Shown in pieces: positions 1 to 64,000 of a stretch of DNA of 64,000 bases. This DNA comes from Phaeacidiphilus oryzae TH49 (lineage in GTDB: Bacteria; Actinomycetota; Actinomycetes; Streptomycetales; Streptomycetaceae), in contig NZ_JQMQ01000005.1 in NCBI RefSeq assembly GCF_000744815.1, positions 6,591,801-6,655,800 of the forward strand, given 5' to 3'. Under the pieces are notes generated by a model. The model did no database searches. It worked only from the letters and a program-made list of their open reading frames with translations, and was not told the DNA's origin. Made by a program: the position numbers and the translations under genes. Within the stretch, counting starts at the first letter, position 1, and each line of letters opens with the position of its first letter.

Positions 1-1068
1 GCCTACTCCGCCAACAGCCCGTACAGCCCCGGCCACCCCCTGGACGAGGTCCACCCCAACGACGAGAACCACGGCACCCGGCACGAGTGGGCGGTCTGGA
101 ACGCCCTCGACTACACCGCCTACCGCGACCACATCCCCCGGTTCTGCTCGGAGTTCGGCTTCCAGGCCCCGCCCGCCTGGGCCACCCTGAAGCGCTCGGT
201 CCACGACGAGCCGCTGTCCACCGACTCGCCCGGCTTCCTCCTCCACCAAAAGGCCCACGACGGCACCGGGAAGCTGGAGCGCGGCCTCGCCGCCCACCTG
301 CCCCGGCCGGCCGGCTTCGCCGACTGGCACTGGGCCACCCAGCTCAACCAGGCCCGGGCGGTGGCCTTCGGCATCGAGCACTTCCGCTCCTGGTGGCCGC
401 GGACCGCGGGTGCGATCGTCTGGCAGCTCAACGACTGCTGGCCGGTCACCTCCTGGGCCGCCGTGGACGGCGACGAGCGCCGCAAGCCGCTCTGGTACGC
501 CCTGCGCCGGGCGTTCGCGCCCCGGCTGCTCACCGTCCAGCCGCGGGACGGCCGTTCGGCGGTGATCGCGGTGAACGACACCGACTCCGAGTGGCGGGGG
601 GTGCTGCGGGCCGAACTCCAGGACTTCGACGGGTCGGTGCGGCAGACGGCCGACATCGAGCTCGCGGTGTCCCCCCGGTCCGCGGCCCGGTTCGACCTCC
701 CCGACCCACTGCTGAAGCCGGACCGCGCCGACCGCGAGGCCCTCGTGCTGACCTGCGAGGGGACCCGTACCGTCCACACCTTCCTGGAGGACCGCGAACT
801 GGCCTACGAAACACGGCCGTTGAGCGCCACCGCGACCGCCGTGCCGGGCGGCTACCGGGTGGACGTCCGGGCCCGCTCCCTGGCCAGGGACGTGTCCCTG
901 TTCGCAGACCGCCTCGCCCCCGACGCCGAGGCCGACGAGATGCTGGTCACCCTCCTCGCCGGGGAGTCCCACTCGTTCCTGATCCGCACCGGCGAGCGGC
1001 TGGACCCGGCCGAACTCACCGGTCCGCTGGTCCTCCGCACGGCCAACGACCTCCGCGAACCCGCCTGA
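1..1068 (+). CDS. beta-mannosidase, glycoside hydrolase family 2 (3' part)
   Basis: The gene enters from the left edge, so the N-terminus and start are missing; 355 codons are read in frame 1 before TGA. The visible part carries the hallmark WQLNDCWPVTSW stretch at about codons 138-149, followed by RRKPLWYALRRAF. This is the end of the GH2 TIM barrel in beta-mannosidases, and the rest is a beta-sandwich C-terminal domain. Family members release terminal beta-mannose from manno-oligosaccharides or N-glycan cores. No signal peptide can be judged. The gene converges on the MFS transporter, and a long hairpin lies between them. Family assignment is firm; substrate is inferred. Confidence 0.9.
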   Translation, partial: AYSANSPYSPGHPLDEVHPNDENHGTRHEWAVWNALDYTAYRDHIPRFCSEFGFQAPPAWATLKRSVHDEPLSTDSPGFLLHQKAHDGTGKLERGLAAHLPRPAGFADWHWATQLNQARAVAFGIEHFRSWWPRTAGAIVWQLNDCWPVTSWAAVDGDERRKPLWYALRRAFAPRLLTVQPRDGRSAVIAVNDTDSEWRGVLRAELQDFDGSVRQTADIELAVSPRSAARFDLPDPLLKPDRADREALVLTCEGTRTVHTFLEDRELAYETRPLSATATAVPGGYRVDVRARSLARDVSLFADRLAPDAEADEMLVTLLAGESHSFLIRTGERLDPAELTGPLVLRTANDLREPA

Positions 1069-1176
1069 GCCGACCCCGCCGGAGTCGGCCCCGTCTGGGC
1101 CGGGCCCGTCTGGGCCGGCCCCAACGCCTCCGCGCCGGCCCTGATCCCGTCGGCATCGCGGTGAAGGCGTGACCCA

Positions 1177-1234
1177 GGCCGGGCGGGGCCGGGCCGGAGC
1201 GCACATGTCGCGTCCGGCCCGGCCCCGCCCGGCC
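1177..1234. terminator. long GC-rich hairpin between convergent genes
   Basis: Two 22-bp arms (1177-1198 and 1213-1234) are perfectly complementary around a 14-base loop. The hairpin lies between the stop codons of the converging beta-mannosidase and MFS genes. There is no T-run, as is common for streptomycete terminators. A bidirectional terminator is the likeliest role. Confidence 0.75.
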
Positions 1235-1244
1235 CGTTCGAAGC

Positions 1245-2777
1245 TCAGGCCCGGCGGGCGGAGCGTCCGCGCCGGAGGCGGAGCAGCGGCACCAGGTTGA
1301 GGAGGAGGCCGATCCCGGCGACCACCGTCACCAGGTTGGCCCCCGGGCGGTAAGGCCCGAAGTCGGCACCGGTGTGCGCGGTCCCCGCGACCAGCGCGGT
1401 GACCAGGGCCAGCACCAGCGCGGCGCCCACCTGTCCGGAGGTCTGCACCAGGCCGGAGGCCAGGCCCTGCTCGGAGTCGTCGATCCCCTCGGTGGCCTGC
1501 GACATGATCGAGCTGAAGCCGAAGGCGAACCCGCCGCCCAGCAGCAGCATGGTCGGCAGCACGGTCGTGGCGTAGTGCGGGGTGCTGCCGGCGGTGGCCA
1601 GGAACCAGAGGTAGCCGAGGGTCAGCGAGGTCATCGAGGCGATGATCAGAGGGGCCGTGCCGAAGCGGTTGACCAGCCGGCCGACCAGCGGCGAGCCGAC
1701 CGCCACCACCACGCCCGCGGGCAGCAGTGCCAGCGCCATCCGCAGCGGCGACCAGCCCAGTCCGTCCTGCAGATACAGGGTCATCATGAACTGGAAGCTC
1801 ATGTAGGAGCCGAAGAGGGCGATGATGCTGAGGTTGGCCCGCACTGTGGAGCCGACCCGCAGGATGCCGAAGCGCACCAGCGGGTGCGGATGCCGCCGCT
1901 CGATCACCACGAAGGCGGTCAGCAGTGCGGCGGCGAGGAGGAACGAGCCCAGGGTGAGCGGCGCCGTCCAGCCGTGGCTGGGCGCCGCGACCACGGCGTA
2001 GACGGCGAGGAGCATGCCGCCGGTCAGGGTGACCGCGCCGGCCGGGTCGTGGCCGCCGGTCTCCGCCCGCCGGTCGCGGGGGATCAGTACGGCGCCGACC
2101 ACCAGGGCCAGCAGGGCCAGCGGGACCGGGGTGAGGAAGGTCCAGCGCCAGCCGAAGCCGGTGAGCAGCCCGCCGAGGATCAGCCCGGAGGAGTAGCCGC
2201 TGGCGCCGAAGAGGGAGAAGACCGAGAGCGCCCTGTTGCGTGCCGGGCCCTCCGGGAAGGTGGTGGTGAGGATGGAGAGCGCGGTGGGCGCGGTGAAGGC
2301 GGCGGCCAGGCCCTTGACGAAGCGGCTGGCGATCAGCAGCCCGCCGTTGTCGACCAGTCCGCCGAGCAGTGAGGCGGCGGCGAAGACGGCCAGTGCGGTG
2401 AGGAAGACCTTGCGCCGGCCGAGGAGGTCGGCGGTGCGGCCGCCGAGCATCATCAGCCCGCCGTAGCCGAGGACGTAGCCGTTGACGATCCACTGCAGGG
2501 CGGTGGGCGACATCCCGAGGGTGCGGCCGATGGAGGGGAGCGCGACGCCGACCATCGAGACGTCGAGCCCGTCGAGGAAGAGGACCAGGCAGAGCACCGC
2601 GAGGACGCCCCACAGCCGAAGCGGCCAGCGCAGGGACGATGAGGATGCGGCCGCGGCTGCGCCTGCGCCTGCGGTTGCCGGTATGGCTGCCGCCGGTGCG
2701 GCTTCCGGCGCGGTGTCGCGGGTCGGGTCGGCTGTGGTCGCCGGCGGGGCGACGACGGTCTCCGTCGAGTGGGTCAT
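1245..2777 (-). CDS. MFS drug efflux transporter, DHA2 (14-TM, EmrB/QacA-like)
   Basis: The protein has 510 residues and many hydrophobic segments, as expected for the 14-helix DHA2 branch of the major facilitator superfamily. The first helix carries LDGLDVSMVGVALPSIG, and the helix 2-3 loop carries GGRTADLLGRRKVFL, the MFS motif A. Such proteins export drugs or toxic metabolites using the proton gradient. The chosen ATG (MTHSTETVV) lacks a clear Shine-Dalgarno; an upstream in-frame ATG at 2855 would add 26 unlikely residues. The N-terminal 50 residues are Ala/Pro/Thr rich. It is divergent from a MarR gene across palindromic sites, so the MarR protein probably represses it. Substrate unknown. 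Confidence 0.88.
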   Translation of the reverse strand: MTHSTETVVAPPATTADPTRDTAPEAAPAAAIPATAGAGAAAAASSSSLRWPLRLWGVLAVLCLVLFLDGLDVSMVGVALPSIGRTLGMSPTALQWIVNGYVLGYGGLMMLGGRTADLLGRRKVFLTALAVFAAASLLGGLVDNGGLLIASRFVKGLAAAFTAPTALSILTTTFPEGPARNRALSVFSLFGASGYSSGLILGGLLTGFGWRWTFLTPVPLALLALVVGAVLIPRDRRAETGGHDPAGAVTLTGGMLLAVYAVVAAPSHGWTAPLTLGSFLLAAALLTAFVVIERRHPHPLVRFGILRVGSTVRANLSIIALFGSYMSFQFMMTLYLQDGLGWSPLRMALALLPAGVVVAVGSPLVGRLVNRFGTAPLIIASMTSLTLGYLWFLATAGSTPHYATTVLPTMLLLGGGFAFGFSSIMSQATEGIDDSEQGLASGLVQTSGQVGAALVLALVTALVAGTAHTGADFGPYRPGANLVTVVAGIGLLLNLVPLLRLRRGRSARRA

Positions 2778-2791
2778 GGGGAAGACACTAC

Positions 2792-2855
2792 ATGCATGTG
2801 CATCTACTGTCGACGCATTTAATGTTCCCGCAATCAATGTATATGCATTGTGCAC
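2792..2855. promoter_or_regulatory. two MarR-type operator palindromes in the divergent promoter
   Basis: ATGCA-TG-TGCAT at 2792-2803 and ATGCA-TTG-TGCAC at 2843-2855 share the half-site ATGCA/TGCAY. They sit between the MFS gene and the MarR gene, just upstream of each start. The region is markedly AT-richer than its surroundings. The layout fits autoregulation plus repression of the transporter; binding is inferred. Confidence 0.65.
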
Positions 2856-2877
2856 CCATGAGCGCTACGATCGACCC

Positions 2878-3270
2878 GTGCCTGTAACCCTGAGCGGAGA
2901 AGCCGCGCTCGTCGACCGCTGGCGCTCCCTGCTGTCCTGCTACAGCCAGGTGGCCCACGATCTGGACCGCGAGCTGCATGCCGAGCACGGCCTGACCATG
3001 AGCGACTTCGAGGCCCTCGACCGGCTGGTGGCCTTCGACGGCTGCCAGGCCCGCGTCCAGGACCTGGTCGGGGACATGCACCTGAGCCAGAGCGCCCTCT
3101 CGCGCACCGTCGCGCGACTGGAGAAGGGCGGGCTGGTCCAGCGTGCCATGTGCGAGACGGATCGTCGCGGGGTTTTCGTCACCGCGACCGAGACCGGCCG
3201 CGCCCTCCACGCCGAGGCCCGCAGGACCTACCTCGCGGTCCTCGACCGCCACCTCAGCGAAGCCCGCTGA
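2878..3270 (+). CDS. MarR family transcriptional regulator
   Basis: The product is a 130-residue winged-helix protein. The segment LVGDMHLSQSALSRTVARLE (about residues 62-81) is the MarR helix-turn-helix, followed by the wing residues ETDRRGVFVTATETGRAL. MarR dimers usually repress a neighbouring transporter and release DNA when they bind a small aromatic ligand. The GTG at 2878 gives the normal family length; no good Shine-Dalgarno is visible and the mRNA may be nearly leaderless. The divergent MFS exporter and two palindromes between them make that exporter the probable target. Confidence 0.88.
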   Translation: MPVTLSGEAALVDRWRSLLSCYSQVAHDLDRELHAEHGLTMSDFEALDRLVAFDGCQARVQDLVGDMHLSQSALSRTVARLEKGGLVQRAMCETDRRGVFVTATETGRALHAEARRTYLAVLDRHLSEAR

Positions 3271-3331
3271 CCGTTCCTCCCGGTTTCCCGCGGCCGGTGA
3301 CCCGCGGCCGGTGACCGACGGCCGGCGCTGC

Positions 3332-3898
3332 TCAGCGCCTGGTCCGGTACCTGGTCAGGACCACGCCGCCGGGAAAGGTCCGGGTCTCCAGCAGGTCCAG
3401 CTCCACCCAGCCGTCCAGCGCGGCGAAGAACGGCGTGCCGCCGCCCACCATGACCGGATGGGCGACGATCGCGTACTCGTCGATCAGCCCGGCCCGGATG
3501 GCCGCCCCGGCCAGCGTCGCGCCGCCGATGGTCATGGGGCCGCCGTCCTCCGCCCTGAGCCGGGTGATCTCGGCGGTCGCGTCCGCCGTGACCAGGCGGG
3601 CGTTCCCCTCGACCTTGTCGATCGTCGAGGAGAACACCACCTTGGGCGTCTCCCGCCAGTTCCGGGCGAACGCGATCTGCGCCGGGGTGGCCCCGGGCTG
3701 CTGGTCGCCGGTCGGCCAGTAGGAGTTCATCGTCTCCCAGAGCTTGCGCCCGTACAGCGAGAGGGAGTTCGCCTCCTCGTGTTCGAGCCACCACTGGAAC
3801 AGCTCGGGGCTCGGCGGCCCGCTCCAGCCGATGTCGTCGCCGGGCGCGGCGACATAGCCGTCCAGGGTCAGGTTCATGGCGTAGATCAGCTTCCGCAT
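3332..3898 (-). CDS. dihydrofolate reductase family (RibD C-terminal-like) protein
   Basis: This 188-residue protein opens with MRKLIYAMNLTLDGYVAAPG and contains FSSTIDKVEGNARLV, PMTIGGATLAGAAIRAGL and HPVMVGGGTPFF. These are standard landmarks of stand-alone RibD-C/DHFR-like NAD(P)H oxidoreductases of actinobacteria. The ATG at 3898 is preceded by GGACGGAAGG at good spacing, which decides it over the ATG at 3964. Family members are rarely characterised, and the substrate cannot be named. It sits alone between the MarR gene and the P450 redox operon on the other strand from MarR. Confidence 0.85.
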   Translation of the reverse strand: MRKLIYAMNLTLDGYVAAPGDDIGWSGPPSPELFQWWLEHEEANSLSLYGRKLWETMNSYWPTGDQQPGATPAQIAFARNWRETPKVVFSSTIDKVEGNARLVTADATAEITRLRAEDGGPMTIGGATLAGAAIRAGLIDEYAIVAHPVMVGGGTPFFAALDGWVELDLLETRTFPGGVVLTRYRTRR

Positions 3899-3974
3899 CG
3901 CCCGGCCTTCCGTCCGTGGGTGTGGCTGCACCTCCTGGAGACCAGCGTGGCGCGGGAGAATCATCGGTGCGCGA

Positions 3975-5201
3975 TCAGGCGGGCTGCGGGGCGGCCAGGG
4001 CGGTCTCCCAGTCGGAGCGCGCGGCGACCGCGGCCCGCCAGCGGCGCAGTGCGCGGGGCGGCACGCCGACGCCCAGGGCCCCGGTGAGCCGGTCGCCGGT
4101 GCGGTAGGCGACCAGGAAGGCTCCCTCCGCCGGATCGCCCTCCACCACCCGGGCCTCGTCGTGCCCGCGCAGATGGCCGTAGGCCTGCAGCTTCACCTCG
4201 TACTGGTCCGACCAGAAGTACGGGACCGGGGCGAAGGGCACGGCCCGGTCCGGGCGGAGGAGGTTGCGGGCGGCGGCCATGGCCTGCTCGGCGGCGTTGG
4301 TGCGGTGCTCGATCCGCATCTCGGCGTCGAACAGCGGGTTGTGCCAGCGAGCCACGTCGCCGGCGGCGTGGACGCCGGGGGCGGCGGCGGTGGAGGCGTC
4401 GCAGCACAGGCCGTCGTCCAGGCGCAGCCCGCTGCCGCGCAGCCAGTCGGTGTTGGGCCGCGAGCCGACGGCGACCAGGACGTCGTCCACGGGGATCCGG
4501 CTGCCGTCGGTCAGCCGCACACCCGTCGCCCGGCCGCCCGAGGCGGTGATCTCGGCGACGCCGGTCCCGGTCCGCAGGTCCACCCCGCGCTCGCGGTGCA
4601 GCCGGGCCAGGAAGGCGCCCACCTCCGCGCCGACCGCGTGGGCGAGCGGGATCGGCGCCGGCTCGACCACCGTGACCGGCACGCCGAGGCGGCGGGCCGC
4701 CGCGGCGACCTCGGTGCCCAGGAAGCCGGCGCCGACCACGACCAGCCGTCCGCCCGCGCCGAGTCGCTCCCGGAGGGCGGCGGCGTCCTCCAGGGTGCGC
4801 AGGACGTGGACGCCGGGGAGGTCGCAGCGGGGGAGCGGCCGCGGCCGTACGCCGGTGGCGATGATCAGGCCGTCGTAGCCGATCCGGGTGCCGTCCGCCA
4901 GCGTCACCGTCCGGTCGCCCGGGTCCAGGGCGGCGGCCGGGGTGCCGAGCCGGAGGTCCAGGCCGAGGGCGTCGATCTCCTCGGGCCGGCGCAGGGCGGT
5001 CCGCTCGGCCGTCCAGGTGCCGTCCAGGACCTGCTTGGAGAGCGGGGGGCGGTCGTAGGGGAGGTGGGCCTCCTGGCCGACCAGGGTGAGGGGGCCGTCG
5101 AAGCCCTCCCGGCGGAAGGTCTCGGCCGCGGCCAGGCCCGCCGCGGAGGCGCCGACGACGGTGATCCGGCGCGGTGCCGCGCCGGCCGGCGCAGCCGTCA
5201 C
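3975..5201 (-). CDS. FAD-dependent ferredoxin reductase
   Basis: The 408-residue protein begins with the FAD-binding dinucleotide fold ITVVGASAAGLAAAETFR. It also has LPYDRPPLSKQVL, a second nucleotide fold LVVVGAGFLGTEVAAAARRLG for NADH/NADPH, and the C-terminal HAAGDVARW motif. This is the putidaredoxin-reductase type that passes electrons from NAD(P)H to a small ferredoxin and then to a P450. The GTG start overlaps the ferredoxin stop by four bases (GTGA), so the two are translationally coupled. With the ferredoxin and P450 upstream it completes a class I P450 electron chain in one operon. Confidence 0.9.
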   Translation of the reverse strand: MTAAPAGAAPRRITVVGASAAGLAAAETFRREGFDGPLTLVGQEAHLPYDRPPLSKQVLDGTWTAERTALRRPEEIDALGLDLRLGTPAAALDPGDRTVTLADGTRIGYDGLIIATGVRPRPLPRCDLPGVHVLRTLEDAAALRERLGAGGRLVVVGAGFLGTEVAAAARRLGVPVTVVEPAPIPLAHAVGAEVGAFLARLHRERGVDLRTGTGVAEITASGGRATGVRLTDGSRIPVDDVLVAVGSRPNTDWLRGSGLRLDDGLCCDASTAAAPGVHAAGDVARWHNPLFDAEMRIEHRTNAAEQAMAAARNLLRPDRAVPFAPVPYFWSDQYEVKLQAYGHLRGHDEARVVEGDPAEGAFLVAYRTGDRLTGALGVGVPPRALRRWRAAVAARSDWETALAAPQPA

Positions 5202-5392
5202 TCCTCCACCAGCCGGATGGCCGCGGCCGGGCAGATCGCCGCCGCCTCCCGCACGTCGGCGTGCCGGTCGGGGGCGGGCCGGCGGCTGAGCAGTTCGACG
5301 ATGCCGTCGTCGTCCTGGTCGAAGACGTCGGGGGCGGCCAGGACGCACTGTCCGGACGCGACGCACCTGGGCTGGTCGACCTCTACGCGCAT
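5198..5392 (-). CDS. small ferredoxin, P450 partner
   Basis: The 64-residue protein starts MRVEVDQPRCVASGQCVLAA and ends with CPAAAIRLVEE. The cysteine pattern (Cys10, Cys16, later Cys-Pro) has a gap of five residues between the first two cysteines, as in the 3Fe-4S-type ferredoxins that accompany CYP105-like P450s in Streptomyces. ATG 5392 is preferred because it gives the normal size; the longer frame to 5515 reads through a repeat-filled spacer. It lies between its P450 and its reductase. Confidence 0.88.
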   Translation of the reverse strand: MRVEVDQPRCVASGQCVLAAPDVFDQDDDGIVELLSRRPAPDRHADVREAAAICPAAAIRLVEE

Positions 5393-5422
5393 GGGGGCTC
5401 TCTCTCGTTGCGTGGGCTGTGG

Positions 5423-5494
5423 GGGGACTCTGGGGGTCTCTTGGGGGGACTGCCCAAGGGCCGCCGGGGGACTGCCCGGAGGCTGTCGGGGACT
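5423..5494. repeat. four GGGGACT repeats at 22, 22 and 21 bp
   Basis: Exact copies of GGGGACT occur at 5423, 5445, 5467 and 5488 in the spacer between the P450 stop and the ferredoxin start. The last copy overlaps the P450 stop codon. The spacing equals two turns of the helix. On the mRNA strand they read AGTCCCC. Function unknown. Confidence 0.8.
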
Positions 5495-6755
5495 ACCAGG
5501 TGACGGGGAGTTCATAGACGCCGTAGACGATGCCGTCGTGCTTGAACTCGATCCGCTCCGGCTCGGTGGCCAGTGCCAGGGTCGGGATGCGGCGGTAGAG
5601 GGTGCCGTAGACGACCTGGAGCTCCATCCGGGCCAGCGGCTGGCCGAGGCACTGGTGGACGCCGTAGCCGAAGGCGACGTGGCGGCGGGCGTCCCGGGTG
5701 AGGTCCAGGCGGTCGGGGTCGGCGAAGGCCCCGGCGTCCCGGTTGGCGATGTCGTTGGCGAAGACCAGGCCGTCCCCGGCCCGGATCGTCTGGCCGCCGA
5801 TCTCGATGTCCTCCAGCGCCACCCGCCGGCGACCGGAGTGGGTGATGTTGAGGTACCGCAGCAGTTCCTCGACCGCCGAGGCGACCAGAGCGGGGTCCTC
5901 CGCCTCGCGGAGGAGGGCGAGCTGGTCCGGGTTGCGGAGCAGTGCCAGGGTGCCGAGGGCGATCATGTTCGCGGTGGTCTCGTGCCCGGCGGCCAGCAGG
6001 AGGACGCCCAGCCGGGCCGCCTCGCGCCGGGTCATCTCGCCGGTGGCGACCCGCTCGGTGGCCAGCCGGGACAGGACGTCGTCCCGGGGGTGGGCGAGCT
6101 TCTCGGCCAGCAGCCCGTCCAGGTAGTCGGTGAGGGCGCCGTTGGCGGCGTCCACCTCCTCGGCGGTCGAGGTCCTGCGGACCACGATCCGGGTGTTGCG
6201 CTGGAAGAACTCGTGCTCCTGGTACGGCACGCCGAGCAGTTCCGAGATGACCAGGCTGGGCACGGGCAGCGCAAAGGCGTCGACCAGGTCGGCCGGCTTC
6301 GGCCCGGCGAGGATCTCGTCGATCAGGTCGTCCACGATCCTCTGCACGGCCGGCCGCATGGCCTCGATCCGCCGGATGGTGAACGGGGCCGTCACCATCC
6401 GCCGGTGCCGGGCGTGCTCGGGGTCGTCCATGGTGAGGAAGGTCCGCAGGACGCCGCTGGAGGTCCGGCCGCCGGCGCTGCGGTGGGGATAGCCGGGGTG
6501 CTCGGAGTCCGCGCTGATCCGGGGGTCGCCGATGAGGGCCCGGAAGTGGTCGTACCGGGTGATCAGCCAGGGGGTGGAGCCGTCCCAGATGCGGACCCGG
6601 GAGACGGGCTCCTCCGCCTGCAGCGCCTGGAGGTTCGGGGGCGGGTCGAAGGGGCAGCCGGCCGCCCGCGGCGAGGGGAACTCGGGCAGCTCGGGCAGCT
6701 CGGGCGGTCCGGCTTCGTCGGTCTCGGCGGACGCTTCGGGGAGGGTGTCGGTCAT
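5493..6755 (-). CDS. cytochrome P450, CYP105-like
   Basis: This is a 420-residue soluble bacterial P450. AGHETT in the I helix is at residues 256-261, the ExxR pair is E297/R300, and the heme ligand is Cys369 in FGYGVHQCLGQPLAR. Overall features resemble the Streptomyces CYP105 family, which oxidises diverse natural products and xenobiotics. It heads an operon with its own ferredoxin and ferredoxin reductase. Upstream lies a 15-bp palindrome that also precedes the second P450, so a shared TetR regulator is likely. It is close in sequence to the P450 at 7570-8856, suggesting an old duplication. Substrate unknown. Confidence 0.93.
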   Translation of the reverse strand: MTDTLPEASAETDEAGPPELPELPEFPSPRAAGCPFDPPPNLQALQAEEPVSRVRIWDGSTPWLITRYDHFRALIGDPRISADSEHPGYPHRSAGGRTSSGVLRTFLTMDDPEHARHRRMVTAPFTIRRIEAMRPAVQRIVDDLIDEILAGPKPADLVDAFALPVPSLVISELLGVPYQEHEFFQRNTRIVVRRTSTAEEVDAANGALTDYLDGLLAEKLAHPRDDVLSRLATERVATGEMTRREAARLGVLLLAAGHETTANMIALGTLALLRNPDQLALLREAEDPALVASAVEELLRYLNITHSGRRRVALEDIEIGGQTIRAGDGLVFANDIANRDAGAFADPDRLDLTRDARRHVAFGYGVHQCLGQPLARMELQVVYGTLYRRIPTLALATEPERIEFKHDGIVYGVYELPVTW

Positions 6756-6805
6756 GCGCGCCTCCGTTGCAGAGGACTGGTTCAGAGGACTGGTTCGTTC
6801 TCTGT

Positions 6806-6820
6806 CCTAACAGTGTTAGG
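6806..6820. promoter_or_regulatory. TetR-type operator before P450 operon
   Basis: CCTAACAGTGTTAGG is a near-perfect palindrome with half-site CCTAAC. It lies 51 bp upstream of the first P450 start and is embedded in a longer stretch (TGGTTCG..CTCTGTCC before the palindrome) conserved at the second P450 promoter. Probable binding site of the TetR protein encoded at 6868-7503. Confidence 0.75.
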
Positions 6821-6867
6821 CCGTTCTTGGCAATGACATGACGGAAACCTGGCGGCCCGCAGCGGTG

Positions 6868-7503
6868 CTATTCGGCCAGCGCCAGACCGAGGAGCTCGTC
6901 GGCCATCTCGGCGATCGCCGCCCGGTCCGCCGGGAACGGCATCGCCATCGCCAGGGCCACCATGCCGTGGAGGGAGGACCAGACCAGCCTGGCCACCCGG
7001 GCGTCGCTCGGAGCCGCCTCGTCCCGCGGGCCGCCCGCCGGATCGTTCCGGCAGGCCGCGACGGCCTCGGTCCAGGCCTGCGAGACCTCCCACAGCGGGT
7101 GGGGGCTGGCCTCCGGGCGGGCCACCTCTATCCGCTCGATCGCGAACATCAGCCGGTAGTGCTTGGGGTGGTCGAAGGCGAACCCGCAGTACGCCTGCGC
7201 CATCGCGCGCAGCGCGGCGCGCGGGCCGTCCACCGCGCCCTCCTCCCGCGCCTCTCGCAGGCATTCGGTCAGGCGGTGGTAGAGCTGCTGGGTCAGCGCC
7301 TCCATCAGCTCCGCGCGGTCCCGGAAGTGGAGATAGATGCTCGGTGCCGCGATCCCCACCTCCCGGGCCACCGCGCGGAGGGACAGGTCGCCCTCCCGGC
7401 CGGACCGCATCAGCAGCCGCGCGGCGGCCACCAGGATCTCCTGCCGCAGCGCCCCGCCCTCACCGCGTCTGCTGGGCGTACGCCGCTTGAACTCGTCGGA
7501 CAC
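6868..7503 (-). CDS. TetR family transcriptional regulator
   Basis: The 211-residue protein has an N-terminal HTH (EILVAAARLLMRSG ... LSLRAVAREVGIAAPSIYLH, residues 23-59). A C-terminal ligand domain of the type seen in TetR_C_33-like regulators includes DHPKHYRLMFAIE. The GTG start is preceded by AGAGGAAG. The gene lies between two similar P450 genes, all on the minus strand. Both P450 promoters carry CCTAAC-N3-GTTAGG, and its own promoter has a 12/15 match, so it probably represses both P450s and itself until a substrate-like ligand binds. Confidence 0.9.
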   Translation of the reverse strand: MSDEFKRRTPSRRGEGGALRQEILVAAARLLMRSGREGDLSLRAVAREVGIAAPSIYLHFRDRAELMEALTQQLYHRLTECLREAREEGAVDGPRAALRAMAQAYCGFAFDHPKHYRLMFAIERIEVARPEASPHPLWEVSQAWTEAVAACRNDPAGGPRDEAAPSDARVARLVWSSLHGMVALAMAMPFPADRAAIAEMADELLGLALAE

Positions 7504-7531
7504 GTCGCTTCCTCTGCCGGCCGTCTCGGGG

Positions 7532-7546
7532 CCTGACAGTGTATGG
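7532..7546. promoter_or_regulatory. degenerate copy of the TetR operator before tetR
   Basis: CCTGACAGTGTATGG matches the P450 operator at 12 of 15 positions and lies 28 bp upstream of the TetR start. It suggests weaker autoregulation; this is inference from similarity only. Confidence 0.5.
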
Positions 7547-7569
7547 GCGCGCGGCGGGCCCGCCCCGGC

Positions 7570-8856
7570 TCACCAGGTGACGGGGAGCCGGTAGACGCCG
7601 TAGATCAGCGCGTCGTGCTTGAACGGGATCTCGTCGAGGCCGGCGGCCAGGCGCAGGGTGGGGATGCGGCGGTAGAGGGTGCCGTAGACGACCTGGAGCT
7701 CCATCCGGGCCAGCGGCTGGCCGAGGCACTGGTGGACGCCGAAGCCGAAGGCGACGTGCCGGCGGGCGTCGCGGTGGATGTCGAGCCGGTCGGGGTCGCC
7801 GGTGAAGGCCTCGGCGTCCCGGTTGCCGATGTCGTTGGCGAAGACCAGCGGGTCGCCCGCCTTGATCAGGACGTCGCCCAGGCGGATGTCCTCCAGGGCG
7901 ACCCGGCTGCGGCCGGTGTGGACGATGTTGAGGTAGCGCAGCAGCTCCTCCACCGCGGCGGCGACCGTCCTGGGGTCCTCCGCCTCGCGCAACTCGGCCA
8001 GCTGGTCGGGGTGCTGGAGGAGGGCGAGGGTGCCGAGGGCGATCATGTTGGCGGTGGTCTCGTGGCCGGCGATGAGCAGCAGCCGGCCGATCCGGGCGGC
8101 CTCGGCGCGGTTGAGCTCGCCGGTCCGGGTGCGCTGCGCCAGTTCGGTCATCACGTCCTCGCCGGGCTCGGCGAGTTTGCGGCCGACCAGGTCGTCCAGA
8201 TAGTCGAGGAGCTCCTTGATCGCCGTGGAGGCGTCCTCGGCACTGGTGCCGCGGTTGATCAGGGCCCGGCTGCGGCTCTGGAAGAAGTCGTGGTCGGCAT
8301 AGGGGACGCCGAGGAGGGCGCAGATCACCAGTGAGGGGACCGGGAGGGCGAAGGCCTCCACCAGGTCGGCGGGCCTGGGGCCGGCCAGCATCCGGTCGAT
8401 GAGGTCGTCCACGATGCCCTGCACGGTGGGGCGCAGCGCCTCCACCCGCTTGATGGCGAACGGCGCGGTGACCATCCGGCGCTGGCGGGCGTGCTCCGGG
8501 TCGTCCATCGAGATGAAGGTGCGGCCCTGTCCGCGGCTCTGCTTGGTGCCGGGGCTGGAGTGGGGGTAGTGGGGGTGGGTGTTGTCGGCGCTCACCCGGG
8601 GGTCGCCGAGGAGGGCGCGCTGGTCGGCGTGGCGGGTGATCAGCCAGGGGGTGCTGCCGTCCCACAGCCGCACCCTGCTCGCCGGGGCCTCGCGCTGCAA
8701 CGCGCTCAGCTCGGGCGGCGGGTCGAAGGGGCAGCCGGTGGCCCGGGCGAAGGGATAGTCCGGGATCGGGGCCGAGGGGGTCGAGGGGGCCGAGGAGGCA
8801 GTGGCGGGGACGGTGGGGGCGGAGGGGGCGGCGGCGGACTCGGCGGCAGGCGTCAT
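7570..8856 (-). CDS. cytochrome P450, CYP105-like (second copy)
   Basis: The 428-residue protein carries AGHETT, EELLRYLN with the ExxR pair, and FGFGVHQCLGQPLAR with the heme cysteine. Much of it matches the first P450, including WDGSTPWLITR, MDDPEHARQRRMVTAPF and the C-terminal YGVYRLPVTW. The N-terminal 40 residues are a low-complexity Ala/Ser/Pro/Thr stretch. ATG 8856 follows TGGAGCCGGA. There is no redox partner beside it, so it may use the ferredoxin pair of the first P450 operon. The operator at 8939-8953 suggests co-regulation by the adjacent TetR protein. Confidence 0.92.
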   Translation of the reverse strand: MTPAAESAAAPSAPTVPATASSAPSTPSAPIPDYPFARATGCPFDPPPELSALQREAPASRVRLWDGSTPWLITRHADQRALLGDPRVSADNTHPHYPHSSPGTKQSRGQGRTFISMDDPEHARQRRMVTAPFAIKRVEALRPTVQGIVDDLIDRMLAGPRPADLVEAFALPVPSLVICALLGVPYADHDFFQSRSRALINRGTSAEDASTAIKELLDYLDDLVGRKLAEPGEDVMTELAQRTRTGELNRAEAARIGRLLLIAGHETTANMIALGTLALLQHPDQLAELREAEDPRTVAAAVEELLRYLNIVHTGRSRVALEDIRLGDVLIKAGDPLVFANDIGNRDAEAFTGDPDRLDIHRDARRHVAFGFGVHQCLGQPLARMELQVVYGTLYRRIPTLRLAAGLDEIPFKHDALIYGVYRLPVTW

Positions 8857-8938
8857 TCCGGCTCCAGTCTTTCGGCGGGGCCATGACAGCTCGATGAGCC
8901 CATCGACCCGCCGAGGGAGGAAGTGGTTCGCCCTCTGT

Positions 8939-8953
8939 CCTAACACCGTTAGG
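8939..8953. promoter_or_regulatory. TetR-type operator before second P450
   Basis: CCTAACACCGTTAGG has the same half-sites as the site at 6806-6820, and the sequence just upstream (TGGTTCGCCCTCTGT) matches it as well. It lies 83 bp before the P450 start. Confidence 0.75.
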
Positions 8954-8984
8954 TACGTACGGCAATCATCCGGCCGCTTGCCCG

Positions 8985-9632
8985 TCAGCGGGACGGCGTG
9001 ATCCGGCCAGTCGCCGGCCAAGGCCGCCGGCCCATCCGGTGGAGCAGCAGGTCCTGCGCCGACGCGCCCGGGCCCGGGCCCCGGCCGTCCGGTGCGGCGA
9101 AGAAGCGGTGGGTGGTCGCGGGCCCGGCCGACACCGGGGTCTCGGCCAGCCCGGCGTAGATGTCGTCCAGGAACCGCCGGATCCAGTCGACCAGTTCGCC
9201 GTCTAGCCGGTCGTCGGCGCCCACCGCCCGGGCGAGGTCCCAGGTGTGGACGACGCTGTCGGCGGTCCGCACCGCGAGTGCCTGACGGCCCGTCACCTCG
9301 CCCAGCGGGTAGTCGAGTACCCGGTCCAGGGCGCCCGGCGCCGAGAAGGCCTCGGCGCAGTCGCCCACCGAACGCTGGTATGCCCCGACCGGGTCCCCGC
9401 CCAGCGCGTCGGCCTCCCGCAGCCGGAGGAAGTCCGCGCCGGCACCGCCCCGCAGCAGGCCGAGATAGCCGAGGTTGCCGCGGGTCATGTGGTTCACCAG
9501 TTGCCGGACGTCCCAGTCCGGACACGGGGTGGCCGCGTTCCACTGCCCGGGCCGTACCTCGCGCAGCCGGGCGGCGAACCCGGCGCCGGCCCGGACGTAC
9601 CGCTCGACCAGGCCCTCGGAGAAGTCGCTCAT
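8985..9632 (-). CDS. TIGR03086-type (mycothiol maleylpyruvate isomerase-like) metal-binding protein
   Basis: This 215-residue protein starts MSDFSEGLVERYVRAGAGFA. It has the typical CPDWDVRQLVNHMTRGN segment, where the histidine belongs to a three-residue metal site, then ADSVVHTWDLARAVG and a C-terminal LLHRMGRRPWPA. This is the DinB/MDMPI fold widespread in actinobacteria; some members act in mycothiol-dependent isomerisation or detoxification, most are unassigned. It is divergent from the beta-propeller gene at 9753. Function beyond the family is unknown. Confidence 0.8.
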   Translation of the reverse strand: MSDFSEGLVERYVRAGAGFAARLREVRPGQWNAATPCPDWDVRQLVNHMTRGNLGYLGLLRGGAGADFLRLREADALGGDPVGAYQRSVGDCAEAFSAPGALDRVLDYPLGEVTGRQALAVRTADSVVHTWDLARAVGADDRLDGELVDWIRRFLDDIYAGLAETPVSAGPATTHRFFAAPDGRGPGPGASAQDLLLHRMGRRPWPATGRITPSR

Positions 9633-9752
9633 CACCCCAGTCTCGGCGTCCGCCTCGGCTGGGTCCGGCGGCGGAGCGACCTCGCGCTCGGCGCCTTGAC
9701 AGTCCCCGCGCCGCCCGCCGATCATCGATCGGTCGAGCGAAGGGGAGCGCAG

Positions 9753-10664
9753 ATGACCGAAGCGTCCGCGGACACCGGTATGCGGCCCCGGGAGCTGGCG
9801 CCCGGGCAGCGCACCTGCGTCTGGGTGGCCGGTACGGACTCCGCGCCCCCGCGGCTGGTCCACGAGACCTCGCACCTCCTGCTGGAGGCGCCGAACTTCG
9901 GCCCGGACGGCCGCTCCCTGCTGCTCAACGGCGCCGGCCGGCTGTGGCGGCTGGAGCTCGGCGACGGGCGGGCGGCGGAGCCGAAGGAGGTGCCGCTGCA
10001 CGGCGTCCCGCCGATCAACAACGACCATGTCGTCTCACCCGACGGCCGGCACGTCTACCTGTCCGGCATGGACGGCCACCTCTACCGGGCCCCGCTGTCC
10101 GGCGGCGCGGGCACCCGCCTGACCGGCGAGGACGGCAGCCTCCACTTCCTCCACGGGATCGGTCCCGACGGCGGCACCCTGGCGTATGTGGCCATCCCCC
10201 GCGGCACCGGCGGCGGGCCGGGCCGGCTCGCCCTGATGCCGGCCGAGGGCGGCCCCGGCCGCCTGGTGGACACCGGCGACGGCCATCTGGACGGACCCGA
10301 GTACGCGCCCGACGGCCGGTGGATCCTCTTCAACAGCGAGGCGTTCACCACCGCCCCCGGGCATGCGCAGATCGTCCGGATGCCCGCCGGGGGCGGCCCG
10401 CTGGAGCGGCTGGTGGACTCCGAGACCGTCGACTGGTTCCCGCACCTCTCGCCGGACGGCCGGTTCGCCACCTATCTGTCCTTCCCCGCGGGCACCCTCG
10501 GCCACCCGGCGGACCTGGACGTCACCGTCCATCTGGTGAGCACCGAGGACTGGCGCACCCCGCTGCGGAGCTTCCCGCTCTTCGGCGGCCAGGGCACGCT
10601 GAACGTCAACGGCTGGTCGCCGGACAGCAGCCGCTTCGCCTTCGTCTCCTATCCGGTCAGCTGA
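9753..10664 (+). CDS. TolB-like beta-propeller (PD40/WD40-like) protein
   Basis: The 303-residue protein repeats the PD40 signature several times: FGPDGRSLLLNG, VSPDGRHVYLSG, IGPDGGTLAYVA, YAPDGRWILFNS, LSPDGRFATYLS and WSPDSSRFAFVS. These form the blades of a beta-propeller like that of TolB. No signal peptide is visible, so it is probably cytoplasmic. ATG 9753 follows AGGGGAG. Such proteins are often annotated as biopolymer transport TolB-like; the role is unknown. It converges with the last gene of the nine-gene operon. Confidence 0.8.
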   Translation: MTEASADTGMRPRELAPGQRTCVWVAGTDSAPPRLVHETSHLLLEAPNFGPDGRSLLLNGAGRLWRLELGDGRAAEPKEVPLHGVPPINNDHVVSPDGRHVYLSGMDGHLYRAPLSGGAGTRLTGEDGSLHFLHGIGPDGGTLAYVAIPRGTGGGPGRLALMPAEGGPGRLVDTGDGHLDGPEYAPDGRWILFNSEAFTTAPGHAQIVRMPAGGGPLERLVDSETVDWFPHLSPDGRFATYLSFPAGTLGHPADLDVTVHLVSTEDWRTPLRSFPLFGGQGTLNVNGWSPDSSRFAFVSYPVS

Positions 10665-10676
10665 GCGGCGGAGACC

Positions 10677-10703
10677 GGCCCGCCGGCGGGGAGCCGACGG
10701 GCC
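10677..10703. terminator. hairpin between convergent genes
   Basis: GGCCCG at 10677-10682 pairs with CGGGCC at 10698-10703, with extra GC-rich pairing in the loop. It lies between the stop codons of the plus-strand propeller gene and the minus-strand EthD-like gene, a natural place for a shared terminator. No T-tract. Confidence 0.4.
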
Positions 10704-10729
10704 GTCAGGCGGAGGTCCGCAACCGGGGC

Positions 10730-11038
10730 TCAGGCCTCCTCGACGTCCGAGAAGAGCAGCCGCACCCCGCCGGTCGCCAGGTCGAACACCTTGGCCACGA
10801 AGGCCGAGGCCTCCTCGGTGGTCACGGCCCGGCTGGCCGCGTCGTAGTCGGTGAAGTACAGGTCGAGGACCCGATAGGCCGGGGTCGGGCTGCCGTCCTC
10901 CTTCGGCCAGACCTTGGCGCTCTCGATCCGCGTCACTCCGGGGATCTGCTTCGCCAGCCTGATCTGCTCGCGGTGGCCGGCCTCGAACTCCTCCGGGGAC
11001 TTCGGGTTCTCGTAGATCGCGGTGATCTTCGTCGGCAT
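10730..11038 (-). CDS. EthD-family small protein
   Basis: The 102-residue protein begins MPTKITAIYENPKSPEEFEA and has the compact alpha/beta ferredoxin-like layout of EthD and related dimeric proteins. These often accompany degradation or polyketide-type pathways as small isomerase or cyclase-like enzymes. It is the last gene of a minus-strand run, starting 22 bp after the decarboxylase stop. The chemistry here cannot be named. Confidence 0.7.
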   Translation of the reverse strand: MPTKITAIYENPKSPEEFEAGHREQIRLAKQIPGVTRIESAKVWPKEDGSPTPAYRVLDLYFTDYDAASRAVTTEEASAFVAKVFDLATGGVRLLFSDVEEA

Positions 11039-11060
11039 GGTTCCGGCTCCTTCTCCGCCC

Positions 11061-12716
11061 TTACCGGGCCTTCCAGTTGGCATTGTCGGGAATCGACTTG
11101 TCGGGCACCACGACCTGGATGAGCGACGGGCTTCTGGTGTTCGCCATCGCACCCGCCACGGCGTCCATCAATCCGCCGTAGGTGTCCACTCGCCACCCCT
11201 GGCAGCCGAACACCTCGGCCAGCCTGCTGTAGTTCCAGGGGTGGAGCAGGCATGACCGGTAGAACGGCTCGTCGGAATGGAAGACCGAGGCGTCGGCGAG
11301 CCATTGCTCCACGCCGTAGACGCCGTTGTCGATCACGAAGATGATCGGGTCGAGTCCGAACCGGGTCTGCGTCGAGAGGCATTGGGCGGTCATCTGGAAA
11401 CCGCCGTCCCCGGAGAAGACCATCACCCGCTGGTCGGGCCGCTTCGCCAGGCAGAGTCCGGTCGCGGCCGGCGCGCTGTAGCCGATCGACGAGTACGAGG
11501 ACTGGACGACGAACCCGCCCGCGCCGACCACCTTGAGCAGCAGGCTCCCGAAGTAGTTCATGCTGGCGTCGGCACCGATGAGGGTGTGCCGGTTGATGTA
11601 CTGCTGCATGAAGTCGTAGAACCCCTGGTACGTGATCTCGCCCGAGGTGCGCAGGGACGGCACGGTGTAGGTGGTCTTGGTGAGGGTCTTCCACGCCTTG
11701 GGCGGGATCTTCGCCGCCAGCAGGCCGTCGACCAGATGCTCCAGCGCGACCTGTCCGGAGAATCGGGTGCCGAACTTGACCGCGTCGAACGAGGCGAACG
11801 CGGTCTTGTCGTAGTCCGGGCTCCAGCCCAGCGAGTTGATGTCGGTCAGCCACACGCCGAGGGCCAGGATGAAGTCGGAGTCCCGGGCCAGGTCGGCGGC
11901 GGCCTCCGAGGAGGCCTGGCCGTCCAGGACGCCGATGAACAGCTCGTCGTCCTCGGACAGCACGGCCTTGCTGAGGAGTTCGGTGACGAAGGGGATGTTC
12001 AGCTGCCGGATCAGGCTCAGCGTCTTCTCCTGCAGGCCGAGCCGGTCGACCTCGACGCCGACCCAGATCAGCGGATTCTCCGCGTGCTCCAGCGCGGTGC
12101 GGATCTCCGCGATCGACTCCTCCAGGCTGCCCGGGTCGGACAGCACCTCGGCCGGCCTCAGACGGCCCTTCGGCGGTTCGCACTCCAGGTCCACCATGTC
12201 CTGGAGGAGCTCGATATAGACCGGGCGGCGCTGGCTGACGCACTGCGTCAGCGCGTAGTCGATCAGCATCGGCGCGGTCACCGGATTCTCGATCCGCACC
12301 GTCGCCGCCGTGATGTGCTCGAACGACTGCATGTCCGTCTCGCGCCCGCTGATGAAGTGATGGGCGCTGAAACCGGTCTGCTCGAAGACGATGGTCTTCT
12401 GGATGCTCGGCGTGCCGTTGATCAGCACGATCGGCACCTTCTCGGCGTAGGCGCCGGCCACCGCGTTCACGGCGCACAGCGCGCCCGCGGAATAGGTGAC
12501 GCAGAGCGCGCCGATTCCCCGCAGCCTCGCGTAGCCGTCCGCCGCGTAACCGGCGTTCACCTCGTTGACTTCCTCGATGATCTCGATGCTGCTCGGGGTG
12601 ACGTACCGGTTCAGCCAGTCGATCGAGTAGTCGCCCGCGATGGAGAACAGATGCCCCAGGCCGAGCTGGCTGAGCCGGTCCACCAGATACTTGCCTACCG
12701 TGCTGGTCTCGCTCAT
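11061..12716 (-). CDS. ThDP-dependent 2-keto acid decarboxylase (PDC/IPDC-like)
   Basis: The 551-residue protein has the three-domain layout of pyruvate and indolepyruvate decarboxylases. Near the N-terminus EEVNEVNAGYAADGYAR contains the glutamate that activates the thiamin ring. TGFSAHHFISG holds the His-His pair expected of decarboxylases, and FSGDGGFQMTAQCLS ... VIDNGVYG is the ThDP/Mg motif. It should decarboxylate a 2-keto acid to an aldehyde in the cytoplasm. It follows the metallo-hydrolase by 19 bp. Alternative substrates (phenylpyruvate, sugar-derived keto acids, sulfopyruvate-like) cannot be separated by reading. Confidence 0.87.
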   Translation of the reverse strand: MSETSTVGKYLVDRLSQLGLGHLFSIAGDYSIDWLNRYVTPSSIEIIEEVNEVNAGYAADGYARLRGIGALCVTYSAGALCAVNAVAGAYAEKVPIVLINGTPSIQKTIVFEQTGFSAHHFISGRETDMQSFEHITAATVRIENPVTAPMLIDYALTQCVSQRRPVYIELLQDMVDLECEPPKGRLRPAEVLSDPGSLEESIAEIRTALEHAENPLIWVGVEVDRLGLQEKTLSLIRQLNIPFVTELLSKAVLSEDDELFIGVLDGQASSEAAADLARDSDFILALGVWLTDINSLGWSPDYDKTAFASFDAVKFGTRFSGQVALEHLVDGLLAAKIPPKAWKTLTKTTYTVPSLRTSGEITYQGFYDFMQQYINRHTLIGADASMNYFGSLLLKVVGAGGFVVQSSYSSIGYSAPAATGLCLAKRPDQRVMVFSGDGGFQMTAQCLSTQTRFGLDPIIFVIDNGVYGVEQWLADASVFHSDEPFYRSCLLHPWNYSRLAEVFGCQGWRVDTYGGLMDAVAGAMANTRSPSLIQVVVPDKSIPDNANWKAR

Positions 12717-12735
12717 GGATGGGATCCCTCCGCGG

Positions 12736-13563
12736 TCAGTAGTCGCTGGCTCCGCCGAACAACCGGGGCAGGTAGATGTCGAATATCCCCGGGCATCTGC
12801 GTTCGGGATACCGCTGGAGCAGGAACGCCCGGAAGGCGTCGCCCGTCAGCCCGTCGCCGATGGCCTGCCGGGCGGCCGAGAGGTACTCGATGACGCGGGC
12901 GACCTCGTTCTTGTCGGCCGGCAGGCCGTGGCCCGGCATGAACAGCTCGTACTCCGAGACCAGCATCTGCTGCAGGACCCGCACCCAGTGCTCCAGGTGC
13001 TTCGTCAGATAGGGGTGGGTGCCGCTGTAGAGCAGGTCCTGGGCGAAGTACACGCCCAGTTCGGGGAGTCCGACGGTGAGGTGGTAGTCGATCTCGGTGT
13101 CCGTCACCCGGTCGAAGACGTATCTGACCCCGTCGATGGTCTCCTCGCCGGGCCGGACGCCGTGCTTGGGCACGACGATCTGGTCCGGGACGAGGTCGCC
13201 CAGCTTCCAGTGGTCGGCGCGGGACTCCTCGCCGTGCTCCTGGATGAAGTTCATGGTCTCCGGCAGGGTGTGCACCGGCACGTCGGTGAACGCCGCCCCC
13301 AGGCCGAACCAGTGGTCCGGGTGCCGGTGGGAGAGGTACAGCCGCTCGATCGGCTTGCCGAGGCCGTCCGCGTACTCCCGGAAGGCCCGCGCGTAGGGCA
13401 CCAGGAACTGGCTGTCGATCAGGACGAGTTGGTTGCGGGTCTCGACGATGTGGGTGGCGTTGGCGATGTTGCCGGCGGCGAAGGAGGAGACGAAGGTGTG
13501 GATGCGGACGTCGCCGGCCTGCTTGACCACCATGGCGATGGGGTCTGTGACCTGACCGAGCAT
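12736..13563 (-). CDS. metallo-beta-lactamase fold hydrolase
   Basis: The 275-residue protein has the HxHxDH zinc motif in LSHRHPDHWFGLG (about residues 77-89). Further metal ligands are in FAQDLLYSG (Asp) and ELFMPGHGLPADK (His). The C-terminus ends RLFGGASDY. Such enzymes hydrolyse esters, lactones or thioesters. The start ATG 13563 follows AAAGGCTCC. It is separated from the upstream TIM-barrel gene by 104 bp of GGTTCGG repeats but by only 19 bp from the decarboxylase, so it belongs to the operon. A lactonase acting after a sugar dehydrogenase is plausible but not proven. Confidence 0.85.
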   Translation of the reverse strand: MLGQVTDPIAMVVKQAGDVRIHTFVSSFAAGNIANATHIVETRNQLVLIDSQFLVPYARAFREYADGLGKPIERLYLSHRHPDHWFGLGAAFTDVPVHTLPETMNFIQEHGEESRADHWKLGDLVPDQIVVPKHGVRPGEETIDGVRYVFDRVTDTEIDYHLTVGLPELGVYFAQDLLYSGTHPYLTKHLEHWVRVLQQMLVSEYELFMPGHGLPADKNEVARVIEYLSAARQAIGDGLTGDAFRAFLLQRYPERRCPGIFDIYLPRLFGGASDY

Positions 13564-13584
13564 CAGGAGCCTTTCGGGTCGGGC

Positions 13585-13656
13585 GGTTCGGACGCGGGTC
13601 GCGCGGTTCGGGTGGTTCGGCTGGTTCGGCTGGTTCGGACGGGTGGGGCGGTTCGG
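13585..13656. repeat. six GGTTCGG repeats, partly 9-bp tandem
   Basis: GGTTCGG occurs at 13585, 13605, 13614, 13623, 13632 and 13650; the middle three form a perfect 9-bp tandem. They fill most of the spacer between two genes of the operon. Confidence 0.8.
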
Positions 13657-13667
13657 GGGCTCCGGGC

Positions 13668-14672
13668 TCAGGCGGGGGAGGCGGTCCGCTCCCGCAGTTC
13701 CTCCAGCGCGGCCGCGGCCACCTGGTAGGCGCTGTCCACGCCGGGCACCGGGTCGTCCTCGCCGGGCCGCCAGAACCGCCGGCGGGCCATCCGCATCGAG
13801 GAGACGAACGGCGGGATCGCGTTGAACACCTCGACCAGGTACGGCCCCCGGTAGACCGGATCGATCTCGTCGCGGACCACCTGCCACGGGATCCAGCTGT
13901 CCCGCACCGCCCCCCGGTCGGGGGCGGAGATGTGGACGTAGTGGAGGCGGTTCTGCCGGACCGCCCGCGCCAGATCCGCGGAGAAGGCCGACGGGCCGCG
14001 GCTCTCCATCACCAGCTGGGCGGTGTCGACGGTCACCCCGCCCTGCGGGTGGTCGAGGGTGTCGAGGAAGTCCAGTACCTCCGCGACCATGTTGGGCGGG
14101 GGCGTCTCCCAGCTCTTCACCGGCTCGATGGCGAGCTTCACCTCGCGGGCCTCGGCGTACTCCGACAGCTCCTCGAAGACCGCGCGGGCCGCCCGGTAGC
14201 GGGGCTCCATCCAGTCCTGGAGGGCGTCGCTCCACAGCGGCTCGCCGTCGTCGGTGAGCGGGAAGACGCCGTAGGGGTAGAGGAACGGCCCGGACATGAT
14301 GGAGTCCCCGCCCAGCACCCGGGTGATCTCGACCCGGGACTCCAGATAGGACAGGGCCTGCCGGCGCTGCTCCTCGTACGGCGAGGTCGGGTCGAAGGTG
14401 CGGGTGGTCCCCACGTTGGTGGTGAACTTCACCCCGGAGAGCCCCGCCCGGTCGAACGCCTTCCGCAGGCCGATGTAGGCGTCGATCTCCCGCTTGTGGT
14501 CGACGCCCGGCGGCTGGGTGGCGATGTGGACGTCGAAGCCGCGGTAGCCCATCTCGGTGAGGGCCTTCAGATGGCCGATCAGGGTCTGGCCGTAGCGGGC
14601 GTCCTCCGGCCGCAGGTCGGCCGTGAACATGAAGAAGCTGAAGAACACGTCTCGTCCGGACGGGGGGTTCAT
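13668..14672 (-). CDS. sugar phosphate isomerase/epimerase-like TIM barrel protein
   Basis: The 334-residue protein fits the xylose isomerase-like (AP endonuclease 2) TIM barrel family. Landmarks are GYRGFDVHIATQPPG, LAIEPVKSWETPPPN with a metal-ligand glutamate, GGVTVDTAQLVM with an aspartate, HYVHISAPDRG with a histidine, and PYLVEVFNAIPPF with the last glutamate. Relatives epimerise or isomerise sugars, and some catalyse beta-elimination from 3-keto-C-glycosides. It begins 19 bp after the second TIM-barrel gene. The pairing of two such enzymes with a GMC flavoprotein suggests processing of keto-sugars; the exact reaction is unknown. Confidence 0.85.
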   Translation of the reverse strand: MNPPSGRDVFFSFFMFTADLRPEDARYGQTLIGHLKALTEMGYRGFDVHIATQPPGVDHKREIDAYIGLRKAFDRAGLSGVKFTTNVGTTRTFDPTSPYEEQRRQALSYLESRVEITRVLGGDSIMSGPFLYPYGVFPLTDDGEPLWSDALQDWMEPRYRAARAVFEELSEYAEAREVKLAIEPVKSWETPPPNMVAEVLDFLDTLDHPQGGVTVDTAQLVMESRGPSAFSADLARAVRQNRLHYVHISAPDRGAVRDSWIPWQVVRDEIDPVYRGPYLVEVFNAIPPFVSSMRMARRRFWRPGEDDPVPGVDSAYQVAAAALEELRERTASPA

Positions 14673-14691
14673 TCCTGCTGTCCTCCGTTCC

Positions 14692-15606
14692 CTACCAGCC
14701 CAGGACGTCGGCGAGGTAGGCGCGGGCCTTCTTGGCGTACGCGAGCGGTACGGCCTTGTTCGGGTCCTGCTCGGCCTCGACCATCAGCCAGCCCTGGTAG
14801 CCGGCGTCGGCCAGCACCTCCAGGATCGGCCGGAAGTCGATCCCGCCGTCCCCCGGCACGGTGAAGACGCCGAGCTCGACGGCCTCCTGGAAGGAGAGGC
14901 CCTCCTCCCGCACCCGGCTGACGACCTCGGGCCGGACGTCCTTGAGGTGGACGTGGCCGATCCGGTCGGCGTGCGCCCGGGCCAGCTCCAGCGGGTCGTC
15001 GCCGGCGAAGGCGATGTGGGCGGTGTCCAGCAGCAGGTGGACCAGGTCCGGATCGGTCGAGTCCATCAGCCGGTCGACGTCGGCCCGGGTCATCACCCCG
15101 GTCCCCATGTGGTGGTGGTAGCTGAGCTTCATCCCGGCCGAGTTGGCGATCTTGCCGAGCTCCTCCAGACCCGAGGTGAGGTTCTCCCACTGGGCGTTGG
15201 TGAAGACCGGCCGGTTGGCGAACACGTCCACCGGGAGGAGATGCGAGGAGGCCCCGAACTCGGCCACCACCAACTCGGTGCCGCCCAGCGCCTTGATGTG
15301 GGCGAGGGTCTCCTCGAAGGCGGCGACCGTCTTCTGCCGCATCTTGGCGACGGTGAAGTAGGTGCTCGTCCAGGGCTCCGAGACGCGCAGCCCGCGAAGG
15401 TCCAGAGCGGCCTTCAGCTCGGCGGCGTCCGAGGGGTACTTGTGCCCGATGCTGCAGCCCTGGAAGCCGGCCAGCGCCATCTCGCTCACGGCCTGGCCGA
15501 ACGGGATGCCCGCGTCGATGGCGGGGAAGTCGTCGTTCCACCACAGAGTGCAGCAGACGCCGAGTCTCACCCGGTCCGGGCCGAGGCGGGCGGCCGGATC
15601 CGTCAT
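14692..15606 (-). CDS. IolE-like sugar isomerase/dehydratase TIM barrel protein
   Basis: The 304-residue protein carries LGVCCTLWWNDDFPAIDAG at its start, GFQGCSIGHKYP, a YHHHMGTGVMT stretch, LLLDTAHIAFAGDDP, GHVHLKDVRPE and GWLMVEAEQDPNKA. These match the inosose dehydratase (IolE) branch of the TIM barrel family, with Glu/Asp/His metal ligands. Its ATG overlaps the stop of the dehydrogenase subunit by four bases, so the two are co-translated. No other inositol catabolic gene is nearby, so a keto-sugar or keto-cyclitol other than inosose may be the substrate. Confidence 0.85.
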   Translation of the reverse strand: MTDPAARLGPDRVRLGVCCTLWWNDDFPAIDAGIPFGQAVSEMALAGFQGCSIGHKYPSDAAELKAALDLRGLRVSEPWTSTYFTVAKMRQKTVAAFEETLAHIKALGGTELVVAEFGASSHLLPVDVFANRPVFTNAQWENLTSGLEELGKIANSAGMKLSYHHHMGTGVMTRADVDRLMDSTDPDLVHLLLDTAHIAFAGDDPLELARAHADRIGHVHLKDVRPEVVSRVREEGLSFQEAVELGVFTVPGDGGIDFRPILEVLADAGYQGWLMVEAEQDPNKAVPLAYAKKARAYLADVLGW

Positions 15607-16181
15607 TTCTTCGCCCCTCTCAGATAGCGGTCCTCGATGCGGGGCGGCTCGGCCCAGGCCCCGTAGCCGGGGGCCTTGGCGCCGGGCGGGTTCGCCCCGA
15701 TGGCCCGCCACAGCAGCCCCTCCTGATAGGAGGCTGCGGTGACGGTGGACGTCTCGTTGGCGCCGCGGGCGCCGTAGGCGTCGGTCCACTCGGGCGGCAG
15801 GGCGTACCACATCCCGGCGAACCAGAGCTTGATCACGTTGCGGGCCACCGGGCCGATCCGGTCGTCGCTGAAGACCCGGTGGCGCAGCGCCCGGTCGAGC
15901 CGTGCCCGGTCGACGGGATCTTCGCCGACGGGGCCTTTCTCGACGAGGCCTTTCTCGACGGAGCCCCGGTCGCCGCCTGCGGTGTCGCCGGCCGCCTCGG
16001 CCCGCGCGGCCCGGTGGGCGGCCAGCAGGTCGGTCACCACCTCGTCCCCGCAGGCGGCCCGGACCTTGGCCAGATACTGGTGGGCCAGCCCGGTGCCGAG
16101 GAGGTCGGTCTCCCCGAAGGCGGTCAGGTCCACCGAGAGGGCGAGGAACTCATCGAAGGGGACGGGCGACTTGTCGTTCAT
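15603..16181 (-). CDS. small subunit of a membrane-type FAD sugar dehydrogenase (sorbitol dehydrogenase-like)
   Basis: The 192-residue protein opens FDEFLALSVDLTAFGETDL and has LAHQYLAKVRAACGDEVV plus a C-terminal NVIKLWFAGMWYALPPEW block. This resembles the small subunit family that accompanies GMC-type FAD dehydrogenases such as D-sorbitol or fructose dehydrogenase. A charged segment with repeats (VEKGLVEKGPVGED) lies in the middle. It overlaps the ferritin-like gene upstream and the IolE-like gene downstream by four bases each. It probably binds the GMC subunit encoded two genes earlier. The family call is moderate because the similarity is short. Confidence 0.65.
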   Translation of the reverse strand: MNDKSPVPFDEFLALSVDLTAFGETDLLGTGLAHQYLAKVRAACGDEVVTDLLAAHRAARAEAAGDTAGGDRGSVEKGLVEKGPVGEDPVDRARLDRALRHRVFSDDRIGPVARNVIKLWFAGMWYALPPEWTDAYGARGANETSTVTAASYQEGLLWRAIGANPPGAKAPGYGAWAEPPRIEDRYLRGAKK

Positions 16182-17245
16182 CGCTGCACCTCCTGGGTGG
16201 GCTCCGGGATCTCGAAGGTGGGGGCGGCGTGGAGGCCGCCGCTGTCCGGCAGCGGGTTGCGGACCAGCCGGTCGAAGCCGTCGCGCAGCCGGAACATCTC
16301 GTTGACGGCCTCCTTCAGCAGCTCGGGACGCCCGTTGAAGGCCCGGGTCAGCAGCGCCAGGAAGGCCGCGTAGTCGGAGTTGAACTCCCGTGCCACCCGG
16401 GCGAGTTCGGAGCCCGGTGGGTAGTCGGACAGCCGGGCGCTGACCTTCACCTGGTAGACGTCGTCCCAGGAGACGCTGAGCGGCGGCCCGGAGGGCGCCT
16501 CGGGGTCGTCGCCCACCTGGTAGTAGCGGCCGAGCTGGAGCTGGCGGAACCGGTAGTAGTGGGCCAGCTCCCCCTCCGCGTCGTAGATGCCGGAGTCGAG
16601 GCCCTCGCCCTGGGCGGCGATGAACCGCAGCGCCCGCCGGGCCGAGTCCAGGTCGGAGACGGTGGTCACGGCGCCCCCGCCGGAGTAGTAGTACTCCGGC
16701 CCGATCTGCAGCGCCGGGTCCCCGCGGAAGAGCCCGGGGTCGGCGGCCGCCACCTTCTCCAGCCCCTCGATGATCTCCTCGTAGAACTCGCCGATGCTGT
16801 AGAAGTGCATCCCCTCGGCGGTGGGGCTGGAGACCAGCATCGGGCTGCGGTCGCCGGTGGGGATCAGCCGCGCGTCGGCGCTGGGCGCCCGGCCCGGCCG
16901 CTCGATCTTGCAGAAGGTGTCCACCGCCTTGGGGGTGAGCGGCCGCAGGTCGACGGTGAAGTCGTCCTCCCCGTCCGGCAGCCGGGCCGGATAGGAGGGC
17001 ACGAAGCCGGGGCGGGTCAGGTCGGGCTTGCCGCCCACCGCGTTCAGGACGTTGGCGGTCAGGGTCAGATGCAGCATCTCCTCCACCGCGGCCACCCGGA
17101 TGATGTGGGCGGCGTCCGAGTTGGTGGTGGAGCGGATCGAGTAGTAGGCGGTGAGGTAGGTGGGGATGGTCGCGTGCTCCAGCGCCATCGCCGCGTGGAG
17201 GTAGCTGATCAGGTCGTCGCGGTCGCCGATGGTGGACGCGGTCAC
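16178..17245 (-). CDS. ferritin-like domain protein (VioB/RebD N-domain type)
   Basis: The 355-residue protein starts with LHAAMALEHATIPTYLTAYY and continues with AAVEEMLHLTLTANVLNAVG. The two Glu-x2-His pairs are typical of a ferritin-like four-helix di-iron or heme-free domain of the iminophenylpyruvate dimer synthase class. Later segments include FYSIGEFYEEIIEGLEK and GELAHYYRFRQLQLGRYY. In known pathways this domain is linked to oxidative coupling. Here it is wedged between the GMC flavoprotein and its presumed small subunit, with four-base overlaps on both sides, implying a stoichiometric complex. Its GTG start is fixed by that overlap. Function in a sugar pathway would be unusual. Confidence 0.78.
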   Translation of the reverse strand: MTASTIGDRDDLISYLHAAMALEHATIPTYLTAYYSIRSTTNSDAAHIIRVAAVEEMLHLTLTANVLNAVGGKPDLTRPGFVPSYPARLPDGEDDFTVDLRPLTPKAVDTFCKIERPGRAPSADARLIPTGDRSPMLVSSPTAEGMHFYSIGEFYEEIIEGLEKVAAADPGLFRGDPALQIGPEYYYSGGGAVTTVSDLDSARRALRFIAAQGEGLDSGIYDAEGELAHYYRFRQLQLGRYYQVGDDPEAPSGPPLSVSWDDVYQVKVSARLSDYPPGSELARVAREFNSDYAAFLALLTRAFNGRPELLKEAVNEMFRLRDGFDRLVRNPLPDSGGLHAAPTFEIPEPTQEVQR

Positions 17246-19167
17246 CGGGCCACCCCCTCGCTCGGGCGGCCGGGCGCGCCGGCCGAGGTGATGCCGACCG
17301 GCGCGGTGTCCGAGTCGAGCTGGGCCAGCATGGCCCGGGCGCTGCGCAGGCACAGGGCGGCGACGGTGAGGGTGACGTTCGAGGTGCCCACGGTGGGCAT
17401 GCTCCCCCCGCCGACCAGGTAGAGGTTCTGGTGGTCCCAGGACCGCTGGTCGGCGTCGACCACCGAGGCGGCCGGGTCGCTGCCCATGCTGTGGGTGCCG
17501 GCCAGATGGTTGCCGCCGCGGATCTCGTACCCCTCGCCGCCGTACACGGCGTAGCCCCAGAAGTCCGGGTCGTATGCGGTGTGGTCCTCGGCGCCGAGCC
17601 GGGCGAAGATCCGCTTGGACAGCTGCCTGGCGTACGCCACCCCGCGCATCGTGTAGTCGGGGATGTCGTAGGTGAGGACCGGCCGCATGTTCCCCAGATG
17701 GTCGGTGTAGTCCGGGTCCACGGTCACCCGGTTGCTCGGGTTGGCCGGGACCTCGACCATGAACGCCAGCTGGAGCTGCCGGGAGACCCGGTCCACCAGG
17801 CCCTGCCGCAGCGACTCGCCGTAGCGGCCTCCGGCGTCGACGAGGGCGAGGAGGTCGGTCATCGGCGCGCCCCGGGCCCAGCCCCAGCCGTCGTTGTGGA
17901 TGTCGACGCTGAACGCCGCCTGGTGCCGGCGGAATCCGCCGCCGCGCAGGTCGGTGATGCCGCCGGTGCAGTTGGTGCCCCGGAAGGTGCCGGCCACCTC
18001 CGGCAGCAGCGCCCAGGCCAGCAGATAGGCGTGGTCCATGAAGTTGCGGCCCATCAGACCGCTGGAGCCGCGCAGCCCGGAGGCCAGCATCAGCCGCGGG
18101 TTCTCCACCGCGTTGGCGGCCAGCACGAACAGCCGGCCGCGGGCCCGCATGGTGGTGAAGCCGGGGCTGTCGGGCCGGTCGTAGCGCCGGTACTCGATCT
18201 CCGTCACTCGGCCGGTCTCCTCGTCGATGTGCACCTTGTGCGCCACCGCCTGGGCGACCAGGTCGACCCGGCCGCTGCGGAGGGCGGCGGCCAGGGTCTT
18301 GCCGGCGTTGTACTTGGCCTGCACCGGGCAGATCGGCACGCAGTTGTTGTTGCCCTGGCAGCGGCCGCCGACCTCGACCTGGTAGGTGCTCACCGCGCCC
18401 CGCGGCCGGTAGCCCTTCCCGCCGTCGTAGGCCGGGTTGGGGATGCCGTTCCGGCCCTGGGGGAACGGCCTCACCCGCAGCTCCCGGCGCTCGCCGTCCA
18501 GGTGGACCGGCATCCCGTCGACGTCCCGGGCGACCATCCGGTCCAGGTAGGAGAGCGGCAGCCCGCGCATCGGGTACACATAGCCCTCGTCGAAGGAGAT
18601 CCCCAGGTACGCCTGGTCCTCCACGTCGGCGGAGACGCCGATCTCACGCTCGGCCTCGGCGTAGTACGGGGCCAGGTCCTCGTAGCCGAGCGGCCAGTCG
18701 GCCCCCTCGCCGTAGAGGCTGCGCATCCGGAAGTCCTCGGGGAGCATCCGCAGCGTCTTGGCCTCCCAGTGCATGGTGGTGCCGCCGAGGACCCTGGTGT
18801 AGGTGGTGTCGGAGGCGAAGGGCCCGCTCTGCACGAGGTAGGAGGAGGCGTCGGGGGCGCCCGGGGTGATCCGCCGCGCGTCGGTGCCGCGGGGCATCGG
18901 GGCGTTGGCGGCGTCCGGGTAGGGCGCCTGGTTGTCCTTGCTGATCGCCGAGTAGAAGCGGTCGAGGTAGCCCTCGTAGCCGCGGAGGGTGAGGTCCTCG
19001 GCCGGACCCGCCTCCAGGACCAGCACCCGCCGGCCCGCCTCGCTCAGCCGCGCGGCGATCAGCGCGCCGGCGATCCCGCCGCCGACGACGACGGCGTCGT
19101 AGAGGACCTCGGCCGCCGCGGCGGGGTCGGTGCGCTTCGCCGCCCCCTCGGGGAACTTGGCGTACAT
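17242..19167 (-). CDS. GMC family FAD-dependent oxidoreductase
   Basis: The 641-residue protein has the FAD fold VVVGGGIAGALIAARLSEAG at residues 27-46, a TRVLGGTTMHWEAKTLR segment, and the C-terminal HLAGTHSMGSDP and SMPTVGTSNVTLTVAALC motifs. These are GMC landmarks, with an active-site histidine in HLAGTHSMG. A cysteine cluster (C270, C276, C280) precedes QAKYNAGKT, as in multi-subunit sugar dehydrogenases of this superfamily. It should oxidise a sugar hydroxyl to a ketone. No secretion signal is visible. It starts 39 bp after the GH15 stop and overlaps the ferritin-like gene. Pyranose 2- or 3-dehydrogenase or C-glycoside oxidase are candidates. Confidence 0.9.
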   Translation of the reverse strand: MYAKFPEGAAKRTDPAAAAEVLYDAVVVGGGIAGALIAARLSEAGRRVLVLEAGPAEDLTLRGYEGYLDRFYSAISKDNQAPYPDAANAPMPRGTDARRITPGAPDASSYLVQSGPFASDTTYTRVLGGTTMHWEAKTLRMLPEDFRMRSLYGEGADWPLGYEDLAPYYAEAEREIGVSADVEDQAYLGISFDEGYVYPMRGLPLSYLDRMVARDVDGMPVHLDGERRELRVRPFPQGRNGIPNPAYDGGKGYRPRGAVSTYQVEVGGRCQGNNNCVPICPVQAKYNAGKTLAAALRSGRVDLVAQAVAHKVHIDEETGRVTEIEYRRYDRPDSPGFTTMRARGRLFVLAANAVENPRLMLASGLRGSSGLMGRNFMDHAYLLAWALLPEVAGTFRGTNCTGGITDLRGGGFRRHQAAFSVDIHNDGWGWARGAPMTDLLALVDAGGRYGESLRQGLVDRVSRQLQLAFMVEVPANPSNRVTVDPDYTDHLGNMRPVLTYDIPDYTMRGVAYARQLSKRIFARLGAEDHTAYDPDFWGYAVYGGEGYEIRGGNHLAGTHSMGSDPAASVVDADQRSWDHQNLYLVGGGSMPTVGTSNVTLTVAALCLRSARAMLAQLDSDTAPVGITSAGAPGRPSEGVAR

Positions 19168-19206
19168 GGGGCGGTCACCCCTCCTCTGCGAGTCGGTCGG
19201 CCGCGG

Positions 19207-20631
19207 TCACACGGCACCGGACCGGGCTCGCATCGCGGACAGGTAGGAGGCGTAGCTCCAGGTGAGGTTGTGGACACTGCGCTCGAAGCCGGTGCTGCCG
19301 TCGAACTGCTCGGAGAGCTCGAAGTGGTCGCTGTGGTAGACGACCGCCCGCACCATGGCGTCGCCGGTGGCCACCAGAGCGGCGGCGGCAGCGGCCGGGG
19401 CAGTGGAGGCGTCGATGCCGGACTGGGCGAAGAAGGGCGCGGACAGCCCGTCCAGCGGCACCTTGCCGCTCGTCTTCACCTCGGCCGCCAGCCGGTAGTG
19501 GAGCTCGGCGACGTTGCAGGTGGAGAGGGCCCAGGGGTGCCCGCCGAGCACCGGGTGGGAGGTGTCGCCGTCGTAGACGTCGCCCGGGTAGCGGCCGAAC
19601 ATCGGGCCGATGCCGAACTGCTCCTTGTCCGCCTTGTTGATCGGGTAGAAGGCGATGCCGCCCTCCTCCCACTGTGCCCGGAGCTGGGCCGCAGTGGCGA
19701 GCAGTTTGGTGTCGGTCACCGGGACCGCGCCGTAGAGGGCCGCCTGCACGATGTCGATGTTGGGGTCGTAGCCGCTGACCACCGGGTTCTGCGGGGAGGG
19801 CTGGGCGCCGCCGCCCGGGTCGGCCATCATGCTAACGTACTTGGCGCCGTCCCAGTGCCCGGCGAGGGCCTGGCGCAGCCACTTGACGGCGGGGCGCAGC
19901 CCGGTGGGCTTGTCGATGCCGACCACGGTGGAGGCCTGGACCTCCTCGAAGCAGCGCAGCTGGGCGGAGCGGGCGAAGAAGCTGTAGCCGGTGTGCTCCT
20001 CCCAGAGGTTGGTGGTGGTGCCCTGGTAGACGCCGAGGAGGTAGGCCACATTGGCGTTGACCAGGTCCACGGCCCGCTTCTGGGTGCCGAGGTCGAGCTT
20101 GTCGTAGGCGGCCAGGACGGTGAGCGACTGGAGGGCGGGCCCGTCGTTCTGCTCGGTCCACGGACGGGAGTCGCCGGCGATGTTGAAGCAGGCGTGGCCC
20201 TTGGTGGGCTGGGCGTTGGAGTGGCAGAGGTCCGCGAACTGCACGTAGTCGTTGAGGGTCTGCACGGCGCCGTCGGGGGTGGTGGGGAGGTCGGCCTTGG
20301 CCACCTCCATGACCGTGATGGCCCCGTCGCGCACCCAGTTGAAGACGTAGTCCTCGTCGATCCCGGGGGTGTCGGCGGGGAAGGACGGGGCGGCGATGAC
20401 GCAGCCCGGCTTGGAGTCCCGGGAGATGTCGCCCGGGGACTGCGGATCACTGAAGATGAATCCGTCGCTGGCGATGTTCCGGAACATGAAGCTGAACATC
20501 AGCGGGGTGAGCGAGGGCAGGTCGATCGCCCCCGAAGCAAGGGAGACCTGGACATTGGCCCGCCCCTGGGCGGTGCCGGTGATCCGGTTGGTGCGGGCGG
20601 ACGTGCCGGGTGTGCCGGTGGACTCGGACAT
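19207..20631 (-). CDS. glycoside hydrolase family 15 (glucoamylase-like)
   Basis: The 474-residue protein contains the (alpha/alpha)6-barrel glucoamylase motifs: DEDYVFNWVRDGA at 92-104, SRPWTEQNDGPALQSL at about 155-170, LWEEHTGYSFF at 209-219 with the first catalytic glutamate, and HFELSEQFDGSTG near 430-442 with the second. No signal peptide or starch-binding domain is present, so it is probably intracellular and acts on short alpha-glucosides or a glucosylated metabolite. It is the promoter-proximal gene of the nine-gene run, preceded by 518 bp of non-coding DNA. GH15 lacks the secretion expected of a starch degrader, which supports a specialised role. Confidence 0.88.
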   Translation of the reverse strand: MSESTGTPGTSARTNRITGTAQGRANVQVSLASGAIDLPSLTPLMFSFMFRNIASDGFIFSDPQSPGDISRDSKPGCVIAAPSFPADTPGIDEDYVFNWVRDGAITVMEVAKADLPTTPDGAVQTLNDYVQFADLCHSNAQPTKGHACFNIAGDSRPWTEQNDGPALQSLTVLAAYDKLDLGTQKRAVDLVNANVAYLLGVYQGTTTNLWEEHTGYSFFARSAQLRCFEEVQASTVVGIDKPTGLRPAVKWLRQALAGHWDGAKYVSMMADPGGGAQPSPQNPVVSGYDPNIDIVQAALYGAVPVTDTKLLATAAQLRAQWEEGGIAFYPINKADKEQFGIGPMFGRYPGDVYDGDTSHPVLGGHPWALSTCNVAELHYRLAAEVKTSGKVPLDGLSAPFFAQSGIDASTAPAAAAAALVATGDAMVRAVVYHSDHFELSEQFDGSTGFERSVHNLTWSYASYLSAMRARSGAV

Positions 20632-21149
20632 TGCTGAACTCCGTTGTCTTTCCAGCGGAATGATTTCCTCCGGTCGGCGCCGTCGCCGCGTCCATGAGCA
20701 GCCGCCAGCGCAGGCCTGGGGCTTCCGGCGAAAAGGGCCGGATGGACGGCGTGAAAGGGTGTGAACGGCTCACACCCGGCGCGTGGACCGCTGCCGCGTC
20801 ACCAGAGGTGCGCGGGGACCAGCGAGGGCGCGTCCGGCACGGCAGGCCGGCCGGTCGTCTCGGACGAGGGTTTTCGCCTCGGGGGCGCACTGGGGAGAGC
20901 GGGCGCATGAAAGCGCCCCGTTCGCTGCCATTCCCAGAAACGCGGTAAAAGGGAATGCATCCCTCCGCCCCCCCGTGTTCTCAAGAAAGTGCGCCATGCA
21001 AAGATTTTTTCGGCGGGCGTCCTACTTGACGACGCCCCCACTTTGCGCTTCGCAGGCTACTGCCGGCCGGGTGGACGCCGCAAGACAAAGGCCGAATGTT
21101 GCCCGCGGGGCCGGGAAAATACCGTGCGACTGCTGTTGTCCCCGGGAAT
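20632..21149. other. 518-bp intergenic leader before the nine-gene operon
   Basis: No convincing gene is seen. The stretch lies between the GH15 start and the stop of the third P450, so it must hold the promoter of the nine-gene operon. It contains an inverted repeat CATTCCC-15-GGGAATG at 20929-20957, a plausible operator, and a short hairpin GGGCGTC/GACGCCC at 21015-21037. The segment 20935-21010 is locally AT-richer than its surroundings. Confidence 0.5.
20929..20957. promoter_or_regulatory. inverted repeat, candidate operator of the nine-gene operon
   Basis: The 7-bp arms CATTCCC and GGGAATG are separated by 15 bp including CGGTAAAA. The site is about 300 bp upstream of the GH15 start. 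No regulator gene is adjacent, so its binding protein would be encoded elsewhere. Confidence 0.4.
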
Positions 21150-22403
21150 TCACCAGGTCACCGGGAGGCGGAAGAGGCCGTTGATCGGTGCGTGGAGCTT
21201 GAACGGGAGTTCGGACTCGGGCATGGCCAGGCGGAGGCCGGGGACCCGGCGCAGCAGCGTCTCGAAGATGATCTGAAGCTCGATCCGGGCCAGCGGCGCG
21301 CCCAGGCACTGGTGGACGCCGAAGCCGAAGGCGAGATGGTCGCGGGCGGCGCGGTGGATGTCGAACCGGTCCGGGTCCGGATAGTGGTCGCCGTCCCGGT
21401 TCCCGGAGAGGTTCAGCGGGATGATCGCCTCGCCGGCCGGGATGGTGGTGCCGCCGATCTCGATGTCCTCCTTGGCCACCCGGACGATGATCAGGTGGAC
21501 GATGCCGAGGTAGCGCAGCAGTTCCTCGACCGCGCCCGGCACCAGCTCCGGCCGGGCGGCCAACTCGGCGCGCTGCTCCGGATGCTGAAGCAGGGTCAGC
21601 ACGCCGAGCGAGGTCATGTTGGCGGTGGTCTCGTGCCCGGCGACCAGCAGGGTGATGCCGGCGTTCAGGACGGCCTCCTCCGGGATGGTCCCCGCCCGGA
21701 CGGCGGCGACCAGCTGGCCGAGGATGTCGTCGCCGGGGTCCGCCAGCCTCCCCTTCGCCGCCACCAGCTCGCCGAGGTAGTCGTGCAGCCGGCGGCGGGC
21801 GGCGGAGGCGGCCTCCGCCGCGCCCGGCCGGTCCGGGTCGCCGCCGCCCAGCAGCTCCTCCGAGGCCCGGTTGAAGAACGGCCGGTCCTCGCTGGGCACG
21901 CCCATGATCCAGGCCAGCACCGTGGACGGGATCGGCAGCGCGAACGCGTCGACCAGGTCCACCGGGCGGTCGGTGCGGGCCAGCATGGCGTCCAGGGTCT
22001 CGTCGACCAGTGCCTGGATCCGCGGGCGCAGTGCCTCGGCCCGCCGGATCAGGAAGTTCTTCCGGAGCAGCCGGCGGAAGACGGTGTGCTGCGGCGGGTC
22101 GGTACGCAGGAAGGAGAGCTGCTCCGGGGGGATCGGGGGGAGGTCGAGCCAGGGGTAGCCGGGCAGGCTGCCGTCCGAGCTGGCCCGCGGGTCCGCGAGC
22201 ACCGCGCGGACGTCGTCGTAGCGGGTGACCAGCCAGCCGGGCCGGCCACCGGTCAGGGTGACCCGGCGTACCGGCTCCTCGGCGCGCAGCCAGGAGTACA
22301 CCGCGGGCGGGTCGATCGGCGGGCGCGGCCAGGGGAAGGGCGCGTCCAGGTCCTGGGCGGGCCGGCGCAGCGGCGGCTGGGGGAGCTGGGCTTCCGTACT
22401 CAT
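21150..22403 (-). CDS. cytochrome P450 (third)
   Basis: The 417-residue protein has LLVAGHETTANM in the I helix, VEELLRYLGIVH with the ExxR pair, and FGFGVHQCLGAPLARIELQ with the heme cysteine. It is more distant from the other two P450s: its N-terminus differs (PWPRPPIDPPAVYSWLRAEE), and it has a longer F-G region with the inserted GGGDPDRPGAAEAA. ATG 22403 follows GAGGTG. No redox partner and no copy of the CCTAAC palindrome are beside it, so it is regulated differently. It is 518 bp downstream in map order from the nine-gene operon but transcribed toward it. Substrate unknown. Confidence 0.92.
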   Translation of the reverse strand: MSTEAQLPQPPLRRPAQDLDAPFPWPRPPIDPPAVYSWLRAEEPVRRVTLTGGRPGWLVTRYDDVRAVLADPRASSDGSLPGYPWLDLPPIPPEQLSFLRTDPPQHTVFRRLLRKNFLIRRAEALRPRIQALVDETLDAMLARTDRPVDLVDAFALPIPSTVLAWIMGVPSEDRPFFNRASEELLGGGDPDRPGAAEAASAARRRLHDYLGELVAAKGRLADPGDDILGQLVAAVRAGTIPEEAVLNAGITLLVAGHETTANMTSLGVLTLLQHPEQRAELAARPELVPGAVEELLRYLGIVHLIIVRVAKEDIEIGGTTIPAGEAIIPLNLSGNRDGDHYPDPDRFDIHRAARDHLAFGFGVHQCLGAPLARIELQIIFETLLRRVPGLRLAMPESELPFKLHAPINGLFRLPVTW

Positions 22404-22645
22404 CCGGGCACCTCGTCCTGATCGGGCCGTCCGGCCGTCGGGCCATCGGGCCGTCGTGGGTGGCCACCGTCCCGGGCGGGCCCCGGACGCCACGGCCGCC
22501 AACATGACGCATCCGGAGCCCCCGCGCAACGGCCCCCCGTCCCGACCGCCACGTTCCAGCCGCCCTGCGGGGACGCCCGCTCGCGGGCGTGCCGGCCGGA
22601 GGTCGGCCACGCGGGGGGGAGGAGGACGCCGCCGGCTCGGCCGGC

Positions 22646-23122
22646 TCAGGCGCCGCCGCTCGCGAGGGCCTGGACGAGGCGGTCGACGAACTCCGCCTGC
22701 GCGGGGTTCAGCCGCCGCCCGGCCTCCGCCGGGTCGAACCACTCCGCGCGGTCCACCTCGGGGAACTCCCTGGTGGTGCCGGACCTCGGCGGCCACTCCA
22801 TGGTGAAGGTGTTGCTCTTCAGCGCGGAGACGTCGAACTCACCCTCGGCGGCCCAGGCGGTCACCAGCTTGCCTCCGCGGAGCCTGATCGTCCCGAGCTC
22901 CAGGAGGCCGTCGCCTCCCACCCGGGCCCCGGTCTCCTCCTCGAACTCCCGAAGCGCCGCCGCGAGGGGATCGTCGCCCTCCTCGTACTCGCCCTTGGGG
23001 ATCGACCACGCGCCGGCGTCCTTCTTCGCCCAGAAGGGGCCGCCGGGATGCACCAGCAGCACCCGTGGCCCGGCGCCGTCCTGGACCCGGTACAGCAGGA
23101 TTCCGGCACTGCGTTTCGGCAC
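22646..23122 (-). CDS. Nudix hydrolase
   Basis: The 158-residue protein carries a complete Nudix box: PKGEYEEGDDPLAAALREFE followed by EETGA, matching Gx5Ex7REUxEExGU. It begins VPKRSAGILLYRV, with GTG 23122 preceded by GGAAAGGA. FWAKKDAGAWSIPKGE precedes the box, as in the family of predicted NTP pyrophosphohydrolases that clean up damaged nucleotides or cleave nucleoside diphosphate derivatives. It is divergent from the RIO kinase gene. Substrate not predictable. Confidence 0.9.
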   Translation of the reverse strand: MPKRSAGILLYRVQDGAGPRVLLVHPGGPFWAKKDAGAWSIPKGEYEEGDDPLAAALREFEEETGARVGGDGLLELGTIRLRGGKLVTAWAAEGEFDVSALKSNTFTMEWPPRSGTTREFPEVDRAEWFDPAEAGRRLNPAQAEFVDRLVQALASGGA

Positions 23123-23402
23123 GTCCGCGTCCTTTCCTCGGCGCCCCCGCGGTTCTCCTCGGCCCGCCCCGAGGGGATGGTATCGGCGCGACCCGGTAAT
23201 TCGGTTGCGCCGCCGCGAGGGGCGGATAGGGTCGGCACGTCCTCGCAGTGGACGAGAGTGGACGAGAGAGAGGGGGGTGAGTCGCATGGTCGCCGCCGAC
23301 ACGCGGCGCGCCCCGGTGTGCGCGCCAGACGACTTCCCTCTTCCTCAGCCCACCGGCTGACCTCGTCGTACGCGGTGGGCCCATTCGCAGGAGACCGCCG
23401 CA

Positions 23403-24362
23403 GTGCGAGAGTTCGACCGTGAGAGCGACAGTTTCACCCGTATCCGGCCCAAGGGCGGCGACCGTCGGGAGGGCGGCAGCGGCCGCGGGGAGGCGGCGCT
23501 GGACGACGCGTTCGCCGAGTACGCCGCGCAGTTCTGGCCGCAGGCCGCCGAAGAGGCGGTGACCGCCCCCGAGGTGCTGCCGGACGGCGTCCGCTGGACC
23601 ACCTGGGACCAGTCGTCCCCCACCGAGCGCGGCCCGCTGCCGCACCCCGACTGGGTGATCACCGAACTGGGCGCCCAGGACACCGAGTTGGGGATCGTGA
23701 AGACCGGCAAGGAGGCGGACGTCTTCCTGCTGGAGCGGGCCGTCCCCGGCACCGGCCGCCGCACCCTGCTGGCCGCCAAGCGCTACCGGGACGGTCAGCA
23801 CCGGATGTTCCACCGCGACGCCGGCTATCTGGAGGGCCGCCGGCACAAGGAGTCGCGGGTCAGCCGAGCGATGGAGAAGCGCACCGCCTTCGGCCGGCAG
23901 GCGATCGCCGGGCAGTGGGCGGCGGCCGAGTTCGGCGCGCTGTGCGGCCTGTACGAGGCGGGCGCGGCGGTGCCGTACCCGGTGCAGATCGTCGGCACCG
24001 AGATCCTGATGGAGTTCATCGGGGACGAGGACGGCACCGCCGCGCCGCGGCTCGCCCAGCTGCGCCCCGAGCCGGACGAACTGGAGGACCTGTGGTGGCA
24101 GTTGGGCGCGAGCCTGTCGGTGCTGGCCCGGGCCGGCCACGCCCATGGCGACCTGTCCGCCTACAACATCCTGGTCGACCAAGGCCGGCTGGTGCTGATC
24201 GACGTCCCGCAGATCGTGGACGTGATCGCCAATCCGCAGGGCCGCGGCTTCCTGGAGCGCGACGTGCGCAACGTCGGCGCCTGGTTCCGCTCCCGCGGTC
24301 TGCACCCGGACCGGGTGGCCGGACTGCTGGCGGATCTGGCCCTGGACGCCGGCCTCGACTGA
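23403..24362 (+). CDS. RIO-type serine/threonine protein kinase
   Basis: The 319-residue protein has GIVKTGKEADVFLLE (glycine-poor loop of RIO kinases), LLAAKRYRDGQHRMF with the ATP-binding lysine, HAHGDLSAYNILVDQG as catalytic loop, and LVLIDVPQIVDV replacing the usual DFG with IDxPQ. The end of the fold is at FLERDVRNVGAWFRSRG. RIO kinases act in ribosome maturation in eukaryotes and archaea; bacterial homologues are uncharacterised. The start is GTG 23403. The first 45 residues are polar and probably disordered. It precedes an ABC-F protein, another ribosome-linked family, by 63 bp. Confidence 0.88.
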   Translation: MREFDRESDSFTRIRPKGGDRREGGSGRGEAALDDAFAEYAAQFWPQAAEEAVTAPEVLPDGVRWTTWDQSSPTERGPLPHPDWVITELGAQDTELGIVKTGKEADVFLLERAVPGTGRRTLLAAKRYRDGQHRMFHRDAGYLEGRRHKESRVSRAMEKRTAFGRQAIAGQWAAAEFGALCGLYEAGAAVPYPVQIVGTEILMEFIGDEDGTAAPRLAQLRPEPDELEDLWWQLGASLSVLARAGHAHGDLSAYNILVDQGRLVLIDVPQIVDVIANPQGRGFLERDVRNVGAWFRSRGLHPDRVAGLLADLALDAGLD

Positions 24363-24375
24363 CCGGGGCCTTTGG

Positions 24376-24381
24376 TAAAAT
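24376..24381 (+). promoter_or_regulatory. possible -10 element before the ABC-F gene
   Basis: TAAAAT preceded by TGG lies 44 bp upstream of the ABC-F start, in an otherwise GC-rich spacer. No good -35 is seen; CTCGAC upstream is the nearest candidate. Weak evidence for a separate promoter. Confidence 0.3.
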
Positions 24382-24425
24382 GCCTGGTCAGTCGCCGTAA
24401 AGCCGCTCTGGAAGGATCGCCGCTC

Positions 24426-26069
24426 GTGAGTGCGACGTTGGTGGCCAAGGATCTCGCCGCGGGCCACGGCGAGCGGGTGCTCTTCTCCGGACTGGACCTG
24501 GTGGTCGCACCGGGCGAGGTGGTCGGCCTGGTGGGCGCGAACGGCGCGGGCAAGTCCAGCCTGCTGCGGCTGCTGGCCGGGGTGGACGCCCCCGAGGACG
24601 GCACGGTCCGGCTCAGCCCGCCCACCGCCACGGTCGGCTATCTGCCGCAGGAGCCCGAGCGCCGCGAGGGCGAGAGCGTACGGGAGTTCCTGGCCCGCCG
24701 CACCGGCGTGGCGGCCGCCCAGCGCGAGCTGGACGCCGCCACCCAGGGCCTGGTGGACGGCGCTCCGGGCGCGGACGACGCGTACGCCTCCGCGCTGGAC
24801 CGCTGGCTGGACCTGGGCGGGGCGGACCTGGACGAGCGCGTCGAGGAGGTCGCCGGGCAGCTCGGTCTCGGAGTGGACCTCGGACTGCCGATGACCGCGC
24901 TGTCCGGCGGTCAGGCCGCCCGCGCCGGCCTGGCCTCCCTCCTCCTCAGCCGCTACGACGTCTTCCTCCTCGACGAGCCGACCAACGACCTGGACCTGGA
25001 CGGGCTGGAGCGGCTGGAGGCGTTCGTCGCCGGCCTCCGCGCCGGGACCGTCCTGGTCAGCCACGACCGCGAGTTCCTGACCAGGACGGTCGACCGGGTG
25101 CTCGAACTCGACCTGGCCCAGCAGCAGGTGAACCTCTACGGCGGCGGCTACGCCTCCTATCTGGAGGAGCGCGAGCGGGCCCGTCGGCACGCCCGCGAGG
25201 AGTACGAGGAGTACGCGGACACCCGGGCCGGCCTGGAGGCGCGGGCCCGCACCCAGCGCAACTGGATGGAGCACGGGGTGCGCAACGCCCGCCGCAAGGC
25301 GAAGTCCGGCACCGACAGTGACAAGCTCGGCCGCGCGACCCGGCTGGAGTCCACCGAGAAGCAGGCCGCGAAGGCCCGGCAGACCCAGCGGATGATCGAG
25401 CGGCTGGAGGTGGTCGAGGAGCCGCGCAAGGAGTGGGAGCTGCGGATGGAGATCGCCGCGGCCCCGCGTTCCGGCGCCGTCGTCGCCACCCTTCGCGGAG
25501 CGGTGGTCCGCCGCGGCGACTTCACCCTGGGACCGGTCGACCTGCAGATCGACTGGGCCGACCGGGTCGCCGTCACCGGCGCCAACGGTTCGGGAAAGTC
25601 CACCCTGCTGGCCGCGCTCCTCGGGCGGCTGCCGCTGGACGAGGGCTCGGCGGCGCTCGGCCCCGGCGTGCTGGTCGGCGAGGTCGACCAGGCGCGCGGC
25701 CACTTCCTGGGCGACGCCCCGCTGGCCGACGCCTTCCAGGCCGCCGCCCCGGCGCTCGAACCGGCCGACGTCCGCACCCTGCTGGCGAAGTTCGGCCTGA
25801 AGGCCCAGCACGTCCTCCGCCCGGCCGGCTCCCTCTCACCCGGCGAGCGCACCCGCGCGGCCCTGGCGCTCCTCCAGGCCCGGGGCGTCAACCTGCTGGT
25901 CCTGGACGAGCCCACCAACCACCTCGACCTGCCCGCCATCGAGCAGCTGGAGTCCGCCCTCGACTCCTATCCCGGCACGCTGCTGCTGGTCACCCACGAC
26001 CGCCGGATGCTGAACGCGGTCCACCTCACCCGGCACCTGACGATCGAGGCGGGCCGGGTCGGCAGCTGA
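24426..26069 (+). CDS. ABC-F family ATPase
   Basis: The 547-residue protein has two nucleotide-binding domains and no membrane segment. Walker A motifs are GANGAGKSS and GANGSGKST; signatures are LSGGQAARAGLASLLL and LSPGERTRAALALLQ; Walker B motifs are FLLDEPTNDLDLDGLE and LVLDEPTNHLDLPAIE. The charged linker between the domains (AREEYEEYADTRAGLEARAR and beyond) is the P-site tRNA interaction motif region. ABC-F proteins act on the ribosome, either in translation control or by displacing antibiotics. GTG 24426 is chosen because it places the first strand SATLVAKDLAAGHGE at the N-terminus. Whether it confers resistance is unknown. Confidence 0.92.
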   Translation: MSATLVAKDLAAGHGERVLFSGLDLVVAPGEVVGLVGANGAGKSSLLRLLAGVDAPEDGTVRLSPPTATVGYLPQEPERREGESVREFLARRTGVAAAQRELDAATQGLVDGAPGADDAYASALDRWLDLGGADLDERVEEVAGQLGLGVDLGLPMTALSGGQAARAGLASLLLSRYDVFLLDEPTNDLDLDGLERLEAFVAGLRAGTVLVSHDREFLTRTVDRVLELDLAQQQVNLYGGGYASYLEERERARRHAREEYEEYADTRAGLEARARTQRNWMEHGVRNARRKAKSGTDSDKLGRATRLESTEKQAAKARQTQRMIERLEVVEEPRKEWELRMEIAAAPRSGAVVATLRGAVVRRGDFTLGPVDLQIDWADRVAVTGANGSGKSTLLAALLGRLPLDEGSAALGPGVLVGEVDQARGHFLGDAPLADAFQAAAPALEPADVRTLLAKFGLKAQHVLRPAGSLSPGERTRAALALLQARGVNLLVLDEPTNHLDLPAIEQLESALDSYPGTLLLVTHDRRMLNAVHLTRHLTIEAGRVGS

Positions 26070-26204
26070 GTGCGGCGGGCACCGCCTGCTTCCGCCGAGG
26101 GCATTCGGCGCCATATCCGTGGTGCGATGGGCCGAGGCGGCCGGAATTCCGGTGGCCGCCGGTTGTAGGTTCGCATGAATCGCGGTCGGAGCCCGGGCGC
26201 CGCC

Positions 26205-26234
26205 TTGACCGGTGGAGCCGTCGCGGCCTAGCTT
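26205..26234 (+). promoter_or_regulatory. candidate sigma-70-type promoter for a 25-codon ORF
   Basis: TTGACC (26205-26210) and TAGCTT (26229-26234) are separated by 18 bp and lie 44 bp before a short ORF with a strong ribosome binding site. The -35 is near consensus. It could also drive the xdh operon with the short ORF as leader. Confidence 0.5.
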
Positions 26235-26277
26235 CTAGCGCACCGGCTCGGGAGTTGCCGAAAGGGGGCGAAGTCGG

Positions 26278-26355
26278 ATGTCCACCATCTCCGACCTGCA
26301 TCGCCTCGCCCAGCTCACCGTCTGGGTCCCGGGCCGGGTGGCCCACGGCCGCTGA
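26278..26355 (+). CDS. 25-residue small ORF / possible leader peptide upstream of xdhA
   Basis: ATG at 26278 is preceded by AAAGGGGGCG at ideal distance and by a plausible promoter. It encodes MSTISDLHRLAQLTVWVPGR and five more residues ending in HGR, then TGA. It lies 210 bp upstream of xdhA. It is too short for any recognisable family. It may be a leader peptide, a small protein, or chance. No attenuator hairpin is obvious downstream, although 9-bp repeats follow. Confidence 0.45.
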   Translation: MSTISDLHRLAQLTVWVPGRVAHGR

Positions 26356-26394
26356 GCGGCCCGCCCGGAGCGCCCCTTCGCGGTCCCGGCACCG

Positions 26395-26437
26395 CCGGTA
26401 TCCGCGTTATCCGGTATACCCGGTATATCGGGTGTGC
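26395..26437. repeat. 9-bp CCGGTATAY tandem repeats upstream of xdhA
   Basis: CCGGTAT appears at 26395, 26411 and 26420 with degenerate units between and after, giving a 9-bp period and a GGTATACC palindrome at 26413-26420. It lies between the short ORF and xdhA. Confidence 0.65.
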
Positions 26438-26565
26438 CGATGTCCAGGCGCTTCTCCGATGTCCTGAATTCCGAATTCCCGGCGGGCTGCGCCGCCGAAA
26501 CAGAAGGCACCTGAAATGGCGACTAGGACAGGTATGTCGATCGCGCCCGGAAACGAGGCCCGGCC

Positions 26566-28052
26566 ATGGTAGCGGCGCGCATCGCGGTCAACGGCGAGGA
26601 GACGCCGATCTCCCCGGCCGCGCCCCACACCTCGCTGCTGGACTTCCTCCGCGAGCGGGGCCTCACCGCCACCAAGGAGGGCTGCGCCGAGGGGGAGTGC
26701 GGCGCCTGCTCGGTCCTGGTGGCCCGCCCCGGGGTGGACAGCCCCACCGACTGGGTGGCGGTCAACGCCTGCCTGGTCCCGGTCGCGGCGCTGGACGGCC
26801 AGGAGGTCGTCACCGCCGAGGGCCTGGCCACCGCCGGCGAGCCCGGCAGCCCGCCCGCCCTCCATCCGGTGCAGCGGGAGATGGCGGTCCGCGGCGGCTC
26901 CCAGTGCGGCTACTGCACACCCGGCTTCGTCTGCAGCATGGCCGCCGAGTACTACCGGCCGGACCGCTGCCCCCGTCCGGCAGGGGCCGACGGCGCCGAC
27001 CCCGAGCACGGCCCGAACGGTTTCGACCTCCACGCGCTGAGCGGCAACCTCTGCCGCTGCACCGGCTACCGCCCGATCCGCGACGCCGCGTACGCCGTCG
27101 GCGCGCCCACCGAGGACGACCCCCTGGCGCGGCGCCGTGAGCAGTCCCCGCCGGAGCCGGTCGCCACCCACTACGCCCAGGGCGGCGGGGAGTTCCGCCG
27201 GCCCGGCACCCTCTCCGAGGCGCTGGGACTGCTGGGCGAGCGGCCCGACGCGGTGGTGGTGGCCGGCTCCACGGACTACGGGGTCGAGGTCAACATCCGC
27301 TCCCGGCGGGCCCCCTGCGTGATCGCCGTCGACCGGCTGCCCGAACTGCGGGAGCTGCGGGCCGAGTCGGACTCGGTCGTGATCGGGGCGGCGCTGACCC
27401 TCACCGAGATCGAGCGGCGCCTGGACGGCTCCGTCCCGCTGCTGGCCGAGCTGTTCCCGCAGTTCGCGTCCCGGCTGATCCGCAACAGTGCGACCCTGGG
27501 CGGCAACCTGGGGACCGGCTCGCCCATCGGCGACAGCCCGCCGGTCCTCCTCGCGCTGGAGGCGTCGGTGCTGCTGGCCGGCCCCGAAGGGGAGCGCGAG
27601 GTGCCGCTGGCCGACTACTTCACCGGCTACCGGCAGAGCGTGCGCCGGCCCGGCGAGCTGATCCGCGCGGTGCGGATCCCGCTGCCGCTGTCGCCGGTCA
27701 CGGCCTTCCACAAGATCGCCAAGCGGCGCTTCGACGACATCTCCAGCGTGGCCGTCGCCTTCGCGCTCGACATCGGGGACCCGGGGGAGGGGCCGGCCGG
27801 GGAGGCCGGCATCGTCCGCAGGGCGCGGATCGGCCTCGGCGGCGTGGCCGCCACCCCCATCCGGGCCCTCGACGCCGAGGCGGCCCTGGAGGGCAGGCCG
27901 TGGACCGAGGAGACGGTCCGGGCCGCGGCCCGGGCGCTGCGGGCCCAGGGCACGCCGATGAGCGACCACCGCGCCAGCGCCGAGTACCGCTCCGCGATGC
28001 TCGGCCAGAGCCTGTTGAAGCTGTACGCGCAGACCACCGAGGCGGTGTCGGC

Positions 28053-28056
<4 letters not shown>
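26566..28056 (+). CDS. xdhA: xanthine dehydrogenase small subunit (2Fe-2S and FAD)
   Basis: The 496-residue protein has an N-terminal plant-type 2Fe-2S domain (KEGCAEGECGACSVLV), a second 2Fe-2S domain (QCGYCTPGFVCSM ... GNLCRCTGYRPIRDA), and an FAD domain with VVAGSTDYGVEVN and SATLGGNLGTGSPIGDSPP. This fused layout is that of bacterial XdhA, which passes electrons from the molybdenum centre to NAD. The second cluster domain has an insertion (CPRPAGADGADPEHGP) between its halves. Stop and xdhB start overlap as ATGA. With xdhB, xdhC and guanine deaminase it forms a purine catabolic operon. Confidence 0.94.
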
Positions 28057-30441
<2,385 letters not shown>

Positions 30442-30449
<8 letters not shown>

Positions 30450-31302
30450 CCTGACCGGGGTGGGGCCTGACCTGACCTGGGCGGGCCCTGACCTGACCTG
30501 GGTGGGCGCGGTCGCCCGGTTGCGGGCCCGCCGGGAGCCCGGCGTGCTGGTGACCGTCGCGACCGTGCGCGGCCACGCCCCCCGCCGGGCCGGCGCCAAG
30601 CTCGTCGTGGGGCGGACGGAGAGCTGGGGCTCGATCGGCGGCGGCAACATCGAGGCCGCCGCGACCGACCGGGCCCGCGAGCTGATCGGCAGGGCCGGAG
30701 CGGAGCCGGAACTGATGGAGTTCGCCCTCAACGACAAGGCCGCCAACCGGCACGGCGTGCAGTGCTGCGGCGGAGCCGTCACCGTCCTGCTGGAACCGCT
30801 GCTGGTGGTCGAGGCGGTGGCGGTCTTCGGCGTCGGCCACGTCGGGCTGGAACTGGCGCGCATCCTGGCCCGGCAGGACCTCGACCTCCACCTGGTGGAC
30901 ACCCGCGCGGAGGTGCTCACCGAGGAGCGGCTCGGCGTCCTCGCGGACGCCGTGGCGCGGATCCACGTCCGCCACACTCCGCTGCTGCCGGAGGAGGTGC
31001 TCGCGGAACTGCCGCCGGGCGCCCACGTCCTGATCATGACCCACGATCACGCGGAGGACGCGGCGCTGTGCGACGCCGCGCTGCGCACCGAGGGCCTCGG
31101 CTCGATCGGACTGATCGGTTCGGCCGCCAAATGGGCGCGCTTCCGCAAGCGCCTGGCCGAGGAGGGCGGCCACGACGCCGCCGCCATCGACCGGATCAAG
31201 ACCCCGATCGGCATGCCCGAGATCACCGGCAAGGAGCCGGCGACGATCGCCCTGAGCGTCGCCGCCGACCTCCTCAGAACCTTCGAGGCCGCCGCCTCGT
31301 AG
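30442..31302 (+). CDS. xdhC: XdhC, molybdenum cofactor insertion/sulfuration chaperone
   Basis: The 286-residue protein has the XdhC signatures PRRAGAKLVVGRTESWGSIG, HGVQCCGGAVTVLLEP with the Cys-Cys pair, and a Rossmann part AVFGVGHVGLELARILAR followed by THDHAEDAALCDAALR and GLIGSAAKWARFRKRL. XdhC binds Moco and helps load the sulfurated cofactor into XdhB. Its N-terminus contains three 7-residue units (RDLTGVG, PDLTWAG, PDLTWVG) made by a 21-bp DNA repeat, so the true start may be a later GTG at 30502. ATG 30442 keeps the overlap with xdhB. Confidence 0.92.
30445..30507 (+). repeat. three 21-bp units at the start of xdhC
   Basis: Units begin at 30445, 30466 and 30487; the last two are identical except one base. 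They are in frame and encode [RP]DLT[GW][AV]G three times. The array straddles the xdhB stop. Confidence 0.8.
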
Positions 31303-31341
31303 GCGCCCTTCACCTCATATCGAACCGGGAGGACCCCACCC

Positions 31342-31845
31342 ATGACCACCACCACGCCCGGCCCCGGCGTCCAGGAGTTCGAACTCGCCTCCATGGCCGC
31401 CGCGATCGACCTGGCCTGCGCGAGCGTCGCACGTGGAGGCGGACCGTTCGGCGCCATGATCATCAGGGGCGGCGAGGTCGTGGCCCGCGGCAACAACCAG
31501 GTCACCGCGAACCTCGACCCCTCCGCCCACGCCGAGGTCAGCGCCATCCGCGCGGCCTGTCAGCAACTGCGGACCTTCTCCCTGGAGGGGTGCACCCTCA
31601 TCACCTCCTGCGAGCCCTGCCCGATGTGCCTGGCCACCGCTCTGTGGGCGCGGGTCGACCGGCTCGTCTTCTCGGCCGACCGCCACGACGCCGCCGTGGC
31701 CGGCTTCGACGACCGCAGGTTCTACGACCTCTTCGAGAAGCGGCCCCAGGAGATGTGGCCGATGGCCGTCGAGCACCTCGACCTCCCCAACCGCACGGCA
31801 CCCTTCGACGCCTGGGTGGCCAAGGCAGATCGCGTCCACTACTGA
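31342..31845 (+). CDS. guaD: guanine deaminase (cytidine deaminase-like fold)
   Basis: The 167-residue protein has the zinc site of the deaminase superfamily: DPSAHAEVSAIRAAC with the His and catalytic Glu, and CEPCPMCLATALWARVD with the two Cys ligands. It ends FDAWVAKADRVHY, close to bacterial GuaD. It converts guanine to xanthine, the substrate of the xdhABC product. It follows xdhC by 39 bp with GGGAGGA ahead of the ATG, so it is the last gene of the purine operon. Confidence 0.9.
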   Translation: MTTTTPGPGVQEFELASMAAAIDLACASVARGGGPFGAMIIRGGEVVARGNNQVTANLDPSAHAEVSAIRAACQQLRTFSLEGCTLITSCEPCPMCLATALWARVDRLVFSADRHDAAVAGFDDRRFYDLFEKRPQEMWPMAVEHLDLPNRTAPFDAWVAKADRVHY

Positions 31846-31854
31846 GTGCTGGGG

Positions 31855-32055
31855 CGGCGATGGGGGCCGCGCCGGACCGTGCCGGGCGGTGCCGGGCGCT
31901 CTCGGCGCTGCCGGGCGCTGCCGGGCACGGCCGGGTACTGCTTGGCACGGTCGGGTACTGCTTGGCACGGGTGGGCACTGCCGGGCCCGGTGGCCCGGTG
32001 CTTTGGTGCTTCGGTGCTTCGGTGGCCCGGTGGCCCGGTGCCGGGTACGGGACGC
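31855..32055. repeat. low-complexity TGCCGGGC/CGGTGC repeats between convergent genes
   Basis: About 200 bp are built from repeats of TGCCGGGCR, TACTGCTTGGCACGG (twice) and GGTGCTTCGGTGGCCCGG-like units. It lies between the stop codons of guaD and the F420 reductase gene. No coding signal. It may serve as a transcription barrier or be a slippage-prone array. Confidence 0.7.
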
Positions 32056-32061
32056 CGCCGG

Positions 32062-32727
32062 TCAGGCGTAACGCGGGGTGGGCGGGATCGGGCGGCCGGC
32101 GCGGACCGCGTCCACCACCCGCCGGGCATCGGCGAGGCGGTACTCCTCGCCGTAGACCGCGCCCTCCCGCCGCGGTGCCTCCATCACCGCGCAGTCGGCG
32201 GTGCCGCCCAGATCCACCGGGACGAACCCGGCGTCCTCGATCAGTGCGGCCACCGTCGCCTTCGCGTCCGGGTCGTCCCCGCACAGCCACTGGACGACCC
32301 GCTCGGCACCGGTACGCCCGGCGGCCTGCGCCTGGAAGGCGGCGGTGAGGGTGTTGAACGACTTCGTGTACCGCGCCCCGGGCAGCCGGCCGGCATTGAA
32401 GTGCGCCGCCGTCTCACCCGGGGACGGCAGCGGCGGGCCGCCGAACTGGTTGGTGGTGTCGATCACGATCCTGCCGCGCAGCAGTGGCCCGATCCGCTCC
32501 AGGACGCCGGGCAGCTCGTCCCACGGGACGGAGACCACCACCACCTCGCCGAAGGCCGCCGCGTCGGCCGGCGAGCCGGTCGTGTGCGAGGGGCCCAGTT
32601 CGGCGGCCAACTTCTCCAGCCGCTCGGGATCGCGGCTGAACGACACCATGATCTGGTGACCCGCGTCGGCCAGCTGCCGGGCGATCCCACTGCCGATCCG
32701 CCCGGCGCCGACGATTCCGATCCGCAC
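32062..32727 (-). CDS. NADPH-dependent F420 reductase (FNO-like)
   Basis: The 221-residue protein begins VRIGIVGAGRIGSGIARQLA, a Rossmann motif for NADP. VSVPWDELPGVLERIG, VIDTTNQFGGPP, ARYTKSFNTLTAAFQ and LCGDDPDAKATVAALIEDAG follow the F420H2:NADP oxidoreductase pattern. GTG 32727 is preceded by GAAGGGGG. It would move hydride between NADPH and F420. The next gene on the same strand is a deazaflavin-type oxidoreductase, giving a small F420 pair. Confidence 0.87.
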   Translation of the reverse strand: MRIGIVGAGRIGSGIARQLADAGHQIMVSFSRDPERLEKLAAELGPSHTTGSPADAAAFGEVVVVSVPWDELPGVLERIGPLLRGRIVIDTTNQFGGPPLPSPGETAAHFNAGRLPGARYTKSFNTLTAAFQAQAAGRTGAERVVQWLCGDDPDAKATVAALIEDAGFVPVDLGGTADCAVMEAPRREGAVYGEEYRLADARRVVDAVRAGRPIPPTPRYA

Positions 32728-32889
32728 CGTCCCGCCCCCTTCGAGAGCCCGAAACCCTTCTGGGTACACGGTCGCCGCCCGGGCTGCGGGGGACAAGTTC
32801 CCGCACCCGAAATGACGTCGGGCGTTCCTCATCGACGCGACGCGGCGCCGTGTGGTGCGGCGTGGTGCCGCGCGGCCCGACGCGCCGGC

Positions 32890-33285
32890 TCAGTCCGCCA
32901 GGTCGACGCGCACCGTCAGCAGATTGTTCCCCATCGCCCGCACCGCCGAGCTGTTCATCCGGGGCAGCGCGCGTAGCCGGGCCTTGGGGTCGTCGTCCGG
33001 AAGCAGGTGGGCCGTCCCCGTGTGCCACCGCCCCTTGAGGCGGACCCGCACCGCCGGGTCCGCCTGGATGTTGCGGACGTACTGCGACTTCTCCCCGAAC
33101 TCCGACACCAGCCAGAAGGAGCCGCCCACCCGGCGGCCCCCCACCGGTGTCAGCCGGGGCAGCCCGGTCTTCCGCCCGGTCGTCTCCAGCAGCGTCTGCA
33201 GCGGCAGGCGGCGGGAGAAGGGGTTGGCGACATGGCGCTGGAAGGCCGTGACGATCCGGTGCTTGCGGTCGGTGCGTCCTGACAT
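32890..33285 (-). CDS. deazaflavin (F420)-dependent nitroreductase family protein
   Basis: The 131-residue protein has the Ddn-type split-barrel features LLETTGRKTGLPRLTPVGG, SFWLVSEFGEKSQYVRNI and DPAVRVRLKGRWHTGTAHLLP. Members use F420H2 to reduce quinones, coumarins or nitro compounds. It lies 162 bp upstream of the F420 reductase on the same strand, which would regenerate reduced F420 for it. Substrate unknown. Confidence 0.88.
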   Translation of the reverse strand: MSGRTDRKHRIVTAFQRHVANPFSRRLPLQTLLETTGRKTGLPRLTPVGGRRVGGSFWLVSEFGEKSQYVRNIQADPAVRVRLKGRWHTGTAHLLPDDDPKARLRALPRMNSSAVRAMGNNLLTVRVDLAD

Positions 33286-33365
33286 CGATCAAACCCCCCG
33301 CTGGGTATCGGTGTGCGCTTCGAGGCGAAATCCTAGTCAGTCGCCCACCGATCCGCCGGGACGCG

Positions 33366-33403
33366 GCCGTCCGGCGGGTGCGCGCGGGCACCCGCCGGAC
33401 GGC
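33366..33403 (-). terminator. hairpin terminator after the GH92 gene
   Basis: Perfect 16-bp arms (33366-33381 and 33388-33403) flank a six-base loop, 23 bp beyond the GH92 stop. No T-run. Probably ends the GH92 transcript. Confidence 0.75.
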
Positions 33404-33426
33404 CTCCTGAGCACGAGGCTGCCAGG

Positions 33427-36400
33427 TCAGCCGCTCTGCTCGGCGGTGAGGACCCGGACGGAGGCGGCGCTCGCGTACAGGTCGACCGGGCCGCTGCCGC
33501 CGGTGCGCACCTGGAGGTGGGTCGAGGCGCCCGGGGCGACCGCGCCCTCCACCGTCAACGTCTGCGGAGTGCCGGTCAGTTGGACGGTCTGGCTGGTCAG
33601 GTCCTGGCTGCCGTTCCAGAAGTCCAGGTAGACCGTGCCGGTCCCCTCCAAGGTGACGGAGGCCCGGTAGCTCTGGCCGCCGGCCAGCGGGGACGGCGGG
33701 TCCACCCAGATCCAGGTGTTGGGAGCCGCGTCGGCCTCCGTCCAGTGCACCGCGCTCGCGCCCTCCGGGGTGGTCGCGCTCGACACGCTGCCGGGCACCG
33801 AGCCGACCCCGTTCTCCACCGGCCCGGACCAGTTCAATTGGCCGGTCGGGGTGTCACCGAGGAGGTTGGGCCCGGTCGGAGTGAGGATCACCGGCTTGCG
33901 TCCCGGCGGGAACCGCAGCGTCCCGGACGGGTAGGACGGCGGGGCGTCGGCGGCGGCCGCCGCCCAGCCGGTGTCCGGGGTGTCGGACAGGGTGAACGCG
34001 AGCCGGGTGGTGGCGGGCTGCCCCTGCGGGGCGTCCGTGCCGGTCAGCAGCGAAGCGTCCAGCCAGGCCGGCGCCCAGGACTTTCCGTCCACGGCCAGGC
34101 TGTGGACGTACGCGCTGGTGGAGGCGCCCGGCGCGGTCAGGTCCAGCTGGTGGCCGCCGGGCAGGGTGAGCAGCGCGCGGGAGAAGATCGGCGCGCCGAG
34201 GGCCAGCACCGGAGTGCCCGGGGTCGCCGGATACATGCCGAGGCTGGACCACACGTACCAGGAGCTCATCGAGCCCAGGTCGTCGTTGCCGGGCTCGCCG
34301 CCCGGCGTGGCCGCGTAGACGGAGTCCAGCAGCCGGTGGACGGTCGCGGTCGTCTTGTACGGCTCGCCCGCGTAGTCGTAGATCCACGGGGTGCCGAAGG
34401 CGGGCTCGTTGCCGGCCCACTCGTAGGGGAGGTTGGGGCCGGCCTGGAGCTGGGTGAAGTAGTCGTCCAGCCGGCTGATCGCGGCGGCGTCGCCGCCCAT
34501 GGCGGTGATCAGCCCGCCGATGTTCTGCGGCACCGACCAGGTGTACTGGGCGGCGTTCCCCTCCTGGAAACCGGACTGGCCGAAGGCGCCCATGCCGTCC
34601 GTGGTCGGGCCGAACTCGGGGAACTGCCCCTGGGCGTCCCGAGGTTGGATGTAACCGGTCGCCGTGTTGAAGATGTTCGTCCAGTTCTGCGACCGGTCCA
34701 GGAAGGTGCGGTAGGTGGAGGTGTCGCCGAGCGCCTTGGCGACCTGCGCGATGCCGAAGTCGGCGGTGGCGTACTCGATGGTCTCGGAGGCGCCGTTCGG
34801 CTCCGGCGAGAGCGAGCTCTGCGTCGTGTTCGGTATGTAGCCGAGCTGCTGGTAGGCGTCCAGCTGCGGCCGCTCCACGTACCAGCCCTGGCCCTTCTGG
34901 GCGTCCGTGGGGACCGTGGTCGCGCCCTTGACCATCGCGGCCAGCGCCGCCTTGGCGTCGAAGTCGCGCGCGCCCAGGGCGTAGGCCTCGGCGATGATCG
35001 AGTCGGCGGCGTCGCCGTTCATCACGTCGGTGTAGTCGTTGGCGAAGCCCCACTTGGGCAGCCAGCCGCCCTGGGCCTGGTCGTTGAGGAGCGAGGTGAC
35101 CATCTGGCTGGTCTCCTCCGGGGCGACCACGGCCAGCAGGGGGATCTCGGAGCGGTAGATGTCCCAGCCGGAGAAGTTGGCGTACTGCGCCTTGCCGGGG
35201 GCGGTGCGGTGGACCTGGTCGTCGAAGCCCGGGTACTGGCCGTTCGCGTCCGAGAAGACGCTCGGTTCGAGCATCGTGTGGTAGAGCGCGGTGTAGAACT
35301 CCTTGCGCTGGTCCGCGGTGCCGCCCCCGATCCGGATCCGGGAGAGCAGCGCGTCCCACTGCGCGCGGGTGCGCTCGGCGACCGCGCCGACGCTCCAACC
35401 CGGGTCCTCGGCACGGAGGTTGGCGGCCGCGTTCGACTCACCCACGTAGGACAGCGCGACCTTCATGGTCACCTGCCGCTGCACGGCGGTGTCGAAGGTG
35501 ACCCAGGCCCCGGACTGGAGCCCCTGCGTCTCCGCGACCTGGGTGCGCGACTGCGCCCCCTTGGCCTCGGTGCCGCGCGGGGCGACCGGGGTGCGGGTGC
35601 GGCCGGCGGGCTTGCCGTCGGGGCCGGCCGGCACCCGCTGCGCCCCGGGACCCCGGGTGCTCGCCTGGGTGCTGCCGGCGGTCTTCACCACGGCGTCCTT
35701 GCGCAGCGACACGGCGGAGGCCACCAGGTCGACCGGGCCGTCGCCGGCGGTGCGGACCTGGAACTGGGGGGTGCCGATGGAGCCGGTCGGAATCCCGGCG
35801 TCGAGGGTGAGGGTGACCGGGGTGGAGGTCAGCTTGACCGGCTTGCCGCCGACGTCCTGGGTGCCGTTGTAGAAGTTGAGGTAGACGTAGCCGGTGCCCT
35901 GGAGGGTGACGCTGGCCTGGTAGGTGGCGCCCTGCGCGAGGGTGGGCGGCGTGGCCTGGATCCAGGTGTTCGCGAGGGCCTCGGACTGCTTCCAGGAGAC
36001 GGCGCTGGAGCCGTCGGAGGTGGTGGTGGGGGAGATGGCGGCCGTGGTGCCGCCACTGGCCACCTCGTGGTAGCTCCACGGCAGTGAGCCGGTGGGCTGG
36101 GTGAAGAGGTTGGGGCCGGTCGGGGCGGTCTGCCAGGTCCCGTAGGAGGAGAACGGGCGGGAGAAGGTGGCCACGAAGTGCACCGGGTAGGTGCCGGGCG
36201 AACCGCAGAACTGTCCGGCCGTCTCGGTGCCGACCACCTCGTTGTCGCCGACCACCTTGACGTCGGCGGCCTGGTTGCCGGACTGGGCGTCGCCCATCTT
36301 GAAGAGGAGGTTCGCGGCGGAGCTGCTGCCGCTGCTGCTGGGATACGTGAAGGTCCCGATGCCGGTGCGGGTGGTCGCCGCCAGGTCGGCCTGGACGGAC

Positions 36401-36906
36401 TGCGCCGGGGTGGACGGGTTGAGCTTCACCGAGTACGAGCCGGGGGAGGCGTGCTCGTCGCTGTGCGAGAAGGAGTCGGTGGTGTTCACCGGGTCGTCGC
36501 CGATGGCTCCGACGGTCGGCAGGACGGGGAAGTCGCCGAAGGCGCCGCAGCCCGGCCCCGACATGTGGGTGAGGCTGAAGCCGGTGGTGGACGAGTCGTC
36601 GTAGTTGTAGCCGCCGCCGTCCGGCCGGGAGGGCGTGTCCGGGCTGAAGGACATCATCCCGAACGGCGCGGAGGCTCCCGGGTAGGTGTCCACCTGGCCG
36701 ACGGTGGCCCCGCCCGACCCGGTGCCGATCAGCGGGTCGACGAGCGCGGCCGGATCACCGACCAGGGCGTCGCCCGCGGCCGGCCCGGCGAGGGTGGGCA
36801 CGCCGGCCGCCGAGGCCATCCCCCCGCCGGCGAGCAGCCCCGCCGAGGCGGCGGCGACCACGACGGTCCGCAGCCACCGTCGTCTGAATTCGTCTCGAAG
36901 GCGCAT
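33427..36906 (-). CDS. secreted GH92 alpha-mannosidase with two carbohydrate-binding-like domains
   Basis: The 1159-residue protein starts with a signal peptide (RRRWLRTVVVAAASAGLLAG, cleavage near ASA-AG). The GH92 N-domain begins at VDPLIGTGSGG. The catalytic (alpha/alpha)6 domain has SGWDIYRSEIPLLAVVAPEE, YEWAGNEPAFGTPW and GNDDLGSMSSWYVWSSLGMY. A beta-sandwich domain at residues 264-405 is inserted inside the GH92 N-domain, and a homologous copy forms the C-terminus (1012-1159); both contain NTWI, YRASVTL-like and QVRT.G.GPVDL. GH92 enzymes are calcium-dependent exo-mannosidases acting on alpha-1,2/1,3/1,6 mannans. ATG 36906 follows GAGGAG. Confidence 0.92.
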   Translation of the reverse strand: MRLRDEFRRRWLRTVVVAAASAGLLAGGGMASAAGVPTLAGPAAGDALVGDPAALVDPLIGTGSGGATVGQVDTYPGASAPFGMMSFSPDTPSRPDGGGYNYDDSSTTGFSLTHMSGPGCGAFGDFPVLPTVGAIGDDPVNTTDSFSHSDEHASPGSYSVKLNPSTPAQSVQADLAATTRTGIGTFTYPSSSGSSSAANLLFKMGDAQSGNQAADVKVVGDNEVVGTETAGQFCGSPGTYPVHFVATFSRPFSSYGTWQTAPTGPNLFTQPTGSLPWSYHEVASGGTTAAISPTTTSDGSSAVSWKQSEALANTWIQATPPTLAQGATYQASVTLQGTGYVYLNFYNGTQDVGGKPVKLTSTPVTLTLDAGIPTGSIGTPQFQVRTAGDGPVDLVASAVSLRKDAVVKTAGSTQASTRGPGAQRVPAGPDGKPAGRTRTPVAPRGTEAKGAQSRTQVAETQGLQSGAWVTFDTAVQRQVTMKVALSYVGESNAAANLRAEDPGWSVGAVAERTRAQWDALLSRIRIGGGTADQRKEFYTALYHTMLEPSVFSDANGQYPGFDDQVHRTAPGKAQYANFSGWDIYRSEIPLLAVVAPEETSQMVTSLLNDQAQGGWLPKWGFANDYTDVMNGDAADSIIAEAYALGARDFDAKAALAAMVKGATTVPTDAQKGQGWYVERPQLDAYQQLGYIPNTTQSSLSPEPNGASETIEYATADFGIAQVAKALGDTSTYRTFLDRSQNWTNIFNTATGYIQPRDAQGQFPEFGPTTDGMGAFGQSGFQEGNAAQYTWSVPQNIGGLITAMGGDAAAISRLDDYFTQLQAGPNLPYEWAGNEPAFGTPWIYDYAGEPYKTTATVHRLLDSVYAATPGGEPGNDDLGSMSSWYVWSSLGMYPATPGTPVLALGAPIFSRALLTLPGGHQLDLTAPGASTSAYVHSLAVDGKSWAPAWLDASLLTGTDAPQGQPATTRLAFTLSDTPDTGWAAAAADAPPSYPSGTLRFPPGRKPVILTPTGPNLLGDTPTGQLNWSGPVENGVGSVPGSVSSATTPEGASAVHWTEADAAPNTWIWVDPPSPLAGGQSYRASVTLEGTGTVYLDFWNGSQDLTSQTVQLTGTPQTLTVEGAVAPGASTHLQVRTGGSGPVDLYASAASVRVLTAEQSG

Positions 36907-37471
36907 CTGAGGCGACTCCTCTTCTGACAACGTTATCGAGGAGCGTTCTACAGTTCCGCGCCACCACCCCACAAGCCCCCGGACGCAACCAAATCCCCGA
37001 CATTCCCCCCAACCGCCCCCGCCATCCCCGAACCAGGCCCTCACGCGCGCGCGGCTCGCAGGCGTCGCCACGCCGGCACCGTGCTCAGCGGTGCACGCCG
37101 TGGACGAAGGCCAACTAGATGCCGGCACCGAGGGATCCGGCTACGGATGTCTCCGTGCCGGAACTGGAGCAGGACCCCCAGGCTCTGGCAGCGGGGGATA
37201 TCGGCACACCACCGACGAGGGCGAGGGCGCCTTCCTCGAACCGTGCCTGCGCACCTGGTACTCCGACGATCCCGCGTGACGACCCCGCAACGGGCGCGCA
37301 CGCCGCCAGTAACCTGTAACCGAGCCCGGCGCCGCCACGGACGACACCCGGCTGATCGCCTCCCGGCAGGCTGGAAGCCAGTGACCGCCGGGACCGGGGC
37401 TGCACTCGACGCTGGTCCGGCCCAGCCGGGCGGCGCGTCCTATAGGAGGGCAGTTCCGCACCGGCAGTTGC
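36907..37471. other. 565-bp intergenic region at the start of the accessory block
   Basis: The first 60 bp form the GH92 promoter region, with an AT-richer stretch AACGTTATCGAGGAGCG near 36928-36945 as a likely -10 area. From about 37040 the sequence is scrambled-looking, with short ORFs on both strands (for example 37091-37279) that match nothing I recognise. No integrase or direct repeat is visible. It separates core-like GC-rich genes from the lower-GC restriction gene. Confidence 0.4.
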
Positions 37472-40400
37472 TCAGCGTTCGGGATCGTGTCGCGGGGTGC
37501 GGCGCCTTGGGGAACGCTGTCGCTGGCGGGACGCAGCACTGTCCGGAAGAGGCGGGGGCGAAGGCAGGAGGGGTTGTACGGGCGGGCGTTCCTGGCTGTC
37601 GAGGTTCTCGAGCGTGGGCAGCACGGCGTCGTCAGTGGTGGGCCGGGGGGCTCGCGCTCGGAGTGGTGGCGCGAGAATGTGGCGGCGCGTCAGTTCTGCG
37701 ACGTCGATCAGCGGCCGCGACAGTGCTCGTTCGAGCAGAATGCCCTGCTCCGACTCGATGGCGGTGAGGTGGGCGAGGGCGCTGAGGATCTCTACCAGCT
37801 CGTTACTCCACTCCGGAAGCCAGTGTTCGCTGTGCACGCGGTCCAGCGGGCTGCCGATCCGGCCTCGGGGGTGGGCACTCCGGGCGGTGAGCCAGCTGTC
37901 CAGGACGTTGCGGCCGCCGACCTCGTAAGACCGCATCCGCTCGGTGACACCGGTGAAAACACCGGCGCCGACGCGAAGGAGCCCGGATTGCGGATCGTGG
38001 CTGTGATCTGCGGGCAGGGAGCGTGGATCGACCTCGCTGGTGTAACGGATCTCTGGATGCGCCTGTTGCCACAGGCCTCGTCTGCCCGGCGGTCTTCCGT
38101 CGGTGGCGTCCGCACAGCGGCGGCCGAAGGTGGAGGCCCAGATGACATGCCTTCCCAGCCGGGCCGCTTCCTCCCATATCTCCCGATCGGCGGTGAGTGG
38201 AATGTGCACTCCGGGCGTGTTCAGCTCATCCGAGAAGTGATCGGTGAAGCTGGGATGGCCGGTGATTCCAGCGATGTAGGCAATCAGATCCTCGACGGAG
38301 ATCCTTTGAAGACCGTATGAGTTGGCGAGATGTTCAAGCAGGCCCGGCGCAGTGTTCGCTGTACCGTCGGAATGCTTCATGGGCAGCACTCGGCCGCCGT
38401 TGCCATTGAAGTAGTGAACGTCGGGTACTGCCGAGGAGAAGAGGAGCGCCGGCCCGGAAGTGATGGGTTGGCGGTGCTGTTCGACCAGGAAGACTTGCCC
38501 TTCCTGCTGGGCTGCGCGCCAAAGGGGACGCCGTGGGAAGTCGACGACCCGGCTGTCAGGAATGAGCCACTGCCGGTCGAAGGCCCGGCGAGCGATCTGG
38601 ATCGGAACCGGACACGGTCCGTGTTCCGCGTCGAGGAGGGCGGAAGAACGATCCATTCCTGGGAATGGAGCCGGATCGCTGGTCAGTGTTCGATCCCTTG
38701 TCGTCTTGAGAAGCGACGCTTTCGCTTGCGGGTCGGGCTCACGGACCAGACGGTCCCAACGCGTGTTCAAGACCTTGGGATCCGGGTGCACCACCCAGGT
38801 TCGGTTGGGGGTGACCCCGGGGCTGTACCAGGGCAGGAGGGCATCCAGGGCGGGGAAGCCCTCCCAGTCACTGGTGGTGGCCGGCGTGAAGGGCGCGAGG
38901 GGGTCTGCGTGTGTGATACGCCATTCCGGTCCGCCGATCTTCAGCCGCGAGAGTTGGAGCTGCTTCTCCTCGCGCGTGCCGGTGACTGCGGCGTAATGGA
39001 CGGGCGCGGACGCGTGGGGATCGGCATCTTCTCGGCGGACGAATAGGGCCACAGCCATCTCCTGCTGAACGCCCGGGAAGAAGCGGCTGTTCTGGGGTGG
39101 CCGTTTCCGTTCTGGGGTCAGATCGACGATCCAGCCTTCGCTGCAGGTGCGTCGCAGATAGGCGCGCATCCCACTGAAACCCGGCCCTCGAATGAAGCCC
39201 GCTGCGCTGAGGAAACACACCACGCCGTGTTGGTGATCGTCGTGAAGCTCGAAGACCTTGTGTGTGGCCCAGCGCCAGAAGTAGACATATAGATTCTTCA
39301 GCTTGTTCTCGAATCGTGCGAACTCGCCACCGAGGCGGAAGTCGTCCAGGGGCGAGGGACCTTGGCCTTCGCCCCTCTCCTCGATCCAACCGCCCTCGCC
39401 TCGGGCGCGCTCGCGCGTCGGGGGGTTGCCGATCACCACGGTGATCCGTTCTTCACGTTTGATGAGGCTGGCGGCCTCCGCGTCCTCACGTAGGGGATCG
39501 AAAGACGATCCGGGATCGTCGAACAACGTGCTCGGCTGCCACGGATCCGCCAGTGTGTCCGTCACGTGCAAGCGCATGTCAGGGAGGCGAAGCCGGGCAT
39601 TCAGTCCACGCAAAGTTTGCGCGATGCGCATCTGCGCAACAGCGAATGCGCCCATCTGGCGCTCGAATCCCATGAGCCGGCGAGCGAGCTCCTCGACCGC
39701 TTCGGCACGAAAACCGAGGTTGCCGTCGGAGCTGCGCCGCTCAGCCACCAGTTCCACGATGGCGGACAAGAAAGTGCCAGTGCCCATGGCCGGGTCGATG
39801 ATCGCCACTGCGGGGTCTGCGAAACCATCGGGGCAATGCAATTTGTCGATTAGTACCTCGTCGACGAGGCGGATCATCTCCTGGACGAGGCTGGCTGGGG
39901 TGTAGTAGGTTCCCGAAGCCCGACGGAGGTCTGGGTCGTACTCCTGCAGAAAATGCTCATACAAGTAGACGTGGACGCCGGGCTCTCGCGTCCGCACAGA
40001 CACCCAGTCGACTGCGTCCGCGACCCGCACGATCATGTCGAGGCTGTCCCGGAATGGCTCTTCGACGTGATCGGTGAGGAGTTGGAGCGTGCGTCCCATC
40101 ACCGAGTGCTCAATGCTCAGTTTTCGGCCGACCTCGTGCAGACTCTGGCCACTGAGCGGGATGTCCTCGGAGCCGGCCAGCAGCAGGGCGAAGGTGACAG
40201 TCTGGGCGTACCGATCTGCGAACGCTGAGTTCTCCTCGCGTTCGTCGGTCGAGGGGAAAACGCTACGCTCCAAGGCACGCGCGAGGCGCGTGAAAGGACG
40301 CCGACCTCGGGAAGCCATCGCCTCCGCGGCGAGACGATCTTCGACTTGCTCGCGCAGGAATCGGCACAGCGGAGCGATGGATGCGACGACCTCCCGCATT

Positions 40401-40924
40401 GTGGTGAGCGGCTGGGGCTGCCAGATGAAGAAGGCGCGAAGCAGGGCTTCAAATGCGTCCTCCAGCCCAGCGAGCACGCGTAGTCGGCTTCCGGACCGGT
40501 AGAGATCGCCCTCGAAATATATTGTTTTGCCCTTTTGCTGGCCGAAGCGGTATAGGATCCACGTTCGGCCGTTGGTGTAGATGAGGTTGGGCAGTTTGGA
40601 CATGCCCTCCCACTGCTTGCGGTCGCGCCCCGACAGGCCGCCAGGTGTGATATCCGCCTTGCGCGGGCCCTTGAGCTCGACATAGCCCACGATGTTGCGA
40701 CGTAGGCTGCCGACTCGCGCCGCTAGGTCGGGGCGGATTCGGTACTCCCGCACGGGAGTCTCGGCGTGAAGGTACACCTCTAAGCCGATCTCGTCGGCGG
40801 CGGCGAGGAGTAGGTCCTCCACTGCCCTGCGGATTCCGGCTTCGTCTTGACCGTGTGCCAGGGCATCCTTGCAGGCGACTCCGAATTGACTGACTATCCG
40901 TGCGATCCAGCCTGTACCCGTCAT
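37472..40924 (-). CDS. single-chain restriction-modification enzyme (PD-ExK nuclease, N6-adenine methylase, specificity domain)
   Basis: The 1150-residue protein has an N-terminal nuclease-like site D66...E83-L-K85 (IRPDLAAR, YVELKGP). A helical part ending ASGTYYTPASLV (336-347) precedes the methylase: motif I DPAMGTGTF at 377-385 and motif IV NPPT at 500-503. The C-terminal 600 residues resemble the target-recognition region of Type ISP/IIG enzymes. No helicase motifs are present, so it is Type IIG-like rather than full Type ISP. ATG 40924 follows GGGGGCG; ATG 40969 is possible. Base composition is lower in G+C than neighbours, suggesting transfer. It probably both modifies and cuts DNA as phage defence. 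The C-terminal tail is Pro/Arg rich. Confidence 0.82.
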   Translation of the reverse strand: MTGTGWIARIVSQFGVACKDALAHGQDEAGIRRAVEDLLLAAADEIGLEVYLHAETPVREYRIRPDLAARVGSLRRNIVGYVELKGPRKADITPGGLSGRDRKQWEGMSKLPNLIYTNGRTWILYRFGQQKGKTIYFEGDLYRSGSRLRVLAGLEDAFEALLRAFFIWQPQPLTTMREVVASIAPLCRFLREQVEDRLAAEAMASRGRRPFTRLARALERSVFPSTDEREENSAFADRYAQTVTFALLLAGSEDIPLSGQSLHEVGRKLSIEHSVMGRTLQLLTDHVEEPFRDSLDMIVRVADAVDWVSVRTREPGVHVYLYEHFLQEYDPDLRRASGTYYTPASLVQEMIRLVDEVLIDKLHCPDGFADPAVAIIDPAMGTGTFLSAIVELVAERRSSDGNLGFRAEAVEELARRLMGFERQMGAFAVAQMRIAQTLRGLNARLRLPDMRLHVTDTLADPWQPSTLFDDPGSSFDPLREDAEAASLIKREERITVVIGNPPTRERARGEGGWIEERGEGQGPSPLDDFRLGGEFARFENKLKNLYVYFWRWATHKVFELHDDHQHGVVCFLSAAGFIRGPGFSGMRAYLRRTCSEGWIVDLTPERKRPPQNSRFFPGVQQEMAVALFVRREDADPHASAPVHYAAVTGTREEKQLQLSRLKIGGPEWRITHADPLAPFTPATTSDWEGFPALDALLPWYSPGVTPNRTWVVHPDPKVLNTRWDRLVREPDPQAKASLLKTTRDRTLTSDPAPFPGMDRSSALLDAEHGPCPVPIQIARRAFDRQWLIPDSRVVDFPRRPLWRAAQQEGQVFLVEQHRQPITSGPALLFSSAVPDVHYFNGNGGRVLPMKHSDGTANTAPGLLEHLANSYGLQRISVEDLIAYIAGITGHPSFTDHFSDELNTPGVHIPLTADREIWEEAARLGRHVIWASTFGRRCADATDGRPPGRRGLWQQAHPEIRYTSEVDPRSLPADHSHDPQSGLLRVGAGVFTGVTERMRSYEVGGRNVLDSWLTARSAHPRGRIGSPLDRVHSEHWLPEWSNELVEILSALAHLTAIESEQGILLERALSRPLIDVAELTRRHILAPPLRARAPRPTTDDAVLPTLENLDSQERPPVQPLLPSPPPLPDSAASRQRQRSPRRRTPRHDPER

Positions 40925-41108
40925 GGCGCCCCCGGGGCTGATGACTGGCCCTAGATATGCCAGAGTCATCACGTTAGATGATCGCGCGTGGGCCGTCGAG
41001 AGGGCGGTTGGCGCCAAGTTGCGCTGACGGGAGCTGGACAGGTTTTCGATCACTGGCTGACGCAAACGTTGCCGAGGGAGGCTGGAGCGGCCCCGGAGTA
41101 CTTGACTA

Positions 41109-42258
41109 CTGACTTTCAAAGCGTGGTGTCGTGAGGCTGACGGTTGGTGATCGCTGCGGTATGCCGTCTGTGTGAGGTATGCGCAAGGTGGCGGGCTGAC
41201 CGCTGAGCGGCGGGCCTTTCGCGAGCGGGTGCGAAGGGAGGCGGCCGAGCGGTTCGCCCGGGGCGAGGAGAACGCGGTCATCGCGCATGACCTGCGGGTG
41301 AGCGTGCGCTCGGTGCAGCGGTGGCACCGGGCCTGGGCCGAGGGCGGCGCATCCGCGCTGGCCTCCAAGGGGCCGGCATCGCTGCCGCTGTTGAGCGAGG
41401 AGCTGTTCGCGGTCTTGGAGCGGGAGTTGGACAAGGGTCCGCTCGCCCATGGCTGGCCGGACCCGACCTGGACGCTGTCGCGGATCAAGACCGTGATCGG
41501 CCGCCGGTTCCACAAGAGCTACACCGTCCAGGGGGTGGCCGCCCTGCTCAAGCGGCACGGCTGGTCCTGCCAGATGCCGGCGGGCCGGGCCATCGAGCGG
41601 GACGAGGCGGCGGTGGCCGGCTGGGTGAGGGAGACCTGGCCGCGCGTGGAAGGACGGCGGCGGCGCTCGGGGCCTGGCTCGTCTTCGAGGACGAGGCCGG
41701 CTTCTCGATGACGCCGCCCACCTGCCGCACCTGGGCCCGCCGCGGGCGCACCCCCGTGGTGCGGGTCAGGGGCCGTTCCCGCCGCCGGCTGTCGATCGCC
41801 GCGCTGGCCTGCTACCGGCCCGGCCGAGCTTCCCGGTTGCTGTTCCGGCCGAGCGCCGACGCCCGCCCCGACGGGCGCAAGAGCTTCGCCTGGACCGACT
41901 ACCGGGACCTGATCCGGGCTGCCCACACCCAACTCGGCGGACCGATCGTGCTGGTCTGGGACAACCTCAACACGCACCTGACCGCGGGGATGCGCCGGTG
42001 GAGTGCCGGACAGGACTGGCTGACGATCTACCAACTCCCCGCCTACGCACCGGACCTGAACCCGGTGGAGGGAATCTGGTCGGTACTGCGCCGCACGACG
42101 CTGGCCAACCGGGCCTTCGCCGACCCCCAGGACCTGATCACCGCCGTCCGGCGGGGCCTGCGCCAACTCCAATACCGCCACGATGTGCTCGACGGTTGCC
42201 TTACCGGGACCGGCCTCGTCCCGACCCCACCATGACGACATCACGCTTTCAACGTCAG
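41109..42258 (+). mobile_element. IS630 family insertion sequence
   Basis: Imperfect terminal inverted repeats lie at about 41109-41132 and 42235-42258 (CTGAC...AAAGCGTG.TGTCGT). TA dinucleotides at 41107-41108 and 42259-42260 flank them, as expected for TA target duplication by IS630/Tc1-type transposition. The element contains one transposase gene split over two frames. Confidence 0.85.
41172..42235 (+). CDS. IS630 family transposase, read in two frames
   Basis: The N-terminal half (41172-41711) has the HTH segments NAVIAHDLRVSVRSVQRWHR and HKSYTVQGVAALLKRHGWS. The C-terminal half, in the -1 frame and ending at 42235, has the DDE catalytic residues in VFEDEAGFSM, IVLVWDNLNTH and LPAYAPDLNPVEGIWS. 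The switch must occur near 41645-41675, around GGAAGGACGGCGGCGGCG. IS630 elements often use programmed frameshifting, so the element may be active; a simple mutation is the alternative. GTG 41172 is the likely start. Confidence 0.85.
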
Positions 42259-42501
42259 TAGTGCTCGTGTCCTGGAACGGGCCGCAGTCGCCGTCGTCTC
42301 GTCGATGCGTCGGTCACTCTGAGCAGCGGCCCGAGTTGAGTGCAATGACCGGTAGTTTTACAGATCATCTGAACATTGAAGAGCCGGTCGGTTTGGCCAC
42401 GAAACGTGTGGTACGTTCCGTGCCGTTCCCAGAACTGAAAAGAGTGACCCCGGCGGTGCTACCAACACCCCGGGGTCCGGCACAAGGAGCAGGACCTCCT
42501 C

Positions 42502-43365
42502 ATGCACATTCATCGTAGCGCGCCCAAGCGCGCCTTCACGGTGTTGCCCAACCAAGCCCTCCAGGACCGACGGCTGTCCTACACCGCGCGCGGCCTGCTG
42601 GCCAACCTCCTGTCCCGCCCAGACGGCTGGCGTGAGGACGGCCGCCGCATGGCGGACACCAGTCCGCAGGGCCGCTGCGCCGTCGCCAAGGCGCTGCGCG
42701 AGCTGGCCAGGGCCGGGTACTACCACGTCGTGAAGATCCGCCGCCCGGACGGGACCTTCCGAACCGAGACCCACGTGTACGACACCCCCACGGCAGCCGC
42801 AACGGGCGAGCCGCCGAACACACCACGCCCACCGGCTCCCGCCATCCCGGGACCCGGCGAGTCGCCTACCGGTCGTCCGGTCGGCCAACCAGAACAGAAC
42901 CGGAAGAAAGGAACCACCCTCCCGGCCGCCTCCCCTGAGCTCAGCCACGCCGCACGCGTCCTCGCCCGCATCGTCGGCCCGGAGCCCCGCCTCCCACTTG
43001 GTGCCAGCGAGTCCTTGGCCCTCGCGCCGCTGGTGGATGAATGGCTCCAGGGCGCCCGATCCGAAGGGCAGTTGGCATCCGCCCTTCTCTGCGGCCTGCC
43101 CGCCCGGGTCCACTCTCCGATGGCGTTCCTCAGCAATCGCCTCGTCCGAAAGCGCCCCGTTACGCCGGCCGAACCCCCGCCTCCGCGTTGGACGGAATGT
43201 CCCACCTGCGGAGACCCGGTCGCCCTTCAGGGGCCTTGCCGCTCCTGCGCCGGACTCCACCCCAGCCCGGCTCCCGGGTCGGCGGCTTCCGCCGATGCCA
43301 CCGCCCGCGGCTTGACCCGGGTCCGGGCCGCGCTTCGCGGCCCCAGCCGCGCCGCGGCGGCCTGA
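42502..43365 (+). CDS. winged-helix DNA-binding protein, replication-initiator-like
   Basis: The 287-residue protein has an N-terminal domain FTVLPNQALQDRRLSYTARG ... GRCAVAKALRELARAGYYHV that looks like the winged helix found in helix-turn-helix proteins of streptomycete plasmids and genomic islands. The middle is Pro-rich. The C-terminus has a zinc-ribbon-like ECPTCGDPV ... CRSC. It starts at ATG 42502 after AAGGAGCAGGAC. It lies upstream of the sigma factor operon. Its target is unknown. Confidence 0.7.
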   Translation: MHIHRSAPKRAFTVLPNQALQDRRLSYTARGLLANLLSRPDGWREDGRRMADTSPQGRCAVAKALRELARAGYYHVVKIRRPDGTFRTETHVYDTPTAAATGEPPNTPRPPAPAIPGPGESPTGRPVGQPEQNRKKGTTLPAASPELSHAARVLARIVGPEPRLPLGASESLALAPLVDEWLQGARSEGQLASALLCGLPARVHSPMAFLSNRLVRKRPVTPAEPPPPRWTECPTCGDPVALQGPCRSCAGLHPSPAPGSAASADATARGLTRVRAALRGPSRAAAA

Positions 43366-43901
43366 TGGATCGGCCACCGCATTGCCGCCAGGCGTCCAAC
43401 CACGCCGGGATCCAGGTACGTTGACCGGGACCGTCGACAAGACGGCCGATTCCTTCCCCCGGGCGGACGCCGTGAACCTGGGCGGCGTCTGGCGGTGGCT
43501 CCCGGGCGGCCAACCGGCAGCCGTCGGCCGAACCGCGTCGTCCGGCCCAACGGTGCCCGCGTCGTCATCCGGCGAACCCCGGTGAGAAGAGGAATGCGCT
43601 GCTCCAGGGGCTGTGAGTTGTATCACCTGAAAGGGGGAGTCCGCTTTTGGGTACTGACGCGAGCGAGAGCCGCGGCCGACAGTGAACCCGCTGGTCAAAG
43701 CCGACGCAGCGTCACCAAGCGGGCGGCCAGCGGTGGTTGGGATCAAGTTGGGGGCTGGGGCAGCCGGGGCCCGAGTGACCTTTTGTTCGGTCCTGAGAAT
43801 GCACGGAACGCCCTCGGCGGACGCCGTAGAGGCACAGGATGCACCAGCGTCCTGGCGGGGACCCGAGGACCCCGGCCGCCGAACGAAGGATCAACCACCC
43901 C
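43366..43901. other. 536-bp region without a recognised gene
   Basis: Short open frames exist on both strands (for example 43382-43585 on plus), but none shows a ribosome binding site plus recognisable protein. The second half, including TTGGGTACTGACGCG near 43650, probably contains the promoter of the 43902-45540 operon. Confidence 0.4.
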
Positions 43902-44063
43902 GTGAGTCATCACCTCGATGCCCTGGCGGTAACCGCCCTGGCAGTACGAGTACTGGTGCGCGACCTGGTCGCGCTGCTTCGCCGGTTCGCCGCTGCGGGA
44001 GTCCGGACGGGCCTGCGCGAACTCCGCAGTACCGCGGACGTGGAGCTGGGAGAGCGCCGGTGA
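43902..44063 (+). CDS. 53-residue hypothetical protein coupled to a sigma factor
   Basis: GTG 43902 is preceded by GAAGGA and its stop overlaps the sigma factor start (GTGA). The product begins VSHHLDALAVTALAVRVLVR and continues with an Arg/Leu-rich amphipathic helix ending ELGERR. It has no known family. Translational coupling argues that it is real; it may help set sigma factor expression or act as a small partner. Confidence 0.55.
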   Translation: MSHHLDALAVTALAVRVLVRDLVALLRRFAAAGVRTGLRELRSTADVELGERR

Positions 44064-44662
44064 GTGAGGAGTCCCTGGCCCCGTCATCCCCCTCCGACTC
44101 GCCCTCGGAGGTCGTCGCGTCCGCAGAGATCGGCGCCGACCCGGTGACGTCGATGCCGCTCGACCTTTCGGCCTTCCACCAGTACCACCGCACCGAGTAC
44201 GTCCAGTACGCCGAGCGACAGCTGGGCTGCCGCAGTGACGCTGAGGAGGCGGTCGACCAGCTCTTCGAGCAGCTGGCCCGCACCTGGGCCGAGGTGCTGC
44301 GCAAGGAGAACGTCGCCGCCTACGTCTGGCAGGCCCTCAAGCACCGCGTGATCGACCTCGCCCGGGCGCGCAACCGGCGCCCGCGGCTCTGCGAGGCCCA
44401 GGTCTTCGACACGGTGGGCGTGGTCGCCGCAGAGGACCCGATCGCGGCTGTGGAGAACGCCCTCGCCGTCCGGCAGGCCCTCAGGGCCCTGTCCGAACGC
44501 CAGCGGGACGTCGCCCACCTCCGCTACTTCGAGGGGTACAGCACCGCCGAGACCGCCTCCCTCCTGGGCATCAGCCCTGCCGGCGTTCGTTCCATAGAGC
44601 GCTATGCCCTCCGCCACCTCCGCCGGCTCCTGGACCCGGAACACGAAGGAGAGACCCCCTGA
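44060..44662 (+). CDS. sigma-70 family RNA polymerase sigma factor (ECF-like)
   Basis: The 200-residue protein has a region 2-like part (HRTEYVQYAERQLGCRSDAE, then VWQALKHRVIDLARARNRRP) and a region 4 with ALRALSERQRDVAHLRYFEG, then YSTAETASLLGISPAGVRSI. This is the two-domain ECF layout. GTG 44060 follows GGGAGAG. It sits between a 53-residue coupled ORF and an uncharacterised downstream gene whose ATG overlaps its stop by one base; that downstream protein lacks the zinc anti-sigma motif. Confidence 0.87.
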   Translation: MSEESLAPSSPSDSPSEVVASAEIGADPVTSMPLDLSAFHQYHRTEYVQYAERQLGCRSDAEEAVDQLFEQLARTWAEVLRKENVAAYVWQALKHRVIDLARARNRRPRLCEAQVFDTVGVVAAEDPIAAVENALAVRQALRALSERQRDVAHLRYFEGYSTAETASLLGISPAGVRSIERYALRHLRRLLDPEHEGETP

Positions 44663-45540
44663 TGGCATCCCTGGAGAGCCTGCTGGCAGACCTCCGCCTG
44701 ATTCCCACCGCCCCCTACACCAACGAGGACATCGCAGCCGCGGAGGCTCGGATAAACGCCCGCCTGGCGCGGTGGGTAGCTGCTCCCGAGTCCAAGGCGG
44801 AGCCCGAGCCGGCGGCCCCCGTCCGCTCGGAGACCGGCCGGCCGGGGGGCCGCCGCGAGGACGCGGAGCTGGATCTCGCGGAGCTCTGCCATACCTTCCT
44901 CACCAGCCCGGGCAGTCGCAGAGAGCTTCGGGTGTTCATCGACGACGCCCTGCCCGACTCGGGTGGCGCCCGCATGCTCGGCTGCGTCCTCGCGCTCACC
45001 GGTGGACTGGACGGCGCCCGCTTCTGGTGGCAGTACGCCGCCGGCGCGGGCGACCGGCCGGCCGCCTACTGCCTTGCCCTCTACCACCGCGCGCACGGGG
45101 AGGAGCGCGAGGCGGACTGGTGGAACACATGGAACAGGCAGTACCCGGCCCCGGCCGAGTCCACCGGCGGCGATCTGGAGCAGGCGCGCGCCGACGCCCG
45201 GCAACAGCTCCGGCGGGCGCTGCTCGAACTCGGCATACAGAACGTGCAGAAGCCGCCGACGACCGGCTCGCTGCTACGCGTCCTGCGTCGGCTGCGCGAG
45301 CCAGGGCAACTGCCCGCACGGGGCGCCGTGGCGGCGCTGGTCGCCTACGTTCCCGCTGCGGTGGGCTACCGGGACGAGGACGTCGAACTGCCGCTCCCCG
45401 ACCCGGACTTCCTCGAACGCGTCGAGCAGCTCCTGCTCATCGACGAGGCCGAGGAGGTCCCCGCACCCCCAGAGGGCGACACCCCCGAGCCGCTGCCTGA
45501 GCGTCCCGTCCAGCGCCGCCCGGCGGTCTGCGGACGATGA
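44662..45540 (+). CDS. hypothetical protein, cotranscribed with the sigma factor
   Basis: The 292-residue protein starts MASLESLLADLRLIPTAPYT. It is soluble, acidic and largely helical; the segment RFWWQYAAGAGDRPAAYCLA, then LYHRAHGEEREADWW, resembles Sel1/TPR-like helical pairs. No membrane segment and no HxxxCxxC anti-sigma motif are seen. Its ATG shares a base with the sigma factor stop, so it may be a regulator or effector of that sigma factor. Family unknown to me. Confidence 0.6.
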   Translation: MASLESLLADLRLIPTAPYTNEDIAAAEARINARLARWVAAPESKAEPEPAAPVRSETGRPGGRREDAELDLAELCHTFLTSPGSRRELRVFIDDALPDSGGARMLGCVLALTGGLDGARFWWQYAAGAGDRPAAYCLALYHRAHGEEREADWWNTWNRQYPAPAESTGGDLEQARADARQQLRRALLELGIQNVQKPPTTGSLLRVLRRLREPGQLPARGAVAALVAYVPAAVGYRDEDVELPLPDPDFLERVEQLLLIDEAEEVPAPPEGDTPEPLPERPVQRRPAVCGR

Positions 45541-45690
45541 GATGTGGTCGGCCCCGCAAGCGCCGGCCTCGGCATCAAGGGCATCGGCGAGATCGGCATC
45601 GTCGGCGCTGCCGCTGCCGCTGCCGTCGCCAGCGCCGCCTGGCACGCCAACGGCGTCCGCCGCCGGCACCTTCCACTGCGTCCCGACCGC
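45541..45690 (+). pseudogene. 3' fragment of a molybdopterin-binding hydroxylase subunit
   Basis: Directly after the stop of the preceding gene, frame 1 reads DVVGPASAGLGIKGIGEIGI, then VGAAAAAAVASAAWHANGVR and LPLRPDRI. This is the characteristic C-terminus of xanthine dehydrogenase-type large subunits (KGIGE with the catalytic glutamate, then WHA.GVR, LP.RPDRI). The remaining roughly 700 residues are missing and there is no natural stop. It is a recombination remnant, distinct in sequence from the intact xdhB at 28053. Confidence 0.75.
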
Positions 45691-45891
45691 ATCTCGCAGG
45701 CGACCGAATCAGCCCCGAACGCTCGAGCACTCAGGCGAGTTGAACCCGAACGGCCCGAGCCGCCGGCGTGGACGGTTCGCCGCCCGTCGGCGGCCGCTGT
45801 CACATTCCGAGGGTGTCGGACGTCTTCTGACCGAGCGGGCGTTGCATCGACCGGCGCCTCGAGCTTGGTGGCGCAACAAGGAGTTGACCCA

Positions 45892-47391
45892 GTGCAGGCA
45901 GCAGACAGTACGCGCAGGCGGTGGCTGGTCCTCGCCGTGATCGCGCTCGCGCAGCTGATGGTCGTGCTCGATCTGACCGTGATGAACCTCGCCCTGCCCT
46001 CGGCGCAGACCGCGCTGGGGTTCAGCAGTACCGACCGGCAGTGGGTGGTCACCGCCTACGCCCTCTCCTTCGGCGGGCTGCTGCTCTTCTTCGGCCGGCT
46101 TGCCGATCTGATCGGCCGCAAGACGACCTTCCTGACCGGACTGATCGGCTTCGCCGCCGCCTCAGCCGTCGGCGGAGCCGCGGTCGACTTCCCGATGCTG
46201 GTCTCGGCCCGCGCCTGCCAGGGGGTCTTCGGGGCACTGCTGGCACCGTCCGCGCTGTCACTGCTGGCCACCACCTTCCGCGAACCGAAGGAACGGGCCA
46301 GGGCCTTCGGGGTGTACGGTGCGGTCGCGGCAGCGGGCGGGGGTCTCGGGCTGCTGGTTGGTGGGGCGCTGACCTCCTACCTCTCCTGGCGTTGGTGCAT
46401 GTACATCAATGTCGCTGTAGCAGCCGTCGCGGTTGTGGGTGGCGCACTACTGGTCGACCGTCAGCAGCGGGTGTCCGGCGGACGCCTGGACCTCCCCGGG
46501 GTGTGTCTGGTCTCCAGTGGGATGTTCGCCTTGGTCTACGGCTTCGCCAACGCCGCCTCACACGGCTGGAGCACCCCATCGACGGTGGGCTTCCTCGCGG
46601 CCGGTGCCGTACTGCTGCTGGCCTTCGCGCTGTGGCAATTCCGGGCGGCGCAACCACTCCTGCCACCCCGGTTGGTGCTGGACCGCAACCGCGCCGGCGC
46701 GTATCTCACCGTGCTGGTCCTGGGCGCCGGAACCTTCGGTGTCTTCCTCTTCCTGGTCTACTTCATGCAGTCGACGCTGGGCTACTCGCCGATCCGCTCG
46801 GGCATCGCGCTGCTGCCGATGGTGGTAGTCAGCGGCATCATCGCCACCCTGGGCAACACCAGGCTGCTGCCCAGGTTCGGCCCCAAGCCGATGGTGATCG
46901 CAGGTCTGCTGCTGGATTCGGCCGGGATGGTCTGGCTGACCCGGATCGGCGTGCACTCCGGCTATGCCGGGGCGCTGCTCGGCCCGATCCTGGTGACCGG
47001 CGCCGGAATGGGCCTGGTCTTCGGCGTGATCGCTGCCACCGGCACCTACGGCGTGGAGCCGCGGGACGCCGGAGTCGCCTCGGCGAGCATCAACACCGGG
47101 CAGCAGCTGGGCGGTTCGATCGGTACCGCCCTGCTCAACACCATCGCCGCAGGCGCCGCGGGCGGCTATCTGGTCGCCCACGTGCACGGCCGTCCGACCC
47201 CGCAGCTCCTGCAGGCCGCGGCCGTGCACAGCTACACCACGGTCTTCTGGTGGTGCGCCGCGATCTTCGCGGCGGGCGCGATCCTCTGCGGCGCCCTCCT
47301 TCGCCGGGGGCCGTTGACCGGCCCGGCCCCGCTGCCCGCGGGGCAGGCCACCCCCACGGTTCAGCCGACCGGGCGCCCGGTCAGAAGGTAG
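45892..47391 (+). CDS. MFS drug efflux transporter, DHA2 (14-TM)
   Basis: The 499-residue membrane protein begins VQAADSTRRRWLVLAVIALA; helix 1 carries LDLTVMNLALPSAQ. Motif A is in GRLADLIGRKTTFL, and the helix 5 motif region is VYGAVAAAGGGLGLLVGGAL. Fourteen hydrophobic segments fit the EmrB/QacA group of proton-driven multidrug exporters. GTG 45892 follows AACAAGGAG. The gene is isolated among IS remnants and has no regulator next to it. Substrate unknown; it may protect against an antibiotic. Confidence 0.88.
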   Translation: MQAADSTRRRWLVLAVIALAQLMVVLDLTVMNLALPSAQTALGFSSTDRQWVVTAYALSFGGLLLFFGRLADLIGRKTTFLTGLIGFAAASAVGGAAVDFPMLVSARACQGVFGALLAPSALSLLATTFREPKERARAFGVYGAVAAAGGGLGLLVGGALTSYLSWRWCMYINVAVAAVAVVGGALLVDRQQRVSGGRLDLPGVCLVSSGMFALVYGFANAASHGWSTPSTVGFLAAGAVLLLAFALWQFRAAQPLLPPRLVLDRNRAGAYLTVLVLGAGTFGVFLFLVYFMQSTLGYSPIRSGIALLPMVVVSGIIATLGNTRLLPRFGPKPMVIAGLLLDSAGMVWLTRIGVHSGYAGALLGPILVTGAGMGLVFGVIAATGTYGVEPRDAGVASASINTGQQLGGSIGTALLNTIAAGAAGGYLVAHVHGRPTPQLLQAAAVHSYTTVFWWCAAIFAAGAILCGALLRRGPLTGPAPLPAGQATPTVQPTGRPVRR

Positions 47392-47929
47392 TGGGTTCAG
47401 GGTGGCCTGCCGGTGAGCCGCGGCTCGGTGAAGCCGACGTGGGCGCGGTGCACCGGCGCTCCGCCGCACAGCACTTCGCGTTGGAAATGGGCGCGGCCCC
47501 GGTGGTGGTGGCCGGCAGGAGGACCGGACCGAGACCCAAGCCATTCGACGCGTCGCCGAGGCCCGCACGCCACGGGAGCCAACCGTGGAGCAAAGGAAAG
47601 TGTCCGAGGTGGGAGTCGACCAGTAAGCCCACCTGCTGGCGCGGCAGACGACGCTGCGGGTCGGGGCCTGATCGGTGAACTTGTCGTCGTCGGCACCGTG
47701 TCAGGGGAGGGTGGTGTCCAGAGACGGGCATGTGTCGCAGGTTCCTCAAGACTGGTTCTGGATCACTTTTGGTGCCAGGGCCACGGAGCGTCACTGCAAC
47801 CGAGATCATGAACGGTCGTGGCTCACGCTCTCCTCCGCGACCTCTGGTTCCACCACACCGACGACGTCGCACTCCGCACCATCACCCCGCGTGGAGTATG
47901 CGGATGGAGGAGGCCGGCGGCGAACGTGT
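47392..47929. other. 538-bp region without a recognised gene
   Basis: Between the MFS stop and the IS5 remnant there are only patchwork ORFs. One minus-strand frame ending at 47397 looks protein-like at its end (REVLCGGAPVHRAHVGFTEP) but matches no family I can name. The stretch is probably a mosaic of old insertion junctions. Confidence 0.4.
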
Positions 47930-48429
47930 GCAATGCCGGGACCTGGTCTCTCTGGACCGCGGCGATCCACGCCGTCGTGGGCGCCGACTCGCGCGGCTTC
48001 GACGGCGGCAAGGAGATCAATGGCCGCAAGCGCCACCTGGTCGTCGACTGCCTCGGCCTGCTGCTCGCCGTGCTGGTCACCCCCGCCTCGACCACCGACC
48101 GCGACGCCGCGCACGCCATGCTGCCACCCCTGCGCGCCCGGTTCTTCCGCTTGAAGCTCATCTGGGCGGACGGCAGCTACAGCGGGGCTCTGGTGGACTG
48201 GGCCGCCACCGCACTGCGGCTGGCGCTTCGGGTCGTCAAGCGCACGGAGGCCACGGCGGGTTTCCAGGTGCTGCCGCGTCGTTGGGTGATCGAACGCACC
48301 AACGGGTGGCTGATGCGCACCCGCCGGCTGGCCCGCGACTACGAGCGCACCACCGCGACAGCCGAGGCGATGATCTACTGGTCGATGACCGCGCTCATGA
48401 TCCGCCGCCTGGCCCGACGCGCGCGCTGA
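47930..48429 (+). pseudogene. IS5 family transposase, 5' truncated
   Basis: The reading frame ending at 48429 carries VGADSRGFDGGKEINGRKRH, then LVVDCLGLLLAVLVTPAS, LIWADGSY with the second DDE aspartate, and RRWVIERTNGWLMRTRRLAR with the glutamate. The N-terminal third with the first aspartate is absent; upstream codons from 47818 do not resemble a transposase. It is a remnant. Its 3' end overlaps the stop of the convergent coiled-coil gene. Confidence 0.8.
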
Positions 48430-48895
48430 AGCGGCCGTCCGGCTCCTTGACCAGCCAGTCCCGCTCGGTCATCCGCCGCGACTTGGCGCGCACCCGCTCC
48501 ACCCGGGCCGCGGTGGTCTCCCAGCCCAGCCGGGCAGCGATCTGACGGCAGTTCGGCGGCCCGACCCCCTCCCTCGCCACCGCCTCGAGCGCCCCGATGA
48601 TCCGCTGGTAGTCCGGGGCGAGCACCGCCGGCTCCACGCCGGGCCGCCGCTGGGGCACGGTCGTGCCCGGCGCTGCGGCAGCAACCGCCCCCGCGCCCTG
48701 CGACGGCGGAGCATCCTTCGTCTGGGCCTCGGCCAGCGCCGCCGAGAACTCCTCCTTGGCGATCACCGCCCGCTCGCAGGCCCGCTCGGCCTCTGCCAGT
48801 GCTGCAGCGGCACGCTCCGCCTCCTCGCGGCACTCCTCCAGGCGCCGACGCGCACCCAGCTCCCGCTCCTCCAGCAGTCCCATGGGCGACGGCAT
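48395..48895 (-). CDS. coiled-coil/winged-helix hypothetical protein of IS-rich regions
   Basis: The 166-residue protein starts MPSPMGLLEERELGARRRLE and runs into an Ala/Glu/Arg-rich coiled coil to about residue 60. The C-terminal half, LAPDYQRIIGALEAVAREGV, then PPNCRQIAARLGWETTAARV, looks like a helix-turn-helix. I recall similar proteins next to transposase genes in Streptomyces but know no function. ATG 48895 is chosen because GGAGGACCGG precedes it; a GTG at 48907 is possible. Its stop lies 35 bp inside the convergent transposase remnant. Confidence 0.65.
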   Translation of the reverse strand: MPSPMGLLEERELGARRRLEECREEAERAAAALAEAERACERAVIAKEEFSAALAEAQTKDAPPSQGAGAVAAAAPGTTVPQRRPGVEPAVLAPDYQRIIGALEAVAREGVGPPNCRQIAARLGWETTAARVERVRAKSRRMTERDWLVKEPDGRFSARVGPGGGS

Positions 48896-48984
48896 CCGGT
48901 CCTCCACCAGCGCGGCGACACAACGCCGTCATTTCTGACACCCGACCACCCGCACCATGCCTGACCTGCAGAAATCAAGAGACC

Positions 48985-49140
48985 ATGTCCGAATTGATAA
49001 CGGCCTCTGACCCCGTGCACCTCATCCGGACCCTGAGACGCAGCGCCCGCGAGATCCAGTACCGCAGCGACCTCATCGACGGCTGCCTCGCCGAAACAGG
49101 ACTCGCCATCACGACATCACGACCGCAAGGTCAGTAACCC
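48985..49140 (+). pseudogene. IS630 transposase 3' remnant with right end
   Basis: The frame reads LIRTLRRSAREIQYRSDLID, then GCLAETGLAITT, matching the C-terminus of the IS630 transposase at 41172-42235 (VRRGLRQLQYRHDVLDGCLT). It ends with ACGACATCACGACCGCAAGGTCAGTA, wait-free match to the right terminal repeat of that element in its outer GTCAGTA. The rest of the element is gone. Confidence 0.7.
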
Positions 49141-49207
49141 GAGGCTGATACAGGTCATGGGCATTGCTCTGACCCTGTTTTGTCGCAGGCGTGTTCGGGG
49201 TGCGTCG

Positions 49208-49669
49208 TCAGGGGCTGCTGATGCGCAGTACGACGGAATGTCCGGTGACGCGCAGGAGTTCCAGTCGCACGCCAGGGGCGTAGCCGAGGTCGCCGTAGGT
49301 CTGGCCCATGATCAGCCAGCCGTCGTGGGCGATGCTGCCGTCGGTGTCGAACTCGTCGTAGATCAGGGACGGGTTTGGTGGGGTGAGGTTCACCGAGGTG
49401 ATTCGAATGCCGCTCACGCCCCCGGTCCCACCGAGCGGGATCTGGGCCGGGCCGGCGACGGCGACCTCACAGTGCGCGTCGGCGCAGGCACGGTAGTCCG
49501 TCCTGTCGGCGGCAGGCGGACCGTCGCTGAGAGTGGGGGTGTCCGACGTCGGCACCGAGACTGGGGCCGTGGAATGTGCTGAGGCTGAGCAGCCCGTGAG
49601 CGCGAGGGCGCCCAGGAGCAGCGCCCAGGGTGGAGGCGGCCGGTGGCCCCGGGGGCGAGGATCGCTCAT
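49208..49669 (-). CDS. small lipoprotein, function unknown
   Basis: The 153-residue protein has a lipoprotein signal: RPPPPWALLLGALALTGCSA, with the lipobox LTGC at residues 24-27. After a Ser/Thr/Pro linker there is a small globular domain with a Cys pair (ACADAHCEVAV) and GIRITSVNLTPPNPSLIYDE. It is likely anchored to the outer face of the membrane. Its ATG overlaps the stop of the upstream gene (ATGA), so the two form an operon. No known family. Confidence 0.7.
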   Translation of the reverse strand: MSDPRPRGHRPPPPWALLLGALALTGCSASAHSTAPVSVPTSDTPTLSDGPPAADRTDYRACADAHCEVAVAGPAQIPLGGTGGVSGIRITSVNLTPPNPSLIYDEFDTDGSIAHDGWLIMGQTYGDLGYAPGVRLELLRVTGHSVVLRISSP

Positions 49670-50595
49670 GCGCCAGGGGGTGGGAGGCGTGAGCGCCAGC
49701 GGGGCAGGCCTTCCGCGTCCAGCGGAACGTGGGCTTCCCCGGCGTGCCCAGCGAGTACGACGGCGTCTCCGCCGGGGTCGGCTGCGGTCTCGGGGGCGGA
49801 TTTCGCTGCCGGCGTTACCTGCACCTGCTCCACGGGGACGGAGCTGATCCGCGGGTGTTCGCGTTCGGCGGAGTCGGACTCAGCCACCCATACCCGGTCC
49901 CCGTCCAGCACCAGGCAGGTCACCCGGGCATTGTCCTGGCCGGAGCGGCGGGTGGCGAGCACGTCCTCGGGCAGTACGCCGAACTCATGCGACCAGGCCA
50001 CCCGGAAGAGCGGCGCGGACGGGGCCTTGGGCAATGGCGTGACCTCCAGCCCGCCCTCCGGCATCGCGCCGTCCGGGGCGGTCACCAGCGCGCCGATGTC
50101 CAGGGCCACGGCCTCCACGAGATCCGCCAAGTCCGCTTCGGCCCCTTCCGGGGCGCCCGGGGAGAGCACCACGCCCCAGGAGGCCCGTGCGCCGGGCCGC
50201 CACGGGACGTAGCTCACCACCGCCTGGACGCCTGCGACCTCGACGCGGCGGTGGCACATCGGCATGGCGAGCAAGCTGCTGCGCAGAGCCGCGCGCACCG
50301 CACCGGTGGTGCCGCGGTTCTCGCCGATCGCCACCCGTTCCCCGTCGCTCAAGGTGATGTCGAGCGCGCCGCCGTGCACCAGAGAAGCGATCCGGGTCAG
50401 ACCGATCTGTCGCACCTCGGCCGCGCCCGTGGCGACGTACAGTCGGCGTTCGCCCATCATCAGCCCGGCGGTCCCGCCGTCCGGCAGTCGCCCGACGTCC
50501 CTGGCCAACAGCCTCTCACCGGCGGTCAGATGAGCACGGAAACGCCGCTGAAGGATACGCAACCCCAGCCCCATGAAACCCACCATAGACGACAT
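49666..50595 (-). CDS. hypothetical protein, cotranscribed with a lipoprotein
   Basis: The 309-residue protein begins MSSMVGFMGLGLRILQRRFR. It has no clear membrane segment and contains repeated beta-rich segments such as GLMMGERRLYVATGAAEVRQ and VTCLVLDGDRVWVAESDSAE. These resemble PH-like small domains, but I cannot assign a family. It probably works with the lipoprotein it overlaps. Start choice between 50595 and 50586 is open because no good ribosome binding site is visible. Confidence 0.55.
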   Translation of the reverse strand: MSSMVGFMGLGLRILQRRFRAHLTAGERLLARDVGRLPDGGTAGLMMGERRLYVATGAAEVRQIGLTRIASLVHGGALDITLSDGERVAIGENRGTTGAVRAALRSSLLAMPMCHRRVEVAGVQAVVSYVPWRPGARASWGVVLSPGAPEGAEADLADLVEAVALDIGALVTAPDGAMPEGGLEVTPLPKAPSAPLFRVAWSHEFGVLPEDVLATRRSGQDNARVTCLVLDGDRVWVAESDSAEREHPRISSVPVEQVQVTPAAKSAPETAADPGGDAVVLAGHAGEAHVPLDAEGLPRWRSRLPPPGA

Positions 50596-50795
50596 CGGAG
50601 CAATGATCTCCAGTGGACCTGAACCCGCGTCAGAACGGGGCCTCGCAGGTTGGAGCTGTCTTCGACATTAGGGCCGGGTTTCCAGCCGCGCCAGGTGCCG
50701 ATTCCGTCCAGGCCGTCTCGGGTCTGCGTAAGAGGTCGTTTCATCCTTCTGTTTCATCCCTGAATATGGCTTTCATGTGCTGGTGTCGGGTCGCG

Positions 50796-51623
50796 TCAGG
50801 AGATGGTGTTCTCGCCGGTAAGGCGGCGGGCCATGAGGTCGGTCATGGCAAGATGGATCATGGCTTCGGAGCGGGTGGGGAGGGTTTCGTAGTCGCGGGC
50901 CAGGCGGCGGTGCAGCATCAGCCAGCCGTAGGTCCGCTCGACCGTCCAGCGTTTCGGGATCGGGGTGAATCCTCTTGTTTCGGGGACGCGTTGAACGATT
51001 TCGAGGTCGATGCCGAGGGTGGCGGCGTAATCGATGAAGTGCTTGCGGTAGCCGCCGTCGACCCAGACCTTGCGCAGACCGGGATGGTCGGTGGCGGCCT
51101 GCTCGAGCAGGGTGCGGCCGGCGGTGAAGTCCTGCACGCTGGCCGCGGTGACCAGCACGGCCAGCAGCAGCCCGAGCGTGTCGGTGAGGATGCTGCGCCT
51201 GGGGCCCACGATTTTCTTGCCCGCGTCGTTGCCCTGGCTCACGGTGGGGACGCTAGTGGAGGTCTTGACGCTCTGCGTGTCGATGACGCAGGCCGACGGG
51301 TGGCGGTGCCTGCCCTCCCGTAGGCGCACCAGCTCCGGCAGCAGGCCGCCCAACTGGGCGAAGACGCCGTCCTTCTGCCACCGAGCGAAGTAGCCGTAGA
51401 CGCTTTGATGCGGCGGGAAGTCGTGCGGGAGATAGGCCCACTGGCAGCCGGTGCGGTCCACATGCAGGATCGCGTTCATGATCTCGCGCAGGTCATGCCT
51501 CGGCGGCCGGCCGAAGTCCAGGGCCCGCCCGCGGCGCTCAAAGCGCCACGCGGACAGCACCGGCTCGATCAACTCCCTGCGGGCATCGGACAGATCACTC
51601 GGATACGCGCGTCGTTCCGTCAT
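50796..51623 (-). CDS. IS5 family transposase (intact)
   Basis: The 275-residue protein begins MTERRAYPSDLSDARRELIE and carries the IS5-type N-domain (RHDLREIMNAILHVDRTGCQ, then WAYLPHDFPP). The DDE residues are in CVIDTQSVKTS, VWVDGGYR and RWTVERTYGWL. Length and all three catalytic residues are intact, so it may be active. Terminal inverted repeats could not be fixed with confidence. It is inserted next to the 49666-50595 gene and beside an IS3 element. Confidence 0.88.
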   Translation of the reverse strand: MTERRAYPSDLSDARRELIEPVLSAWRFERRGRALDFGRPPRHDLREIMNAILHVDRTGCQWAYLPHDFPPHQSVYGYFARWQKDGVFAQLGGLLPELVRLREGRHRHPSACVIDTQSVKTSTSVPTVSQGNDAGKKIVGPRRSILTDTLGLLLAVLVTAASVQDFTAGRTLLEQAATDHPGLRKVWVDGGYRKHFIDYAATLGIDLEIVQRVPETRGFTPIPKRWTVERTYGWLMLHRRLARDYETLPTRSEAMIHLAMTDLMARRLTGENTIS

Positions 51624-51790
51624 GCCCTGGGCATATCGCCGCCCGGGGGCGTGCGCCCAGGCGCGCATCGCACCTTCTCGAAGCACAGGACAGAGCCGGG
51701 CGTCCTGGAATGAGACAGGCGCAAGCCGACGCCCGCCCCAGCTGCCACAAACACCGTACTAGCTGTATTGCCCACCAGCGTTGTTGACGG

Positions 51791-53036
51791 TGAGCTGTCC
51801 CGAGTTTCGTAGAGTCCGGTGGTGGTGGTTCAGGCGGACTGCGGGGTTTGCTCCTTGCTCTGCCAGAAGGCTTGCTCGTACTCGGCGGGGGGCACGTAGT
51901 CGAGCGCGGAGTGGAGGCGTTCTTCGTTATACCACGTGACCCACTGGAAGATCGCCCGCTCGACCTGGGCGACGTCTTTCCATGGGCCCTGCATCTCGAT
52001 CAGTTCGGCCTTGAACGTGCCGTTCAGCGCCTCGGCCATCGCGTTGTCGTAGCTGTCCGCGACGGAACCGACCGAGGCGGAGGCCCCGATGTCGGCAAGC
52101 CGGTCGGTGTACCGAATTGATACATATTGAGGCCCTCTGTCGCTGTGGTGGACGAGCCCGGAGTCCTTCTTGATCCTCCGCCGCCACAGCGCCATCTCCA
52201 GCGCGTCCAGCGGCAGTTCGGTCCGCATGTGGTTCGAGACCTGCCAACCGACGATCATCCTGGAATGCACGTCCAGCACGAACGCCACATACGCCCACCC
52301 GGACCAAGTGCGCACATACGTCATGTCCGCCACCCACAGCCGGTCCGGGCCGGCCGCGGGGAAGTGGCGGTCGACCAGGTCCGGCGGACGCGGCTCCGAC
52401 GGCTCCGGCACCGTGGTACGTCGCCGCTGCCCGCGGATGACCCCTTGTATGCTCAGCTCGGCCATCAGCCGCTCGACGGTGCAGCGGGCCGCGGCCACGC
52501 CCCGGCGCCCGAGCGCGCGGGTGATCCGCCGGGCCCCATAGGTGCCGCCGGATTCCGCGTGGATCTCCTCGATCAGCGGCAGCAGCTGCTCGTCGCGCAG
52601 TCGGCGGGCCGACTTCGGCCGGCTCTTGCGGGCGAAATACGTCGAGGGCGACAGGTCCAGCACCCGGCAGACGGGATCGACCCCGAGGCCCTTCTCACGC
52701 AGGTGGTCGATCACCTGCTCGGCCTCGTCCGGGGACGGTCGATCTCCTGGGCAAAAAACACCGAGGCGGCTTTCAGGATCTCGTTCGCCCGCCTCAACTC
52801 GGCGTTCTCCACCCGCGTCAGCCTCGGCCGGGCGGACCCAGTTGCGCAGGGCCTCCTTGTGGATGCCCAGGTCGCGGGCGACGTGCGCAACGGGACGGCC
52901 GGTGGAGCGGACCTCGCGGATCGCGCGCTCCCGCAGCTCGTCCGGGTACTTTCGTGGTGCTGGCACAGCTCGTGGATCTCCTCACGCCAAGATCATAGAC
53001 CTGGCTTCGAGGACTCTACGAAACCGAAACAGCTCA
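51791..53036 (-). mobile_element. IS3 family insertion sequence
   Basis: Terminal inverted repeats are clear: TGAGCTGTCCCGAGTTTCGT at 51791 onward and the complement of TGAGCTGTTTCGGTTTCGTA ending at 53036, both continuing AGAGTCC. They differ by a few bases and one indel. No clean 3-bp target duplication is seen. Confidence 0.82.
51830..52966 (-). CDS. IS3 family transposase, orfA and orfB fused by an internal deletion
   Basis: The 378-residue frame starts with the OrfA helix-turn-helix (MPAPRKYPDELRERAIREVR, then RDLGIHKEALRNWV) and ends with the OrfB rve integrase domain: RLWVADMTYVRTWSGWAYVA (D), HHSDRGPQYVS (D) and GSVADSYDNAMAEALNGTFK (E). Between them about 35 residues (AGGERRVEAGERDPE onward) are out of frame. 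The alternative frame of the same DNA encodes the expected leucine zipper VENAELRRANEILKAAS and ends at its own stop. A short deletion therefore joined OrfA and OrfB directly, at the cost of the zipper. Activity is doubtful. Confidence 0.82.
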   Translation of the reverse strand: MPAPRKYPDELRERAIREVRSTGRPVAHVARDLGIHKEALRNWVRPAEADAGGERRVEAGERDPESRLGVFCPGDRPSPDEAEQVIDHLREKGLGVDPVCRVLDLSPSTYFARKSRPKSARRLRDEQLLPLIEEIHAESGGTYGARRITRALGRRGVAAARCTVERLMAELSIQGVIRGQRRRTTVPEPSEPRPPDLVDRHFPAAGPDRLWVADMTYVRTWSGWAYVAFVLDVHSRMIVGWQVSNHMRTELPLDALEMALWRRRIKKDSGLVHHSDRGPQYVSIRYTDRLADIGASASVGSVADSYDNAMAEALNGTFKAELIEMQGPWKDVAQVERAIFQWVTWYNEERLHSALDYVPPAEYEQAFWQSKEQTPQSA

Positions 53037-53060
53037 GTGTGACGGTCTATCGGGGGGTGT

Positions 53061-54248
53061 CTATGCGGGCCAGGAGGTGGCGGAGCCGTCGGCGGACCAG
53101 ATTCCGGCGACGCGAGGGGTGCCAGTGGACAGGCCAGTGATGCCTGCGGTGTAGGCGCGGGTGACGAACGCTTGGATGCGGAAGCCGAACACGACGCTGG
53201 CGCCGATCTCGGGGGCGTGGCCGGTGGGGTGGAGCTGGCCGTAGTAGTCGATGGCCTGCGCCGGGGGCAAGGTGGCATCCAGCAGGGTGGCCCCGTCGGG
53301 GTCGTGGCCGACGGCGGCCTGGACCTGGTAGGGCGGGAAGACGGGGTCGACGTACATTCCGCCGCCGAAGCAGTAGGCGCGTCCGCCGTGGTGGTGGCTG
53401 ACTTCGCTGAGGTAGCAGACGGCGGGGAGTTCGGGAAGATCGCTCACAGCATGCCAGGGGGTGGTGCCGGTCAGGGCGTGCCCGGGCTCGACCTGCGTGG
53501 CACCGGCGGAGGCGAGGGCGGCGAGTGTCTCGGTGGAGGTGGTGCCGGGTGCGTTGATCTGGATGTCTGTGCGGCCGTGGTCGCGGAGTCGGTTTGCGGT
53601 CTTCTCCAAGGTGGTGAGGTTGTGGGTGCGGCGCACGGTGCGGGAGTCGCGGTCGAAGAGAAGGGCGGGGAAGGTGGTGATTCCGGCGAAATGGGCCGAG
53701 CCGAGTGCGTCGAATTGGTCGGCGACGGCGAGGACGTCGCCGGCGGAGAAGCCGCCTTCGTGGCCGGAGTAGAACTCATCGCCCTCCGCGTGCACACGCG
53801 CCAGCAGCGACTGGTCGCGCCCGGTGGCAGCAGCCGCCTTGGCCGCCTCACGCGCCTTGTCGTGGTTGAAGACGGTCCAGTAATCCGGGTGCATCGCCGC
53901 GGCGGCACCGGCCTCGGCTCGCGGTACCTGTACGAGGTGGCCGAGGTGGCCCAGGCGCATGCCGGCTCGGGTGGTGGCGCGGGCGCATTCCATGTCGACC
54001 GCAACGCTGGCCTGGATGCCGCCTGCGGTGATCGCGCGGCAGGCGTCGGGGTTGCGGCCGATCTGCTTGGTCATCGCGAAGGGGGTCAGGCCGAGCCGGG
54101 TGGCCTCGGTAGAGAGGGATCGGGCATTCGCGGTGATCGCATCGAGATCGAGGACGTAGGTGTTGGCCGGCAGTTGGCCCTGCTGGTGCAGGGTGATGGC
54201 GGCGTCGATCAGTGCGGGGTTGCGGCGGCGAAGCAGGTCGAGAAACAC
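53061..54248 (-). CDS. YhfX-like PLP-dependent alanine racemase-fold protein
   Basis: The 395-residue protein begins VFLDLLRRRNPALIDAAITL and has YVLDLDAITANARSL followed by FAMTKQIGRNP, where the lysine should bind pyridoxal phosphate. VAVDMECARATTRAGMRLGH, then LGHLVQVP, follows. This matches my memory of E. coli YhfX, an alanine racemase-like protein of unknown substrate. GTG 54248 is preceded by CGGAGTACC. It is the last gene of a ROK-controlled operon with an amino acid permease, so racemisation or deamination of an amino acid released by the pathway is plausible. Confidence 0.8.
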   Translation of the reverse strand: MFLDLLRRRNPALIDAAITLHQQGQLPANTYVLDLDAITANARSLSTEATRLGLTPFAMTKQIGRNPDACRAITAGGIQASVAVDMECARATTRAGMRLGHLGHLVQVPRAEAGAAAAMHPDYWTVFNHDKAREAAKAAAATGRDQSLLARVHAEGDEFYSGHEGGFSAGDVLAVADQFDALGSAHFAGITTFPALLFDRDSRTVRRTHNLTTLEKTANRLRDHGRTDIQINAPGTTSTETLAALASAGATQVEPGHALTGTTPWHAVSDLPELPAVCYLSEVSHHHGGRAYCFGGGMYVDPVFPPYQVQAAVGHDPDGATLLDATLPPAQAIDYYGQLHPTGHAPEIGASVVFGFRIQAFVTRAYTAGITGLSTGTPRVAGIWSADGSATSWPA

Positions 54249-54304
54249 GGTGGTACTCCGATCAAGATGATTCAGATCGTGGCGGTGGCGGGATGACAGC
54301 GGAA

Positions 54305-55345
54305 TCAGTGGGTGAGGGTGACCTTGTTCAGTCCGGCGGGCTGGTCGGGGTTGATGCCGAGCAAGGAGGCGGTGGCGAGGGCGAGTTGCTGGCCGCGCAC
54401 GGTGGCCAGTAGGCACTCGCCCATGTGTCCGAGCACAGGCCATCCGGCGTCGGTACTGGTTCGGGTGCCGATCAGGTTGACCTGTACTGCGCGGCGGGTG
54501 AGTTCGCTGCGCAGGGCGCGGGTGTCGTCATCGGCGGGGCCGGATCCGGCAAGCAGCACGGCTCGGGAGCCGGGTCCGCAGGTGGCGATGGGGCCGTGGC
54601 GGAAGTCGGCCGTGGAGAAGCCGTGGGCCATGATGCGGGTGGTCTCCTGCAGCTTCAGGGCTGTTTCCAGCGCGGCCGGGTAGCACGGGCCGCGGCCGAC
54701 GACGGCGATCTGGTGGTGTTCGGTGAGCCTTTCGGCAGTCCGTTCGATGGATTCGCTGTTGGCGAGGATGCCGCTGACGTGGCCCGGGAGTTGCGCGGCG
54801 TCCGCCGCGGTCAGGCCACCGGGTCCCAGGCCGCTGGCGATCGCGAGGACGGCGAGCATCTGGCTTGTCACGGTTTTCGTCGCGGGCACCGCCTGCTCGG
54901 GTCCCGCCGTGAGGTCGATGGTCCGGTGTGCGATGCGGGCCAGCGGGGAGGCCGGGGCGTTGGTGACCGCGATGACCGATGCGCCACAGGTTGCGTAGCG
55001 TCCGGCGATGTCGACGATCTCTGGCGTCTGTCCCGACTGGGACAGAGCGACCAGGAGCCAGCCCTTGAACTGCTCCGGCGCCCGCCGGTAGGCGGTGGCG
55101 ATACTCGGCGCCACCAGGCAGGTCGGCAGCCCGCTCTGGTGCTCGATGGCATACCGCCCGAGCAGGGCGGCGTGGTCCGAGGACCCTCGGGCGAGGAATG
55201 CGACCCCGACGACCCGGCCCATGGCCTCGGCGAGGGCACTGACCTGCGAAGAGATCATCGCGAACCGGTCAGCAAGGCCGCCGAGGACCTCGGGTTGCTG
55301 GCTCATCTCGGCGCGCATGTGCTGGCCGAGTAGGGCGGTGCTCAC
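54305..55345 (-). CDS. SIS-domain sugar isomerase/deglycase (GlmS C-domain-like)
   Basis: The 346-residue protein has two SIS domains. The first has FLARGSSDHAALLGRYAIEH, LVALSQSGQTPEIVDIAGRY and PEQAVPATKTVTSQMLAVLA. The second has VVGRGPCYPAALETALKLQE and GFSTADFRHGPIATCGPGSR. This is the layout of the GlmS isomerase half, of NagB-II type glucosamine-6-phosphate deaminases and of FrlB-type fructoselysine-6-phosphate deglycases. No glutaminase domain is attached. GTG 55345 follows GGAGG and overlaps the permease stop. Given a sugar kinase and an amino acid permease in the operon, an amino-sugar or Amadori phosphate is the likely substrate. Confidence 0.82.
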   Translation of the reverse strand: MSTALLGQHMRAEMSQQPEVLGGLADRFAMISSQVSALAEAMGRVVGVAFLARGSSDHAALLGRYAIEHQSGLPTCLVAPSIATAYRRAPEQFKGWLLVALSQSGQTPEIVDIAGRYATCGASVIAVTNAPASPLARIAHRTIDLTAGPEQAVPATKTVTSQMLAVLAIASGLGPGGLTAADAAQLPGHVSGILANSESIERTAERLTEHHQIAVVGRGPCYPAALETALKLQETTRIMAHGFSTADFRHGPIATCGPGSRAVLLAGSGPADDDTRALRSELTRRAVQVNLIGTRTSTDAGWPVLGHMGECLLATVRGQQLALATASLLGINPDQPAGLNKVTLTH

Positions 55346-56853
55346 TGTGTGCCTCCGGTCTGCAGGTCGGATCGGTCGGGGGTGGGCGTCTCGTCGTCGG
55401 TGTCCCGCACGCCGCGATCCGTCTGCTCGGCTATCTCGGTGCCCGTTTCTGTGTCGGATTCGAAGACGTGGCCCATGGCGGAGACCAGGGCTGGGCGCCT
55501 GGCGCTCAGGAAGAGCAGGTAGCCGGCGCCGATGACCATCCAGGCGGCAATGAGGTAGGGCACGAGGTTGTTCGGCCACGCGGGCATCGGATGGATCTGG
55601 CCCCAAATCGGCAGCAGCATCAAGATGGCGGTGGCCGCCGGGAGAACTCCGAGGCGGATCCAGCGGAACTCGGTGGGGTGCTCGCGCCGGTAGAAGCGGA
55701 TGACCGCGAGGCTGATCAGGATGTAGATGATGATCATGCCCAGGCCCAGGACCGTGCCGGCGAAGCTGTACACGCCCAGCGGTCCGAACTTCGCTCCCAT
55801 CAGGAAGGTGAAGGCGAAGGAGAACAGCATGTAGGCGCCGAGGGCGATGTGTGGGATGTGGCGGCGGCTGGTCCGTCCGAGCGCCTTGGGCAGGATCCCT
55901 TCGCGGCCCATCGCGAACAGCACTCGTACGAAGGAGTTGGAGCCGGAGACGAAGTTGGCGAACTGGCTGGCGATCACCGTGAGCATCAGGGCCCAGGTGA
56001 TGCCCCAGTACCGCTGGGCAAGCGTCGTCCACGGGGAGGCATCGGCGGCGAATGTCTTTGCGTGGTTCGGGCCGTAGCCGATGGCCGCGCTGTAGGCGGT
56101 CAGCACGTAGAACGCGCCGATCACGATGACCGCGCTGAACAGGGCGATCGGGATGGTGCGCTTGGCCGTCTTGGCTTCCTCACCCAAGGTGGCCACCGAC
56201 TCGAACCCGATGAACATCAACACTCCCCACAGCATCCCGGTGCCCAGACCGGAGGTGCCGCCCAGCGAGTGGCTGGGGCGGAACGGGGCAAGGCTCAGGC
56301 CGTGGTCGCCGCCCTTGCCGAGAACGGTCAGAGCCAGCCCGAGCATGATGCCGACTTCCAGGACGAGGAAGACCATCGCGACCTTGGCCGAGTCGGAGAC
56401 GCCGAGCGCGTTGATGCCCCACACGATCAGCCCGAACAGCAAGGTCATCAGCTGCCATGCGATGTGCACGTGGAGCTGCGTGGCGAGGAACTGGGAGGTG
56501 TAGGTGCCGATCGCGGCCAGCAGCATCGGAGCGACCATGCCGTAGCTGAGCAGCAGCAGCCAGCCGGACAGGAAGCCACCCGCGGGCCCGAAGCCGTGCG
56601 TGTTGAAGGTGTACGCGAAACCGGCGGCAGGGATCTTGCGGGCGAATGCGGCGATGGTATTCGCGACCAGCAGACACGCAACCAGCGCTAGCAGGATCGC
56701 CAGCGGCAGCGCGTACCCCGCGCCTGCGGCGGCTGGCGGGGTGTTGAAGGCCACGCTCGTGGCCGGGCCCATGAAGGCCATGCACATCGCCACGGATCCG
56801 GCGATGGACAAGGTGTTGCGCCGCAACGCGTGGCGCGTGGTGGAGTCGCTCAT
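55342..56853 (-). CDS. APC superfamily amino acid permease
   Basis: The 503-residue protein has twelve hydrophobic segments and APC landmarks: SIAGSVAMCMAFMGPATSVA in helix 1, KIPAAGFAYTFNTHGFGPAG, and FIGFESVATLGEEAKTAKRT in helix 6. It ends with a 65-residue acidic hydrophilic tail. It should import an amino acid or an amino-acid conjugate. Its ATG shares one base with the ROK kinase stop and its own stop overlaps the SIS gene, so the three are one translational unit. Confidence 0.88.
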   Translation of the reverse strand: MSDSTTRHALRRNTLSIAGSVAMCMAFMGPATSVAFNTPPAAAGAGYALPLAILLALVACLLVANTIAAFARKIPAAGFAYTFNTHGFGPAGGFLSGWLLLLSYGMVAPMLLAAIGTYTSQFLATQLHVHIAWQLMTLLFGLIVWGINALGVSDSAKVAMVFLVLEVGIMLGLALTVLGKGGDHGLSLAPFRPSHSLGGTSGLGTGMLWGVLMFIGFESVATLGEEAKTAKRTIPIALFSAVIVIGAFYVLTAYSAAIGYGPNHAKTFAADASPWTTLAQRYWGITWALMLTVIASQFANFVSGSNSFVRVLFAMGREGILPKALGRTSRRHIPHIALGAYMLFSFAFTFLMGAKFGPLGVYSFAGTVLGLGMIIIYILISLAVIRFYRREHPTEFRWIRLGVLPAATAILMLLPIWGQIHPMPAWPNNLVPYLIAAWMVIGAGYLLFLSARRPALVSAMGHVFESDTETGTEIAEQTDRGVRDTDDETPTPDRSDLQTGGTQ

Positions 56854-57884
56854 CAGCCGGAGTCCTTACAGGCGAAGCGGTTATTGAAGACCATGTCCGC
56901 AGGGAAGGCCGTCGGGGCGGATCTTTCCTCCGCCGGGCCCGGGCGATCGCCTGCCATGTGGTCCAGGGCGAGCGCGACCGCACCGTGGAGCGAGGCGTCC
57001 TGCATGAAGTGTGCGGTAAGCACCTGCGGTGCAAAGGGCACGGCCCGGGCGAGATGCGCGGCCAGATTTGGCAAGATCACATCGGTGGAGGCCATCATGC
57101 CGCCACCCACCACGATCCGTTCCGGATCAACGAACACTGCGATGTTGGCGATGGCGGCACCCAGCACATTGAGGGCCTCGCGTACGATCTTCCGAGCTGG
57201 CGGGTCGGTCCGCTCGAACAGCTCCGCCGCAGTCAGCTCGATGCCGAGCAGCTCACTCGCCCGAGCGCCGAGCGCCTTACCGCCAACGATCTCCTCCAGC
57301 GGCGCACGCCCATCGGCGAAGCTCGCTGCAGAAGTGCCACCAGGATTGAGGTATCCGATCTCACCCGCGGCCTGATGAGCGCCGCCCAGCACCGTGCCGC
57401 CGACCGTCAAGGCCGCGGCGATTCCCGTTCCCAAACTGACGTAGACGCCCGGATCGACGCCCCGCAACGCCCCGAAGCGCGCCTCAGCCAAGGCTCCCGC
57501 GCGTACGTCGTTGCACACCGCCGGCGCATGCTCAATCTCCAGCTCCTGCTGGAGCCGCCGCGCCAGAGCGAGGCTGTCCCAGCCCGGCAGGTTCGGCGTC
57601 AGCAGGATCCGATCAGCCTGGATAACGCCAGGAGCCACTGCCGCGTACGCGCGAACCGGCGCACCGTAGGCATCCATCGCCCGACGCTCCAGGTGCCGAA
57701 CGGCCGCAGCGGCCCGCGCCAATGCCTGGTCAGGGCCCTGCTCGGCCCGGGTTTGCATGCGCACCCGCTCCAGCAGCGTGCCAGTGCTGGATGCCAAGGC
57801 GATCTCGATGTTCGTCCCGCCGAAGTCGATGCCGACCGCTGCCGGCCCGCTCCGCCGTTGGCGGTCCTCGTATCCTTGGAACAT
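56853..57884 (-). CDS. ROK family sugar kinase
   Basis: The 343-residue protein has the ATP phosphate-binding motif VGIDFGGTNIEIALASSTG at residues 17-35. VSLGTGIAAALTVGGTVLGG and AHQAAGEIGYLNPGG follow, with the sugar-binding Glu and His region. The usual CxCGxxGCxE zinc motif is missing, so it is not a classical glucokinase or NagC type. It lacks an HTH, so it is an enzyme rather than a repressor. It is the first gene of the operon; two palindromes lie immediately upstream of ATG 57884. Confidence 0.87.
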   Translation of the reverse strand: MFQGYEDRQRRSGPAAVGIDFGGTNIEIALASSTGTLLERVRMQTRAEQGPDQALARAAAAVRHLERRAMDAYGAPVRAYAAVAPGVIQADRILLTPNLPGWDSLALARRLQQELEIEHAPAVCNDVRAGALAEARFGALRGVDPGVYVSLGTGIAAALTVGGTVLGGAHQAAGEIGYLNPGGTSAASFADGRAPLEEIVGGKALGARASELLGIELTAAELFERTDPPARKIVREALNVLGAAIANIAVFVDPERIVVGGGMMASTDVILPNLAAHLARAVPFAPQVLTAHFMQDASLHGAVALALDHMAGDRPGPAEERSAPTAFPADMVFNNRFACKDSG

Positions 57885-57888
57885 GATG

Positions 57889-57913
57889 AAGAGTCTTTAT
57901 TAAAGAGTCTTTA
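57889..57913. promoter_or_regulatory. paired palindromic operators of the ROK regulator
   Basis: AAGAGTCTTTA occurs at 57889-57899 and 57903-57913. Each copy is a palindrome (AAGA-G-TCTT), and the copies are 14 bp apart. They sit in the divergent region between the ROK kinase operon and the ROK regulator gene. An AT-rich double site in such GC-rich DNA is a strong operator candidate. Confidence 0.75.
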
Positions 57914-57989
57914 GCGTCAAGCCTCTCATCGTGATCAGCACAACAGCCCGGCTCTACACTGTTTGATCGACAACTCTCCGAGGTGAGCG

Positions 57990-59201
57990 ATGGTCCACTC
58001 CGAGCAGTCCCCCGGCCCCCTGAGCGCCGCGGTGGCTCCATCGCTGCTGCGTCAGATGAACCAGCGACTGCTCCTCGACCGGCTCTTCATCCACGGCCCG
58101 GCCGTCCGTCCCCAGCTCGCTCGCGACACCGGCTTGTCCCTACCCACTGTGATTGCAGCTCTACGTGGTCTAGAGCAAGCCGGCCTGGTACGGGCCGCTG
58201 GACGCCTCGAAGCCGCTCAGGGCCGGCCGGCTGCCGCCTACGAGGCAGACCCGACCGCCGGGAGCGTCGTCGGCGTGGACATTGGGCGTGAGAAGCTGCG
58301 CCTGCTCGTCACCGACCTCGCAGGCCAGCCGCTCAGCCAACTCGAAGTCCGCAATACGGCCCGCACCGCAGGGGCCCTTGTCGACCTAGTCGAGCAAGCC
58401 GTCACCGACGCAACCACGCAAGCCGGTCTCGACGCCTCGACCGTGACCCATACCGTGATCGGCTCGCCCGGCGTGTTCGATCCCCGCCGGGGACGCATCA
58501 TGTACGCGGCCAACCTCCCCGGCTGGCAACGCGCCGGCCTCGCCGAAACACTCGCCGAACGGCTGGGGACCGCGCTTACCATCGACAACGACGCCAACCT
58601 CGCCGCCCTGGGCGAGCACACCTACGGCGCCGCACGCGGCATGAGCCACGTCGCCTACCTCACCATCGGCACCGGAGTCGGCGTCGGCCTCGTCCTCGAC
58701 GGCCGTCTCTACCGCGGACGCAGTGGCGCCGCCGGCGAGATCGGCTACCTCCCCATCGGCGACGCAACTCCCGACGATCACCCCGGCCGTCCGCGACGCG
58801 GCATGCTCGAAGAAGCCATCGCCGCCGACGCATTCGTACGGCATGCCATCGCCGAGGGCATGACGGGCCCCCTGACCGCCGAGTCCATATTCGTCTCGGC
58901 CAGAGACGGCGACCTCCGTGCGCAGCGAGCCGTGGCACGCGTGGCACAACACCTCGCCCAACTCGTCGCCAGCATCCTCGCCTTCCTCGATCCAGAACTC
59001 ATCGTCGTCGGCGGCGGCGTAGGGCAAAACCTTGACCTCCTGGAACCCCACATCAAAGAAGCCCTCGTCCCGATCACACCCATGCGCCCAACTATGATTG
59101 CCAGCCCTCTCGGAAGCGAAGCTGTCGTCCGCGGTGCCATCGCAACCGGTATCACCATCGCCCGAGAAGCTGTATTCAACGCTCGCACACAGTCCAGTTG
59201 A
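57990..59201 (+). CDS. ROK family transcriptional regulator
   Basis: The 403-residue protein has an N-terminal winged helix (LLLDRLFIHGPAVRPQLARD, then TGLSLPTVIAALRGLEQAGL) followed by a ROK domain: VVGVDIGREKLRLLVTDLAG, IGTGVGVGLVLDG and AAGEIGYLPIG. The zinc motif is also absent. ATG 57990 follows CCGAGGTGAG. It is divergent from the ROK kinase-permease-SIS-YhfX operon and almost certainly controls it through the two palindromes between them, releasing DNA on binding a sugar or sugar phosphate. Confidence 0.9.
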   Translation: MVHSEQSPGPLSAAVAPSLLRQMNQRLLLDRLFIHGPAVRPQLARDTGLSLPTVIAALRGLEQAGLVRAAGRLEAAQGRPAAAYEADPTAGSVVGVDIGREKLRLLVTDLAGQPLSQLEVRNTARTAGALVDLVEQAVTDATTQAGLDASTVTHTVIGSPGVFDPRRGRIMYAANLPGWQRAGLAETLAERLGTALTIDNDANLAALGEHTYGAARGMSHVAYLTIGTGVGVGLVLDGRLYRGRSGAAGEIGYLPIGDATPDDHPGRPRRGMLEEAIAADAFVRHAIAEGMTGPLTAESIFVSARDGDLRAQRAVARVAQHLAQLVASILAFLDPELIVVGGGVGQNLDLLEPHIKEALVPITPMRPTMIASPLGSEAVVRGAIATGITIAREAVFNARTQSS

Positions 59202-59570
59202 GTAAAGGACTGGAAGAAATTGCAGGGTCATGTCAACCCAGTCTTCTCTTCTGAAGTCCCAGGTCAGAGCGATGCTGTGATGACTGACGGACGGGTCTGC
59301 CCCGAATACTTCCCGACCGGCTGGCCTGCGGCGGGCGCGGACTCTGGGAGGGGCGAAGGCTGGGACGTTGCCGTCACGGGAATCGCACGGACCCCGGATG
59401 CCGGAACACCTTCGATCCTGAGACGCTGGCCGAGGTCGTTGCTGCGACCGTCGATGGACTCTCGCCGCCCCTTACCCGATATAGCTCCCTGCAGCGCACG
59501 TTTACCTCATTCGATCCCTTGCCGGGCGACCGGTTGTTCGGTCGCGCGCCCTGCCTCCAGGAGACTGCAT
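59202..59570. other. 369-bp region without a recognised gene
   Basis: The region between the ROK regulator and the next small gene shows an open frame with no family match and no good start. A fragment in another frame reads NTFDPETLAEVVAATVDGL, suggesting a decayed gene. CCAGGAGACTG at its end is the ribosome binding site of the next gene. Confidence 0.35.
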
Positions 59571-59870
59571 TTGGACTCGCCCTTGGCCCCTGAGCACACG
59601 GTCGGCGAACTCATCGACCAGCTGCCTGCGTTCGACCGCGACACTCGTGTCCGTCTGGCGATCAATCCGCTGTCCCCCATGGCGCACCGTCTCGGTGGTG
59701 TGCTGGGTTCGACGGACGAGCGCGGCGACCCGGTGGTCTATGTCGCCGAATCCGAGGCGGCCGAGCAATTCGGGTACCTGCCGCCTGACGTCGCCGTCGC
59801 GCTGGCCTGGCAGCCGCCGAGCGACCCTCCGCCTCGGCGGCGTCGAGCTGCGCTCCCCGACGGCCCTTGA
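59571..59870 (+). CDS. small hypothetical protein found with DUF317 genes
   Basis: The 99-residue product contains HTVGELIDQLPAFDRDTRVR, LAINPLSPMAHRLGGVLG and FGYLPPDVAVALAW. It resembles a small acidic protein that, as I recall, commonly precedes DUF317 genes in Streptomyces. The start is inferred as TTG 59571 because GGAG lies seven bases upstream; an in-frame run extends further but looks non-coding. Function unknown. Confidence 0.6.
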   Translation: MDSPLAPEHTVGELIDQLPAFDRDTRVRLAINPLSPMAHRLGGVLGSTDERGDPVVYVAESEAAEQFGYLPPDVAVALAWQPPSDPPPRRRRAALPDGP

Positions 59871-60170
59871 CCGTTCCGTATGACCCCGAGGAGGAGCCTC
59901 TGAACTCGCCCGATCCTGATGGGACTTCACACCCGCTGCCGCCCTACTGGGTTGCCCCGCGTCACCTCGCAGGTGACGACGGTGCGCTGGCCGAGCGTAC
60001 CGGAGAGGCGCTGGGCCACCTGGGCTGGCGCATGTGGCCGACGGCCCGGGGCACCTGCGGACTCGGCGTTGGTGGAGTGGACCGCCTACTTCACCGAGGG
60101 AGTCCCGCACGAGTCCCTCGCTGACCTGTTGATCGCTCTCGACGCGCGCGAACTTCCTCATACGCGGAGT
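59867..60170 (+). pseudogene. DUF317 domain protein, deleted and frameshifted
   Basis: Frame 2 reads PPYWVAPRHLAGDDGALAER, then EALGHLGWRMWPTARGT, the typical start of a DUF317 domain. Near 60045-60060 the homology jumps to the third frame, which continues DSALVEWTAYFTEGVPHESL, then ADLLIALDAREL, the end of a DUF317 domain. The middle (about 40-50 residues) is missing. The gene overlaps the stop of the preceding small gene. Its normal role is unknown. Confidence 0.7.
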
Positions 60171-60372
60171 GGCTCTTCTCCGACGCTGACCCGCGAGGAC
60201 ATCCGCGAGATGATCGGGAGCATGGACGATGTGCTCCGCACCGTCCGTGGTGCTGATTCGGACGCCAAGCTGGAGGTCTATCGCGCCCTCGGACTGCGGC
60301 TGACCTTCGATGATGAAACGCAAACGGTGCTGGCCGAAACTCGGCCAGCACCGCCTGTGTACCTAGTGAACG

Positions 60373-60457
60373 TGTCCGAGGGGGGACTTGAACCCCCACG
60401 CCCGATAAAGGGCACTAGCACCTCAAGCTAGCGCGTCTGCCATTCCGCCACCCGGAC
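60373..60457 (-). tRNA. tRNA-Leu (GAG)
   Basis: Read on the minus strand, the acceptor stem GTCCGGG pairs with CTCGGAC (one G-U). The anticodon arm CTAGC-TTGAGGT-GCTAG gives anticodon GAG, the long variable arm GTGCCCTTTATCGGGCGT marks a class II tRNA, and the T arm is GGGGGTTCAAGTCCCCC. No CCA is encoded. The 3' end faces the accessory region. Confidence 0.95.
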
Positions 60458-60625
60458 CTGTGTCGTTCGCGCTGTCGGTGACCGGGTTCGCTCGGGGCCG
60501 TTGCGCTGACGTGGAAAAACATATCATGCAAGATCGTCGCAGCTCACCGCGGTCGGGGCCGGTCTTGCGGGCGTGATCGGCGTGGGTCGGCGGGAACCGG
60601 CCGGGGGACCCGGGACAATGGACGG

Positions 60626-62860
60626 ATGTCCGATCCTTCCCCGCGTCCCGCGCCGGACGGCGACTCCAAGTCGTCGGCTGATGGTGCGGGTTCGGAGTCT
60701 CCCGCCGACACCGGCCCGGTCTGCTCCGCGTCCGCCCCCGGCCCAAGCGCGGAGCCCGAGGCCCAGCCCGAACCCGAGGCGCAGCCCCAGCCCGAGGCGC
60801 AGCCCGAGCCCGAGGCCAAGCCCGGCCCTGACGCCAAGGCCAAGACCAAGGCCGAGCCCAAGCCTGCCCCCGCCCCCGCCGCCAGCTCGACCTGCACCTC
60901 CGCCCCCGCGCCCCAACCCCCCCTCCGCGCCCGCCTCTCCGGCCAGACCGCCTGTGGCGACAGCATGCGGCGCACCCCCCTGCGCGAGTTCATGCGGACC
61001 GAGACCGGCAGCGCCGCCGTGCTGCTCGCCGGGGTCGTCGTCGCGCTGCTCTGGGCGAACCTCGGACCGGGCGGGTACGAGGAGTTCTGGAGCACCCGTT
61101 TCTCCCTCTCCCTCGGCTCCCACGGCATCCGCCTGGAGCTGCGGGAGTGGGTGAACAGCGGGCTGATGGCCCTCTTCTTCTTCGTGGTCGGCCTGGAGGC
61201 CCGCCGCGAGTTCGACATGGGCGAGCTGCGCGAGCGCAAGCGGGTCGCGCTCCCCGTCCTCTCCGGGCTCTGCGGCATGGTGGTCCCGATCGTCCTCTAC
61301 CTGGCGGTCACGGCCGGGCACGGCGACGCCACCCGCGGCTGGGGCGCCGCTATGTCCACCGACACCGCCTTCGCCCTCGGCCTCCTCGCCCTCCTCGGCC
61401 GACGCCTCCCCTCCGCCCTGCGCACCTACGTCCTCACCGTCGCCGTCGTCGACGACCTGGTCGCGCTGATCGTGATCGCCGTCGCCTACGGTGGCCGGGT
61501 CTCGACCGCCGGGCTGTGCGCGGCCGTCGGGCTCTTCCTCCTCGCGCTGCTGATGCGCGCCCTGCGGGTGCGGCGCGGCCCGGTGTACGGGGCGATCGGG
61601 GTGGCGCTCTGGGTGGCCCTGCTGGAGTCCGGTGTCGACCCGGTGGTCGGCGGCCTCGCGATGGGCCTGATCAGCTACGCCGCCCCGGCCTCCCGCGAGG
61701 ACCTGGAGCGGGCGACCGACCTCTTCCGGGACTTCCGCGAGCAGCCCACCCCGGAGTACGAGCGGAACCTCCGTCAGGGCCTCCGCTCCGCGCTCTCCCC
61801 GAACGACCGCCTCCAGCAGCTCTTCCACCCCTGGACCAGCTACCTCATCGTCCCGCTCTTCGCCCTGGCCAACGCCGGGATCCAGCTGAGCGGCAGTCAG
61901 CTCTCCTCGGCCTTCGGCTCGCCGGTCACCCTCGGCATCATCGCCGGCTACGTCCTGGGCAAGCCGGTCGGCATCGTCGGCACGGCCGCCGTCACCGGCT
62001 GGCTCAGCCGCGGCCGGTTGCGCCCGCCGGTCGGCTGGGGAGCGGTGACGGCGGGCGGCACCATCGCCGGGATCGGCTTCACCGTCTCCCTCCTCATCGC
62101 CACCCTGGCCTTCCACGGCCGGCTGCTGGACGAGGCGAAGATCGGCATCCTGACCGCGGTGCTCTGCTCCTTCCTCCTCACCTGGGCCGTCACCGCCGTC
62201 ATCGGCGCCCTGCCGCGCAGGCTGCGCACCCACGCGCTCCTCGGCACCGACGAGGGCGTCACGGACCTCGCGATCGACGTCGACCCGGCGCACGACCACG
62301 TCCGCGGCCCGGCCGGCTCGCTGGTCACCCTGGTCGAGTACGGCGACTTCGAGTGCACCTACTGCGGCCAGGCCGAACCGGTGGTCCGCCAGCTCCTGGC
62401 CGGCTACGGCGACATCCGCTACGTCTGGCGCCACCTGCCGCTGACCGACGTCCACCCGCACGCCCAGCTCGCCGCGGAGGGCGCCGAGGCCGCGGCCGAC
62501 CAGGGCGAGTTCTGGCGGATGCATGACCTCCTCCTCAACCACCAGGGCGCGCTGGGCGGCCGCGACCTGGTCGGCTACGCGGAACGCCTCGGCCTGGACA
62601 CCGAGCGCTTCCGGCGGCGGCTGATAGAGCACGCGGACGCCCAGCGGGTCGCCGAGGACGTCGAGTCGGCCGACCTCAGCGGCGTCTCCGGCACCCCCAC
62701 CTTCTTCGTCAACGGCCGCCGGCACGAGGGCGCGTACGACATCACCGGCCTCACCGAGGCGATCGCGGCGGCCCGCAGCCGGGCGGCGCTCCGCCGGAAG
62801 GCGAACCGCGCGGGCGGCGAGGCCCGGCTTTTCGCCAAGGGGGTCACCCGTCGGAGGTGA
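60626..62860 (+). CDS. nhaA: NhaA Na+/H+ antiporter fused to a DsbA-like thioredoxin domain
   Basis: The 744-residue protein has a disordered N-terminus with [20 protein letters not shown]-like repeats (residues 40-70). The NhaA membrane domain follows (about 120-520), with [19 protein letters not shown] and [19 protein letters not shown], whose Asp pair binds Na+/H+. The C-terminal thioredoxin-like domain (about 540-720) has [15 protein letters not shown] with CxxC and [12 protein letters not shown] with the cis-Pro loop. Such fusions are known in actinobacteria; the linked function is unclear. ATG 60626 gives the whole tail; starts further in are possible. The gene is next to a tRNA gene and seems monocistronic. 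Confidence 0.9.
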
Positions 62861-62869
62861 ATCCTGAGT

Positions 62870-63428
62870 CACAGTCGCGTCGAGGCGGCCGGCCGGCCCT
62901 TCAGCGAGCACGGCGCGTCCAGCGGCCTGTACCGGTGGGAGGCCCGCTGTCTGGCGGTGGCGGACCGCCGACGGCTCGCGGAGAAGTTCGCCCACCTCGT
63001 CGGCCGGGTGGCCGAGGCGATCCACCGCGAGCCGCCGCTGCCGCCGGAGCCGCTGCCGCCGCTCCCACCGCCGGCACCGTCCGACGACCGGCCGAGAAGC
63101 GGAGGACGCTCGTGGATCCCCGGCTGCGCGCCGCCGCGGCGCTCGGCGCGGTCGGGTCCATCACGATGCATCACGTATCCATCGCCCAGCGCCGGGTGGA
63201 GGAGCTGCTGCTGACGTCCGCCTTCCGGGTGGCCGCGGCCGACCCCGCCGCGCCCGGCGGCGGGCCGCGGGCCACCGGGCCGCCGCCCAGCCGGTGCCGC
63301 CCACCCGTCGGGCGGAGATCCTGGCCGCCGCCGTGCCGCTGTTCGCGCGCGACGGGTTCGCCGAGGTCACCAACGGGCAGATCGCGGAGGCGGTGGGGCT
63401 GACGCCGTCCGCGATCTACCGGCACTAG
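62870..63428 (+). pseudogene. TetR family regulator, broken in three frames
   Basis: Three pieces of TetR-like sequence follow in three frames. First, LYRWEARCLAVADRRRLAEK (frame 2, before about 63100). Second, LRAAAALGAVGSITMHHVSI, then AQRRVEELLLTSA (frame 1, about 63120-63230), the end of a TetR ligand domain. Third, a new HTH PTRRAEILAAAVPLFARDGF, then AVGLTPSAIYRH, stopping at TAG 63426. The order ligand domain then HTH suggests a former tandem double-TetR protein, or two fused genes, now inactivated. Confidence 0.65.
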
Positions 63429-63831
63429 GCCCCGCGGCCTGGGGCACGCAGGGCCGCCGTCCCCCCGAAAGGCGCCCCGCGTCGGTATCCCGACGGCTCG
63501 GGCCAACCGGCTCGGGCGGGGGCTCGGGGTCCAAGGCTCCAGCCGCCCGAGATGGTCACCACCGCGCGGGTCGGCCGGTGCCTCCGGCCCCTGAGGCTGT
63601 AGCCGCGAGGGCCCGGGCCGCAGCAGGCCCGGCCCGCAGCAGGCCCGGCCCGCAGCGCGCCCGCCGGGCACCCGCGCCGGCCCAAGGCCGACGCGAATCG
63701 TGCGGCCCGGTTGCCCCGTAATGCGCTCGCCATACCCGCCCGCCCCCTCCGGCCCGCCTGAGCGGAGTGGATGGCTCGTCCGGACCACCAGCGCATGCGA
63801 GCCCGAGCCGCCGTGTGGTCGCGTGGTGCGC
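63429..63831. other. 403-bp non-coding region with 16-bp repeats
   Basis: No gene is recognised. Units of CCGCAGCAGGCCCGGC repeat at 63618-63633 and 63634-63649, with a partial third to 63660. The region should contain the promoter of the gene starting at 63832. Confidence 0.45.
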
Positions 63832-64000
63832 ATGGCAGAGCGACGTACCGGGTCGGCTACGAAGAAGTCCTCGTCCTCGCGCAGCGCGTCCGGCTGGGCG
63901 CCCGAGGACGTGGCTCATCGTGCCTGCCGGAGTCTGGAGATACTGCTCACCCACCCCGTCGAGGGCGTTTCGGCCGTGTGCCGGAGCGAGGACGGTTGGC
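63832..64000 (+). CDS. gas vesicle protein GvpO-like (5' part)
   Basis: The frame opens at ATG 63832 and runs off the window after 56 codons. The product starts MAERRTGSATKKSSSSRSAS, a basic Ser/Lys tail, followed by DVAHRACRSLEILLTHPVEG and VSAVCRSEDGW. The pattern L.ELTG..VEGV..V...DDGW is typical of GvpO, a small protein that opens many actinobacterial gas vesicle clusters. No clear ribosome binding site is visible. The rest of the cluster would lie beyond the right edge. Confidence 0.55.
   Translation, partial: MAERRTGSATKKSSSSRSASGWAPEDVAHRACRSLEILLTHPVEGVSAVCRSEDGW

Follow-up and report, generated by a model that had tools for sequence, protein, structure and literature searches.

The window analyzed here, a stretch of 64,000 nucleotides, carries at positions 10730..20631 of the (-) strand an operon of nine genes that encode, in order of transcription, a GH15 protein, a GMC dehydrogenase, a ferritin-like protein (hereafter FER), a small subunit (SS), two TIM barrels (TIM1 and TIM2), a metallo-beta-lactamase-fold hydrolase (MBL), a ThDP-dependent decarboxylase (PDC) and an EthD-family protein. 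All nine reading frames are open and intact, with codon-position GC of coding type (GC3 0.93-0.98). Read from the sequence, the GH15 and GMC genes are separated by 39 bp and the junctions GMC/FER, FER/SS and SS/TIM1 are overlaps of 4 bp; the gaps further on measure 19 bp (TIM1/TIM2), 104 bp (TIM2/MBL), 19 bp (MBL/PDC) and 22 bp (PDC/EthD). The initial annotation had described nine minus-strand genes, most of them overlapping by 4 bp or separated by 19-39 bp, and this is correct when "most" covers both classes together (3/8 and 4/8 junctions, respectively, with 1/8 at 104 bp). The repeat-filled gap that it reported is also present, for the TIM2/MBL spacer (13564..13667, (-)) contains degenerate CCGAACC repeats. 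The same junction in relatives shows unrelated spacers of 5-59 bp or a short overlap; the repeat is thus not conserved, and the idea of a conserved role for this spacer was dropped. The flanking P450 genes and a PD40 protein are left out of the operon because they are absent from the genes common to relatives. A role in anti-phage defence was also considered, and PADLOC gave no significant match for the genes tested.

Close homologues of GMC, FER, TIM1 and PDC are found in an identical set of 9 of 298 Streptomycetaceae genomes, none of the 298 having one of the four by itself, and the linkage of the operon genes is therefore far above chance. The same arrangement of the genes is found in seven genera of actinobacteria, namely Kitasatospora, Streptomyces, Lentzea, Saccharothrix, Sinomonas, Dactylosporangium and Actinoplanes. 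The loci of Catenuloplanes and Jidongwangia combine a close TIM1-TIM2-MBL-PDC half (70-88% identity) with a distant GH15-GMC-FER-SS half (40-67%), indicating that the halves of the operon have been re-assembled there from different lineages. Together with the 4-bp overlaps, these patterns contradict a chance neighbourhood of functionally unrelated genes, to which we give practically no weight, and they bear out the earlier proposal that the nine genes form one functional unit; rare co-occurrence, the outcome named as contrary to that proposal, is not what the genomes show. The neighbourhood search suggested at the same time shows that GMC, FER and SS co-occur across actinobacteria and constitute a stable core that persists in three or more gene contexts. 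Streptomyces loci in which TIM2, and then TIM1, is truncated still keep GMC-FER-SS, and in a third context the trio occurs without the other operon genes, beside a second GMC protein and a 284-aa protein that matches no family. No published description of this gene set was found in the open-access literature searched, which is weak evidence given that most subscription papers lie outside such a search.

The GMC protein (641 aa; 17242..19167, (-)) is identified by the domains PF05199/PF00732 and by alignment as a FAD dehydrogenase catalytic subunit of the FDH/FAD-GDH type, its nearest solved relatives being FAD glucose dehydrogenases and fructose dehydrogenases. Its residues C270, C276 and C280 align with C212, C218 and C222 of BcGDH, the non-disulfide cysteines of the Fe-S region, and are kept in all near relatives; judging from these sequences, GMC probably carries a [3Fe-4S] cluster. 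The adjoining SS (192 aa; 15603..16181, (-)) has no Pfam or NCBIfam match when the window protein is searched alone, and the commonest Pfam match within its family is a weak one to FAD-SLDH (4 of 25 members). Sequence comparison for the small (gamma) subunit gave E 0.034. Foldseek on its own likewise returned no match for the structure model of SS; a later structural alignment (VIA), however, retrieved five small-subunit entries of FDH and BcGDH with Z 8.2-9.4, the next chain scoring 2.3. The modelled SS thus has the same fold as the small (gamma) subunit of FDH/BcGDH and is its likely counterpart. These relationships support the initial suggestion that GMC and a small subunit form a complex acting on sugars.

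The operon therefore shares with FDH (PDB 7w2j/8jej) and BcGDH (6a2u/8hdd) a GMC protein with three [3Fe-4S] cysteines and the small-subunit fold, but differs from both in the lack of the Tat leader, of the inter-subunit disulfide cysteine and of the multiheme cytochrome, as well as in encoding a diiron ferritin-like protein and in its predicted cytosolic location. Indeed, Cys213, which forms the inter-subunit disulfide of BcGDH, is replaced by Q271 in GMC, none of 69 small subunits has a Tat motif, and no CxxCH motif of multiheme cytochrome c occurs in about 1,000 neighbouring ORFs from the window stretch tested and 58 loci. If our reading is right, a periplasmic respiratory sugar dehydrogenase would have been remodelled into a cytosolic enzyme that dispenses with cytochrome c, and such cytochrome-free relatives of FAD glucose dehydrogenase would be of interest for biosensors and 2-keto-sugar synthesis.

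FER (355 aa; 16178..17245, (-)) matches PF12902 with 209 bits, and its AlphaFold2 model (pLDDT 90.7) is matched by Foldseek to the ferritin-like fold of 3hl1. An alignment of 25 rows shows E23, E56, H59 and H229 to be invariant and E226 to be conserved in at least 90%, and these residues are candidate diiron ligands. Family score, ligands and fold together predict that FER is a diiron-type helical-bundle protein.

PF12902 domains also form the N-terminal part of VioB and RebD, enzymes of violacein and indolocarbazole biosynthesis. FER shares with PF12902 proteins the family, the fold and diiron-type ligands, but is a single-domain protein and, within its subfamily, an obligate neighbour of GMC-SS. 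It could accordingly be asked whether FER is a separate oxygenase or coupling enzyme that works on the sugar product in the manner of VioB/RebD, instead of accepting electrons, a possibility suggested by the common family and by distant FER relatives that stand without GMC. Such a product-specific enzyme would be expected to vary with the pathway, whereas GMC and SS remain the neighbours of FER whether the genes that follow encode IolE barrels or AUDH or belong to the third context, and we consider this function unlikely. Two simple rules failed in this comparison: FER does not always accompany GMC, since GMC is lacking beside FER relatives that share less than about 42% identity (loci L164-L170), and FER does not track the Fe-S cysteines, since GMC-SS pairs without FER exist and retain them. 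The latter pairs imply that FER is not the sole possible acceptor. We tentatively propose, at somewhat less than even odds, that GMC-SS-FER constitutes a sugar-oxidase class not described before, namely a cytosolic version of the FDH/GDH type in which a dedicated diiron FER would replace the multiheme cytochrome, take the electrons of the [3Fe-4S] cluster and reduce O2, and which would be used in at least three pathways, one of them the bacterial counterpart of the fungal POX-AUDH route. This would provide a widespread, so far unassigned ferritin-like family with a testable role.

TIM1 (304 aa, ATG at 15606; 14692..15606, (-)), a barrel of the AP_endonuc_2 family, passes the IolE model TIGR04379 with 352 bits (cut-off 290), and shares with IolE (PDB 3cny, 9zmu) homology over the whole length and the active-site motifs YHHHMGTG, FTVPGDG and VEAEQDP. 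The IolE-type dehydration of keto-sugars invoked by the initial annotation is consistent with both score and motifs. Having exceeded an equivalog cut-off with these motifs kept, TIM1 might be a genuine IolE in a variant of inositol catabolism, in which GMC would oxidize (glucosylated) inositol to inosose. Yet the window's genome has a separate iol cluster elsewhere, which includes IolD (895 bits) and a divergent IolE of its own, and no IolD over cut-off is present in three operon-bearing genomes. Moreover, TIM1 is separated in the phylogenetic tree from the Rhizobium IolE encoded beside IolD, and its relatives lie downstream of pyranose oxidase (POX). Inositol catabolism is not our first choice because of the separate IolD-linked cluster and the position of TIM1 in the tree; we regard it as very improbable, and TIM1, although it passes the IolE model, is not the inositol-catabolism enzyme here. 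If this is correct, IolE-annotated proteins probably acting on keto-pyranoses can be distinguished from true inositol enzymes, and the automatic label myo-inosose-2 dehydratase would therefore be wrong for the TIM1 clade.

The TIM1 relatives found downstream of POX lie upstream of the propeller of aldos-2-ulose dehydratase (AUDH; PF22301), and the order GH15-POX-TIM1-AUDH is seen in loci of two genomes. Their POX neighbours score about 587, 582, 562 and 544 bits with TIGR02462 (cut-off 544.9) and have a substrate loop of the monosaccharide type. AUDH also accompanies GMC-FER-SS-TIM1 in four loci, all of which lack TIM2, and it is present in none of about 45 loci bearing TIM2; the window's genome has no match to PF22301. 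TIM2 (334 aa; 13668..14672, (-)), the second AP_endonuc_2 barrel by family assignment, thus holds the place of the AUDH propeller in sister clusters.

The GH15 protein (474 aa, no signal peptide; 19207..20631, (-)) resembles inverting alpha-glucosidases and glucoamylases (PF00723, 97.5 bits; PDB glucoamylases). Its motifs W210-E211-E212 and S440-E441-Q442, which include the catalytic acid/base glutamates E211/E212 and E441, are kept in 31 sequences. Sister loci have GH63, GH13 or a debranching enzyme in its place, and this exchange supports the earlier view that an alpha-glucosidase feeds the pathway.

A flavoprotein, a small subunit and two TIM barrels, AtOGE and AtHYD, are also combined in the GlycDH-AtOGE-AtHYD-Gfo operon of Agrobacterium tumefaciens (PMC10628242). 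This match of parts, with the weak match of TIM1 to 2-hydroxy-3-keto-glucal hydratase (E 3.7e-5), could suggest that the present operon cleaves glycosides. Its barrels, however, belong to other subfamilies, TIM1 being of the IolE type (1e-69, against about 4e-5 for the hydratase) and TIM2 matching neither OGE nor HYD; Gfo reductase is absent among the nine genes, and FER, GH15, MBL and PDC are additional. The other contexts of TIM1, namely AUDH and POX with monosaccharide-type loops, also argue against glycoside cleavage, as do the interchangeable alpha-glucosidases, which suggest a hydrolysable alpha-glucoside; we would give this reading a minor share of the probability. C-glycoside cleavage, which the initial annotation had brought into consideration, finds no support: neither barrel is orthologous to a lyase, and the nearest other context of TIM1 is POX and AUDH rather than a C-glycoside lyase.

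Our preferred interpretation, with a probability of about one half, is that the operon encodes a cytosolic pathway of glucose oxidation and dehydration that employs a three-part GMC-SS-FER dehydrogenase. Pyranose 2-oxidase and AUDH constitute the fungal route of cortalcerone and microthecin, a source of antibiotics derived from sugars. On the best reading, the operon does the work of these two enzymes with different ones and is a variant of known sugar oxidation-elimination pathways: it has TIM1 relatives, an AUDH propeller in sister loci and an upstream alpha-glucosidase in common with the POX-AUDH route and the bacterial POX-TIM1-AUDH clusters, but contains GMC-FER-SS for POX and TIM2 for AUDH, with MBL, decarboxylase and EthD in addition. 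Bacteria would then have gene clusters for glucosone/pyranone chemistry, a chemistry mainly known in fungi.

In this pathway GH15 would act on an alpha-glucan or alpha-glucoside inside the cell, freeing glucose or exposing a glucosyl end. GMC, SS and FER, considered a single pyranose dehydrogenase on the basis of their genetic linkage, may then oxidize the sugar through the FAD of GMC, with C2 as the likeliest position and a 2-keto-aldose (glucosone) as the product. Oxidation at C2 is suggested by context. Against it, GMC reaches only 58.5 bits with the pyranose oxidase model TIGR02462 (cut-off 544.9) and, to our knowledge, FAD dehydrogenases of the GMC superfamily oxidize C1, C3 or C5. Electrons would pass from FAD to the putative [3Fe-4S] cluster, for which the cysteines are present, and thence to the predicted diiron centre of FER, which would substitute for the triheme cytochrome c of FDH/GDH and may hand them to O2. 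The resulting cyclic keto-sugar could be dehydrated or tautomerised by TIM1, which has the fold and motifs of the metal-dependent IolE-type barrels, with TIM2 possibly catalysing a companion elimination or isomerisation as the counterpart of the AUDH propeller. We found no Gfo-type reductase or transporter pointing to a catabolic or a biosynthetic route.

A final step would be specific to the actinobacterial version, in which MBL (275 aa, ATG at 13563; 12736..13563, (-); PF00753) may hydrolyse the product and PDC (551 aa; 11061..12716, (-)) may decarboxylate a 2-keto acid. The roles of both enzymes in the pathway, which the initial annotation had put as ring opening by MBL and chain shortening by the decarboxylase, we infer from family membership, and the final product of the pathway is inferred as well. 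MBL remains below the cut-off of SoxH-related models. PDC, with its three TPP-enzyme domains, is a 2-keto acid decarboxylase of the PDC/IPDC type that scores 251 bits with the indolepyruvate decarboxylase model (cut-off 946) and reaches no named substrate-specific model, but its catalytic residues D29, E52, H119-H120 and E470 are present in 26 of 27 sequences. The EthD-family protein (102 aa, ATG at 11038; 10730..11038, (-); TIGR02118) would be accessory, an optional member of the operon that is found in nine loci.

The nine genes on the minus strand at positions 10730-20631 are all intact, and the overlaps and gaps that the initial annotation described among them are present. Their products belong to the Pfam/NCBIfam families GH15, GMC (FAD dehydrogenase), PF12902 (ferritin-like, hereafter FER), AP_endonuc_2 (two barrels, the IolE-like TIM1 and TIM2), MBL-fold hydrolase, three-domain ThDP enzyme (a decarboxylase, PDC) and EthD; the small subunit of 192 residues (SS), whose gene lies between those of FER and TIM1, is assigned to no family in these databases. 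The operon is real and, as its relatives demonstrate, conserved. Its pathway is a new variant of sugar oxidation-elimination pathways already known, in which the diiron partner could be the one feature amounting to a new enzyme arrangement. No description of the operon was found in the open-access literature searched. The operon is flanked by three related cytochrome P450 genes (5493-6755, about 7570-8840 and 21150-22796) and a ferredoxin-reductase-like flavoprotein gene (3975-5366), with a TetR regulator nearby (6868-7503), all lying outside the gene set common to its relatives.

A search with FER as the query returned 58 loci, about 25 of which keep the order (GH15-)GMC-FER-SS-TIM1-TIM2-MBL-PDC as far as contigs extend, in Kitasatospora, Streptomyces, Lentzea, Saccharothrix, Sinomonas, Dactylosporangium and Actinoplanes; EthD is present in only nine loci. 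Among 298 evenly sampled Streptomycetaceae genomes, one and the same set of nine carries GMC (at least 80% identity), FER (at least 80%), TIM1 (at least 85%) and PDC (at least 75%), each gene being confined to that set at these thresholds; one of the nine (G505) has a stop splitting GMC and a shortened PDC match. In Catenuloplanes and Jidongwangia, a close TIM1-TIM2-MBL-PDC half is joined to a distant GH15-GMC-FER-SS half, while Nocardioides and Promicromonospora pair GMC-FER-SS with a more distant TIM1, some of their loci carrying GH63 and GH13 in place of GH15. This re-assembly of the same set from separate lineages would be hard to explain unless its members shared a function.

Outside actinobacteria (Azospirillum, Rhizobium, Rhodopila, Singulisphaera and Aquimarina), GMC-FER-SS is kept with TIM1 and an alpha-glucosidase, usually with TIM2 and often with a second GMC-SS pair. 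GMC, FER and SS also remain intact in one Streptomyces group in which TIM2, and then TIM1, is truncated or missing; this stepwise loss (L063, L065, L066, L070, L073, L075 and L076) suggests ongoing decay toward a minimal core. In a third context, SS-GMC-FER has different neighbours and no barrels (Streptomyces loci L147-L150 and L156); L147, L148 and L150 encode a protein of 284 residues matching no family, with a second GMC-type flavoprotein nearby. Since SS-GMC pairs without FER occur, and since more distant FER relatives (less than about 42% identity) can be found singly, GMC, FER and SS make up a fixed core in this family branch only.

The closest solved relatives of GMC are the FAD glucose dehydrogenase of Burkholderia cepacia (BcGDH) and the fructose dehydrogenase (FDH) of Gluconobacter. 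GMC residues C270, C276 and C280 align with C212, C218 and C222 of BcGDH and, by this alignment and published data (PMC9727119), would be ligands of a [3Fe-4S] cluster. Cys213, the remaining cysteine of this BcGDH region, forms a disulfide with the small subunit (PMC9727119), whereas GMC has Q271 at the same position, a cysteine pattern constant in all near relatives examined. In structure, the predicted SS model (pLDDT 83) resembles the small subunits of FDH and BcGDH, with Z scores of 8.2-9.4 (next chain, 2.3); by sequence it has a single PDB match, to the small subunit of FDH (E 0.034), and the commonest weak Pfam match is FAD-SLDH. The helical bundle of FER is modelled confidently (pLDDT 90.7), matches 3hl1 and ferritins, and keeps residues E23, E56, H59, E226 and H229. 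The FDH and BcGDH complexes have a Tat leader and a cytochrome, whereas the operon version has neither and encodes FER instead: the leader is absent from 69 of 69 SS proteins, and no CxxCH protein was found encoded near the core. GMC-SS-FER is therefore probably a cytosolic form of the respiratory sugar dehydrogenases, with a diiron protein that would replace the cytochrome.

TIM1 scores above the IolE model cut-off and has the IolE motifs. A role in inositol catabolism was rejected here, given that another IolE-like gene adjoins IolD in the same genome; IolD over its cut-off is absent from three operon-carrying genomes, and in a tree with several long branches TIM1 groups apart from the Rhizobium IolE encoded beside IolD. 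More informative were TIM1 relatives located outside the operon, which follow pyranose oxidase (POX) in five Streptomycetaceae loci (L171-L173, L191 and L192; 544-588 bits where scored, model cut-off 545), four of which have an aldos-2-ulose dehydratase (AUDH) propeller beside or near them, in the order GH15-POX-TIM1-AUDH in two. The POX proteins contain the motifs ATHW and DAF-YG; a loop reading DAFHYG belongs to the monosaccharide-specific pyranose oxidase clade (PMC10807413). AUDH occupies the position of TIM2 in four GMC-FER-SS-TIM1 loci and no locus has both. From these contexts it follows that GMC-FER-SS stands in for pyranose oxidase, and TIM2 for AUDH. The compact clusters of two Streptomyces (L191 and L192), composed of GH15(TREH_N), POX, an IolE-like protein and the AUDH propeller, represent a candidate bacterial cortalcerone-type pathway. 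The fungal AUDH enzyme carries cupin and lectin parts, which these bacterial proteins lack. AUDH-propeller genes also occur without TIM1 or POX in other Streptomycetaceae (L193-L200); in the three loci read, some of them have acyltransferase- and UDP-GlcNAc 2-epimerase-like genes close by, a context suggesting a second use of the domain.

Judging from gene linkage, families, folds and motifs, the most likely sequence of reactions runs from GH15 through GMC-SS-FER and TIM1/TIM2 to MBL and PDC, presumably in this direction. GH15 would turn a putative alpha-glucan or alpha-glucoside substrate into glucose, which GMC-SS-FER may oxidise to 2-keto-glucose, C2 being the probable position and FER part of the presumed electron path. 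TIM1 and TIM2 would then yield a dehydrated or rearranged pyranone, followed in actinobacteria by hydrolysis by MBL and decarboxylation by PDC, the decarboxylase motifs of which are intact. The main rival, by analogy with Agrobacterium (PMC10628242), would be oxidation at C3 followed by beta-elimination; however, the operon barrels fall in subfamilies other than those of Agrobacterium, and the reductase of that system is absent from the operon.

Large membrane-anchored AAA/NACHT STAND-type NTPase genes adjoin both types of cluster in several Streptomyces, upstream of GMC (L032, L033, L034, L037 and L048) or beside POX (L173 and L191); the two sets are about 27% alike across the NTPase part, and the genes tested have no significant PADLOC match. 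In a planctomycete MAG, an AP_endonuc_2 barrel fused to an alpha-acetolactate decarboxylase domain (L081:13641-15323) lies beside GMC-FER-SS-TIM1, and a related pair is present in L059.
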